From positions 71,991,601 to 72,055,600 of the forward strand of contig NC_088102.1 of the NCBI RefSeq assembly GCF_036370855.1: 64,000 nucleotides of DNA, read 5' to 3'. Positions 1 to 64,000 of the stretch are shown in pieces. Under the pieces are notes generated by a model. That model ran no database searches. It saw nothing but the letters and a program-made list of their open reading frames with translations, and was not told the DNA's origin. A program made the translations under genes and the position numbers. Source of the stretch: Dromaius novaehollandiae. Taxonomy: Eukaryota > Chordata > Aves > Casuariiformes > Dromaiidae. How positions within the stretch are numbered: the first letter of the stretch is position 1; each line of letters opens with the position of its first letter.

Positions 1-488
1 TATTTATGTACCTGGTACACTGATTCATAGCATGTTTTTGGCTGTTCACAGGCATTTGACAAATACGTTCTACACTTAAAATAAACAATTGTTTTGAAAA
101 CATTGCTCCAGGAAATCTGTTACTAGGGCTACAGCTAACAAGCAAGGTGCTATACTAGAGCTATTAGTTGAAATAGGAAAAGTTTGTTCCTATGAGAGCC
201 AGACTGTTCCTAAACAGAATTTCCTGAGATAACATGTTAAGTGGTCTGCATTTTATGCAAGGGAGAACATTGAACAGATCACGTGTTTGACAACATGCAT
301 AGTAGTCTGAAACTTAGGGTCCATCAGTGCAAAACATGGGGTCTGTTACCTTAAAGCTTATACACTGTAGCACACCTCTAATTTAAGGTTTTAAGCCAAG
401 AACTTCAGTAGTTCAACCTACTAGTTTATTATGAGAATGCAAAGTCAGTAGGTGAGAAAATCACCATTAAGTCAGCCTTTGTCTACAG
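1..488 (+). other. TALDO1: TALDO1 intron, 3' part
   Basis: Non-coding sequence before the first visible TALDO1 coding exon. It ends with the acceptor TTTGTCTACAG at 478-488. I see no exon or repeat in it. The upstream exons lie outside the window. Confidence 0.8.
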
Positions 489-2828
489 GGTTCTGGAAGA
501 GGAGTATGGGATTCACTGCAATATGACCTTGCTGTTCTCCTTTGCTCAGGCAGTTGCCTGTGCTGAAGCTGGAGTTACTCTGATTTCCCCATTTGTAGGA
601 CGTATCCTGGATTGGTATGTTGCAAATGGGGATAAGAAAACCTATGAGCCTTCAGAGGATCCAGGTAAATTTGCCTGTGACACACTGCTAAAAACACATT
701 AGCTACTCATCCAAACGACAAATTACTTTTATAAATCCAAACACATGACAGTGTGTGTGTGTTATAAGTAATCTTTGAGCTTCCAGTGAATTACTCTGAA
801 AGTCACTAATTTCTCCTCTTTAGGTGTGAAGAGTGTCACTAAGATCTATAATTACTACAAAAAGTTTGGCTACAAAACTATTGTGATGGGTGCTTCATTT
901 CGAAATACAGGAGAAATAAAAGCGCTTGCAGGCTGCGACTATCTCACTATTTCACCCAAGCTTTTGGCAGAGCTCAGCAAAGAGTATGTCAAGTTAACTC
1001 CCACACTCAGTGTTAAAGATGGTAAGTCCATTTTTATGTAATACAGCCTTGTTCAGTCTCCCTTTAATACCAAGCACTAACAATGTATGCTCCCATCTAA
1101 TTCTGTGCTGCTTGCTTCCATTCTGTTTTAGAATAAAGCTTGAACCCCTCTCTAAAAAGGGTATTACTGTTGCATTACAACTGTAGTGCAGTTGCTTACA
1201 CATAGTCACTTCCTTAGGGTCTTGGTTTCTGTTGATCACACTATCCAGAGTTAAGATTTTGAGTGTGCTTAAGTAATGTGCCCTCCCTGTGGGTCCTCCT
1301 CACCCCCCAGAAGACAGGGAGGACAGAAGAAGGAATTTTATACTTCATATGCTTGGGATGAAACTTTGCTAAGTATTAGCAAAGATGACAAAATTGGTTT
1401 AATCCTTATGTTAACAGTATATTAGTGAATGTTCTGTTAGCCCTAGATGTGTGTGTGTTTAAAAAAAAAAAAAAAAAAAAGTCTCCCCTTCCCCCAAAAT
1501 TGTAGAAGTGAATCATATACAAGACTAAGTGACTTGTTCTAGTGATATTTTGCTGTCATGGTTTTGAATATGTTCCCACTGCACCACTTTTGCTTTTCCT
1601 TAGTCCTACTAGAATTTTACTGCAGAATTTAGAAGATCAGATTTGTGCACAGTCATAGCTATGGGTTGCTACATACAGTGTGCTAAATAGCTGGTAGGCA
1701 TATTATCGGTTGGACTTTTGTTAGGCACTTGCCAAATAATCAAAGACCTAATTGTTGAGTATGTTTGCTTAGATTGTCTCATTGCCTTAGGACTTTTGCA
1801 TAATTCTTGCTAGTGAGCACGAAAGTAGCATGCCATTGAGAAGCAGATACAAAGTACAAATGCAATACAAATGATTATTGTATTGTAAGATAAACTGAAT
1901 ATCTAAATTTCTTAACATACTGAAGTAATCATACAGAGCAGTAACTTTTACATCTTTTACATCTGAAAGCATGCTGATATAGCAAGTCACGTTGAAAGTG
2001 GTGCTTGGAATTTTTCAATTGTTAGAGATGGTCAGAAACTTGACATTTTTAAGAAGTTTGTGAAATTTGAATCAATACCAAGCTGATGATTTTTTTTTTT
2101 CCTCTTTTAATTCTACTTATACAGCTCAGGCATGTGCTCTTGAGAAGATCCACCTGGATGAGAAAGCATTCCGCTGGCACCATAATGAAGATCAAATGGC
2201 TGTGGAAAAGCTGTCAGATGGGATCAGAAAATTTGCTGCTGATGCAGTTAAACTGGAGAGAATGTTAAAGGTAGATGCTATATTGTGCTGCATCTTTCTG
2301 TCTCTCAGGTTTCCCCAAATAAGCAGCAGTGGGTTAGCTGAAGTAAGACTAGGAACCTGCGAGCAAGTCTGATAAAGTTTTATACAAGTGGTATAACAAG
2401 CAGCAAACTGACCACCTAGATGGAATGAACTTGGTGTCTGCATTTGAAGTAAGCTTTGCTTTACTGCATGTCAAAAAGGAATTCATTCCAGGTGTATGCA
2501 GACACACCTGTCAGAAGCTCAAGGCAGTACTTAAAATGGAAGCTAATCCAAATAACACTTGTCTCTAAGTGAAAAGCCCCTTAAGTCTAATTCTAAACAT
2601 GTTGGTTTGTTAGCAGTGATACAAGACAAAGTTAATACTCTTCAGATAGTGAGTTGGAAATAAATCATACTTCTACTCATTGCAGAAGGCATTAGTTCTT
2701 GTTGACAACTTTTATTGACTAAAGCCTGCATTATTAAAGCACAGTGCACTTCCCAAACTTTTGCTAAACTACAGTTTGTTCACTTGTTTTTCTAGGAGCG
2801 AATGTTCAGTGCTGAAAATGGAAAATAG
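489..2828 (+). CDS. TALDO1: Transaldolase, last four coding exons (5' partial)
   Basis: Transaldolase transfers a three-carbon dihydroxyacetone unit between sugar phosphates in the non-oxidative pentose phosphate pathway, in the cytosol. Four coding exons join in phase: 489-664, 824-1021, 2125-2270 and 2796-2828 (TAG stop at 2826). Each is flanked by AG/GT. They give about 183 residues, a little over half of the roughly 337-residue animal enzyme. Recognisable stretches are [20 protein letters not shown] and [11 protein letters not shown] in the first exon, [20 protein letters not shown] in the second, and the C-terminal [17 protein letters not shown] end. The Schiff-base lysine lies in the upstream part, outside the window. 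Small differences from the forms I remember (WHHNED rather than [15 protein letters not shown] rather than AQASDLEKI) look like ordinary divergence. There is no frameshift or early stop, so the gene looks intact. Identification is very secure. Confidence 0.97.
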
Positions 2829-3135
2829 GAAAATCATCGTTTTCCTGGCTGGTCAAGGTTGAATGAGTGGATCATTTGAAGTTAAATGGATGTACAAATG
2901 TCTTACCTGTAAAAGTCTTATGCTATATATGGATAGATTTTCTGTATTATGCTTTTTTAATCAATTTGCAAAGGGACAAATAGAAATTCAATTTTTGTGG
3001 CACTCTTGTCAATACATTCAAATTAACACATACTTTCCTTGTAATGTGATCATTTCACTGTTGCAGGGGATTCAGTTGATTGGAATATTGATACTGTGTC
3101 AGCCCAATAAAAGTTATAATGCTGCAGTTTGTAAG
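2829..3135 (+). other. TALDO1: TALDO1 3'UTR
   Basis: AT-rich sequence following the TAG stop, with a canonical AATAAA at 3106-3111. Cleavage would be expected about 10-30 bases later, so the 3'UTR is about 0.3 kb. The exact end is inferred. Confidence 0.7.
3106..3111 (+). terminator. TALDO1: TALDO1 polyadenylation signal AATAAA
   Basis: Exact AATAAA hexamer 278 bases after the TALDO1 stop codon, on the coding strand. It is the first AATAAA after the stop. Confidence 0.75.
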
Positions 3136-6100
3136 TATAAAAAAATTTTTTTAAAATCTGCTTTCCTAACAAGTTAAGGCAGTTTCTTTTCATAACCTTA
3201 GCATGACTAAAAGGAAGAAAAATTTTAGCCTCAAAGAGAATCTGATTAGTTATTAGGCTTTTTCTGATGATCACTGCCTAAAGCTGGTTAGAAAAGTAGC
3301 TAACTTCTTAGGTAGTGACACTTAATCATTGTAATACCAGAGAGTTGGACACAGAGGTGGCCCTGCATGTATGTGAAAGAAGAAGTAAATGAGACTGAAT
3401 GTAAGAGGCTAGTCCATGATTTCTTAAGATCTCTAAACATGAATTCTCTGCTGTCTTGCCTGTTCAGCACTGTGCAATGAACCCACACTCCTGCTTCATC
3501 AAAGGAGGGAGTTTTACCAAGTTAGTCTTTTTCTTTATTTACCTTGGGGTGTCCTTTCTAACAGTTCAGATTTGGAGCAATCCTGGATGATCCAAGTACC
3601 AAGTTAGGGGAAAAAAACACAGGTTCAAAAAGCCCCCTATGGTAGAAAACCCACAAGTATTCTTAAGTCTTGCTCTGGAAGCCACCATAGTAATGCAGTT
3701 TTTCCCTCCCATTGAAGTGCTGTTTGCAGCAAGGCACTTCTGATGCCATTTATGGGTCTCATCTGAAGAACTTGCTGTTAAGAGCATCAGCTTCATTACA
3801 GTAGTGAATCAACAGCTAATCAGGCTTGTCCTATCCCTTCTTCCTTGAAGGAAGACAGTTGGGAAATGATACAGTGAACTGCTTCCAGTGCAGCTTTACA
3901 TCTGTACAGTAAGACAGCCATGTTCCAGACTTTTCTGGTCATCTTTTCTCTGCAACCAAGGTGACAGAAGCAGCAAGTTACTGAATGATAGACCTGGACT
4001 CTGACCACACCTGGTGAATGCTATCAGAAGTAGCACTTCAGTGTTTTTGACAGAAGCAAGCAGCATAATTACAACAAGCACATTTTAGCAATTCTGTCAA
4101 GTATCAGTTTCACTTACCACATGTCTAACAGCCCAGAATCAATTAAGCTTGAAATAGCAGTACTGTTTCAACACAGACATAGGCTGCAGCTACCCTTAAT
4201 GTCAGTGAAGGTTAGGTGCATTTCAAGTTAGGTGCATTTCAAAATTAGAGAAATCTAAGTCTCTAGGGCAGTTAATAGATTAAACAATTGTCAGTTATTT
4301 GAGTTGATAGAATGAGCATGTGAATATGATTCAGGATAGTAAGTTACAGCTTTGTATATTGTCTTGGAACAAGTTACTACATTGCTTTAAGGCACAGTCA
4401 CAAAACTGCTGCCAACCATACCATATCAAAGTTCCTTTTTTAAACTCTGTATTACCCCCTTTCTCTTTGTCCTTAAGCTTCCCCTTTTTGTAAAGGAATA
4501 AGCTGTGGGGCAGTCATCTTCTGAGGAATGACCTAATCCTAATGCAGCACTTACCAATTAGCAGTATTTCTATTAAGTAGGGATGCATCCAATTACCTTT
4601 CATACTGTATTTGGTTAACACTAATTAAATCCATCTCTCACTGGTTTATATAGGTCCAGTGCCATCAAGAGTAGACAAGAGGTTCCTGTTTATACGTAGA
4701 CACAGTTACCTGTTTCCTGATAAAGTTGTCTGAATTTAGCCTCCTTTACAGAAAGGCAGCTCTAAGGCTATGTATTTACACTCTCGCACGCACACTCCAG
4801 CTTGATTAATACAAAAAAAACCCAAGGAAACAAATCAGTAACATTAGAGAGCCCTCAAAATTAGTTACCTTCTACTGCAGTTAGATGAAAATCTCTGGTG
4901 GTATATGCCCTCTTATGAGTAAAATCAAGGAGTAAAACACTACAAGACTGCTGGAATACTGTATCATCATCTCCCACAGGCCTGACAGTAGCTGTCTTAA
5001 AAATTCATGTACTATTGCACTTTCTAGTACTTCCCTACAGGTGAGTGACATGGACAAGAAAGCAATTTCAAAACAAAGTTCAAATTTCAAAGCACGTTCG
5101 AAGCAATCATCAGTGCGGCTCAAGCAGAAACAGTGTTAGAAATTCCTCAGGAGCAGCTCTGGAAAGCTGTTTCCATTTTCTGAAGTGGAAGGGATTTATT
5201 TCTCCTCTAGAGAAGTAGCCCTCAAATGGCACAAGCAGTACTGTTAAAAAGATTGCTGTAAAGAAGTGGGAGCTATCACTTCAGCCAAAGTGACAGATGT
5301 CCATGAAGAGCTGGTACAGAATCTTATCAGAAGTGTGCCTACATAGCGCTGTATCTTCCTAGCCTTGCCCTGGAGCTATCCCAGACTGGGTTGGGAATAT
5401 TGCCTCATGAAGCTGCTTCACAGGATGGGGCCAGATCCCTCTGCTTTACAGCAATAGACAACTGCAAGAAACAGTTCACTGCAGAATACAAGCTCTTAAG
5501 GGAGGGGTGGGGTGGGGGGAGAGGGAAGTCACCTCCCACTAAAAGGTCAAGCTAGCATTAAAAGCTCTATCCAGCCCACACCTCCCTACAATGTGTCACA
5601 ACCATCTGACCTACCAGTAGAAGTCATGAACTTCAAGAGCCAGCACAATGGTTTAGGCCCCCATGATAATTAAAAACTAACAGAGTATTTTGTATTGTGC
5701 TGAAGAGGAAGTTGAACCGAAAATACAGCAGAGATACCACTGCACAAGCTAGTAAGGCTCTCTGCTTCAGCTCTAACTTTCTCAGTCTTCTTCCTAATTT
5801 CAGCTCCAGAGCATGAGATGAGGAGAGAGGTTCTAGCTTCACAGCAGATCACAATTCCCAAAATAGGCAAGCTTGGTTCCAGCTGTTAACTCCTATAAGA
5901 AGTATTAAGTCAACTTCCTCAGGCAAGAGAATGAGGCTTATGTCCAGTGAAGAGTTAAACTTCCACAGGTGACTTAAATAAAGCTGCAAGATACCACAGT
6001 GGAGACTGACAGCTTCAGACACAACAGAGCAGTGACCCCCAGCAAGCCAGAATAACTGAAGATGACTTCTGAAAGGTAATGCAAGCCAGAAGCAGTCACT

Positions 6101-7600
6101 TAAACATGTTCTCTAATAACTGCTGTTACAATAATCCTTCTTAATTGACAGAACCGATTACAGGGTAGGACAGGGTTCCTCAGCCACACAAAGCCTTTCC
6201 CCCCCCACAGCCAGCCTAGCTAATCTAGTATATAGCATTGTTCACAATTTGCAACATGCTAGAAGATGGCTCTCCGTTAACTACTGATAGATGAAAAGCT
6301 CAAATATTTCCATGTTCTGAAGATGATCTGGGTCTGCAGAGGTGGCAAAATATGATGACACTGCTGTATAGAGATCTGTGCAGTTGTCACTTGTCTCTCC
6401 ATGAAAGAACAGGGAACATTCCTCACATTCTCCAACAGGTGATAAACCTCTCTTAAAGGCTATTACTTCACCTAGATAGCTGGATGATATTCAGCCTGCC
6501 ATGGCTTGTCTTACATCAAGGCAAGCACCTCCTAATGCCAGATCTATTCGCAAAGGAATTAGGAGGTATTTTAGGCAATGATCACATTCTTACAGGTAGA
6601 AGGGTTCAGACATGATTATACTGCAGAGTGCTGCATGAAGCAGAGCTTCCCAAGTATCACTGATCCTGGCTGGTCAACCCTGGTACTAGCTTGATTCCAG
6701 AAGCAACACAGTAGAAGTACCTGTCTGAACTTTCCTTTTTAAGCCCACTGGTGTCAACAGTTAATCTTTTCACATATTCCTTTGGCTCAGTCATTCCCCT
6801 GGGCCATACCTGGTGAGCACTGTCAGGGCTCCACTGAAATCAGTGGAGTGGCATCAGTTTAAACTCCCTAAAAATCCAGTCAGGTCTTTACCATACTATG
6901 CATAGCTCTTGACAAATAGAAGCATTCATTGTCACTGAAAAATTGGTGGGGAAGCCAGAAGTTTATGAAGATGCTCTCCTTTCAAACAGAATTAGGAATT
7001 AGACACTGAACAGAGGAATTCAAAGTTCTCCTCTGACTCACAGTCTACAGATGGACTATTACTGCTGTCCCTTCAGACTGCCTGAAAAGTTTTGGGTTTT
7101 TTCCCCCATTACCAGCATATTTGCTTTTGCACAGCAACAGCATCACAGCCCAGGTCAGCAAGGGACTGATACTCACCAGATGCCAGTCTCTTACACAGAT
7201 AAGCATGACCTACATGTCTGGGTGCAGTGTCACATTGCTAGGCTTGGAGCTGCCTCTGGCAAGCTACTTTTTTCCTTATTAAAAAAAAAAAAAAAAGTCC
7301 AAACTCATGTAACCTTCTCCCCAGTTCTACCATGTGCCCTATAGAGTTTTTAAGTGTTTAGCTTTGACGATGCTGCCTGTCTCGTAGCCCTCTCTTGCAT
7401 CATGAAGATGCCTGGAAGTGACCGCTAAATGAACCACATTCATCACCCATGAATCTTTAGCCTGCCTTTTGATAATGACCATAGACAGGTCTATGACTCT
7501 TCTGCTGGCCTGCAATGCAAAGTACAGCTGTCTGGATTATCTCTCATTTACAATTTAACATCATCACAATCCTGGCGAGCTGCCAGCATCCTTTCCCCAC
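3136..7600. other. Intergenic region TALDO1 to ZP-domain gene
   Basis: About 4.5 kb with no exon I can support on either strand. Open frames here are under 85 codons and match nothing I know. A short direct duplication (GTTAGGTGCATTTCAA twice) occurs around 4210-4242. A partial copy of the symmetric CACTGAAATCAGTGGAGTG type fossil repeat is near 6833-6850. The rest looks unique. Confidence 0.5.
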
Positions 7601-7623
7601 TTCCTGCAGTTGTGCAAGTTGCT

Positions 7624-7677
7624 CCAATCGGAGCCCAAAGACCTCCACATAAAGGCCGACTCCAAGCTCTTAAATAG
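7624..7677 (+). promoter_or_regulatory. Candidate core promoter of the ZP-domain gene (CCAAT and TATA-like)
   Basis: A CCAAT pentamer at 7624-7628 is followed 42 bases later by a TATA-like TTAAATAG at 7670-7677. This would place a start site near 7700, giving a 5'UTR of about 150 bases before the ATG at 7847. The spacing is typical, but both motifs are short and can arise by chance. No transcript evidence is available here. Confidence 0.3.
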
Positions 7678-7846
7678 CCTGGAGGGGAAGAAGCAGCAGT
7701 TCTGGTCCATGGATTGGAGCCATCAACATAAGATCACCTGCCAGACCCTTCCATCCTGTCCTGCACTTCACTCTGCAATCAAGTCATTTACATCTGAAAG
7801 CTGCGTCCCTGATCTCTGTGGCTATCAAACAGCGCAGTGCAAGGAA

Positions 7847-7978
7847 ATGCCTGGAAGATGCCTGGTGTTTCCTCTGTGGATAATCCTGCTGCCCTTGGGA
7901 AGTGCATTTTCTATGCACCTCTCATATCTGGGATCCTCTTTTAGCCTGGAGTCCTCCTCTCGTGAGAACACAACCCAG
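7847..7978 (+). other. ZP-domain gene coding exon 1: start codon and signal peptide
   Basis: The ATG at 7847 opens a signal peptide: R4, then a hydrophobic run to L17, with GSA before a likely cleavage after residue 20 or 22. The mature start (MHLSYLGSSFSLESSS) aligns by eye with the HFFGGxMxFxPKG start I remember for fish members of this family. The exon ends in phase 0 at CAG|GTGGGT (7978/7979). The frame is open upstream, but this ATG is the one that places a signal peptide at the N terminus. The sequon NTT is at residues 41-43. Confidence 0.75.
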
Positions 7979-10900
7979 GTGGGTCCCTTCTCATTTAACT
8001 TATTTTGCATCTTTCCCTCTTAGTATGAGGCAGAAATCCAAGAGAGATTCCTTAGACTTCTCTATGTGACCTATTGCTTAACCAAAGTCCCTCTGAAGGT
8101 TGTTGGTACATGCTGATAGACTTTGAAATGCAAATGCTGTTGTATGTATATAGCATATTTTATCTCATGAATCACATCCTAGATTTTGGTTTATGATTCC
8201 CAGGACAAAAAAACCTGTCAGTGACTGGGATGAATTACGATGGGATCAGAATGCAGTGAAGTCTTAGAAGAGGGTACCCACCAACTTACCATCTCCCTCC
8301 CCCCACCCCTTTCCAAGGCATGTGTAACATGGGAGAACTGTACACCTGTTAATGGTGTAGATCTAAGTGATAAATGTGCTGGACTGATCTTTTCTAGGCA
8401 AGGTGTCAGACACAAATTGCAGGCAAAGGTCCGTCAGAGAGAAACTGCTACCCCTTCTCTTCCCCAAAGCTTCTTTGCTCTGCAGCTTCCTCAGTTAGAA
8501 AGATTTTTTTTCTAAAGACACAAACACAGACACACTCCTCCCTCTCAGCCTTGAAATACTGACAGATCCAAATGAGCTACTTGGGGAATGAGGAGCCCAG
8601 TAAAGCTTTCTGCCCTGGAATTGTGTCCAGAGCCCTGCTGGGCTGCTAACATCACCCCACAGCTCTGTAAGCAACCAGCATTGCATCATGGCAGGGCAGG
8701 AACTCAGGCTGCAGAATCTGGGGCAGCTGCTGGGCAGCCAGGAGCTCCAAGCCAGGGAATGCAGTGGGGACCCCTATCCTAACCACCCCACCCCCACCTC
8801 CCCTTTCCTCATTTTCATATCCCAGCAGTCAAGCCCCTCCAGAACATGGATCCTAGAGTCTGCACTTTCTCTGACAACACCTTGGCCATCTCCCAGAATT
8901 CAGTCTCATAAGGAGAGCCTAGCAACTCAGCGGTGTGCATCAGGCCCTCATCTTTGCAGACTATCTCACCCAGCTATAGCTGCCTCACTTCAGCCTCAGC
9001 CAGTTTCTGTTATGACCACGAATTCAGCTTCTTAGGAGTCTATCTTCAACCCATTTGTTACTGTATTGAATCAGAATTGCCCATCTGCTCTGTTTCTGCC
9101 CTGTATTGCATCTTCACCCTAACCTATTACCAGGAAATAGCTCCCTTACTCCAACTAAAAGCCTCTCCTTGGGATTGCAGCACAGGGCAGTGTGCCTGTG
9201 CCCACATGGGGGTGGTGTGTGTACCCACACAACTCCAGCAGTCTCCAACAAGGCTAAACTGATGCATCATCCAGCTGGGGACGTTTGAACACTAGCCTGA
9301 TATTCCCAACTGATTCAAGGGTGTTTGTTTCTTGTTGCTCCATTCGGGATGAGGCAAAGCTGTCATCCTAACAGTGAGAAAACAGCTCACAAGCCACAAA
9401 CGTACTGAATAATCAAACACTAGCATTACCAGTCACAAGCTAGAAACCAGAGCTGGACAAAGCACATTCAGCAGATCTATGCCTGTTTCAGTCTCTAAAG
9501 ATTTGGGCCCATTTTAAGTTGCTCTGAAACTTTCTGTGCTGCAACACATTGATATGCCAAGGCCTATTTGCTCTGGAAGAGCAGAAACCAAGACCATCAG
9601 GGTCACAGGCAATGAGACTCACTAAGTGGGGATCTGGTCCAGCATAAGATGAACAGCTCCACTGATCCCAGTAGATCCCTGCCAGTTTGCACAGTGGTGG
9701 TTTACAAACCCTGATGCTCAGGCTCAGTGGCCTAATAGATCTGAAACACTCCAGACTCCTGCCAAATACAGCTGTATTTCCCCAGGGCTGGAGTTTCAGC
9801 AGGAAATGTGCATAAATGTAACAAGCACAGGAGGCTCACATTTGTCTTCAAGCTTTCACAGTAGGTTCCAGCTGTTCTCCAGCTGTTCAGGTTTGCACAC
9901 TGCTGAAAGTAGCCAGCTCAGAGCAGAGAAAGTTCTTATATGGGGAACAATCTGGGAAAACCAGAAGAAAGCTTTCCAGTGACTCATTGTAGGACCCTAC
10001 AAATTACTCACCAATATTGGTTAGGTTTCTGAAAGGCAAAAATCTCCTTATGCATGCAGTTTACACCTCACATCTTAGAGCAGTTCTGTGAAAAGCAGCA
10101 AGGTAGAATTAAGAGCAGCCCAGCACCTTGAAGGCTCTGTGCTGTTTTCTCAATACTGCCTCAACATAAGTGAGCTGTTTGCACTGCAGTCAGGGAAAGC
10201 CATTCTGTGTTTACAATCCACCTGCTAGGCAAAACTCAGCTGCACTGCCCATAGCAGATTTCTTCCACTTCCCCAGCTAGGCATGGATACCCAGAAGCAG
10301 AAAGCCCTAGGTCCAAAGCAAAGCCATGAAGAACTGCTAGATTCTCTCCTGCTGTTGGGGAACATCACATTAATTCTTCATATGCCACTGTCAGGTGCTT
10401 TTATATTACCGAGGGATTGCTTCTCCCTGTTCCAGTACCGAAGATGGTATTTGCAAGGCTGTAAACTGCACTTCCAGGCTCCCAGCAGCAGAATTGGAAA
10501 ACAACTCCACAGCTCCATGCCAGTGGGAAGGAGAGGCCAATCTTTCCCCTACCTCCTCCAAAACCTTCCACCTGAGGTAAGGGAAGCTCTGTAGCTTTCA
10601 GCACTATTGCCCAAGATTTTATTTGAAGCAAGAAAGAAGCTGGGTTTTTTGCCTTTGTTGCTTCCGAGGTAGCCCTGAAGCAGCTTACAAACAGCTTACA
10701 AACAGGAACCTTTAAGAGCAGGAAACAGTATCTCATCACTGCTTTCCTCTGTGGCCTCAGGCCAGTCTGCCCGCTGCTGCACATCCCCGTGGAGGTGGAT
10801 GAGGGAGTGTTGGATTATCTACTCTGCTACTTGGGAGATTCGGATTCAATTCCTGGTTCTGCTGTAGCTTTCCAGGTGACTTGACACAAGGAGTTGCCCA

Positions 10901-13900
10901 GCTCTGTGCTGCAGTTCTTTGTCTATAAAATGGCAGCAGTACTAACTTTCCAAAGCTCTCACAGACTTGGGTTGAAGGATTGACAGCTTAAATAGACAAG
11001 ACCAGACACATGCATGCAGTGCATGGGATCACTGATTAAAAACCCTGTCATACAGCACTCAGTCAGACACGAGAACAGACAGCATCCTGAAACTTTATGT
11101 GATCCCAGACACTCAGACCAAGACTCTCAGCAAACAGCTCAACAGGGGCCTTAGCAATTGTTAAGATGTCACACTTACTACACCTTTTTCCACTAGTTCA
11201 AGTTTCCAGCTCAAGTCCTTTTTAGAGCCTGATTAAAATAAAAAAACACAAAAACAAAACAAAAACAAACAAGAAAAAACCACCATACACATTGCAGATC
11301 AGACAGAAAAAACATTCTCCTTGCTATTCTATGTAAAAAGAAAGGCAAATTTTTACAGCTAATCTTGAAGATTTCTTCCTGTACATCTATGTAGCACAAA
11401 CAAATATAGTTTATAGGGTGCCTGGATCTATCCTGTCCCTGACATGTTCTAAAGTGAAAGCCAGGATTTATGCCAAAACGCATACAAGTCAAATCAAAAC
11501 AGGAAGATCTCCAATGGCAGGATGCATCCTTGATAGGAGGGACGAAGAAGAGCAGAGCCTCTGCCACACAACCTCAGAGCAAACACAGACATCACCAGAG
11601 CACAGATTTTGCACATGAGACTCACCTGCAGCCTACCCACTAGGAGACAAGCAAACTGGTCTAAGTTGGGTAAATAAGCTTCACTCACTGAGATAAGAGC
11701 TACGACATTCAAGCAAAGCCCCTTGTTACTTCTGTACATGCACTGGAAGCACAGTTTCCTTTCTAACGGGAAATGGAGGGGTCTTCAGGTGGCTCTGGGT
11801 CTACCAGGCCCTTGCCTGGGATCACACAGAGACACTTGATCATTCTATGCCCCAGTTGTCCACAACCAAAACCGCGACACTCCCTGAATTGAGCTTGCAC
11901 TTGCTCATACCATCTCTTCCAAACATATAAGGGACCAAGGTATCAGGTACTCTCAGAGCACAGCAAATTCCTGTGGCCTCACAAGAGGCAGAACGTGCTG
12001 TTCCTCCACTAACCCCACAGGCACCTTCTGAGGTTTCAACTGTTGCTCACTTCCACAGGTCTTGCAATAACAGAGTAACAGCAATCCAATAAATATCAGT
12101 ATCACACTACTTTCCTACAGGGATATTTGCATTTAATTCTGCAGAGAACAGCAATGACAGGGTATGTGTTAGGTGTCACAGGTCCTCCAGCAGACTTGTT
12201 CTCATCCCTGTATCTGTCCAAAGGTGCATACATTATCATTGCTTCAGTGGCTATTTCTTGAACCAGTTTATATTTCAGCTGCTTTTTGTGGCTGCTCCGC
12301 TTCACGTGTTGATGTTTCCCATCACATAGGTTTGAAGTATGGTTTAAGTCACTGTCATTAACATCTGCTTCAGGGGAAGCCAGAGCAGAGTGTTTTTATG
12401 GAAAAGTGAGGATTAAAGTCAACTATGGCCTGCTTTTCCTGGGCAACACTATGACGCAGGAGTAAAAGGAAAGCTGAACTCCCCTGCAATCACCCAAAAC
12501 AGACCTGAGGAAAAAGGCTGCCTCTAGCTCATGCAAATGGGCCTGTTTTCACTGAATACAAGGTGTTTCTAACATACAGAAGCCTTAGGCCTAATCCAAG
12601 CTCCTGGAGAACGGTGATCAGTCTCAGGAAATGCAGGCTGGAGAAGAGCTCACCTCCAAGTCCAGGTACTCAGGCCAGGCAGTAGCCCAGCAGGTATTCA
12701 AGGCATAGTTGTGAAACCACTGAGAGGGTACTGGAGCAGTAACACATCCTTTTGTAAACTTTTCAGTATAGACAAGGAGCTCCAGAGCTGCCAGCTCTCA
12801 TTAGCACAATCATTATTTAAAACAATCAGATAAGATGACAGCATCATCCACAGACTCTTCCAAATAATTGATTCCAGAAGGTGCCTCAGCAAGGCATACA
12901 GAATGTCCCTTCCCTAAACAGATATTTCCTCTCACAGTCCTGAAATCAAATTGACTGTTAATTAATAGCACACAGCCCCTGGCACTTCCTGGCAGCTGGA
13001 AGAGAGGATGGCTTGAGAAACTACTATGAACTCTCACAAATCCACTGCACATCAGCTATACAAGGAACTGTATTAAGGGCTGTGATAAGCTGGAGACAGG
13101 ATGCTGCACAGCACTGACTTCAGACCACCCACTACATGGAGAGAGAAATAAATTTAAAAACCTGATTATCACCTTTCCATTTGTCAAAAGCACCCATTTC
13201 CTTCTTCTTTAACAAACAAACCACAGCCACACAATGAAGCAACAAGCTTTGAGATCTCTCACCAATACATATAGAGCTTTTTAGCACAAGTGCAAGCTAT
13301 TTGTTTACTCCCTGCTGCCCTTCTGTAGCAGGGAGGGTGATTTCTGCTGAACCACCAAATTGTTGCCCCACCACCAAAGCAGGGCATGCAGAAGCAAGAA
13401 AACAGATCAGCACTGGAGAAATCCATATGAGGTCAAATAGCTGGAAGTTGGAGCTTGACAAATTCAAACTGCAAATAAGGTCTTAACAGTGGCAGTTACA
13501 GAGAACAGTAATAATTGCTCCCCCTTCCCCCACCTGAAAGTTTTACTCAGGACAACAGTTTATATTTATTTTTATCCTTTGTAACTCAGGTTAGGTCATA
13601 GGACCCTCATTAACATGCATCCAGCAGTATCAAGAGCAGACATCTCCAGTTCAGTGACAGGTAAGATTTTGATTGCCACCACAAAAAATAAGGCAGGGGG
13701 GACCCCAAGGAAATAGATTTTATGCTTTTCCTCTAGTCCAGTGGGCCTTGTACATGACTCAAGAGCCTGGAGTTAAAACACATGACTGTTCTGCAGAAAC
13801 TGGATGAATCTCTCAGACTAGTTCAGCCAACCACGGGTCCCTTCGGGTATCCTCTCTTGTGTTTCCTCAGGCTCTCCAGCTGCTGCTGGTCCCAGGAGGT

Positions 13901-16900
13901 ACTTTCTCCCCAGAAGGATAACACCACCAGCATCCCATTTAAGATGGCAATGACCTACATACTGGGCACTCGCTCTGACACAGGACTGGAAAACTGCTCG
14001 CCGCAGATGCCGCTGCTGCCTGCACTCAGGTAGCTCCTTTGACCAAGCAAATGGGCATCAGCCAGCCAGAAAATAGCACAGTTGGCTAAGTACAACTTTG
14101 CTTGGCCAAAAAAGCAGAACACAACAGCCACCCGGGGGTGCTTGTCACCACTGGCCACAGGGACATGCTAGCACCATGCAGTGGTGCTTTTGCAGAGCAG
14201 CACTGGGATATACATCTTTTGAAGCACGCAGTGGCTAGATGTCCCCAAGTCCACAAAGCAGAGTTTAGCCAGTGACTTTAAAAGATGGCATGTGAAACAT
14301 CTAGAGTAGTAGCCCATGCAAAACAGGAAGCTAAACCACAGAATGGAACTGTGGCATTTTCCATAGGCAGCTCTGATTATTTTACAGTTGCTTCTTTCAC
14401 CCATTTCTGATGAGTTTTACTAAGTTTCTCCCCAGTTTAACTGTGGAAATATCCATTGCTTCTTTCACAACAGAAGTAATGCTACTTTTGGGAGGGTATG
14501 TGGAAAAGGCAGATATTTAACAGCACACAACCTCACATGCACTTAAGACACATTAAACGAGAACTAGAAAACCATGAGCAATTTTTTTAAGCAATAAAAT
14601 ACTTAAAATAATCATATATATATATATACACACACAGAATTTTTTAAAATATATTTTTCTTTTTCTAATCCTCTACTCTTAAAACACTTCAAGATTTCTA
14701 CATCCTTTCTCCACGTTTGTTTAGTCTGTAGGCTAACCTCCCCCCCATATACACACACAAATCACAGGTATCAGAATTCAAGAAAAGAAGGGTTTACCAT
14801 AAAAACAAAACCCAAAAAACTCTGTAGAGAGAAAGGACTGCCTGTCAGCCCCCCTCTAACTGCTGCTTTTGTTCCTGCCTCATAGAGTTCCCCAGAACTG
14901 CCCGACCACATACAACTTGAGTGCCTGGGACCGAGACGGGGACACAGTGAGGTGCCGCTACATGCTTGGAGAGGAACTTGGCTGTGCTTTCTGCAGGAAA
15001 TACCCTTTCCTCCTCCTCAATGAGGCAAGTGCCTGCACCCAAACACCACCAGCAGAGCCATGGGATCAGTCACCTCATGTAACCGGGATGGAGCCAGCTG
15101 GGGTCATTAACAACGTGGGGTTCAAAGGTGACCTTGAGGCACCCAAAACTTTGTTGAAGAGCCAGTAAAATTTTGCAGTAGCAGGGGAAGGCAAGGCAGG
15201 AAAGGGGTGCCTCAGTAACAGTCAGACCCTACTCCACTCACCTATAAACATGTGGTTCCCCTCAAGAGCTGAGGGAGCAGGAGAGAAGCAGGCTCTGCTT
15301 TGGATGCTTACTTTCACAGGAGCCCTTACCTGCTTTTGTAGCAGCTGCAGTTTCCCCAGCCAGCACTAGGGCTATTTCTCTTCAGCGCAGGATAGACACT
15401 TTGAGGTCACTGCCATACATGACCAAATCACAAAATCCACACCATTCTGAAATGGAGCAAGAAACCCAGCAACCAAATGAAACTTCAGCATATGCATCTG
15501 TTTACCCAGCCACGCAGAGCACTCTTACTCCCTATACCTCTTCCTTAGCTTTATTCATCTCCCCTAGGGTTCTTCCAGATTCAGCCTATGAACTCCTTCT
15601 AGTGGCTCCCCAGACCTCCTCAGATGAAGAATTTGGGAGTAGGAGATATCTGTTTTCCCCAAAGAGGTTTTTAAGCTATCACAGACATAGAAACAAGCTT
15701 GGAAATACTGAAACATACCCTTCAGACTCTCCAAGTAGGAGCAAATAAATTTGGGAAACAAAAAAATTTCAAAGACCTAATAAACATACTGAAAACTTGA
15801 TTTCAAAATGCCCTTGCACTTCCTTAAACTCACCCAGTGCCAGTAATACATCCCAGGCACAAAAGCAAGCCTCCCCAAGCCCTTAAGGGGGGGGGGGGGG
15901 GTCGGTGAGCAAGGCTCCTTTTACCACAGGTGGGCTTGCTTTAGCACCTGACCCCAAACACCAGGCCCTCCCCACGACAGGGGCTTCACTTTGGTTTCCA
16001 CAGCCAAGGGAACAGTAGGCATAGATGGCTGCAACTGATCCTTCCTTCCTGCTGGAGCAAACTTTGGCAGTGCCTTTCCTCTAAGCAGTTCTAGTCTAAG
16101 TGCTAGAGTGTACTTAGAAAGCCCCAAAGTGCTAGGAACTGCACATACACCTAAAATGGAAATTTGTCCTCCGAGGTGGCCATGGAGAGAAGTCTCATGC
16201 TTTGAATGAAGCAGGAACTTCTCAGGGTTGGGCTGAGCAGGCCCAGCCCTGTCTCGAGTGGGGACTGGCTCAGCCAGCATGTCCCTAACACATGGGCAAG
16301 CGGTCGTGGGGAGACCACCCTCTGGCAAATCCGCATCTCTCTTTGAGTTTCTGGACACCTCCTGCAATCATAGGGAGAACACAAACACACCCCAAGAGTC
16401 TGCTGCTGTATCAGGCTTTTTTTCTATCCTTCATTCATATACTGCAAGAGGAAACAGCTGTATTTTCCCATACTCATGGGCCTTGCCTAAGCAGTGGGAT
16501 CCTGGAAGTTTCTGTGCATGTAAGTACGGCCTCCCATCAAAGATCCTGGTGCACATCAGAGTCCCTGATGTGAGGGACTCCACATCAGAGTGCAGATGCA
16601 CTAGTGAAAGAGAAAAGTACTCTTTAAAATAAAAAGTATTATTTAAATAATACAGCCCCCAACAGCAGCAGACTATTCAAAGCTAAGTGAGTGATCTAAA
16701 TTTTATTTTCATTGTAATTCTCAGGCAGGGAAACAAGTGGTAGAAATACCATTAAAAAACATTTAATTAAAATGAAAAAAAACAACCCCTCCAAAACCCC
16801 AAGAGAAAACAAACTTTTCATATAATCTGGACCTAGTTTAGGTTGGCAGTCCAGAATAGTGCTGGCAAGTACCTCATTTCTGATTTGCTTGAAAAATCGA

Positions 16901-19900
16901 AAATAAAATACACACACAAAAAAAGTACAAATCATGAAAGAAATAAATTTAGGATTCACAAGAAGCAGGCCAAATGGAAGTGAAAAACCAAAATACCTTT
17001 GATTCAGAGTCAAGTGAAACATTTTGTCTCCTGTTTTTTTCTGTAGCCTTTAAAAATACATATTAGGTGGACTTCCAAGAGAAAATGTGAAATATTCAAT
17101 TTGAATGGTTTTTTTTTTTCTTGGCTAAAAAGCTTGTCATATTCAGTTGCAGAAAGTGTGTTCAGCACAAAATTGCAATTCGCAGCAAATGAATTTAAAA
17201 AATAAAAGAAAGAGAATCACAAGCTCACCTCTGGTCTCCCTAAGGCACATTTTATTATTCATTCCTTGCATTGTTCATTTTATTATTCATTTCCTTAACG
17301 AGGAAAGAGCTAAGAGCTCTGCTGTAAGCACTCCTGGCACCCAAAACATATAACAAAAGCAGTCCTCACACTGAGGAGTTGTCTAACTGCAGGCACCCGG
17401 CACTTCAGCTGTATGTTAGGCTTTCCCTCGGCTGGAGCTAACCAGGCTTGGGGCCTCCCGCTCTCATCCTGCCACCAAATGGTGCTGAGCCCCACAAACC
17501 ACTGCTCCAGCCTGCTGCCTGCCTGGAGGCATTGGAGGGTTAAAACCAAAGCACATAGCTCACAGTTTCACACCCATCATGCAGTCTGAACAGACATATA
17601 TAGTATTTAGCACAAGATAATATAGAAAGTGGTGTATGATAACTGTTAGAATAGGGTAAGAATATGATTAGTAGTTTAAACCTATACAAATAACCATTAA
17701 TTCATTGCAGCTCAGGTCAGCTTAGCTTTACTTAATCTATATGGAAGTTAAAGGAACAGAAAGTTTTGGAGGGACAAGCCAGGTGAAGCAGCCTTTCCAA
17801 GGGCGACAGGTGAGAAGAAACAACTGAGTTCTGAGAAGCCACAGGACATAACTTTAACCTTACGATGATATGATTCTGCCCAACCATTTTATACGGATTT
17901 AACTACTTTTATATTATAAAATAATAGAACGCAGAATTGGCAGCCCAACTGTGTTTCTCTCTCCTTGAACGAATGTTCACGCAGAGGTTTTCCCCAAGGA
18001 CACCCAAACCCTTCTTGAAACTTAGGTACATTGGATGGGGTTCTGCCCTCCTAGATACTTTTCCTTAGAATTGGCACCAAATATTGTTTCAAATAACACT
18101 ACGTATTCTCATTTTAACTTTTGTTTCTCTTTTCATTCTGTGTTCATGAGATCATTATTGCATAAATCAACTTTCATACAGCTCATGAATTTGCTATATC
18201 TGTATTGCATTATTATTTATTTGCTTTCTGTGTTGCATACCTTAGCTGGCAAGTAAAATCCTTTTCATCTGTTATCATGAAAGCTTACTCTCTTTGGGCA
18301 GGTTCCTGCCTCATGATTTCCCAGCTGATGTCTAGAGGCCAAGCCAGTGCTTCAGATCTGTCTTTTTGGTTCTTTTTCGTTCAGGAAGCATGCACTCTAA
18401 CATATGATGGTATGGGCTTGGAAGGGACCTACCCCTTGGAACTGACAGCTGAGGATTTCCCAAGGCAAACAGTGATCCTGACAGCTGGGGCTTGGATGCA
18501 GGAGATCCATCCATACAGTGCTTCAAATGCAGAATGGAACCAGGCTCTGAGCTCTGTTCCTCTGCAGTTCACTTTAACAGGTAATTGTGTCCCCAAGGAC
18601 ATGCAATTGCTACGTCACACATTTTGACTATCTCAGGTCTTTAAGCAAGAGGAAAAAAGCTGTGCATACAGGCAAAAAAAAAATCACACAGCCTGCTTTT
18701 GTATAAGAAAGTATTGCCACGGCTTTGGGGAAAGAAAAATTCAACCCTCTACTAAATTAGCTACAGAATCTTGGAAAAGTTACTGATTAGAATAGCTGAA
18801 AAAGAAATATCTTTGCTATGATCATTAATAGCTATGTACAACAGCTCAGACGTCAATGTAACTTAACAGATATATATATCTGATGTTCTTTCGTAAGAAC
18901 AATCAAACCAGTCAGATTGTAGATCCATTTAGCATAGTATCCTGCCTCCAACCATGGCCAGTATCTGTTGAGGAAGATCTCAACAGAGCAAAGGAAACAG
19001 CCCTAACAAAACACTTTTTCCCTTCTTTCCAGTGGAAAAGCCAGTGGAGGACTGTTCTTTTGGGATCAGAAGGCCTACATTTCCCAGACCAACCCCAGAC
19101 AACGGAGAAAGGATCAGCATCCTGCCATATGAAGAGGTTTCCTTTACAGTGATAGCTGCCAACACAAGAGAAAGGTGACTGAACCCAGCTCCTTGCAGGA
19201 TGCTCAGACTAAGCCCAGGCAGAACTGATTGTGCACCTCTCACCACCTGCACAATGTCTGGCCCTGAGCTGCAATGTACCCTGAAACAGCTATCAGAAAA
19301 TGCAGAATCAGCACCAAATGTCTTCAAGGGCAACAGGAGTCTTTCCTCAAATACCCATGGGCCTAACAGCCGCTAACTGTATATGCATTGTGCATTATAT
19401 ATGCATTATATGTGCATTGGCCGTGCTGTTAACCCTTCATCAGTTTGGCAACCTTCTGCTAGGTCTCTGCCTCTTTTGCTCTTTCAAACACATCATTTGT
19501 GGCAACAAATAGGTTTAGTTTGATGGCATTTCCCACCCCAGGGAACTGGTATCTGACCCAAGCAGGGCTGAGGTGACTACAATCACTGTTGCTTCCTGGA
19601 ACGCAGGCAGGGTCATGCTCCACCTTTTCTAGCTGCTCTCTCCAGGGCTCCTGGGCTTTGTAACATTAGTCTGGAAGCCCTGGAAAGCCTATACAGAAAT
19701 CATATGGGCCAGCATTTGTATCTGAAAAGCAAACCTCTCTGTTGCTAGAAAAATGCACAGAGACCCTCCGCTACCCCGAAAGCAAAGAAATAGCAAGCAA
19801 TTCATGAGTCTGTCCCAGCAGCAGGGTTGTTTTTCTGTCTGTGCAGGAATCTAGCTCTGACATGACCATTCCCTGATCCTCACCATCTGACACTGTATTT

Positions 19901-22900
19901 TCTTGACCTTCTGCAGGATAAGTGATGTGCAGGTCCTGGGTCCCTCTGGGTTGCACACATGGGTGCTCACTGAGGAGAGTACCAGCACTGCATCTGTGAA
20001 CATCACCTGGGAAAACAGCAACAGCAGGAGGCCCGGCCAGGCTTCTGTGTGTTTCGTGGCCACTACGCTGTCAGGGTGAGGACTGTCAAAGGCCATCGTG
20101 GGCTCTGTTGCTCAATTTTGATTTCAGTGTAATGGAGAGAAGCCTACAGTCTGACCTATACAACTTTATTCTTACTTTACCCCTGGGGTCTAGGTTACAG
20201 TCTGAGCTCAGATGCATTTGGATCATTCAGGGTGAGTACCTGCAAAGGGGTCTCCCATTTGTTGTGTAAAGTCCACACAATCACAACACCCTCCAGACAC
20301 AATTTCGCCTAGGGAAATGCAGAATTTCTAGAAAGCAGAAGGGACTCTTGTCTTGCCACAGTCTGTTTCACCCAGATGCAGTCTGATAGCCAGTCTGACA
20401 TTATGTTGTCCTAATGAACAGGGACATCGGTCTGAGCTAGGAATTCAGCTTCGTTTCTGCAGCACCCTAGCAGCTCAAGGCTTGAAGTTCTGTCCCTTTA
20501 TTCCCAGGTATATGTTTCTCCAGTTCATATTGCTGGTGTTTGGTCTAGGAGATCAAGAAACCTGAGCAACCCTGCAGGCAGATTGCAGGAACTCCTCAAA
20601 CTCACTTTAGGTGGCATCACAACTAATTACATTTCACTTCGTTTCTCAGGATTAGAAATGAACAACCTGTACAGAACTGGCTACAATTCAGGGTTGACCT
20701 TTGACTTCACACAAAGAAAAACTGCAAGATGTGGACCATGGGAGAGCAAGAGGGTTTAATAACACTACTAGGTATGCTGAGTTGGGATAATTATTATTAA
20801 GGAAAGCATGCAAGGTAACAGTAGCGTATGGGGTACGAAGAGATGACAAAGGACTGAGGTTTTCATTACAAGAAAGAATTCACAGCTAACTAGGCTGCCC
20901 TCATCCTCCTAAGAAAAGAAAGGAAGACACATTAGGCAGCAAACCCTGTGGCCACAGGTTACTGGGAAGCCATGAGCACAGCTTGCTGTACACAGCAGTT
21001 TAATATGCAACCCTGTGTCAATATGCGTTTTGTACTATTTTAACACTGTGTGGTGTCATAGATTTTTTCCTCTCTTTCAGTTGCAGGCCACCCACAGGGC
21101 AAAGGTAAGCAGAAGTGGCAGGCTGTTCTTCAGGAATTTACTTTTACAAGAGGAAAGTAGCATTTTTGCACTTGGCTTGGGAGATGGAGTTTGCTGGTGG
21201 ATAAGAATGAATGGGAAAGTCTGTATAGAGCAGTACCACCATCTTGTGGGAAGGCTGCAACCTCCCTGAGCAGGTCTTCCTTTCCATTTTCCAGGATACA
21301 TAGAGCAGCAACTAACCGATGAGCAAAAATGCAAAGCATCAACTTTCCCTTGTGTTCACAGGTCTTTAATCTCAGCCAGCTCTGTGTGAACACAGAAAGC
21401 TTGGAAAAAGCTTTTCCACCCTCTTTCAGCTCCCTCTTGCATCCCAGGACTCAGTCAGCTGAGGGAGACATGCTGCTGCTCCTGCTGATTGCTCTCAGTA
21501 CTCTTGTGTATGTACTCAAGTGTTCTTGAAACAAGGGTGCAAGGAGAGAGGTACACGAGAGTGGACCTGTTGGGAAAACAGCCACTAGGGCACACAGATG
21601 GGACACCATGAGTCAATTCATTTATTTTCAGTGTCTGCTCCCAAGGCAGAATTTCACTAGCTTATCTATCGAGATGAATTAGACTATCCTATTTCTGATC
21701 ACCTTAAAAAGAGATACTATCAAAAATGTCAGAGAAGTGTTTCCATTTCTTCTAAACAAGGAACACCTCTGCAAAAATTTAATAGTCTCAGGGCTTAGAC
21801 AGTAGTCAGTCCTTAACTCTTTCCATTGGCTTTTGAGATAAATGAAGTGGGAAAAAATTCAAACATTAAGGAAGAAAAAGTAGCGTGCCTTTAGGTTGCA
21901 GAAACTGGCACAATCCAAGTGACTATACTAAAGCAGTGCTGATGCTGAAGGAGAAACCAGTTGCATCTGCCTGAGCATGATGGAGCAGAGAAAGGCATGA
22001 TCCAAGTTGCTCCACCTTTTGCTGCCAGGTTTTTGGATTTTGGTTGGTTAACACATACAAAAAGCAGACAGCTTTGCCTGTTCTCCTTGCTCAGTAACAG
22101 CTATTATCCATTTTCAGATCTGTCCCCTTGTTTGATGCCTCCTTTTTGCAGCTCTACTCTGTCTCCAGGACCGAATGCAGCTGTCTGTCCCCAGGCTGAG
22201 CATAGGAGACATGCAGGAGGATGATCTTCAGAGGAGCAACCCCGAGTGTCTAGTAAACAGCAATAGCACGCACGTGCAGGTGGAAATTCCTCTTGAGAGG
22301 TGCGGCACCAGAAGGAAGGTATTGCCCCGAAGTTGCTGCAGTGGGCTGCAAATGTCCAGGGCTGTAGCTGCCCAGGGGAATCCAGCAATAGTCCAAGCGG
22401 ATAGACCCATTGCATTGCTACAAGACTGAAATCCTGTCTTTAGCCAGGCCTTCAGGCACTGAGAGGAGAAAGCATGGAGAGGGAGACACACAGGCAAATC
22501 AACTTTTTCTTTCTTGTGCTACAAAAGCATACAGATCCCCATGCTAAGTCCCAGATTGTGTCTGGTGCCACATACATACAGTCTGTGTGAGCGTGTAAGG
22601 CAAACCCTACAGCAAACACGCAGTAAACAGGAAAGGCAGCCCCCAGGAGGGCTGTCCCCCTTCAACAGAGGCCTAGAACAGGGTATTCATGCTATTTCAC
22701 TATGGGCCTTTACTACAGGTGTGTGGCTGAGACATGTGGCCTCCCAGTGTAGCCAGTAGAGACAGGAGGTGCTGCTAGTGCATAAATCCTGTTATGGGCC
22801 CAGCTAGACCAAATTTAGGTACTCTGGGCTGAGGAACAGGCAATAGGTTCCTAATGCAGACACCTGAGTTAACAGCCTGTTAGGAAACAGGTTCTTCCAG

Positions 22901-25900
22901 AGGATTTGACTTACCTGTGGTGTCACACATGACATGGGGATAAAAGATTTTCAAAGTCTTCTATAGTGCTTTATCCCTAAGACTGACCCTGCCTCATCAG
23001 CCTTTACCTCTTATACCCCAAATATATGGGAGAATTTTTTGCTTAAGCAGAGCTCCCTCCTCCCTAGGTAGAACACAGCCTTCCTAGTCTGAACTGTCAG
23101 CATCCAAGCACAAACCATTACACTGCTGCTTCTTCCCCTGCACTTTTCTCCAGGAAAATCCCTCTTTCTTCATCTTCACCAACAAAATTACTGGCCACTA
23201 CAGTAGAGCATCACCAAGTGCATTCAGAAAATCCCTGGCTATCCCAGTGACGTGCAAATACAGACAGGAAGACGACAGTAACAACTATTGCCCCTCTGTG
23301 AGCCAAGATGACAAAGGCTTTGGCAATTTCAGCTTTGACATTAGGTTCATCAAACCGACTACAGAGGAGATGACATGGCTAAAGCAAGGGGATTCCCTTA
23401 ATGCCAGCGTCAATGACCAGGTGTTGATCAGCATCTCAGCCAAAAGTGACTTGGCCCGTGCCCGCTTGGTGGTGCAGTCCTGCCAAGTGCTGGGCAACAA
23501 GGATGCTGTTAATGCTTCCACCTTCATCATACAAAAACGGTAAGAGCAGTTCACCTTCAATTCACCCATTCAAATCCAACCTTGTCTAGGAAAGGCTGAG
23601 TCATCTTGAACCTGTTGGTCTTTCAGCAGTTCCCACAATAACATTTAGGGAAAAGGGAGTTCTTAACCTAATTATTTGCTGCTTGCCCTTCAGTGGTAGC
23701 GAGGCAGCTTCATTGTCTTGGTTGAAGATATGTCAGGGCACTGACAGTGTGACTACGTGCCTGGGCTCCTGTTACCAACTCACAGTTCTGGTAGCTCACA
23801 GACAGCCACCAAATCCTTGTGGCATATGCGGGATACACAAAGCCAGAGATGAGGGATCCTTGAAAGATGATTATCCTCTCTGCACAGCAGCAGACATAGG
23901 CCTGAATCTGTACCAGTAGCTGTTGCCCAAGTCTATGCAAATATGAAGGATGAGGAATTAACTGCAGGTATCACTGCACCTAGGGACTGCAGGTTGTCTA
24001 CTATCACTTCTCCACCCCGCTCCTTCTCTTTTCAGTTGCTTGAATTTAAAGGCAGCCAAAGAAGTGATTTTAGAAGACTCCAAAGACAAGTTGTACAGCT
24101 TCCGGCTCTCCTCTGTAGCCAGCACTATTCCTGAGGTACTTTCTTGCTCCTGTTTTTTAATCCCACTGAATCTGCGTTCTTAGGCAATCACCTACACTGT
24201 CTTTGGGAGGCCTTTTAGAACTACAGATATAGCAAACTGGACATGAAGGCTGCTCTCCTCCCCTCTTCCTCATGTAGACATTTTCCAAGTATCAGACATG
24301 CCTCCTCCATGCATTCTTCCCATTTAATCTTCCACTGGAGCAGAGGAAAAGATACATCACATACTTCTCCCTGGATGCATAGAAAGTTCCTGGATGGAAA
24401 GAGAGCTCCCACAGACATGCATCCTTGCAGCCAAGAGCACCCTGGATGATCTCACATCCCTTCCATGAAACACATGCGGCCTTGTTTTCCTATCCTATGG
24501 GACATGCTAGATGTGTAACCAAGAAACTCCATCATATACTCCACGAAGATTAATATAAACTCTTATTCATACATGAAACAGCAAATTCCATTTCATGCTA
24601 ATAGTCTCCTTTTGACCACTAAATCATGTATTTCAAGAATATAAAGCAGGGATCAACAGTTAGCAAATCAACAGCATATAGCTCAGGGAACGTCGTGTCA
24701 CCAAAGCCTTCAAAGGTACTGATAGGGGAAGCAGAGAGGGAGGAAAAAACACAAAAGATGCCGGAAAATAAAACCCATCATCCTTGTTTCCAGGTGTTCG
24801 TCACCTGTGATGTGAAACTGTGCTGCAGTCCAAGCAGGTTCAATCTCTGTCCTGGGTGCCAGTCCCCTCACAGCCATAGAACATCAAAGCAGATCTTGGA
24901 GACAAAGCTGTATCGGATCAGCACAGGACCCCTTCGGATCACCAAGAACCCCACCAGTGGTAAGAAATTTGGGATCTCTCTACAAGGGTGCTGGATGGGA
25001 ACTTCTAGAACACAACAGGAGATGAAAGCTTGCAAAGCATTAAGTTTGGGCACTAAGGTAAACAGCTGTCCCACTTCCCCAAAAGAGATGGTCAAGTATT
25101 TGATACTTTTAAATTAGTCCTTTGAAACTCATTTATAAGGAATGTCGAATACAGTCATCATAGGCTATTATAGACTACATTAAGCAAAGCCAGACTGTAT
25201 CCAATAGGCACCATTCAATGTTTTAAACAAAATTAGGACCACTTTCATTTAATTTGATACTTATTTTCATGCATTGGCATTGCAGAGAAGGTAGCACTCC
25301 AGTGTTCCCAGCTGCCTAATCCTATCAAGATGACAGGTCAGCCTCTGACATGGTCTTCTACATCCCAAGGGACAACACAGAGATCCCAGATGGGCCTGCA
25401 AAGGCCTGAGAGAACCCACTCTGAGCCCTGAGCAGAGATGCCCTACAAAACTCATTAAAAGCCTGCCTTTGACAAAAGGCTCCTTTTGTCTCTGGCTAGT
25501 ATTAAATGCTTTCTTGTAGAAAACTCTAACACTATAGAGAATACATATACACTGGGTGAAGCTCCCTAGGACACTGGTGTGACAGTCAGTTGCAGCAGCA
25601 AGCCAGTTCTTTACAGGGGTCCTACCTTAAGACCAGCGGGCCTCATCTGTCCTACCGGAATTACCCCATTTGGCTCGCTGCCATTGTCTAGGGCACCACA
25701 CAAGCAAAGCCCCAACATTGCACTCACTAAAGCTGTTAATTATCACTGCTGTGATGGCAACAGCCTATGAGGGAGCTCATCAAAGCTGACAGCGGCCCAC
25801 AGTGATTAGAAAAGTGGACGTCCCTGTACAAAGACACTCACAGAGACCCACAATACAGCTGTAACTCACAGAGCTGAAAAGGCTGTTCTATCAGCAACTG

Positions 25901-26804
25901 AAAAGAAGTCAGGTTAAACAGAAAAGCACTCAGGCACAGAATCAAATGGCAGAACTTATCACATGGCAACTAAGAGAAAGAAGTAAGGCAGAAGGTTCAG
26001 TTTTTTAAGATTATACTTTGGATGCTCTAGGAAAAAAATTCCTTCAAACACATCAAACACTACTATGACTATATCACAACCATTAGTTGCAGACATCAAC
26101 AAGGACTGAGTTCAAACAGCTTCTAGGGAATCCCTTAAAATAAGCAAATGCTTTATTAAGCATTCAGCATAAGCCAAAGAAGCAACGCTTCCTCTTGCCA
26201 GAAAAAACAAGTCTGCCCAAGCTGTCTCTCCATGTCACCTTCTCTGAATTTTGAGAATCTGCTTTTAAGCTACCTGTAGTGACTGCAGTTACATTATTAA
26301 GCCATGGGAGAGATCTGGTAGCAGAGGATTCATGACGAAGGCCCAAACTGTTAGGGATTTAGCCCTTTCCCATCACCTTTCATGTCCCTTGTTCACATTT
26401 ACTGGGTGAATAGGATTAAGTTAGTTAAATTTGAAATATTATCTTTTTGTTACTCTTACAGCCAAAATTTAAATTCAGCTAAAATTTAGAAAGTATCAAA
26501 ATTCAGATCAAACCACAAGCAGGTCTTGGCTCACTCCAGCTGTTGCATCAGCTTGCAAATACTTTGTGTTTCTGTTTTTAAATGGCTTTGAGCATCCCTC
26601 CTTACAACATAAGTGTAAAGCTGCTGCTGATGGTTCCTATTTCCTTAGATATTCTTTACCTTTCCTTTCTTCCCTGCAGGGACCAACTATACAGCTTTGG
26701 TGGTGGGTGTAGTGCTGGGATGCACAGTGATCTGTGTTGTCTTCTTGCTGGTGAAGAAATCCTTTGTGGGGGTTCAATACAGGAATGTTTCTCTACAGCT
26801 ATAA
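7847..26804 (+). CDS. ZP-domain type I membrane glycoprotein, 14 exons, uncharacterised family
   Basis: Assembled by splice sites and phase: 7847-7978, 10395-10576, 13871-14029, 14886-15024, 18385-18580, 19033-19174, 19917-20075, 20194-20231, 21081-21104, 22152-22318, 23154-23539, 24036-24135, 24794-24959, 26680-26804. Every junction keeps frame; the total is 2115 bases, 704 residues plus stop. Residues 1-20 are a signal peptide (hydrophobic core LVFPLWIILLPL). Residues 45-390 form a cysteine-rich ectodomain with the family motifs LGTRSDTG, VPQNCPTTYNL, DGDTVRCRY, ACTLTYDG and EDFPRQ. A ZP domain spans about 391-640; its ZP-N cysteines are C394, C423, C441 and C480. A membrane segment lies at about 669-688, followed by a 16-residue tail. 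Many NxS/T sequons are present. From memory, similar proteins recur in fish and amphibians without an assigned function. ZP modules generally polymerise extracellularly; whether this one does is unknown. It is not ZP1-4, uromodulin or GP2 as I know them. Exon boundaries are manual; exons 2, 4, 8 and 9 are the least certain. Confidence 0.85.
10826..10985 (+). repeat. MIR-like ancient SINE fragment
   Basis: Located in intron 2 of the ZP-domain gene. It reads like the MIR core and LINE-related tail: a GGTTCAAATCCC-like start (GATTCAATTCCTGGTTCTGC), a GTGACTTGACA block, a CTCTGTGCTGCAGTT block and TCTATAAAATGG near the end. These blocks occur in the right order and spacing for MIR. The copy is strongly decayed. 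Boundaries are approximate. Confidence 0.65.
14886..15024 (+). other. ZP-domain gene coding exon 4, with probable GC donor
   Basis: Encodes VPQNCPTTYNLSAWDRDGDT and on to the end LLLNE, a strong family block. The frame stays open past the exon, but homology ends exactly at GAG|GCAAGT (15024/15025). That is a perfect fit to the GC-AG intron donor consensus AG|GCAAGT. The next exon starts in the matching phase at TTCAG|GAAGCATGC, giving NE|EACTLTY. No GT donor in frame fits as well. Confidence 0.75.
15025..18384 (+). other. Intron 4 of the ZP-domain gene
   Basis: A 3.4 kb intron without a recognisable exon. It carries a run of about 16 G at 15886-15901 and AT-rich stretches near 16.6-17.2 kb and 17.6-18.2 kb. 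Open frames on either strand (up to 148 codons at 15921-16367 on minus) show no protein family that I recognise. Confidence 0.5.
15886..15901. repeat. Poly-G homopolymer tract
   Basis: A run of about 16 consecutive G in an intron of the ZP-domain gene. It is length-unstable and error-prone in sequencing, so the count may not be exact. Confidence 0.8.
18900..19005 (+). repeat. CR1-like retrotransposon fragment
   Basis: Lies in the intron between coding exons 5 and 6. The string GATCCATTTAGCATAGTATC followed by CTGCCTCCAACCATGGCCAG resembles the 'GATCCATCTAGCCCAGTATCC ... CTGTCTCCAACAGTGGCCAG' segment I know from sauropsid CR1-type repeats. It is short and decayed, with approximate ends; identification is by memory only. 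Confidence 0.45.
21081..21104 (+). other. Probable 24-base microexon of the ZP-domain gene (exon 9)
   Basis: A pyrimidine-rich acceptor (TTTTTTCCTCTCTTTCAG) precedes 24 bases, followed by the donor GTAAGC. The exon is symmetric (phase 1 to phase 1) and adds eight codons, VAGHPQGK plus the shared first base. It lies directly before the ZP-N start ALLCLQDRM. Fish relatives I recall have a VVGQ-type linker at the same place. Because it is symmetric, skipping would keep frame, so it could be alternative or spurious. Confidence 0.6.
22152..23539 (+). other. ZP-N coding exons 10 and 11 of the ZP-domain gene
   Basis: Exon 10 (22152-22318) starts after TTTTTGCAG and encodes LLCLQDRMQLSVPR, the C-x4-M-x3-V type opening of a ZP-N fold, then NSNSTHVQVEIPLERCGT. 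Exon 11 (23154-23539) continues ENPSFFIFTN..., IPVTCKYRQ, FIKP and the hydrophobic stretch VLISISA into the ZP-C half. The four ZP-N cysteines C394, C423, C441 and C480 are all present. Alternative acceptors nearby put the frame out of phase or lose C394. Confidence 0.8.
26680..26804 (+). other. ZP-domain gene last coding exon: membrane anchor and tail
   Basis: Starts after TTCCCTGCAG. It encodes TNYTALVVGVVLGCTVICVV and on through FLLV, a single transmembrane helix (about residues 669-688), then KKSFVGVQYRNVSLQL and TAA at 26802-26804. The positive KK right after the helix fits a type I orientation. V695-Q-Y697-R-N-V700 fits both the ITIM consensus and a YxxPhi sorting motif. Confidence 0.85.
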
Positions 26805-26869
26805 GGCAACTGCTGCAAAGATCATCCTAGGGATAAAATAGCTGAGAAAGCCCCTTTTCTCTTTGAATT

Positions 26870-26885
26870 CACCCCATAAAAGTTT
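26870..26885 (+). terminator. Possible variant polyadenylation signal (CATAAA) of the ZP-domain gene
   Basis: CATAAA, a known weaker variant of AATAAA, occurs about 70 bases after the stop, followed by T- and TG-rich sequence. The next canonical AATAAA on the plus strand that I noticed is near 28911, about 2.1 kb after the stop. Which one is used cannot be decided here. Confidence 0.25.
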
Positions 26886-27668
26886 CTGCTCTGCACACTG
26901 TGGAAGCGCTCTGATGCTTCTAGAAGACACTTCAGCAGGCTGCCCACATGAACACCAGAGCAAAACTTAGAGTATGTTCCCATTTGTTAAGTCCATTTAT
27001 AATTCATAAGTTGAACTACAACTCTTACTCTCACACAGGTGTGGAAAGCAGACAAGTTGCATACTTCAGAAACCTAAGCTCACTGAATGCACCAGGGGAC
27101 CCTTGCTTACTTCCTGGCCCTCCCCCAGTATTTCAAACCCATTTCCTTCTGCCTGCACCTCTTTCCCATGCCAAGGACTCAGCATGCCCTCCCTCTTTCT
27201 CCTTTTCCCTAAATCAGACTTTCCATTCTTCCAGGCAACAAGGGAACCGAATGCTCCCTTGTCCACATTCAGATAACTCTAGTTATAGTTAGGATCTCTG
27301 CCACACACACCCTTTTCCCCCAACTCCAACCCTTTCCCCAGTATTTTTCTGCTTTGGCTCTGGAGTAAGGCACCCATCTCTACTGGGAGAACAGGCAGAT
27401 AGAAGACATCATTTTTATAGGGGCAGACAACAGTAGCTGCTTTAAACAGTTTGCTCTATAAGCTCTATTCAACCAATGAGAAAGGTGTAATATGTCCCAT
27501 GCTCTTGTCCATCCACTTTCAAGCTTCTGTCCACTGATGCCCAGAAAATTCCTGGAAATCATGGAGCTGACTGTTGTACATAGGTTACTGCAATACTTCC
27601 AGCCAAAGAAATACAATCAGATTGCATATAGTGCTCTATGAGCTCAGCCAGAAAGATGGCACCCCTGG

Positions 27669-27989
27669 TTTGTGTGCGACTCCCAGAAAAATCAGCACCT
27701 TGCAGAGAATGGACGGATTTTGAAGGAAATAAGCCTTGCTCATAACATCCCTAAGACCGAAGTACCAAGCACTCCAGAGTACGATGCTGAATCAAACAGT
27801 GTGGGTTTAAAATCTCCAGAATTTGAAGCTCTCAATTTGTTTGAGCAGCAGTTTCTGACTTTGGGACAAAAGGACCTGTCATGTGATTTAAATGCCAGAA
27901 TCCTCTATAAACAACTGATTACAAAGAAGACAGTGAAACATTATGTATTTGCAAGCATTGCTAAAAGTTTGTTCTCACTGCAAAATTAA
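27669..27989 (+). other. Open frame of about 105 codons, origin unknown
   Basis: Lies 0.9 kb downstream of the ZP-domain gene stop, in its frame-independent flank. The frame begins without an ATG and ends at TAA near 27987. Its composition is protein-like and hydrophilic, with motifs such as TPEYDAESNSVGLKSPEFE and LFEQQFLTLGQKD and a basic C-terminal part (ILYKQLITKKTVKHY). I do not recognise a family. No clear splice sites or polyA tail bound it. It may be a decayed retrocopy piece, an unrecognised exon, or chance. Confidence 0.25.
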
Positions 27990-27999
27990 GAGTTGCTAC

Positions 28000-30900
28000 A
28001 CTCAAGTTGCTTCACGCGAGCTAGGTAAAGGGAGGACTAGCACATCACAGAACACGTGCTAAACAAGTATGTCAAGAGCTGGTGTGATGTAAGGAATTCT
28101 GATACTCTCTCTAGCTGATCTCTCACTAGGTCAAGTCAGCTATACATGATTTTTAACCCGTACTACCAAATGGATCATAAATATAGACCTTTAAATTCAA
28201 ATTAACTTTAAGCTAAAGATTTGAATGAATAATGGTGAATTAGAGGAAACAATAATTATATCTCAAGCTAAGGAACCGGTAAGGATAGGTTTTTCACTCA
28301 AAGGTTGAGAGTTACAAGGTAACAGGAAGCAACATTTCCCATGTAAACTAGTGGCCCAGGAAAAAAAAACAACAACATTTGGCATTATTTGCCACAGCCC
28401 TGTTGTACATTCTTGGGTAAGAAAAGTATTTTAAGTAGGACTGCTGAACGATTTTATCATACTGTATTCTCACAATTAGAGGGAGGAGAATACATACCAT
28501 TTTAAGGCATGGAGCAATTTTAATCAATTGCTAGAAAACTGAAACCCAGGATAAATATCATGTCTTCGATGCATGAGATGTGATACTTTATAGGCTGGCT
28601 TCTCAGTTTGAGAAGGATCAAAGCACAGAACACAAGGTACAAAGGATACAAAATGGGGGACTCAAATTCTTCACATAGGAAGTTTAAAAATATGAGGTTT
28701 ATCCAAAAACCATAACTTTTTCCTGTAACCTCACTTCATGATTTTAGCTGAGGTAGATATATTCTAGGCAAAAAAAATCAAAGTGTTACATTTGTAGAAC
28801 ATGATTAACATGGAACTAAAGCAGGGAAGTATGCTACAATACTCAAAACCAAATATGCTGTTACCTTTTGGAGGCCTGTATTTCAACTCTGCTGCTTTTA
28901 ACTAGCCTCAAAATAAACAGGAGTTATAGATGTAGCCCAGTGTGTAATTTTTTTATGGAGTCAAGAGACTTACTGCTGTGTTGAAAGCTCTCTCATAATC
29001 TAAGAATTGCATGAAATCTGTTACCATGAAAGGTCACCAACTCTCCATAATCATTCTTGATAAAGTTGAATTAACTCTGTATGCACATGGAAAAGAAAAG
29101 TCAAAAAACAGCAAGCAAAAATTATGGATACTAGTGCCTTCACATTTTAATCCAGTGACATAATACTCCCTCCTACCACCCCAGAAAAATGGAATAAGAC
29201 TTTCCTGAATGCATATGGCATGACACAGAACAGCTTCACATATTTTCTACTTTAATTCGATGTTATTTAGAACCATTTTTTCCCCAATCCTTGGCTAAAA
29301 TCACTCATACTGTATGAGAACTTAGAAGAACTATCATCACTAATTGTTCGCAATTTGTCAATGTAAATTCTAAGGCCGACACAATGCTAGTCCACAATTT
29401 ACATGAGAAGGGGTTGTCTTCTTAAAGTCCTTTGCTTGGTTTGTTACTAGAAGCTAGACCACAGCCATACAGCCAGCATCCTTCCCTCCCCACAGTCCCC
29501 CATTAAAATTTGTAGACACATGCACATGCACACATCACCTCTCCAGCCACTTTCTGACAAATCATACAATTCTTCCTCTCTGTTTTGCAATAGCAGCTTC
29601 AACACTGGGTACTGTTTAGATTACTAATAAGATAAAAACGGACACTTGATATGAAAGAATGAAAATACAGCAGCTCCTCTTTATCTGCTCCTATATGGCA
29701 AGAACAAGGAAGCGTTGCAAAAAATCAAAAGGCGGTGTACCTTGTACATCAGTGAACTTCCTTATATCACAAACAAAACAGTTCTAACAGATACTGGCTG
29801 GGACAAAATAAGGGCAAGTAGCAGAATAAGGACTTAGATCAAAGCCTATGGTTGTCTTAGCACTGTAAGTTCATCTGACAGCTTCTTGAGGAGACCTAGA
29901 TAAAACTTCACAGCCAAGGAATGAAATCTGGCCACATGGTAGACACAAATATTGGCTTTTTTCAGATGCGTAATAAATGGCCTAATGATTGTCACAAAAT
30001 CACAAGGAAACACAGTTTGAAAGGTAATGCAGACTTGTAGTCTCTCAGACTCCTACTTCAGAAATGAGACTGCGCTTTGTAGCTGCAGTCAGGAGTTCAT
30101 TCAGGTATGGCAAAGCTCCCTTACCTTAGGAGCCACATAAGTTGCATCCACCTCCAGGGCCTTGGATACTTACTCTATCCCTTCTAAGCCCCCCACAGCC
30201 CACTAGAAATGCAGATGAAACGTATGCAGAGGTTAACAAGTCCCTAAGAAGAGCTGTCAGGAACAAGGATTTAAACTAGTATCTCTGTCAGGCCAAAACT
30301 CTGTAAGCAGGGCTCCAGATATAACAGTAAGAAAAAAAATCCCATAGCAGATTATATTTAAAACTCACACTGAATTCTTGAGAAAAGACAGAAGTAATAA
30401 AATATCAAATCTCTACAGAAAAGACATAAAATTACCCTACCTCATGACTGGTCATAACATCTGATTATCTTATCAAGAAAAAAATTTACACAACCGTAAA
30501 GGTCCTTCTTCCTACAGAGCACTGCTGAAATGTTGCTCTCAATTCCAAAAGTGAAAGAAAACTGTTAATCCATCTACTTTCCTATAGCCTTAATATGTTT
30601 GCACCTGCAACAGAGGAAAATATTCTTGGTCTGATAATCCCTTTCCCTGTTCAAATTCAAGTCACATCTGCTGCTCAAAAAGAAACAGAGAAAATCAATC
30701 AGATTTCATTTTAAATTGATTCCTCAGTTGATCTATTTGATACACATTAACTGCCTACATTTTTACTTTTCACCATAAAATTCCAGCCAGAGACAATGGC
30801 AATGTACTTGTCAGAGACAGATATTTCAAACATATCAAACAGAATAAAAATTGTAACATATGCACCACAAGAGAACAGAACAAATAAGCAATTAGAAGAC

Positions 30901-31000
30901 CATTTAAAATCAGCTGAGCAAACATAATATTGTTTTTTAAACAGAAGTCTATTAATGTGAACAGGCAAAGAAGAAAACATTATGCCAAGAGCATCACTAC
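28000..31000. other. Intergenic region between the two convergent genes
   Basis: AT-rich sequence without a supported gene between the plus-strand ZP-domain gene and minus-strand GATD1. A decayed reverse MIR-like stretch may be present near 30220-30310 (GAGGTTAACAAGTCCCTAAG). The 3' ends of both genes may extend into this stretch. Confidence 0.4.
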
Positions 31001-31030
31001 AGTGAACTGCCTTCAAACACTTGGTTCTGC

Positions 31031-31036
31031 TTTATT
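31031..31036 (-). terminator. GATD1: Candidate GATD1 polyadenylation signal
   Basis: TTTATT on the plus strand reads AATAAA on minus, about 1.0 kb after the GATD1 stop. It is the first canonical hexamer on that strand that I found downstream of the stop. Usage is inferred. Confidence 0.45.
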
Positions 31037-32049
31037 CAGACAGTTTACTATGCATTTTCCATCATATTCCAAGCATATCCAAATGTTCAAGACAGACATG
31101 GAGTCGGACGGTAACTCTGTGACTCACCAAAAGGTGGGTAAGAACAGACCTCAAATTGCATGTCAATGAAGTATTAAGGGTAGATTTTGATATTTGATCC
31201 GCAAACTCCAAATGATTCACAAACAGAGCTTGAAGGTTTTTTAAGGGTGTAGAGAGAGATGCAGTGAAAAAAATGTAGTAACAGAAATTCAAGATGGATT
31301 CATAATCACATCTGAAGTGTTATGTACTTTAAAGTTTTCTTATTCACAACTTTCATGCATTCTGTTTATGCAAAACCTGACATTGCCACTTCATTGTCAT
31401 AGTCATTCCATAGGCCATGCCAGAAATTTAAAGAGATGTTTCTATCCAGTTAATAGACCATAAAATCCTTAGCCTGCTGGCTCTTCATCCATCCTAGCTG
31501 CAAAGAGACCTGCTCTTTCATTTCCTGCTGAATGAAACACATCCAAACATGGCACGACCTGTTAGTCCACAGCCAGGAAAGGACTTTTAACACATTCACC
31601 TAAACAAAAGAAGATTTTTATGGTTATTTACGTTTGTTCTTCTATTTGACAAAATGAAAGACAATCAAAGCACCAGGCCATTACCAAAGAAACGAAACCT
31701 GGTCATTCCCAGAATCCTAACATGTAGCTGACGAAATGGTAACTTGCCAAAGCACAAAGAATTATACAGAAGAGATGCTTCTCTTAACAGAAACTTGTAG
31801 TGAAGCCTGTTCTACATTTTAATTCAACAGCCTTAATAAATAGCTGTGCATTTCCAACCCCCGCTTCTTCTAGACAATCACAAATGCTTTTTACCAAAAG
31901 GCTTAACAGACTGAATAGCCGCATCAAACAAAGATGACGTGTGCTTTAGCAGCTAAACTAGGAAAAACTTTCTTTTGGGGGACAATATTCCTAAAGCTGA
32001 AAAATGCTTAGCGACCGTATCTATTCTAAGTACTTACTCCCCTATAGCC
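31037..32049 (-). other. GATD1: Probable GATD1 3'UTR
   Basis: Sequence between the TGA at 32050-32052 and the candidate AATAAA at 31031. No other gene is visible. The extent is inferred from the signal position only. Confidence 0.4.
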
Positions 32050-35000
32050 TCACCTGCTATTGCAAAGAAGAATAAGGTTTTGGACTGACAGAACAGTGGA
32101 ATTCTCATTCTGTCCTGTCACCAGGTGCCTGTCCAGCACGACATGCACAGCATCCGGCTTGCTGGCTAAACACAGGGGAAAAAGAACAAAAAACAACAAA
32201 TATTGTGTGAGTGGACACTACTTCACAGTTTCAGTATCAGGTCTCTGATGAAACTCTAATACATAAGATAACTACTTAAAACAAACGTATCTGATGGGTG
32301 ACTGACATGCTGATCTAGAACCCCAACAGACAGGGACAATGTCAAGTCCCTAATCCTGAAACAATTTCACTATGAAGTCCTTCTCTAGAAGGACAGCAGG
32401 ACTGGTCCCTTAATTCAGTTGATGCCAAATGGACGAAGTGTGTATTTCAAGAGATTTTCCTAAAAAAACCTCTCCGAACTATATTCCTATAAGTTTAATC
32501 ACCCTGCAATACAGTATAAACTCTCCTTATGTAAGACATCAACATTGTAACCACCCTGCTACAAAGAGCCTGCAGAAAGTTACTTATTTTTTGGCCAGTT
32601 ATAATACCCTGACATGTTAATACCTGCCAGCAATAGTTCAGTACTCCACCTAGTATTTTTAATTCCAGATAGAAACATTATTTTGCCAGTAATGACAAAC
32701 TCACATTTTTCTCCCCCTCTCCCAACTCCTTACCAACCATCTAAATATAGGATCAGGGCCTTCACACATGCTTCTCCTCCTCTTGCTTTATCTGCTCAGT
32801 ACCACTTCAGCCAAAATATATGACATAACAACTACCACTAGGCAAGTGAGTATGACATTAGCTTTTAAACTGTCACCACTGAAACAATTATGCAGAAGGA
32901 GGTGGCAGTAGCTCACTCAAAAAGCACAAAGATGCCATTTAAACACACTGCCATTTAAATACGCTGATAGCACAGGGATGGAAGAGTATAAAACAAAGAA
33001 TATACAGCACTTCGATAAGACAGTGGCATTTCTTTTGTCGTTACAGAAAACATCTGCATGGCCTTAGGAGCCTGGTTCTGTTTCCTGTCTATTCCATGTG
33101 TATGATTTCTATTCTAGCCATTTCAAACAGTATCAGCTTATTGTTTGGCACTAGTCTGTTAAACAAAGGATTAATGACTTAAATACCATGGGCACCTCAT
33201 TACTCTCTTTAAGCACGCAATCTAAAAAATTTTCCTAACAAAATAAGAGACTGAAAGACAATCATAACTGAAAAATAGAGTCATTTACAGTATATTATTT
33301 AATTCTCCCTGTAGCTCTTCAGTATTGCAAGAAAGCAGCATGTACAGGAAAATGATACTTTTCCCTGAGCCTCCAGAAATAATCTAGCATCAAAAAATGA
33401 CATTTCTGTATTTTAATGGATTTAGTTTCTCACACAACATAGAAGTTGAGGTTTTACAGTTTGACAGTCAAACCATTAACATTTGTGACTACTAATAATG
33501 TATATATAGTGCTTGATTAAAAAAAAAAAAAACACAACAAAACCAGATTTATCACAGAAGTATTTTATTCACAGCTATTAGGCAATTAATTGAAGCAACC
33601 ACAACCATTCAGCATACTCCCTCCAAATTTAAATGATAAACCACATTTATCTGAATAAAAAACAATTCCCAAATCTGAAAGTTAACTTCTCTCGGCACAA
33701 CTCACGCTCCCTGCTATGGGGCAAGGGACCAACTGCAGCACACCACCTACATATACACGTGTACTTCCCTGCAGGTATGGAGGCAGTAACATGTCACTGT
33801 GAATCAGCAGATCCATGGTAACTCCTGCACATGTTCTTCCTTCACTGCAGGATACGCTACCTCATGTTTACTACAGGGTAAAAGAGTTCATGGACAACCA
33901 CAGAGTAGTGTATTGCCCTGCTTCTGCACATACGGTATTTCATGGCACTCATTCTTAAAACACTAATCTTTGTTAACCTGCTAGGCTATCTGTTTACACC
34001 CGTGAAATGAGAATGCAAGACAAGAGATATCCTGTCAGAATCCTGTTCACCTGTGTAAAAATGACATTCATCTTCAGCACTCAGCCACAAAGACAACGAG
34101 ACCGTGACATACCGCTAAATGTAGCTCCAGAATCTTTCACAAAATCCTCCACAATAATGGACAAACTGGCAAAATTAGGCTGCCTTATTAGTTCATACAC
34201 AGAGGGCTGAAAAAGAATGAAAGAAAATAAATGTTTTGCTTTTTACAAAAAATACCCAAAACCAAAAAAGACTTCCCTCCACAATTTATTTTTCTATACC
34301 CACCATCATTCTCTCAACTGTATACAGAAAATGAAACAGAAACAAAACATAAAACTAAGTGACCATAGACAGCTTCTACGCATACCTGTAAGGAGTAAAC
34401 TGAAAATTCTTATGTGAGCCAAATAAAGAGACAGAGAAAGAATGATACCAAGTGTATTTTGGAATATCAACTCAAGGAAGCGCTCCTGAATTCGGACCGC
34501 AAAGAATATCTGCATTTTATATTATCAACATTCAAACATTTCCTATTTAATGAGGATGACTAAGCAACATTCCTAATGGATGTCACGTCTATGATTCTCT
34601 TTTCCCTGAACTACAAAGCTTTCCAGGGATTAACACAACATCATGCCTTGCAATTCTATTTATAGTTCCACTTAATTAAATTTCCAAATGACTAGTTTTC
34701 GAGATGTTTTAAAATATGCTTTCTGCACTACAAAGTGTAAGGGAATATAAAGCTACTGGCTGCCATCCGAATTAAATCCAGTGTAATTACCATTATAGAG
34801 AGAGGAAACAACATCTTGTACCCACAGAGCAGACAGAATTATAGCTTAGTTTTGACAAAGAACTTAAAGCACTTCACTGCTTAGCTGTAATAAAACACAC
34901 ACCACAGTGAGTCTGGTGGGGTACACTAAATCTAGATATCAAGAGGCATTCAATTTCTATCTCAAGATCAGTGCCCCAGTAAGGTGTTACTGCAACTGGA

Positions 35001-38000
35001 TATTCTCACTGTTGTATTTGCTCACCTAACCAGATGGACTATTTTAAAATAGAAACAATTAAAAATATAGCCCTATTATATATTTTGAAAGTGCTCCATT
35101 GTGTGACTAAAGAGAAAGTATCCCAGCAAAGTCAAGTGCGTATACTAAAAACGCTCACATTGTGACCCCAGAAATAACTTAAGACTTTAATGTAAATGTA
35201 AGGGAAGCCTCCTTTCCGGTAGCACACAGCTTGACCTGCAATTTATCACGGTCTAAAGGTGCTGGTATTCAGATGTTCATAGTCCTCAAATCCAAAACAT
35301 GATCACTCTTAAATAAAAGCCTATATTGAAGCACTGTTTTTTTATCTTCAAGCCATGAATGAACTGCAGGTTTTTACCCATGTAGCAGCACCTCTAGCCA
35401 ACATTTCTAGTAGAAGTAGATCGTTTTCACTGAGCTACTCTGTGGATAAACTATTCACAACAGAGTATAAAAGAATATTGTGCATCTGCACTCACAGATG
35501 AGCAAGGTATAGACCAGTAACTGAACTAGGTAGAGAATGCAGGTCTGGACCCTGAACAGCGCCTATGTGATTAACTTCATGTAAGCTGTCTTTCAGATTC
35601 AATCCCCAGTAAATAGCACTCTTATTTAGACTCTGTGTGTGACACAGCATTTGCATTCAAATGTGCATTTCAAAGTCCAACAGCTAACCAGGTCTGCACT
35701 TTCATGAAGAGAGAAAAATTAGTGAGTACTTTCAATATAATAGTTTAGATTTCACATGCAGAGAACGAACATGAATTTTATGGTTTCCACAGCAACTATA
35801 ACTAGGCCATATTATGCATCTTATTACAAAAATTTTATCGTAGATTGCAATACCAAATATAAGCACACCAGGACTCTCTTTGATAGCTTTTGAGAGTGCC
35901 ACAAACTTCATTTCCTAACTTTGTGTGTCAATTCTCAAATCTAAAAGTTGTACTATGTAAGTCTGCACTACCTTGGTGAATAGGTATAGGTCCTATATAA
36001 ATGCAGTATTTGTGAGGTCAGAGACAAGCCAGTACTATTAACAAAACATCAACAGTATCTACCCACATTTTGAATTAGAAGCCAGTTTGTACAAATAGTT
36101 TTTTCCCTGAAACTTTCTCTATATTTTAAAAGCAAAAAGAACTTTGAGAAATAACAGTTACCTCCAGCATTCATGAAACTCAACAAGGTAACTCTTAAAA
36201 GCCTGCAACTATGAATCCAAAGAGCTCTGGCAGTCAGTTCAGGCATTCTATGGAATCTATTTAGAGTTTAAGAAACAATGAGAAGAACACTCTCCAAACA
36301 ACAGTTTGAATGTATGTAGTGAGATAATCCCTTTATACATACATTGTTGGGCCCCCTGTGAAGGACAATTCTCCCTCCCTTAAAGGCAAGTCTAGCGTAC
36401 CAAACTAATGATTTATAGTTGAAGGCAATTCTAGGATAAGATCAGAAACACTGGGCAGCATCACCTCAAGTCGCAGCCCTCTGTACAGAAAAAGTCTCAT
36501 TAGAGCAAAAAAAGTCTTGAAACAGCAAAAGTTACCTACCCCTGTCAGGCTGTATTCCTGAAACACCCAGGATTTATCCTCATTGGTGGCACAACACAAA
36601 GCTGCAACTCCATGTCCCACTGCACAGATAGGTTCTATTAAAATAAATAAATAAATAAATAAAGTGTATTTCAGAAACGGTATCTTTAAATAGCCAAAAC
36701 AAGATTCTTCATGTCACATTGCATTGCATATCTGAAATAAAATTATACCATACTGTTTACACACTCTTAAGGTGTAGTGTTATTTTCTGCACACCACATA
36801 AGAATTTCCCCAGTGTTGCAAAGAGTTACTGGTAGTTGGCTTTAAGGCCAGAGACAGTCCCATTTAGCCCAAGGGAAATACACATGCTCAAATGATAACT
36901 GCATACAAATCTTAATCAGTCAGGACTTCAGTGAGGATTCTGGAACATTCTGTATCTGCATCTGAAATTCAATTTCTATCTGACCTGAAGAGAGTAACTC
37001 CTGTATCACTGTAAGGCAGAGAACTAACTCTCTTCTTACAAATATACTCAAAAGCTACTGATATTATTCCTATACATTCACCGAAAGAGGATACTTTCTT
37101 TTTTTTTTTTTTTTTTTAAAGAGAGCACACATTTATCCAAAGAAGCTGTTTCCATTTCTGCATGCTGCAACATTCTTCAATTACGTAAACAATTTTAAAT
37201 CTTTGAGACCTCTGTGATGATGCCTAAAAGCAGCTACTGCAAGGTAACAGTCTTGCATGAACAGTGATGTAGTATGGACTATTTTATTCAACACGGATAT
37301 CTAATGAAGTTCACCTACTGTTCTCAGTGCTGAAGTGCTGCAATATCCTAGCTAGGTATCCACTGTTTGCAAGGTCAGTCATAGCCCCAGGACAGTTAGG
37401 AATCAACAATGCGTGATATCTAGCACCTAGTAAGGAAAAAAGGATAAACAAATTGTCATACAAATAACAAGCAAAATGAGCCTAATCATAATTCCATTTC
37501 AGATTTGACAGAATTAAGACAATACCACATAGTTCAGTCAAATACTACATAAACTTAATGAACTAAAGAAACTACCAGATCTATGTGGGGAAAAGAGTTA
37601 TAAGATGCAGAACACACATTTCCAATGAGAGAGTCTAATCTAGACAAAGCTTAAAACTGTTGTGTTTGCTGGCTTCTACTTTAGGAAAATGTTTATGCAT
37701 TTCCAAAATTAACACCATGTAATACACTATACAATTACCATTCAATGATAAATTTAAAAAAATAGCAACTGTAGTTGTCAGGGCTTTGTCTTAAAATGCA
37801 AGTTTTATTTCTTTCCTGCATCCTACTTCCCTAAAAACCTAACATTAAGAAGCATCTGTTTTCCTGATAAATGGAGATGACACACGGGCCAATTGCAAGG
37901 ACTCTTACCATCAATTGATTCCAGTTTGGCAGGGCTTGCATACGATTTCATACGGAAGTCCTGTATCCAACGCATGTTGCTTTCATTCACATCCACAAAA

Positions 38001-39501
38001 TCAATTGATTTCCCCTGGTAGAAACATGTTTCAAAGACTGTGGTTAGTATCGCTAGAGACTTCTGTTTTGTTTCTGGAAGGATAAGCATGTAAGATTTTG
38101 TGAGACTTTAGCTATCAAAGTAGTGAAGTTTCCCAATTTTTCTACTGAAGAGGTTCTTTAAGATTCATCTCTTCACTCTGTGGAAAACAGATATTGGACA
38201 GTGAAGTTCAGAACGACAAGAAGCACCTCTTCATGTCTTCAGGTCAATATTAAGAAAACGGAAGTTTAAAAAAATGAGTAACTTAATCAGTAAAGATAAT
38301 AAAACATCTCTCAAAAATAGTTAGTATGCTACTTCTCTGATCAACTGGTTTCACACTAAATCACAGTAACCTCCCATTTTTACTTACCCCAGGAGTAGCA
38401 ACTTGCAGATTAAAAGCAGAGCTAGTCAGTGTAAAGCAATGAAGGAAGGACTGGGCTGACACCCCTGCAAAACAGAGTCCAACAATTTAAGGAAAGAATC
38501 ATTACATTTTAAACCAAATCATACTGGTACATTTTACCTTGCAAGGTACACAAACTTGTTTTTTTGCTCATCTTAAAAACTCCCAAGAATTTCAGAGGGT
38601 TACTTTTAAATTTAATAAATACACTGGCCCTCATTATCACTGTGTATTGAGAGATACATGACGAAGATATTGTTTGTCTGGGCTGGAGGTGACTGGAAGG
38701 AAAGAGGGGAAAAAAGGCAGCTCTTCCAGGTATACCTGTGAGCGTAGCACAGCTCAAAACCAGGTATATGTACGAGGTGCAAGACAGCATGCAGGCATGT
38801 ATTCACATAGCACTACTGTGCATACAGGGACACACAAGCATGTGTGCATGCCTGTGCACATCACAGTAGCGCATGTATGAGCTTGGTTTTCATGCATGCA
38901 CAACACAGGTGCACGTGCAGGGGCAGCAAGCGTGTGCAGAGAGCAGGTACACATCTGCACAGCTCAGCGGCACACGCGGGGACTCTCATCCACATGCTGC
39001 TAAGATGCAGGTTTACAGACACACTGCATGGCTGTGTATGCTGGGGTGTACGTACATGCACGGCAGGACTGTGCACGCAAGGTAAGAAGGGGATGCCAGT
39101 GCATGGCATGGCTGAGGACGCAGAAGGCGTGAACTCAGCACAGCTGTGCACGCAGGGGGGCACAGGCCGGACACAGCCGTGCACGGGAAACGCTCGGCAC
39201 GCTTTTGCAGCAGCGCACGCACGGGGGCGCGGGCACAGCACCGTCTACGTGCCCAGGGGCGTGCACAGCTGGGGGTGCATGCCGGGGGGTGCACACAGCA
39301 CAGCTGGGCATGCCTGGGGTGGGGGCAAAGGCCTGAAGGACGCCGCAGGCCGGAGGCAGCACACACTGCCGGGCCGGAGCGCACCGTATTGAAGGGACAA
39401 ACGGGGCCCGGCGGGACGGGGGTGCCTGCCGGGAGCGTCTCACCCGCGGCGGCGGCGCTGGCGACGATGAGGCAGGTGGGCTTGCCGAGCCGGTCCGACA
39501 T
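32050..39501 (-). CDS. GATD1: GATD1, class I glutamine amidotransferase-like domain protein (complete)
   Basis: Seven coding exons on minus, all in phase with AG/GT borders: 39444-39501, 38388-38464, 37909-38014, 37319-37426, 36540-36634, 34113-34206 and 32050-32165 (TGA stop). They give 217 residues; human GATD1 (PDDC1) is about 220. Landmarks: [15 protein letters not shown] at the start, [71 protein letters not shown] and the C-terminal [12 protein letters not shown]. The fold is DJ-1/PfpI-like. At the position of the usual nucleophilic cysteine in the AxCHG elbow this protein has G123 (AVGHG), as I recall for human GATD1 too, so classical cysteine catalysis is doubtful. The true function is little known. 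Gene order with TALDO1 and CEND1 supports orthology. Confidence 0.96.
36635..36663 (-). repeat. GATD1: (AAAT)n microsatellite forming a GATD1 splice acceptor tract
   Basis: The plus strand reads AAATAAATAAATAAATAAAT and ends at 36663. On the GATD1 strand this is (ATTT)n leading straight into TTTTAATAG and the coding exon at 36634. The repeat therefore supplies the pyrimidine-rich tract of that acceptor. Confidence 0.8.
37099..37117. repeat. Poly-T tract
   Basis: A run of about 19 T in the GATD1 intron between coding exons 4 and 5. No attached retroposon body is recognisable. Confidence 0.7.
38760..39320. repeat. Degenerate GTGCAYGC/CACA-rich low-complexity block
   Basis: In GATD1 intron 1, just inside the promoter island. 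Short related words (GTGCATGC, GCACACAG, GTGCACGCAGG, CATGCACA) recur irregularly over about 550 bases with alternating purine-pyrimidine stretches, becoming GC- and CpG-richer toward the promoter. The lack of stop codons here produces long overlapping open frames on both strands that I do not regard as genes. Confidence 0.55.
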
Positions 39502-39900
39502 GGCGCCGGGAGCGGCAGGGCCCGACGGCGGCGGCTGTCTCCTCATGCGGCCCCGCCGCCTCACGCCGCACCGCCGCGCTGCGCATGCGCGCGCCGTTGG
39601 GCGGGCGGCCGTTGGGCGAAGTGCGCAGCGCCTGAGGGGGCGGGGGGGGGGAGGGGCGGAGCGGCAGCCGCGGGCCCGCTAGGAGCGTCTGGGGTTTCGT
39701 GGGGGTGTGAGGGCGTCGCGTTGCCTGTTCACCCGCCTCGGTGAACGGGAGCGTGAATTCACCTGCCCGTGGACGAGCATGATAGTCCTGTCCTCGGATC
39801 CCTGCCTCGTACGCGCACGGCCCCTACCCCAGTCAGTGTCTGGGGCCTTGCCGTGTCGTGAGGGTGTTAATGTTTTATTTGCTCCGCAGAGGAGGGTGAT
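39380..39900. promoter_or_regulatory. GATD1: CpG island and GATD1 promoter region
   Basis: The densest CpG and GC stretch of the window, surrounding the GATD1 ATG at 39501 and extending upstream on minus. Very G-rich strings at about 39635-39660 could act as Sp/KLF sites or form a quadruplex. No TATA box is visible, as usual for such housekeeping promoters. A divergent plus-strand transcript is possible, but no coding exon for one is evident. Confidence 0.7.
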
Positions 39901-42660
39901 GTTTCCGTTAGAGACCCACTCGCCAAGGTCTGCTCTGATAGTAAGCCTTTTTTCCCCGTCGGATTTCATATTGGTACTGCCGTAGGACTGAAGCATTGAA
40001 CGCTGTCCTGCTCCCCGTCGGCGAAGGGGAAGTTAGTGACACTGTGGTGTGGGCAGTCAAAGAAAAAGCAGACATTCATGTCAAAATGGCAGCTAGTTTT
40101 CATTGCCCTGTTGGAGAAGCTACAGCTGACCAACGAGCGCTGATGAGTTAGGTTTCAAACTGCCTTGCTCTAACCACATAAAGTCCCTCTAAATACTAAA
40201 ACCTCTCCCATGAAGTCCAAGCCACCACTAATCACAGTTTATTGTGCTAGTGATGTGATGTGCCTCTGTTGCATGAGATAACACCTTGAAACCAAAGCTG
40301 TTTTTAAGTTACTGGCGTTTGATATATCTCTCATAATTTGCTCTGGATGTCTTTCACCCTTGGAATGTATAGTCTCAGGATGTTGGGGGGGGGCAGAGGA
40401 AATGCATTCTGCTCTTTTTGCATCCTTTAAGAAGTCGCAGCTACTCAAAATATGTGGGATCATAAGAGGGAACCAAGAATCTGTCAGAATGCTTTGCTGA
40501 AAAAGTGAAGAATGAAATACACGGATGCAGAACTGGGTGATTTCCTGGAGCCACTGAAATGAATATGAGAATTGCAAACTAAATAAGATCATCCAAATGT
40601 TCTTGAAACTGTCTCTCCCATCCCTCATATCTGCTCCAGATTGTCTTTCTTGTGTATACTTGTAATTGTTAATAACTCATTAGTCTTCTAAAAAAATGTT
40701 CATCTATTGCAGGTGTCATTACTCTTGGCTCTATAGTTCACCAGAGGAGATGTAATTTTTGTAAACCTTCTTCAGTTTCTGAATTTGCATTTTTCATCTC
40801 TATGCTAATTTAATAGATTTATATCTTGATGGTTGCTAGTGTATTATAAAGAAACAATGCCACTATAAAATGGTAGATAGAAAGCAAAGACAGCGCAATT
40901 CTGACATTATTTTGCTTTATTTATTTGAAGGGACCTGATTTTTTTCCTAAAGGAAATGTAGCTTTTGCCATCATGCTGTTTGTCCATCTGTTCAATCATC
41001 TGTCTGTCTGTATCTTTTCCTCGCCAAAGGTGTGTTCTTAAACCACTTTCTGCTGACTGGAGAGGTCTGGATGTTCTTTTTTTACTCCAGCTTAGCTACC
41101 AGAAAACGATAAAAAACACAGAAGGGTGCCATTCACTGTCCAGTTTAGCTACCTTGCAGGGGACTTAATGGCACTCGAGCAGTCTGAAGCTTTTATGTTA
41201 CTGAGAATGGGATTTATGCTCACTCCTTACTTGTGAATCCCGTGGGGGTTTTTTTTTCTGAACCGAAAAGCAGAAGGCAAGCTGCTATCTCGAATCCTGT
41301 CCAGCTCTTCCCATCCTCCCTAGACTGCCCAAAATACAAAGCATTAAATGATTTGGCAACAGTTCGAAGTCAAAACTGAGCAAGAAAAAAAGTGCAGGCA
41401 AGAGAGCCCCAGTTGCTAAGAGGTTAAACTGTACGCTGATGGCTTGATACATGATGTCCCACTACTCAGTAGATGGCAATGTCTCAGTTTTACCAGAACG
41501 CATGAGTGGTAGATTTTGTAAATGATCTTGTGCTGAATTCTCTTCTAGCAAGCACTAGTGAAGCTTTGTGGTCTCTGTGCTTAATCTGTGTGGTTAGCAA
41601 GTGTGAGAAGTAACCAGTACAGTAGTAATATCATGAGGACTGTAAAAATTATTTGCTACTTCTTGTTAACTGTTCTTTTTGATAGAGCCTGACTGTTAAT
41701 GGTTATGTTACATTAGCTGAGTGTTTCCCCTTCAAGTCTAGTCTAGTAAAATAGCAGTGCTTATCTTTTCAAGTGTTTTCAAGTTTTCTTTGTCTAAATG
41801 ATGGCTGGAAAAATAATACATAGTTAAAAAGATAATTGTAAACATAGCCTCTGCCTTTCATAATATTTTAATTTCAGGAAATAATTTAGGGAGTTTCTAG
41901 CCCTCCTACATTTATTCTCTGTGTTCTGTGCAAGTCTTATGAAGTGTAATAGTAAAGAATATTTTCCTGAAGCATTTTATACAGTACCTACATTTCACAA
42001 GCATGTGTTGAAACCTTCCCTTCCTGCCACAAACACCCACGCACATAAACACTGGTTAAAATGCACTAATATGAAAAGGTAGACCATACTTGTTTTTCTC
42101 TCAAAACACATATGCTGCCAGATACCAGGACTTAAATTTCCTTTCGAGCAGTGTATTTCCTGTGTGATATTTTTGCAACTGATCATTTCAGAATACTTAA
42201 TTAAAGCAATTCAACTAGAAAAAGGAAACTTGCTTAAGTAGTTTTTCTTTCAGGTTCCTACCAGGCAGTTAATTGCAAAGTTCAGTCCAGCCACAAAACT
42301 AGAGCTGAACAAAAACTAATTCTTTCCCCAAAGATGAAAGCTTGTTTTGCCCATCCTACGTGCTAGCCAAAAGGTATGAAGACACAGAGGATGGCACTCA
42401 GACTAACTGCAGGGATCACTGCTTGCTTCTCAGTGCTGCGCTAATGTCTCCATGCAGGTCACAGCCAGAGCTGATGCGTGTCTGACTCATCTGAAAGAAG
42501 CAAGCACCTTCTGCAGAATACAGGGTGGACTTGCCAGCTGATAGAGAAAGTGTGGCTAATTAACTCTTGCATGCCTTGGCGAGGTCAAAATCTTGTAGAA
42601 ATCAGCCTAACTGCCCAGTGAAGCTTATCATCAATGAAGGGAAAGATTAATTTAATCCTC

Positions 42661-42671
42661 CCCCCCCCCCC
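42661..42671. repeat. Poly-C tract
   Basis: A run of about 11-12 C after AATCCT, followed by TTCTCC. Simple homopolymer. Confidence 0.6.
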
Positions 42672-45600
42672 TTCTCCAGAGAGCTGTCCAGTCTTCCTAA
42701 GGCAGTTGCACAGTGGCCTAGAACATGCACTGATAATTACAGCTGTCCCATCTGATAAAGTAATTGAACTCTCTGTGAGATACATAGCAGAGCTGATATT
42801 GATGGAATGATAAGGATACTGATTAATGCATCTGCCTTTAGTGTATAATGAGCCTCATCTCTTCCAGTCAGTAAGTGGGCATGGATAAACTGGCAAGGTC
42901 ATACTGGTAAAAAGACATTACTGTGGTTATAAAATAAGTGGTTTTCCAGTTACAAAATAGTTCATAAGAAAGTGTCTGCATATTCAGTCCACTCTTCTCA
43001 AGCTGGCTTTCTACTCTGTAGCATGTATTGCCCAAGAGAGTCTTTAAAAACATTTCTACAGCTAAAACCGAGAACCTAGATCATTCCTCAGAAAAAAGTG
43101 AGAAAGAGGAAGAATCAAGAACTGTAGTATGCTGTGTGTTTGGTGGTTGCTGTCTCACACTGGGCTGCTGACACACCCTAGAGACTGGATAAGAAAGCTG
43201 TGGAGCTAAAAGCACATGCTGCAAATTGCTATTTGGGAGGAGACAGGGATGGAGAAAGGGAGGAATCAAGGTGGATGGAGGAAACACAAGCATGGGAAAA
43301 TGGAGAAAAAGGAGTATAAAAGGGGCCAGGTGAGTGTAAGCAAGCTGTTGGTTAGTACCCTTGTATGGCCCTGTGCTTGATCACCATCTGAACTAGCTGG
43401 TGAGTAGGAGAAGACCTGCAGCTGGAAAAACCCCATCTGATCAAGTCTGAGCAGATGACTAGGTAATGGGCCCAGGATCCGGGCAAGGATATTAGACAGA
43501 CTGAAAGCCAGTGGTAATATTTGAGTGATCCATGAGGGTGGGTGTGTTTATGAATCAAGAGTGTGATGGTGTATGCATTAGTGAACCTCAATCCTGATCA
43601 GCTGGAGGGGGGGAATGCTATCAGGCTGTGTTGTTCCTGTTTATGTAAGTGCTCTTTGTGTTTCTGTGGGTGCCAGTAAATGCTCTGCGGTCTGGTTGTG
43701 TTGGCTCTGTGTGCACATGCACACGTGTGTGTGTATGTATTGAGAGCATGTGCTCAGCTTCAGTATTGGCTGGACCTGCAAATGGAAACCACAGCACCTT
43801 TCATCTATCACTGGTACGGGAGGAACCCCCGGGTCTCAGAGTCTGCCAGATTCAGCTTTGCTTCACCTTGCTGGTGCCTGGCAGCAACAGGTTTTTAAAC
43901 AAAAGGAGGCAATGGTATCCTTGTTTGTTTGTTACTTAGTCCTTTTTAGAAATAGTGAAAAAGAGACACTGTGAAAACAAAATAACAGGACATGATTTCT
44001 TTGAACCAACCTTTCCCCCACACTACTTTTTTTTTCAGTGATTGCAATGGAGATAAGGCACAGAGACATTGATGCAGTTGTGGTGAGAATAAACAGCAAA
44101 GCTAGCACTAGTTAAGTGCTCTTGAGCACTGTTTTGGATAGTCCTTAACCCATTCCATCTTTCATCTACCTTTTTGCCTCCACATCGTGTAACAGCTTGC
44201 ACAGGATGTCCTCTGTTCAGCAAAGTCATCAAGGTTTCAGTCACAGGTATGAACAGTCAGAGCCTGTGACACTAGAATGTGCTGGAGAGAATTAGTTGAG
44301 GGAGGAGAGTGAAGCAGCATGAGCTAATCTTTCTGCTGAATTTTCTGCCCACCACCTGTCTTTTAAGAGAAATACCATTGGAAAACCTGCCTGAAAGCTT
44401 ACCCAGGAAAGCAGCTCAGCAGCAAGTGTGATTTCCCTTGGGGCTTTATTTTTACTCCGTTTCTGCTCATGCCCTGCCTGGAGCTTTGTATTTCAGTATA
44501 CTTCTGGTTCAGGTGACCAGTGCCTATGCCATTCAAATGCTGAGTGTCTCCATGAAGAAAACTACCACCATCTCCAAACTTTATCAGATTCTGCATTCAA
44601 AACAGAATGAGAGATGTATGTGGAGACTTTTTTTTTTGCCTGTAACTCAAGTCTGCAATAGCAAAAGACTGTGGAAAATCAAGTGCAAATGACGTGGGAG
44701 AGAAAAATGACCTAATGTCCTGCATTAATTGAGTGTTTAAATTGGACACCATTGGATCTCTGTTTTCTACTTTTGCGAGGCTGCAGAGTTTATTCCACTT
44801 GCAAATACAGCTGTTAGCCTTAGGAAAGGAGGTTTAGTGGTGAGGACAAAGCTTTGGTTTCCTAAACAATTTGTCTCATATGGGTCTGCACACTTCACCT
44901 CAAAAAGTCTGTGAAATTTTTTAGCAAATATTCGTGCCATTCAGAAAACCCACCCTGCTCCAAAAGTAAAATGAAATTGCCCTGCACACAAGGGCTTAAA
45001 CAGAAGTTTGGAAATACATTCGAGACTTGCACTACAATCTGTAGCTCCTTTTAAGGAGAGTGCTAGGCCAGATGCTAAGCATTGGTCTTACCAAACCCAG
45101 GAGAGGTTCGCAGTGGGAGCATGAATATGATTTTAAAGCACCTGTACCCTGTTTCCTCAGGTTACCTGGTACCTGACTGCTTTGAAGACACCACTTAAGA
45201 ATAGCTTGGGACTTTAAGATGCACAGATGATAATACCCATTACAGCACCTAGGAAGTGACCAGTCATTCCCCTTGTAGCTATTTCAAAGTCTGGGAATGA
45301 GGCAATTTGGAACCTGCTTTTCCAGCCTGACACTAACTTAGAAAGTCTCCCTGCTGGGAAAGCCCCTTAGTTAGCCAACTTCTGTGACTGCTAACATGTT
45401 TTTTTCATTGCCAGAGAAAGACTGGAGCCAGAGGCTGAGATCTAGCCCTTTGTGAAATGGAAGAGCTTTCTTGTCTAGACGACTGCTGAAGCAAACCAGT
45501 TTCTCACCTTCATTGCTACCAGAAGGCCCTGCTGAAATGGAGACTCTTTCAAAATGATCTGTAATACATACAGTGGCTGAGGGCCATTTGCTCTAGAAAG

Positions 45601-47149
45601 AGGTGTTTTTCCAGCCTTTGCTAGTAGCTGGTCAGCAATCCCAGGAAGCAACATGCTACAGATCTTAGCACGTTGTACTCATTGGCATCAGTCACATCTT
45701 TTTAATTTCCAGTTGCTGTGAACAACATTTGGAAAGTTTCACATATGTTATAAGGCCACTACTTTAGATGCTGACAGCAGGGGCTGAGAGCCCCTAACAT
45801 GGTTAAAAATGAGTTCTCAGCATCTCCTTGACAAAAGTCAGCTGTTGAAAGGAGGACTTCTCTGCCTCAGATGAGTTTGCCCACCCCTTTAGCCAACAGT
45901 GAATCATCCCAGCCAGAGAAAACTGTCAGGTGTTCTGTAAAACCAGCTCTACCATAGGCACCTTCAAATTATACAATGCTATAGATTATTAATATCCTGT
46001 GTATGGACATGCTTTGCATGTCTGCAAATAAGCTATTGCAGGATTGTACCTACTTATTGGGATATTTGGGACCAAGCAAGAGCATTTCTGATAAATTTTT
46101 TCACTCACTGTGTATTTGCCAATAATGTTGCTGCCTTCCTTGGCAGTGAGGAAGCATTTTTGTTTAAAGAAGAAACAATGGGATTCTCCAGGCCATTCTT
46201 CCCCCTCTCTGTAGAGCAAGCAGCACTGTTTCATCCCAGACTGAAGAGGACATTTTGGGCAGGTACCTCCACTCATTTCAAACTATGGGGAAGCCTTGCA
46301 GATCGGAGCATCGCTTCTCGCTGCACCGTCCCTGCTGCCTTTCCAGTCATGTCTGCATACTGTCTCCTGTTAGGAGAAGTGTGAATCTGTCACTGGAAAG
46401 GGGTGAGCTTGCCCCAGCCTAGTAGTTGAAGAGTCTCAGTTCCTTTGAGACAATACTCTCTCCTCACTCGTATAAGGCAGGAGAGATTTCCATCTCCTCC
46501 CGCATGGCTCATCCACTTGGTCACATATATGCACTGTTTCACGCACCCCAACTGGGGCAGTGGGGAGAAGCAGGCATCCACCTATACCAGCTTCTCAGGC
46601 TCAGGATTTGGACTCAGACAAGAAGAATCTGCTTACTCTGCTTCCATGAATATTAAGACAATCTAAAACTTGAGTCCTTAGCTGAGTTTCTACAGCAAGA
46701 ATCTCACATATTTAAGGCTTTGGCAACTAAAAGCTGCCCCTTTTTCCTGACCCCGAAGGGGTTTCCAATATTTGTCTTCCCCATTCCTAAGAAATTCATT
46801 TCCAGAAGCCTGCAGACTTTGCAGAGACCCCATTCACAGCTGGTACAATGTAACGGCAACTCTTTTACTGTGACATGTGCTGCTGAAATCCTCCTCCCTT
46901 CTGTCTGGTCAGAAGGGAATCCTCTGGCTCTCACTGGTGAGCAGAGAATCCTACATTCATCAGTCAGATGCTCAAGGGACTGCTTGCTCCTTGTGAGGAT
47001 GGACATTCCTGGGCCAGTTAAAAATGAAAGCAAGTAAATCAGAAAGCACTCTAATTTGATGAGTGAGGGGTCATCATTTTATACAACAAATAACCATGCA
47101 GCAAAGCCTGGAGACTGGCCTAAAAAATGAGCGATCATTGGGATTAAAA

Positions 47150-47235
47150 AGGGTTTCCTGTGTGACTCTGGATAAGTCATTTAATTGCTCTACACTTGAG
47201 TTCCTCTGTGGGAATAATAATAATCATCCTTGGTC
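47150..47235 (+). repeat. MIR-like ancient SINE fragment
   Basis: The string CTGTGTGACTCTGGATAAGT followed by CATTTAATTGCTCTACACTT and GTGGGAATAATAATAATC matches the MIR tail pattern (CTGTGTGACCTTGGGCAAGT, CACTTAACCTCTCTGTGCCT, ATGGGGATAATAATA) block by block. It is strand-consistent and decayed. Confidence 0.7.
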
Positions 47236-47427
47236 TGCTTTACTTCAGTAAGTTGGAATTTATTTGGGGCAGGGGCTGCTTTTCACTACAGTTCTTACTG
47301 GGATCTCTAATACTAGCATGATAGTCAGCCTGCAGGAAACATTTTCATGACTAAGGAGTGAGGGGAAGAATAGCCGTTTTCACTTGCACACCCAAATACA
47401 CGAAGATGCTTACATGAGGAATTATAC

Positions 47428-47462
47428 AATATATCTATGTGTATATATATATCTATATATAG
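47428..47462. repeat. TA-rich dinucleotide microsatellite
   Basis: TATCTATGTGTATATATATATCTATATATAG-type imperfect (TA)n run. Confidence 0.7.
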
Positions 47463-48121
47463 TTTATTTCTCACAATCCTGGTAAGAGTTACAGGTGTAT
47501 TGGGAATCATTTACAGTTTCACAGCATATGGAGTGGCCATACAGCTTCTGATGTGAGTAACATACAGTGTGTAGAGAGCACACGTTTCCAACCCATCCAC
47601 CCACCATTCATACAATGGGTTTTCAAAGCTAATACTAGATTCAGCTACGTAGAAAGCCTGGAAAATGTTAGGGTACAGCGTTGGGTGTCATACAACACTG
47701 TCAGTCACAATGGGACAAGCTAAACTACTTTAATTTTCAATCTAGTATTTCTAGTCTACCTGCATTATTGCATTTATACGCTTTTTTTTTTAAATTAAAG
47801 TAAATAGAGTACTATATGGGAAAGGAAAAATTCTTGACTATTTTAGGATTTGAGCTGCAGCCCATACAAAGTGTCCATAGAAGCATAGACAAGATTATAA
47901 ATTCAACAAGGTATAAATTAGCTGTATAGCTTTGTGTGTAGGTAGGTGTCCATTTCCCTCCAGGAAATGTATCTAGCAGCATATTGTTTTTGAAAACAAA
48001 AAAAAACAAACCTGTATGTTGAACACAGGTTCAAATATGTGTAAGTGACAAGCAGGTCTGCTTCTACAGGGAAGAAATCAAAGTGTCACTCTGAAATACT
48101 ATTTATTGGAAAACACGTTCA

Positions 48122-48249
48122 GGGTCTGATTCAAAACCCACTGATATCAGTGGAAAGATGCCTGTGGCTTAAAACATGGCATCAGGCATTTCCCCCTAAT
48201 AATATCTGAGCCTTTCCATTTGACTTCCAAAGGGCTTTGGATCGGACCC
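48122..48249. repeat. Palindromic fossil repeat (GGGTCTGATTCAAAACCC type)
   Basis: The left arm begins GGGTCTGATTCAAAACCCAC and the right arm ends GGGCTTTGGATCGGACCC. The reverse complement of the right end matches the left arm with few changes over about 35 bases (TCAGTGGAAAG against CAAATGGAAAG). The form is that of an old inverted-repeat element common in sauropsid genomes. Confidence 0.65.
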
Positions 48250-50893
48250 TGGAAAAGTAATAGAATCAAAGCAAAACAAAAGAAAAAAATCCCCTGTAAT
48301 CTGACCTTCGAGTTCCCTTTCTACAATTTTACTTTCTCCACAAGTTTGTAAACAACCTGCACCTACCACAAGAAGAGAGTTGATTTTTACTGGAGAGTTG
48401 AGACTGCACCTTTAAAAGATTCCAGTTGAAAGAGTCCTAACCAGTGACTCAGGAAAAGGTGCCAGGGTTAAGATAGGCAGCTCAAAAATTAATAAAACCA
48501 CATGATTTGTTTGTTGTTTTGGTTTTTAATATGGGAAATCTGTATGACATCCTCCTTCTTATCAAATTGCCCCAGAAACTTGACTGCTCGAAGCTCCTAT
48601 GTCAAAACCAGGGATATGATGCAGGTCTTTACTGTTGCAAATATAACTAAACATTCCTCTCTTCCTGCTGAGAATTTTGGTACTGTAGCATCATCATGCA
48701 CAGACAGGAACAACCAAGAACCTCTATTGTTGGGATCCTGGCCTGGAGTTTTGCATTATGAGAAACCAAAGGAGAATGGAAATGACTGCAAATTTCAAGG
48801 TGGGAGCAACGGAAGAAGAAGTGGGAACAAGAGAAACATGTAAAAATTCTGTTCGTCCAAATCCTATTTAATCCAGATTCTGTTTTTCAGCAAAACCAGA
48901 TCTAGTTGGTCAGAAGAGCATAGCATCAAACAGCAGAGAGCATGACTCCCAGTGTGCTGCATATCAGGGCATCTGAACAGGATGAACACTTTACAAAATA
49001 GCAAGCAGAGCAATAGTGCAGGGTAGAGCCAAACTCATGTATTTGGAAAATCAATGACTATGATCAGTCATATCACCTGCGTGCTTGGAGTATCAACTTA
49101 TCAGCAAGATTAGTTGAACGAGGCATGGATTTTCATGGCCCAGCAGTCTTGCGTTACTTTACTTTACGGAATGGTAACACTTGAGCAGCCCAGTCAAATG
49201 GAAAAATCCTTGCATCTCCCGTGCCCTCGATCCTGCAGCTTATGGGGAATAAAAGAGAGCTGCAGCATGTTCCATGCCCATACGCTGATTCTTTAAGGCC
49301 CACTGAAATGCCAGTCATTGATTTCAGCTGAGAGTAAGCCATTAAGTGTTTGAGAATCTCATTTCTGTGTTTGTATGTTTGCTGCTCCAATAACGGGAGG
49401 ACCAAAGAGGCACTCGTTTCAGCCACATGTACTGTATGCAAGTACTGCATCAGCATCTCTTGAGCAGCCTGGCCAGAATACCTTACACCTGACTGGCAGG
49501 CACCCTGCAGGGCTTTGATCTTGAGCAGAGCTTGTGACCTTGCAGTGGTTCACTGATGCGGAAAAGCAAGGACAAGAAAGAGACCTGCCAGCTACAGGTT
49601 CAGTGCTCTCAGGTGCTGAGCTTCTGTGGCAGAGGAGAGCACTCAGCATCTTGGAGCCTTCAACCCTCATACTAACTCAAGAGCCTTAGCAATTAGATCA
49701 GATGAAAACCACCTATGTTCCCTGGTGCACTACAGTCTCTGCATTCCCCTGGGTGCTCAGCGGCTGAATGTTTGCTCTGTCTTTTGGATGGGGCTACCCA
49801 AAATCTACCCCTGCATTGGGGCAGAGTATCTGCCTAGTTGTGGAGAAGCCACATGTGCAAAATTGCCTTAGAAAAAAATAGGGAAAGGAAAGGGAATACA
49901 GTTCAGTAGTTGAAGAAGCAATAAGGTGCAAGCAAAGCAATGACTCAAACAGATCTTCAGAAACCAATGGAGCCAGGTAGCTTATACCAGTTGAGGATCT
50001 GGTATGGGCAGACAGTCTAGGAATCTGGGCAGAGAAAGGGAAATTGGTCACATGTCTGGACTGTTGATCTAAAATAGAGGAGGAAAAAGTCCTCCTTGTA
50101 AAAGCCCTTGCTCAAGGCATGAAAGCACTGGATTAAACTTCCCATTGCCAGTCAACCAAGGCAATGTGAGCTAATCACAGGAAGATGCAGTAAAAGATTA
50201 TGAAAAATGATGTTGGAACTGCCTTAGCCAAGTCAAACTGAATGGCACAGAGTGCATGTTCCAAGCTAATGTTTCTCAGACAAACTGCAGTACCATCAAT
50301 AGTACCTGTCATCAGCACTTGTACTGGTGAAATCAAGATATCCTAACCTAACTCAAGGAGAACAACGTTCTGTACACCTACAGTCAGTTTGATGAACCTT
50401 AGATTAAGCACCATCTCATTTTTGCCACATGTTCACCATGAGAGCTAAGATGCCTTATTCTGTGCTCTTTGCCCTTAATGCAGCATAAAAAATAAGTTCC
50501 CATAATAACATCAAATATTTCAAATAGATGAACTTTGGGAGAGAACTAAATTCCAATCCAAGCTGAGACAGAAGAGGTTTGAAAGAGAGTGAGAAGCCAA
50601 AAAGAGCCATTGCAGGACAAGTGCTTAGGGATAGATTACAAACTGAAAACAGAGCAGCAATATTTAATCCACAGTACTAGGCAGACAGTGTTCACATTGT
50701 CCTCTTCTGGCTTCTTTGTAATCCACAGAGCATAATTTGTGAAGTGAGCAGTACTGTATACCCTGGCCCAGAAGACTGCTGTACTCCGCAGTGGAATTGT
50801 TGTCAAAGGAGCACTGGTCATAAGACCTAAAATGTACGGACAGTCCAGGTCAGCTCTTCAACATCAGTGGATTGCTCCATGAAAGAATAAAGG

Positions 50894-50945
50894 ACCAAAT
50901 TCCTCTGGTGTAAATGTCAGGAAATGTCCTGATTCTGGGCCTGCA
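50894..50945. repeat. Partial copy of fossil palindromic repeat
   Basis: GGACCAAATTCCTCTGGTGT resembles one arm of the same class of element (AATTCCTC-x-GGTGTAAAT). It is short, and only one arm is clear. Confidence 0.35.
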
Positions 50946-51756
50946 AAACTGAGAACTTAACTGCTAATTTAGATACAGAATTTTGATTATTTATGTCAGA
51001 GCCAACCCCCTTCACAGACGGAGATGCCCAACTTCTAAGGCAGAACCATGGTTTTTGTTTTTCATAAAGCCTTTAGCGTTCAGCAGTGCTAACAAAAATG
51101 CATTTGGAAAAGCCAGTTAGCAAAGTTTAATGGCTTATAAGGAATTGGTCATTTCTGCTTTTGCCTTAGGAAAAAAATAGAAATGGATAGGATATAAAAA
51201 CTAATGTGTCCTTAACAAAATTGTTAAGATAATGATGTCATGTATTTTTTCTGCATTTCTTTGCACTGTTTTTCATATCCTCTCAGAAGCACTGAATTGA
51301 AGCACTGAGTCAGCTGTAGAGCTGATTCAAATTCTTGGAATTTCATTTTTTGGATATGTTTTTCATTGTCTTCCTTTTTTGTTTGTTTTTTGAAGGATAA
51401 ATTTTCTCTTAAGTCTTCAGGATTACTTTTGACCAGTTTGAATAGTCAGAAATGTTCAGTGTTCTAAACCTCAGTGTCATTTCCAGAAAAGGAAGGGAAT
51501 TTTTAAAAGACAAGAATCTTTTCCTCTCACCAACTCCAGTTTTTTTACTTACACTGTTATTTATACACAAATATTAATGTAGGTGTTAGCATGGCTATGA
51601 GCATGGCTGTCTCAGTTAATACCCAGAGAAGACTTCGTTTATATACTCAGCAGAAGGACTAAGAAATATTTTTGTCAGTTTAAAAAAACATGCCATTGAA
51701 ATGGCTTTATATTTTACAGTGACCTGCAATCATATCCCTGGTGCCCATGATGTCTT

Positions 51757-51830
51757 AAGGCCTGACCATGATATATTGAAACCAATGGAAGAATTCCCCT
51801 TGTTTTCAGTAGCCTGTGGATCAGTCCCTA
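51757..51830. repeat. Palindromic fossil repeat copy
   Basis: AAGGCCTGACCATGATATAT, then TGAAACCAATGGAAGAATTC, then TTTTCAGTAGCCTGTGGATC and AGTCCCT. The two ends are approximate reverse complements, with the CATTGAAAYCAATGG-like centre typical of this repeat class. Confidence 0.55.
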
Positions 51831-53127
51831 AAACTTTGATTCAGCAAAGACATTAATACATTTTCCATTTATCACTGAACCTAATGAATCTATAAAGTGC
51901 TTAACGGTAAGCAATTGTTCAGTGCTTTGTTAAGTTTGAGCCCGAGAGGTGATCAGCACCTACAAGAATGCATTCTTACCCTCTTAAAAATGCTGTTATA
52001 TTATCCTTTGGCTTCCAGATTCTTCTGGAATATCATATCTTTCTGCAGAACTGTTAAGAATAAGAGGACTTATCCATAGCCTGTTAAATCAGTAGAAAGA
52101 GGAAGCAGAAATGTAATCCATTTCAACTTTCTTAGAAGCTTGGAAAACCTCCTACTAAGTTGCCCAAGAGGCCATAACAATGTCTTTGTATTAGATTAAA
52201 ACTTACAGTTCCTTAAAAACAGATTGAGATCAGGCGTAGTAATTGAACCTATAGTTTTAGTGTTAAGCTGCAATGTCTGTGAAATCAGTTTTTCAAATTT
52301 CTAATTTATAGACTTTATCAAAAGAGTAAACTAGCAATCTAGATCTCTTCAAATCCCAAGTGCAGAATCTTATCAATTTTAAGCATTAATTCATTCTCCC
52401 GATGGAGATATCACTAAAAGGACTTCATATCACAAACACCACACAAAGAATAACATCAAGCAAATAACGGCATGTGCTCAGTACGAGAAAAGACAACTAT
52501 TTATTTAGCACAGCGAGTTCAATCATTTAAGCCTTCAATCTCACTTTGATCCTGAGAGAGATGAATTTGCTCTTCTCAGCCTACTTCTCGCTGGACATTT
52601 GTTCTCAAAATGAAACCACCACACGGCCTGGCACATCAAGGCATAACAGGAGGTGTCTGCTAAAAACGGGTGTCATTTGCAGGTCAGGACTGAAGTGCAT
52701 TGTCCCAGCTGCGTGCTTAGGAGCTTGTATGGCATCTATGCTTGATCTACCTGACTCAAATCAACACTAGACCCACACTTCGAAAAGCGCTACAACACAG
52801 TCCAGTATAGTTCAGTATAGTCTAAAAGAGGTGCCTTATTTTAAAGCAAGTAGCCCACATGACTATTGAGGGAAGAGAACGGTAATTTTGAGCTTCTAGC
52901 ACAATGGGGACATTGTACATTCAACAGTTCACTAGCCGTACATTCTTTGCAGTGATAAGAAACCAGGATCAAAAAGAGAACTCAAGTGCTGCATGGCATG
53001 AGGTGAATGGCACAAAAAAGACATCACGAATGCTTTGTATGAATGCAGGGGAACAAATGAAGGGTTGTCTCCAGGTCCGTTTTGCTTTTTCCTACAAAGA
53101 ATGTGGCTTTACCCAGACTGCAGTAGT

Positions 53128-53226
53128 ATAAATATATATATTATATGTATGCATACATACATACATACATATACAGAATAGTCTTGAAGGCAGGGTTGTG
53201 TATATACACATACACACACACACACG
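53128..53226. repeat. Compound microsatellite (TA)n, (CATA)n, (CA)n
   Basis: AAATATATATATTATATG, then (CATA) units at about 53151-53170, then after a 35-base spacer a (TATACACA)/(CA)n run to 53225. Confidence 0.8.
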
Positions 53227-54315
53227 TAAACACAGGTGTTTTCCAAACCACCAAAAAGCTCGGTTCCAGATAATGACTCTGGACAGCAGACAAAAATGTT
53301 AAGTAGTCACAGTAAGTGAAAGATCCCTTATGGGCAGGACATACCATGTTCGCTGCCTAAGGAGATTTAGCATATGGTTACATTCCCAGATGATGAGCTG
53401 CAGTCCCATCACCATTCCTATGGTGTGTTTTCAGATGAAATTACTGGCCTTGCATCTGACTGCTCTAAGAAGGGGGTCAGATGTGAACAGAAATAGTTAA
53501 GGTCTTGGCCCATGTTGGCTGAGAACTGTTTTTCCCTCTTCTGTTACCAAAGGTTAAAGCAAAGATATAAAAACGCTTTTTAAAAAAAAAGAAAAAAAAG
53601 AGACTGAAGTGAAGCAGTGCTTCTCTTTCCTCCCCTTGTCTCTGTCTATGCTGGTCTGTGCAGAGTAGCTAGATGCTACATCTGTAATGTTACCACACAC
53701 TGCTAGAAAACTCGTACACCAAAGGCTGAGAGGGAGAGAGCAGACAGGGCAGCTAGGAGCATCTCGTGAAGACAGGACTCCCTCTTGAAAACAGAAGTCA
53801 CTGTCTGAAAATCACCAACCCTACATTGACAAAACATGAATCAGAACAGGGGTAGCTGGATTTCCTCCCTCATGAGCAACATAACCAAAATTCCCCTGTA
53901 GCCGAGAGCCTTGTGCTTCAGAGGTCCAAGGGAAGGAGAGCCCAGGAATGGGTCCCTCGTAGCTGGTTGCAAGTACACCTTATGCTGTACCCAGGGGGCA
54001 CAAGCCTCACAGTTGTATAGACCATGTTCCTGGCTGGACTGCGCTGCAGTTGGCTTCTTGCTTGTGTACCCAGGTTTCCCTTGCGGGGAAACCAGGACAC
54101 ACAGTTCAGGGTGCAAGTATGGCCAGGGCACTGCCAGGGTTTGGAGGCTTTGCAGCACCCCCAGATGCCTTAGTTTAGACGCAGGGAGGTGCAGCGGCCT
54201 CACTGTGTCCTCTCTCAAGGCTCCGCTGCAGTCGCAGCCAGGGAGCCATGCTGGGACTGCTTCTGAGCTTCTCTCTTTCACAACTCTGCTTTCCCATCAC
54301 CTTTCATACTCCCTT

Positions 54316-54321
54316 TTTATT
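54316..54321 (-). terminator. CEND1: Possible CEND1 polyadenylation signal
   Basis: AATAAA on the minus strand (TTTATT on plus), about 2.4 kb beyond the CEND1 stop. It is the first canonical hexamer I found on that strand. A long 3'UTR is plausible for a neuronal gene but unproven. Confidence 0.3.
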
Positions 54322-56751
54322 GTTTGCCCTCTCCCCTCCCAATTAACCTCTGAGCATTTGCAAAACAGGATGAAGGAAAATCAGTTCTTCAGGCAAAAAT
54401 GACATAGAAACACCCAGCCATGGATCCCTAGTTCAATAACAAGACGTTTTCCAGGCTCTAGATGATACACAGTTACTAGGAGATACATTCAGAATACAGG
54501 CCAAAAGTGCTTTAAGCTACCAGGATTTCACCTGTGGCTGCTAGCACTTAGTCCAAAAACAGTGTGAACCCAACATTTGAACCCATTCCCTTTGTCTGTA
54601 CTGATAAAGGTAGACATAGACCTAAAACTTTAGTTGTGTGCAGTCTGTTGTTCATCTGAAGACAGCATCAGATACTCCCAGAGGCTGCATACCTTTGGGA
54701 ATATTTTAGGAGCCTTGGGAAAAAGAAGTAGATGACAGATCTCACCACAGGAATGACCAGACTGCATCAAAAGGCTTTGTGTTTTGGGAGGCCATGTGTA
54801 TCCAACAAACCAAATTTGGAGGTAAATAAGAAAGACATAAGCCAAGAGAAATACTACCAGATTGGGTCGTACACATCCACCATCCTATCCACTAATCTTG
54901 CCAGAACCAGATATTGCAGAGGCAATACCTGAGGAATGTACACCTTTTTTTTTGCCTGGTACGCACTGAATATATACATCCAGGCTCAATTAAACACATA
55001 TCACTTAGGCCCTTTTACTAATCTGTACTGATCTCACTCCCTCCTCTTGCAGCCTCTGCTAAGCATCACTCCCACACCTTGCCTGTTAGCTGGGACTGCT
55101 GTTGAGCTCCCAGGACTCATTCTCTGTGGTTCTGACCCCATCCCAGCTCTGACCCTATTTAAAAACAGTACATAAGTTAAAGACTTTTCCTTGCAGTAGC
55201 ACAACAACTAAAAAAACCTAATATAAACCCTCAGAATAATGAGATCTGCCCACTGTTCTTGGTGTTGTGGGAAGGGCATCAGCCAATGCATTAAACACTC
55301 CCTCTTGCCATCTGCCTTCCTTCTCTTCCTCCTCACAAGGTCTGGCTTTAGATCTGAGATACTCACCAATGAAACCAGTCTGTTCCTGAGTGCTGGAAAA
55401 TTGTTTCCAACTTCAAAGCATGGAAGAGTCACAAATCCCTGCTACTGTCATAGGAAGGAGGACAGAGATCCCTCTAGGATAGATGGATTTCCAGTGCTCT
55501 TGAATAGGGTTTCCCTGATGCAAAGCAGGTTTCGTGAGGTCCCAGCTATTCTCATGGGGTCCTAGATCCTGTCTGCCCCTAAAACCAGGTCTTGTCCCTT
55601 TTCCCTATCTCGTCATGTACAGAGAGGCCACAGTCTTTAGTGGGAAAACATTCAGATGAAGGGCCTGATCCAAAGCCCCAGGAAATGAACAGAAAGAGTC
55701 CAGCTGACTTGGAGTTTGGGCTGAGGTCACAGCATCCTGCAAAGCGCAGCCTAAATTTGGGAAAAACTAGATCCGAAACAAAGCCTCTCCATAGCTGAAC
55801 GATGCCCATCCAACCTTGGCAAGCCATGAGATACTGAAGGCGGCCTGCCAGCATGCAAGAAACTAAGCAGATAGCAGCTGCTCTCTGTCTGCCAGAAGTC
55901 GGCATGGGACTTAGCCAGATATCTCCATGCACTGCTGACTGCGCTGTTGGGCACAGTACGGCCGCCTTTGCTCATTCTCCAGCTGGCAGCTCAGCCAGCA
56001 AAAAGACTTCGCGTGATGTCCTGAGATGCATACTCGGCTCTACCATGATGCAATCTCAGCCTCCAGCTACAGCCAGCTTGTGTTCTCTCTGGGGTGGTTT
56101 AGAGTTGTTTTTTTTAAAGTTGGGATGATGAGCAGCAGGTACATAAGACGTCTATTAGAGATCACACTTTACTGTTTGGGTCAAATAGCTGCCTTCTCCT
56201 GTGATTGCCCAGTGCTTCCCCTGCACTGGGTGGGTGCTGGATGAACACCAGCCCAGCACACAGTGACAGGAGAACCAGGTCTTAGCACTAGGCTCCACCT
56301 CCCCTTCCATCTTCTTTACCACAGCCCAACTTAAAAACAAACCATACAGAAACCAAAACACAAAGTGGGGACTCTGGATGGGACGAAGAACACTTTGGAG
56401 TTGAAAACAGGGGACTGCAAGAAAGATGGGGGTGTCTCCCAGGGAGGACAGCAGGGGAGGGGAGGGGACACCATCATTTACACTGATCAGGAGAAGCTGT
56501 AATCTATACACAGTGGTATAAGCCAAGATATATTACATGAAAGAACACACTGAGTGCATGGAGTTACCCACATTGGGTCAAACTGGCACAGTTGTCCTGA
56601 ACAAGACTCTTGGATTTGCAGTTGGTGTTGGTTGTTGACCTAGCTAGCTCACTCTATATATATAGATATGTATAGAATTTTCTGCATGCATTTGTCTCAA
56701 AAGGAACTGTACAGCTGGGTTGGGTTTCTCAGCCCCACCCTGTCTCCGTCT
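54322..56751 (-). other. CEND1: Possible CEND1 3'UTR
   Basis: No separate gene is visible between the CEND1 stop and the AATAAA at 54321. It includes a partial GGGCCTGATCCAAAGCCCC fossil repeat arm at about 55662 and a short TA run near 56656. Confidence 0.3.
55655..55735. repeat. Partial palindromic fossil repeat
   Basis: GGGCCTGATCCAAAGCCCCA is the left arm of the same element class as at 48122, followed by GACTTGGAGTTTGGGCTGAG where the right arm would lie. The copy is degraded. Confidence 0.5.
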
Positions 56752-57156
56752 TCATTTTTTCCGGGCTAGGAACGCCACTCCCACAATCACAGCGAGTGCA
56801 GCCACTGCCACTCCTCCAACGATGATCAAGGGCTTCATGTTGTCAAAGATGCTGCCTGGCGACTCCTCACTGCTGTTTCCCTTGTTGTCAGAGTCAGGGG
56901 ACTGGCCGGTGGCCTCTTGTGTCTCCGTGGCAGCGGGACTGGGTTTCAGGTTGCTGTGGTTGTTCACAATGGCAGCATCCCCACCTGCCTTCTTGGTGGT
57001 AGAGGTGGCAGCGGCAGGGGCAGGCTGCTCTTTGGAAGGGGTTTCCTTCTTGTCTGCATTCGTGGCAGGCCCAGGGTTGGGCTTTTCTGCCTTTCCGGAG
57101 CTGGGGGCCTTGGCATCAGGTTTGTTTCCGCTTCGGACGTTGCCTTTGGAATCCAT
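56752..57156 (-). CDS. CEND1: CEND1 (BM88), cell cycle exit and neuronal differentiation protein 1
   Basis: A single coding exon of 134 residues; human CEND1 is about 149. CEND1/BM88 is a neuron-specific, tail-anchored membrane protein linked to cell-cycle exit of neural progenitors. The sequence shows a low-complexity, hydrophilic N-terminal part rich in K, P, A and S (MDSKGNVRSGNKPDAK...), the conserved stretch NNHSNLKPSPA, an acidic segment before the membrane, and a C-terminal anchor at about residues 110-131 (LIIVGGVAVAALAVIVGVAF) ending in LARKK. The GGVAVAA and AFL-x-RKK tail matches the human protein as I know it. The start ATG has a good context (G at -3, G at +4). The stop lies before TCTTCATTTTTTCC on plus. 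The gene is intact. Position next to GATD1 on the same strand matches mammalian synteny. Confidence 0.97.
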   Translation of the reverse strand: MDSKGNVRSGNKPDAKAPSSGKAEKPNPGPATNADKKETPSKEQPAPAAATSTTKKAGGDAAIVNNHSNLKPSPAATETQEATGQSPDSDNKGNSSEESPGSIFDNMKPLIIVGGVAVAALAVIVGVAFLARKK

Positions 57157-57332
57157 CCCTACAAATGCTGTGGACAGCGACCTGACGTCAGATGCTCAGT
57201 GCCAGCTCTTTTCCTTTGCCCCGCTGCTGGAGAAGGCCGAGGAGTCACCTCAGGTGGACGACTCAGCCCTTTGGAGCAGTTGCCTTGGGATGATTCCGAC
57301 TGGTAGTGTCCTACCTGGACATGATACAGCAC
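57157..57332 (-). other. CEND1: CEND1 5'UTR part of exon 2 with splice acceptor
   Basis: On minus, CTTCTTCTTCCAG at 57333-57345 is a good pyrimidine-rich acceptor, so exon 2 would begin at 57332 with GTGCTGTATC. Human CEND1 likewise has a non-coding first exon, which here must lie further right. The segment contains a four-codon upstream frame (see findings). Confidence 0.65.
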
Positions 57333-58135
57333 CTGGAAGAAGAAGCAGAGAAATGAGATGTGAGTGAGGAAGAGACAGGAAGCCAGTACTATTCCACTCA
57401 AAGGCAACAGGGGAGGAGAGAAGATAAGACTGGAACTGTTGGCTCTTTCTTTAGGAATTGTGTGCTATGTGTATTCAAAGCATCTACTGCAGTGCCTGCC
57501 CTTGAGGGAACAATAAGCAGTTCAGACTGACTGTCATCTTGGGCTGCCCCAACTAGAACCAGCATTGGCAAGCCTGGAGAGTGAATAGTCTAAATCGGTT
57601 GTTCACTCTTCAGCTTAGCTTAGTAGGTCTTGGAGTTTCTCTTTGGACCCCACAGTAGGCGCCCTGAATACAGCCCCATATTTTCTTCCTTGGGTATAAA
57701 ATGTTCAGGGAAATGTGGCTCCTATTCTCACAATGGGACTCTTAAGCACAATTGTAATAAAAGAATAGAGAAAAGGCAGAAGGAAAGAAAGAAAAAGAGC
57801 ATAACCTGATCAACAGTACATGTTAGCACCTGACCAGTGAAAGCAGGATGGGCCCGCAACCAGCTGTGCCATTGTAAGCAAATCCTGGGGCAGGTGCTTC
57901 ATCAGGATTTTACAGAGATTTTACACTTTTTAGTCATGACAACAGAACATTCATTGCTAGTTTCAACTAAGGCTAGCTTATAGCCACAGAATAAGGCTAA
58001 AACCTTTTTTGAGTGTTGTCGTCACAGTGAGTGTGATACGTAAAAACTACAAGCCTACCCATTGGACCAGGATACTTGGCACGAGCAGTGCCAGCATTTA
58101 TCAGGCAGACAGTCTCTCCCAGTTGCTCTCTTCTC

Positions 58136-58152
58136 CCCCCCCCCCCCCCCCC
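58136..58152. repeat. Poly-C homopolymer tract
   Basis: A run of about 17-18 C following CTCTTCT. G-rich on the opposite strand. The length is likely variable. Confidence 0.8.
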
Positions 58153-58835
58153 AGTTCTGGCTTGCCTTGGTCTCTGTACCTCTTTTACTGTAGTTCCCTC
58201 CCACCTACACAACTCTCCACCCAGTGACAGCTTTCACACTAGAAACAACTCAGTATGGCTGGAAGCCAGGGAATACACTGAACTACAATGGCACTTCTGT
58301 AACATCTCCTGTATATCTGCCCTCTACCATGATGTGGGCAAGTTCAGAGTACAGACAGGTTTAGGTGGGGCTTCATTTACCTGATTTTTCATTACCAAAA
58401 GGACTCTGCAAATACAAATGTCCACGTACTTTCTGTTCAGTTTGCACGTGGGGTATCCTACTACCCTACCCATATAAGCAATGACATTTGACAGTGACAA
58501 GATATACTCATTTCCAACCAAATAAAGCTTAATTTTCATTTGCTCACCACAGCTGCCGTCTTCCTAGGTAAAGGAGAGAATATTTTGTTACATGGAAAAG
58601 CAGATCGTTAGCTTCTCCCCTCCTGTAACTCACTGTCTACCCTGTTTGTTTTGCAGCATTATCCCAAGCTAAGTTTAGGGAGTGGTAAATGCATGATCTT
58701 GTCTAACAAACATTCGCCATCCAGATGGGTGCTGTAGAAAAAGCAGGGATTAATTCCATGATTACCATAGATATCAGAGCTACAAGGATTGTGGCTGTCA
58801 GTGTTTTTGGTGAAGCTACTGGAAAATAAAGCAAA

Positions 58836-58912
58836 GGCCAGATCCTCCGCTGGTGCAAACTGATATAACTCCAGTGCAACTGCGTGGATTTACCGTAAAG
58901 GGGATCTCACAG
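58836..58912. repeat. Palindromic fossil repeat (GGCCAGATCCTC type)
   Basis: GGCCAGATCCTCCGCTGGTG, then CAAACTGATATAACTCCAGT, then GGATTTACCGTAAAGGGGAT. This follows the order of the 'CAGATCCTCAGCTGGTGTAAAT ... ACTCCATTGA ... GGATTTACACC' element that I know from many sauropsid sequences. Moderately decayed. Confidence 0.6.
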
Positions 58913-61179
58913 TGATTGTGCAAGGACTGGCAGCCTCACTCCTCTCTCCTCCTTGCAGTGGTTAGCTGGGCTTGCCTGCGGTGAAGAGCACTGTCAGATG
59001 TACCACAGGTGATTAGCTGGAACCATTTTCACCAAGGAACTGATGAATGCAGTTAACAGCATGGATGGATCCAGAGAGTTCAGCAAATGGACAAAGTGGG
59101 CTTCAAAGGATTATAAAAGCACAACAAAAACCATCACCGATGCAAGCCCAGCTAGACAGAGTCTGGGCAGGGTAAACTAGGAGATGGAGCTCCCATGGCT
59201 ACAGTATCACTGCTACCCAGAGGAAGAAGAAGAGAAGTGGCCATAGGGCAGCTTGCTTGTTGGGTCTCCAGCAGCACAGCACCATGTCAACTTAGTGCTT
59301 GGAAAATAATGAGTAGACAGGAGGCAGCTGTCAGATCGGAGTGACCTGCTTCATTACCTCCCTGCTGACCTTCAGCATTGCCAGGGGCCTGCCGAGAGCT
59401 TTCTGCCTGCTAAATGAAATATGAGTTTATTAAATGTCTGGAATTAGAAATAAAGAGGTTCCTCAGAAACCTCCATAGCCAACCAGCGTCTATGGATAGA
59501 TGTTTGCTCCAAAATGGCTCACAGGGTCCAGATCACTCCTTTAATGATAGACAGGGAGAAGGTCCCAGGCTTGCAACAATGGTCTGTGTGGCTGCCTCTT
59601 CCAGGAAACAAACTAACAAATGTTCTGTGTTTTAATTTCCATCTGGGCAGAAAAGCTGGCCTGGAAGAAACACACTCACAGAAATACAGGGTTTGGGTTC
59701 AGAGGGAAATAGAGCAACAGCTTACTGCTTGGTATGAGATAGAAGCTACCCTTTCTCCTGCTGTCGCTTGTGAGCCATTTCTCGTCTGATGGCCACCATC
59801 TTCACCAGTGCCAGGCACTGACTGGGGGAACTCCAGTGCCAAAATCGTGGATATCTATAGCTCACACTGCATCAGGCTTGGTGACCATGATACTAGTACA
59901 TCATATACTTCCTCTGAACAGGAGAAAATTTTCCTGTTCAGGTAAAGCCCTTAGCAGTCCAGATCCCAGTCAAGTCAGCGCCTCTCCATCCTCCTTCCCT
60001 TATATAAGAACTGATGTCTTAGCCAACACCAAGAATTTAACCATTAATTTGCAAGGAGGTGTCTCTTCTGCTTGAAGTAAAATTAAAATCCATCTGAAGA
60101 ATGAAGTTCTCACTTTGTCAAAGGGGGATGCAGAACACACCTTGACCAAGAGATCTCCATTTGCATCTCAGTGGAATTTATTAACATGTGCTAAGCTCTA
60201 GGCAACAGTAGCTGGACGGCTTCCAGTACATGAGCCAGCTTGGGTATCCCTGGCAGCAGTCAGACATGTAGACATGCTTAAGCCATGCTGAAGACATCTC
60301 CCATATAGGAATCCTAGTGAAACCCCACAGTCCCCTCCTATAGATGTTGAGTCTCCTCTCACTCAGCCATTTGAAAGGTAAGCAATTAGCCTAGGAGAGT
60401 AGTCTCATCTCCTTCCGTAGCATGGGGAGAGAACAGGCACTTCCAGAAGGCATTTTATCTGGCCTACCTTAGACACCTCCCTTTAGGCAGATGAATTGTC
60501 CAGCCTTTAACTGGATAATATTTGGTGAGATGGAGCCTGAAGTCTCCAAAATGCACTAGATGATCCAAGCTGGCCAGTTTTGAAATAAATCATTGAAAAG
60601 TGAGACGCTGATATTCCTCCCCCAGGGTTTCATAGCCAGCTTTAAATAAAATAGTCGCTAGTCTTCTCTTAGATTTTCAATTCAGTTTAGTTCCAGGCTC
60701 CTCCTGCTGAGCAACACTTACTTACATTGCTGAGTATGTGGTATTAAATGGTATTCTGAAAAATGAAAGGAGGAAATGATGTTCTCTCCTGCTACTGAAA
60801 ATCAGAACCTGAAGATCTCCACTTTGAAAACTGAAGTGTCAACACCCTCCTCTCATTCTTCACTGAGGATGGATCATATGATTGGGCATCTTGCACCATT
60901 CAGAAATGCAATCCCAGATGCTCACCAAGCTTAACACTTTCTCTGTGGTCTGGGACTTGATAGATAAGCATATGGTCCTGGCGAAGTACAAAAATATTCT
61001 TCCCCCCCCATCATTTTGCAATGTTTCTGTAAATACCATCTACCCCACCTTTTCCTTTCTACTGCCTCTGAAGAGCATTCATGATGCTCTGCCTAATAGA
61101 AAACTTGCGTACATTCAAGGCCATATTTCTATGTGCTAAGACTGCATGCTGTCACTTGCAGGGCACTGCTGCTCTGATT

Positions 61180-61290
61180 TGGTAGCAATTTATCCTCATT
61201 TTACATCTGGTGTAACAATGACCCAGAACACAAAAAAATGAGTGGGGCTCAAGACAGAAGCAGGCTTAGAGGTTAAAGCAGGGAGAGTCA
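61180..61290 (-). repeat. MIR-like fragment, reverse orientation
   Basis: TATCCTCATTTTACATCTGG, then ACCCAGAACACA, then GAGGTTAAAGCAGGGAGAG on plus. This resembles the reverse MIR order ATCCCCATTTTACAGATGAG / CAGAGAGGTTAAG. Weak but ordered. Confidence 0.45.
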
Positions 61291-62883
61291 GATTCATCAT
61301 ATCATAAATATTGAATTACTTGTCTGGTGGCTTTGATATAAATTAGCCAGGCTACTCACACAATCTGTAGTCTTCGTCCAGTTATACTATAAGATCCTAG
61401 TGCTAAACTTCCATTGCTTTCCCTAGGAAGGCTACATGTAGCCTAAGGTTGTGTATAGAGGTGGTGGAGTTAAATCATGGAGCAGGCACACTCACCTCTT
61501 TGCTGAGATATGGGGACACTGCGTAGCCCAAGGTACCTCAGCTTACCTATATCGTCTCTCCTCTACACCCTTGATTGAACAGATCTGGATACCAGGCTCC
61601 TTGAAGCAGAAAAGCTGTGTTGCTGCTCGTGACCTACGCTGCACCATGTGGGCTTGTCCCATGGCTCCACATGGTACTGATGCAAACAGTTCTTTACAAG
61701 AATTTCTTGGTTTCTAAGTGAGTGTCACTAAAAGCAATGCAAGCTCCTTATGCAGATTAGAAAAGGTTTTAAAAGATTTGAAAACCAAACTAAGCTAAAA
61801 TAAATATCTACAGTTCTTAAGTGTCCACATGAAAGGGTTTGCCATCCATGGTTTTCCATCAGTGAAACTAGCCATTAGGAAGGTTTGCCTCCCAGTCCTT
61901 GCTTAACTGTCTGCAAATCAACCCATGGGACTTTGCTGCTGCGTTGCCCTTTACATACTTCCAATACCTGCACGTTGATGCTGAGTCTTGTCTAACTGTG
62001 AACTTCACTACATTTATTTTGAATTTCTGTCTGTGTCAGCCAAGCCAGGCCGCAAAAGGAGTTTGGTGCATTCTGCAAAACTCGTCCCAAAGTTGTCATT
62101 ATTTATCTGAGCCATCAATTTCTTCTCTCAGCTTTCCTCCTGCCAGTGAGCTGACTCTCCTTGTCTAGTCTTATCTGCTTGTCCAGCCAGGAGAGTAACA
62201 CAGTACTGAGCTAACACATATGGCCTCTTGCAATGCATGGGGTGCTGATTTAAAGAAAACCCTTGAGCCTTTCTGAAACCCAGGGAATAAGAAAGAAATC
62301 TCATCCTCTCTCACCCTCCCCTATGGCACTTCTAGCTAAGCCTGCACAGAAGATTAAAACCTGAGTCACAGAACTGCCCAGCATCTTTCCAAACCCTGAA
62401 CTGGGTTCACAGCTGGCGCTGTGAAACTCAGCACCCGAGCAGCTCAAGCACCCTTCCTGCCCACAGCGGCTGCAGCATAGCTAGCAGAGCTACCTGCTGC
62501 GGTTAGCGTGCTTGCTTGCAGGTATCTGCGCTGCCTTTCCCCTCCTGGCTCTCAGCAGCGCACTTAACTCTCTTTCATACCTAGTCTGCCAAGCAGAACA
62601 TCATCTCCTTGAACACCATCTCCTCTTTTCTTGTCGCTCTCCTTCCCCTTTTCAGTCCCATGCTTTGGAGGGCACGAGCACGTGCTTATCTTTAAGCATC
62701 TCTGCAGCCCACTTGAGACTGAAAAGAAGGTGCTTTTCTGGCTTTCAGAAACTAAGCCTGTGTATACCGGTGTGAGGCTTTTTCTCCCCAGCCCTTTGTC
62801 TCCTCCTCTTCCCTCATTCATTCCATCACAAAGAAAATTTCTCCCTAATGGCCTGTTTCTCCACCTTTGCTCTTTCTTCTTTA

Positions 62884-62992
62884 TAGCTCATTACATCTAT
62901 TTATTCCTCCCTTCCCTCTCTGCCTCAGCCTCTGCCTGCCTACCCAGTCCTTCCCCTTCCAGCTCCCCCTCTCTGCCTCCCACACAGACAGC
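62884..62992. repeat. Pyrimidine-rich low-complexity tract
   Basis: About 110 bases dominated by CT-rich words (CCTTCCCTCTCTGCC, TCCCCCTCTCTGCC). Polypurine on minus. No gene is associated with certainty. Confidence 0.5.
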
Positions 62993-64000
62993 AGCACTTG
63001 AGAATAAGGTTTTGTGAGAAAGCGGCTTCATTCCCTCCTTCCCCCCATGTTGTTTCTTTGTTTAACAATCTGTGCCTTTTCAGGGAGGTTTTCACTTGCC
63101 AGCAGCTAACCAGCTCCTTCCCAGCCTGGGAAGAGGGAGCAGAGATAATGAAACCGGTGATCAAGAAGAAAAAGGAAAAGAAAAGCCCCCCAGATTCCTG
63201 CCACTGTGAGAAGCACACAGATACTACAATCCTCCTGGGCTGCTTCTGGCTGCTGCAGCTCTCAAGGTCAGTGCAGTAGGAGCCACCCAGTGCAACTGCT
63301 CCACAAGATAGCCCCAGCCAAGGCAACAGGGCCGACGTAAGTAATACAGCTTTCTCTGTCTCCTTGAAGGGCACTTTTCTGCCGCAGCCTCCCCAGCAAA
63401 TGCATCTATTCCTCCATCTCCTGTGGGTGCAGATGAAAGCTGCATCAGTCCTGCACTGAATGGAACAGATGAGTCATTTCTAGTTTTATTAGGACAGAAG
63501 GCCTGTCCTCTTCCCTCTGCAGTGACTGGCCCCATCCCCGAGCCTCATAATCTTCCTGTTACTGTTTCAAGTTAGCAAGAAAAGGCAGCAGCTTTGCAAG
63601 ATGGAGCAGCAGTACTGAATGTGGGATCTGGGCTGAGGCGGGAAGCTGCATCCCACAGATGTGCACAGGGTCACACACACCCAAAAATAGGGTCCCCCCT
63701 GTGAAAAGCAGGTCCTCAGATGCCACGCTGGCAGAGACTGTTGTGTTGTGTCAGCAGGCAAGAATTCGGCCGACACAGTGGGATTGTATATCAAGCCATG
63801 GGAAGAAGCACAGTCATCACAGCAAGATTTGGGCTATGCCCTGGGGGGAGTAAGACCTCCTTTCCCCACTCTCTTCTTCTGGGGCCCAGGCATCTCTATC
63901 CTTTCCCTGAGCAGGCAGGTAAGGTCCGAGTCCCATCTGGCCCCAAATCTCCCCTGTGCTGCCCAGGCAGGAGTGAAATGTCTTTCATATCAGTGCTATT

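Follow-up and report, generated by a model that had tools for sequence, protein, structure and literature searches.

A divergent membrane-anchored ZP-module protein predicted from an apparently single-copy gene between TALDO1 and GATD1 in Dromaius novaehollandiae

ZP modules are the building units of egg coats, of the tectorial membrane and of the uromodulin net, and to our knowledge the human TALDO1-GATD1 interval holds no gene for a protein of this kind. In the bird Dromaius novaehollandiae a preliminary description placed such a gene in that interval, which raises the question of whether the gene is real and, if so, what sort of ZP protein it encodes. The stretch of DNA analysed here, termed the window, is 64,000 nucleotides long and corresponds to positions 71,991,601-72,055,600 of contig C5 (NC_088102.1) in an assembly that totals 1.468 Gb in 271 contigs; window positions 6500-28500 were read for exon choice. 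From this analysis we infer a single-copy gene that looks intact and encodes a type I ZP-module membrane glycoprotein, which would probably be released by a protease and then polymerise in the manner of uromodulin.

The preliminary description gave no inner exon ends; exons were picked here by reading frame and splice signals. Fourteen exons join on the forward strand at positions 7847-26804 and encode 704 amino acids followed by a stop, which reproduces the span, exon number and length first proposed. The joined frame contains no internal stop and all splice phases fit, as had been claimed for an uninterrupted protein. The two other forward frames contain 34 and 27 stops, and random sets of pieces drawn from the gene's own introns (n = 20,000) contained a mean of 30.9 and a minimum of 13. 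Of the thirteen introns, intron 4 alone is GC-AG (GAG/gcaagt), a point absent from the preliminary description; the other twelve are GT-AG. Of the four GT sites checked at up to about 55 bases from the intron 4 donor, three break the frame, and one, 54 bases on at 15078 (CAT/gtaacc), keeps it and yields a protein of 722 amino acids with 18 additional residues. Because this GT donor is also in frame, exon 4 may end at either site; the GC donor is preferred because it matches the donor consensus more closely. With this single alternative at the end of exon 4, the earlier observation is confirmed in every testable detail. Upstream of exon 1 its frame stays open as far back as a stop at 7556. An in-frame ATG at 7709 within this extension would lengthen the protein by 46 residues ahead of the signal peptide; translation start at 7847 is preferred. 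When exons were compared with Pfam separately, exon 10 by itself gave a partial ZP-N match, and neither exon 11 by itself nor exons 12-13 by themselves gave any match. The gene model is supported by the recovery of full-length ZP-N and ZP-C only after splicing.

The position of the gene between TALDO1 and GATD1 was borne out by a transaldolase exon upstream and a GATD1 exon downstream (Table 1). In the open reading frame at 412-702, 54 residues match PF00923 at 2.6e-18 and also match solved transaldolases; the later exons, recognised by eye, are presumed to belong to TALDO1. Downstream, 34 residues of the frame at 37823-38107 match solved GATD1 (8a3p, 7nd2) at approximately 1.5e-13, and the frame at 36405-36713 is, by eye, presumably also GATD1. 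No Rfam family matched within the window at its gathering score.

Table 1. Features of the window, in window coordinates, with the basis of each assignment.
Feature	Position	Strand	Basis
TALDO1 3' coding exons, upstream neighbour	472..2250, outer limits approximate	+	PF00923 and solved transaldolases
Possible promoter: TATA-like CATAAA 7648, TTAAAT 7670	7648..7675	+	string scan, weak, inference only
Exon 1: start codon, signal-peptide-like N-terminus (residues 1-44)	7847..7978	+	hydrophobic stretch, residues 3-25
Exon 2: ectodomain, Cys 56, 64, 69, 86	10395..10576	+	spliced translation; no Pfam match
Exon 3: ectodomain, CysCysTrp, LGTRSDTG motif	13871..14029	+	spliced translation
Exon 4: VPQNCP...DGDTVRCRY; then GC-AG intron	14886..15024	+	spliced translation, donor check
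Exon 5: CTLTYDG...EDFPRQ...SSVPLQF	18385..18580	+	spliced translation
Exon 6: second ectodomain segment	19033..19174	+	spliced translation
Exon 7: second ectodomain segment	19917..20075	+	spliced translation
Exon 8 (38 bp)	20194..20231	+	spliced translation
Exon 9 (24 bp): linker to ZP module	21081..21104	+	spliced translation
Exon 10: first half of ZP-N, Cys 394, 423, 441	22152..22318	+	Pfam PF23344; exon alone 8.9e-07
Exon 11: ZP-N end (Cys 480), linker strand in internal-patch place, ZP-C to Cys 556	23154..23539	+	Pfam, alignment
Exon 12: ZP-C, Cys 576	24036..24135	+	Pfam on whole protein
Exon 13: ZP-C Cys 613, 618, 619, 627, 630; basic HSHRTSK	24794..24959	+	Pfam, alignment
Exon 13 also: STGPLRI in external hydrophobic patch place	24794..24959	+	alignment
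Exon 14: transmembrane helix (about residues 668-689), tail KKSFVGVQYRNVSLQL, stop	26680..26804	+	spliced translation
GATD1 exons, downstream neighbour	within 36405..38107	-	solved GATD1 match and eye
CEND1, further downstream, single open frame	56752-57195	-	Pfam 3.6e-50

The encoded protein consists, in order, of a signal-peptide-like start, an ectodomain, ZP-N, ZP-C, a single transmembrane helix and a short tail. Its hydropathy profile marks residues 3-25 and 664-697 as hydrophobic, with a tail after the helix, in keeping with the signal peptide, transmembrane helix and short tail listed previously. At E values up to 1 the spliced protein matches two Pfam families only, ZP-N (PF23344; residues 394-483, profile positions 1-101 of 101, 41.6 bits against a curated cut-off of 24.7, E = 1.6e-10) and ZP-C (PF00100; residues 502-623, profile positions 2-128 of 133, 32.7 bits against a curated cut-off of 24.6, E = 9e-08). 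Both halves of the ZP domain that had been read by eye are thus recovered above their curated cut-offs. The protein carries 15 N-glycosylation sequons, one inside the tail and 14 elsewhere, and 30 cysteines, 27 of them lumenal (residues 56-630). As this lumenal count is odd, one cysteine may pair between molecules.

A profile built from uromodulin and GP2 only scores 28.2 bits on the protein; the highest score among 2,000 shuffles is 5.1. Only ZP-C (residues 503-622) is covered, and the match stops short of ZP-N. A three-way alignment with uromodulin (UMOD, PDB 6zs5) and GP2 (PDB 8xc5) contains ten cysteine columns common to all three proteins. These correspond to Cys 394, 423, 441 and 480 in ZP-N, the full ZP-N set that had been claimed, and to Cys 556, 576, 613, 618, 619 and 627 in ZP-C; as the last three ZP-C columns adjoin gaps, the residues that truly belong there could be 627/630 and not 619/627. 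Neither uromodulin nor GP2 has a column that partners Cys 492 or Cys 630, and a cysteine that both possess, opposite residue 406 of the window protein, is absent from the latter. Since Cys 492 and 630 are unpartnered and the number of lumenal cysteines is odd, the ZP module may behave differently here. A search of the PDB with the joint alignment found ZP structures, which proves nothing because the alignment itself contains UMOD and GP2.

Both reference proteins have ZP-N followed by ZP-C, the linker strand and a GP before the anchor in common with the window protein. The strand GNFSFDIRF aligns with GMFTVRMAL of uromodulin, where the internal hydrophobic patch would sit, and STGPLRI lies in the place of the external patch, where only its GP aligns, beside gaps, to LNLGPI; which uromodulin residues form the two patches is our assumption. 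The last ZP-C cysteine is followed, ahead of the patch, by a basic segment, HSHRTSK; neither a dibasic nor an RxxR furin-type site precedes the external patch in the window protein. Identity is 24% to uromodulin and likewise 24% to GP2. Pancreatic GP2 is GPI-anchored, and its ectodomain differs from that of the window protein. Uromodulin has EGF and D8C N-terminal domains and a GPI anchor (PMC4755741), whereas the window protein has no Pfam match in that region and ends in a transmembrane helix; it also lacks the RFRS site, and its Cys 492 and 630 are unmatched. Indeed, EGF/D8C-type domains, a feature of the uromodulin/GP2 family, are absent from residues 1-390 by Pfam at E values up to 10. 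Internal and external hydrophobic patches are described for ZP modules in PMC4755741, according to which hepsin cuts uromodulin at RFRS and so frees the external patch for polymerisation.

Gene structure links the locus to other ZP genes. Exon 11 ends inside the codon preceding Cys 576, the sixth ZP cysteine (Cys6), so that the intron between exons 11 and 12 is in phase 2. The same intron place and phase occur in seven of eight ZP loci fetched from the same genome (L001-L007); the next exon was read in three of these seven (L004, L006 and L007), and in all three Cys6 comes directly after the intron. The eighth, L008, which by eye we take to be betaglycan-like, reads through this position without a break. 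A ZP-C tree was built from 20 rows, 18 from the same genome (window included) and two human, over 76 columns. It used 17 of the 30 genome ZP-C matches and left out L008 (another part of the domain), L028 (internal stop) and 11 others, mostly of the second half of ZP-C. The window ZP-C is at most 20% identical, over 70 columns, to each of the 19 other rows, and its branch measures 3.9 changes per column. It falls beside C1_121.57 with support of 84/75, under the bar, and no starred group contains it. On its sequence the gene reads as that of a ZP protein, an assignment that does not reach as far as uromodulin, tectorin or an egg-coat protein.

Two other regions of the same genome (G000) hold several ZP-C exons each. 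At C6:44.50-44.65 Mb five alike exons (L006, L022, L023, L024 and L029) lie within about 150 kb as a tandem ZP cluster. At C10:23.44-23.70 Mb three alike exons (L025, L027 and L028), which we take to be ZP3-like, lie within about 260 kb, and one of these matches has an internal TGA.

When the full protein was searched against the 1.468 Gb assembly at E values up to 10, 12 of the 13 rows were its own exons and one lay on contig C1; an ectodomain query returned seven rows, of which three were own exons and four were weak places. None of the three weak places that were read was accepted as a paralogue. The one on C1 (L019) sits among frames recognised by eye as cystathionine beta-synthase. The one on C8 (L020) resembles the DGDTVRC region at 42% identity, with E = 1.6e-4 when a 13-kb stretch was searched locally with no composition correction and 1.4 genome-wide; this local search found no neighbouring exon, and the match was judged, without proof, to be chance. 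Both places on C265 contain stops, and the one fetched (L021; local E = 0.002, stops inside) was likewise attributed to chance. No second copy was found in the assembly at the sensitivity of protein-query searches, which agrees with the single copy proposed earlier. Contig scans with the window protein as query gave pattern matches in 9 viral and 43 genome stretches, none of which was confirmed.

The preliminary description also named relatives in fish and amphibians. An approximate fish-like sequence aligns to the window protein at 40% identity, which is a lead and not evidence; contig scans with it gave 3 viral and 39 genome stretches that fitted the pattern, none of them confirmed. We assume that predicted fish and amphibian proteins carry LGTRSDTG, VPQNC and DGD-VRCR motifs in the same order together with a ZP module. 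These proteins are said to be multi-copy, in contrast to the one copy found here, and it is plausible that the gene is a retained member of that family. Among the matches listed from the open-licence literature, no paper was about this gene by title or abstract, and nothing there contradicted the lack of an assigned function.

The ectodomain has no catalogued match. The N-terminal 390 residues, whole or in three pieces, match no Pfam family at E values up to 10; residues 107-390 have no sequence match in the PDB at the same limit, and pieces 107-273 and 270-390 match no NCBIfam family. The lone PDB sequence match of the whole protein (E = 0.29) was judged to be chance. By our reading, the spacing of the two ectodomain segments, at approximately residues 100-270 and 273-385, resembles that of tandem Ig/cadherin-like sandwiches, a predicted fold. 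We tentatively suggest that residues 23-392 may be an undescribed recognition region displayed on the ZP filaments of an old vertebrate family, of which one copy was kept in birds at TALDO1-GATD1 and which was lost in mammals. If birds did retain, and mammals lose, a gene bearing this ectodomain, it would follow that there is a matrix or mucosal filament system without a human counterpart.

How might such a protein work? An epithelial or secretory cell would produce it, and it would arrive at the surface as an inactive precursor, in which STGPLRI, just before the membrane, would pair with the GNFSFDIRF strand between ZP-N and ZP-C and so block assembly. A trypsin-like membrane protease might then cut in HSHRTSK, after the last ZP-C cysteine; this site is a guess, because no dibasic or RxxR furin-type site precedes the patch. 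The freed ectodomains could polymerise via their ZP modules, with the glycosylated N-terminal part projecting from the filament and setting the binding partner. This polymerising-glycoprotein reading is favoured by the two Pfam ZP domains and the uromodulin/GP2 profile score, by the ten cysteine columns and the external-patch GP kept in comparison with uromodulin and GP2, by the phase-2 intron before Cys6 that other ZP loci share, and by the signal-peptide-like start, membrane helix and 14 sequons outside the tail. It is weakened by the low identity of ZP-C to the other tree rows and by the profile match stopping short of ZP-N. The precedent for release and assembly is uromodulin, whose cleavage frees the patch for polymerisation (PMC4755741).

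Other readings were weighed against this one. Endoglin and betaglycan are ZP proteins with membrane helices that are not known to form filaments and that, as far as is known, work as uncleaved, unpolymerised receptors. The window protein could in the same way be a membrane-anchored receptor, its ZP module serving as a stalk, its ectodomain binding a ligand and its tail anchoring or sorting it. The missing furin-type site, the cysteines without a partner column and the true transmembrane helix and tail, as opposed to the GPI anchor of uromodulin, all point that way. However, in the alignment uromodulin and GP2 have counterparts to both the linker strand and the GP that precedes the membrane, and the 16-residue tail shows no signalling motif by eye. 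We regard a receptor as unlikely.

An egg-coat (vitelline membrane) protein of oviparous amniotes appears more improbable still. Many ZP proteins are egg-coat components, and eight egg-coat subfamilies, often lost in mammals, are described in PMC6262864. Against this, the ZP-C exon lacks the PQW/PKW...DG/NG end of five bird loci that share one tree branch, the window row has no well-supported place beside those five in what is a short alignment (76 columns) that leaves room for a kinship, and Pfam detects no trefoil domain. The five loci are presumably ZP1/2/4-type genes, and the subfamily identities of the bird loci are provisional in general. That the locus is an artefact or a decayed gene, with exon-like pieces that are never joined or that belong to two genes, is very improbable. 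The very short exons (38 and 24 bp), the GC donor and the alternative exon 4 donor might suggest it, but the phases all fit, 704 codons pass without a stop against the intronic mean of 30.9, and exons that separately give partial or no Pfam matches (10, 11 and 12-13) give both domains when joined.

Overall, the finding is real but modest: a divergent member of the ZP-module proteins. The tissue in which the gene is expressed would tell a mucosal, a sensory and an egg matrix apart. A divergent, open, apparently single-copy ZP gene whose ectodomain is uncatalogued would suggest that birds, and perhaps other non-mammals too, possess one more extracellular filament.
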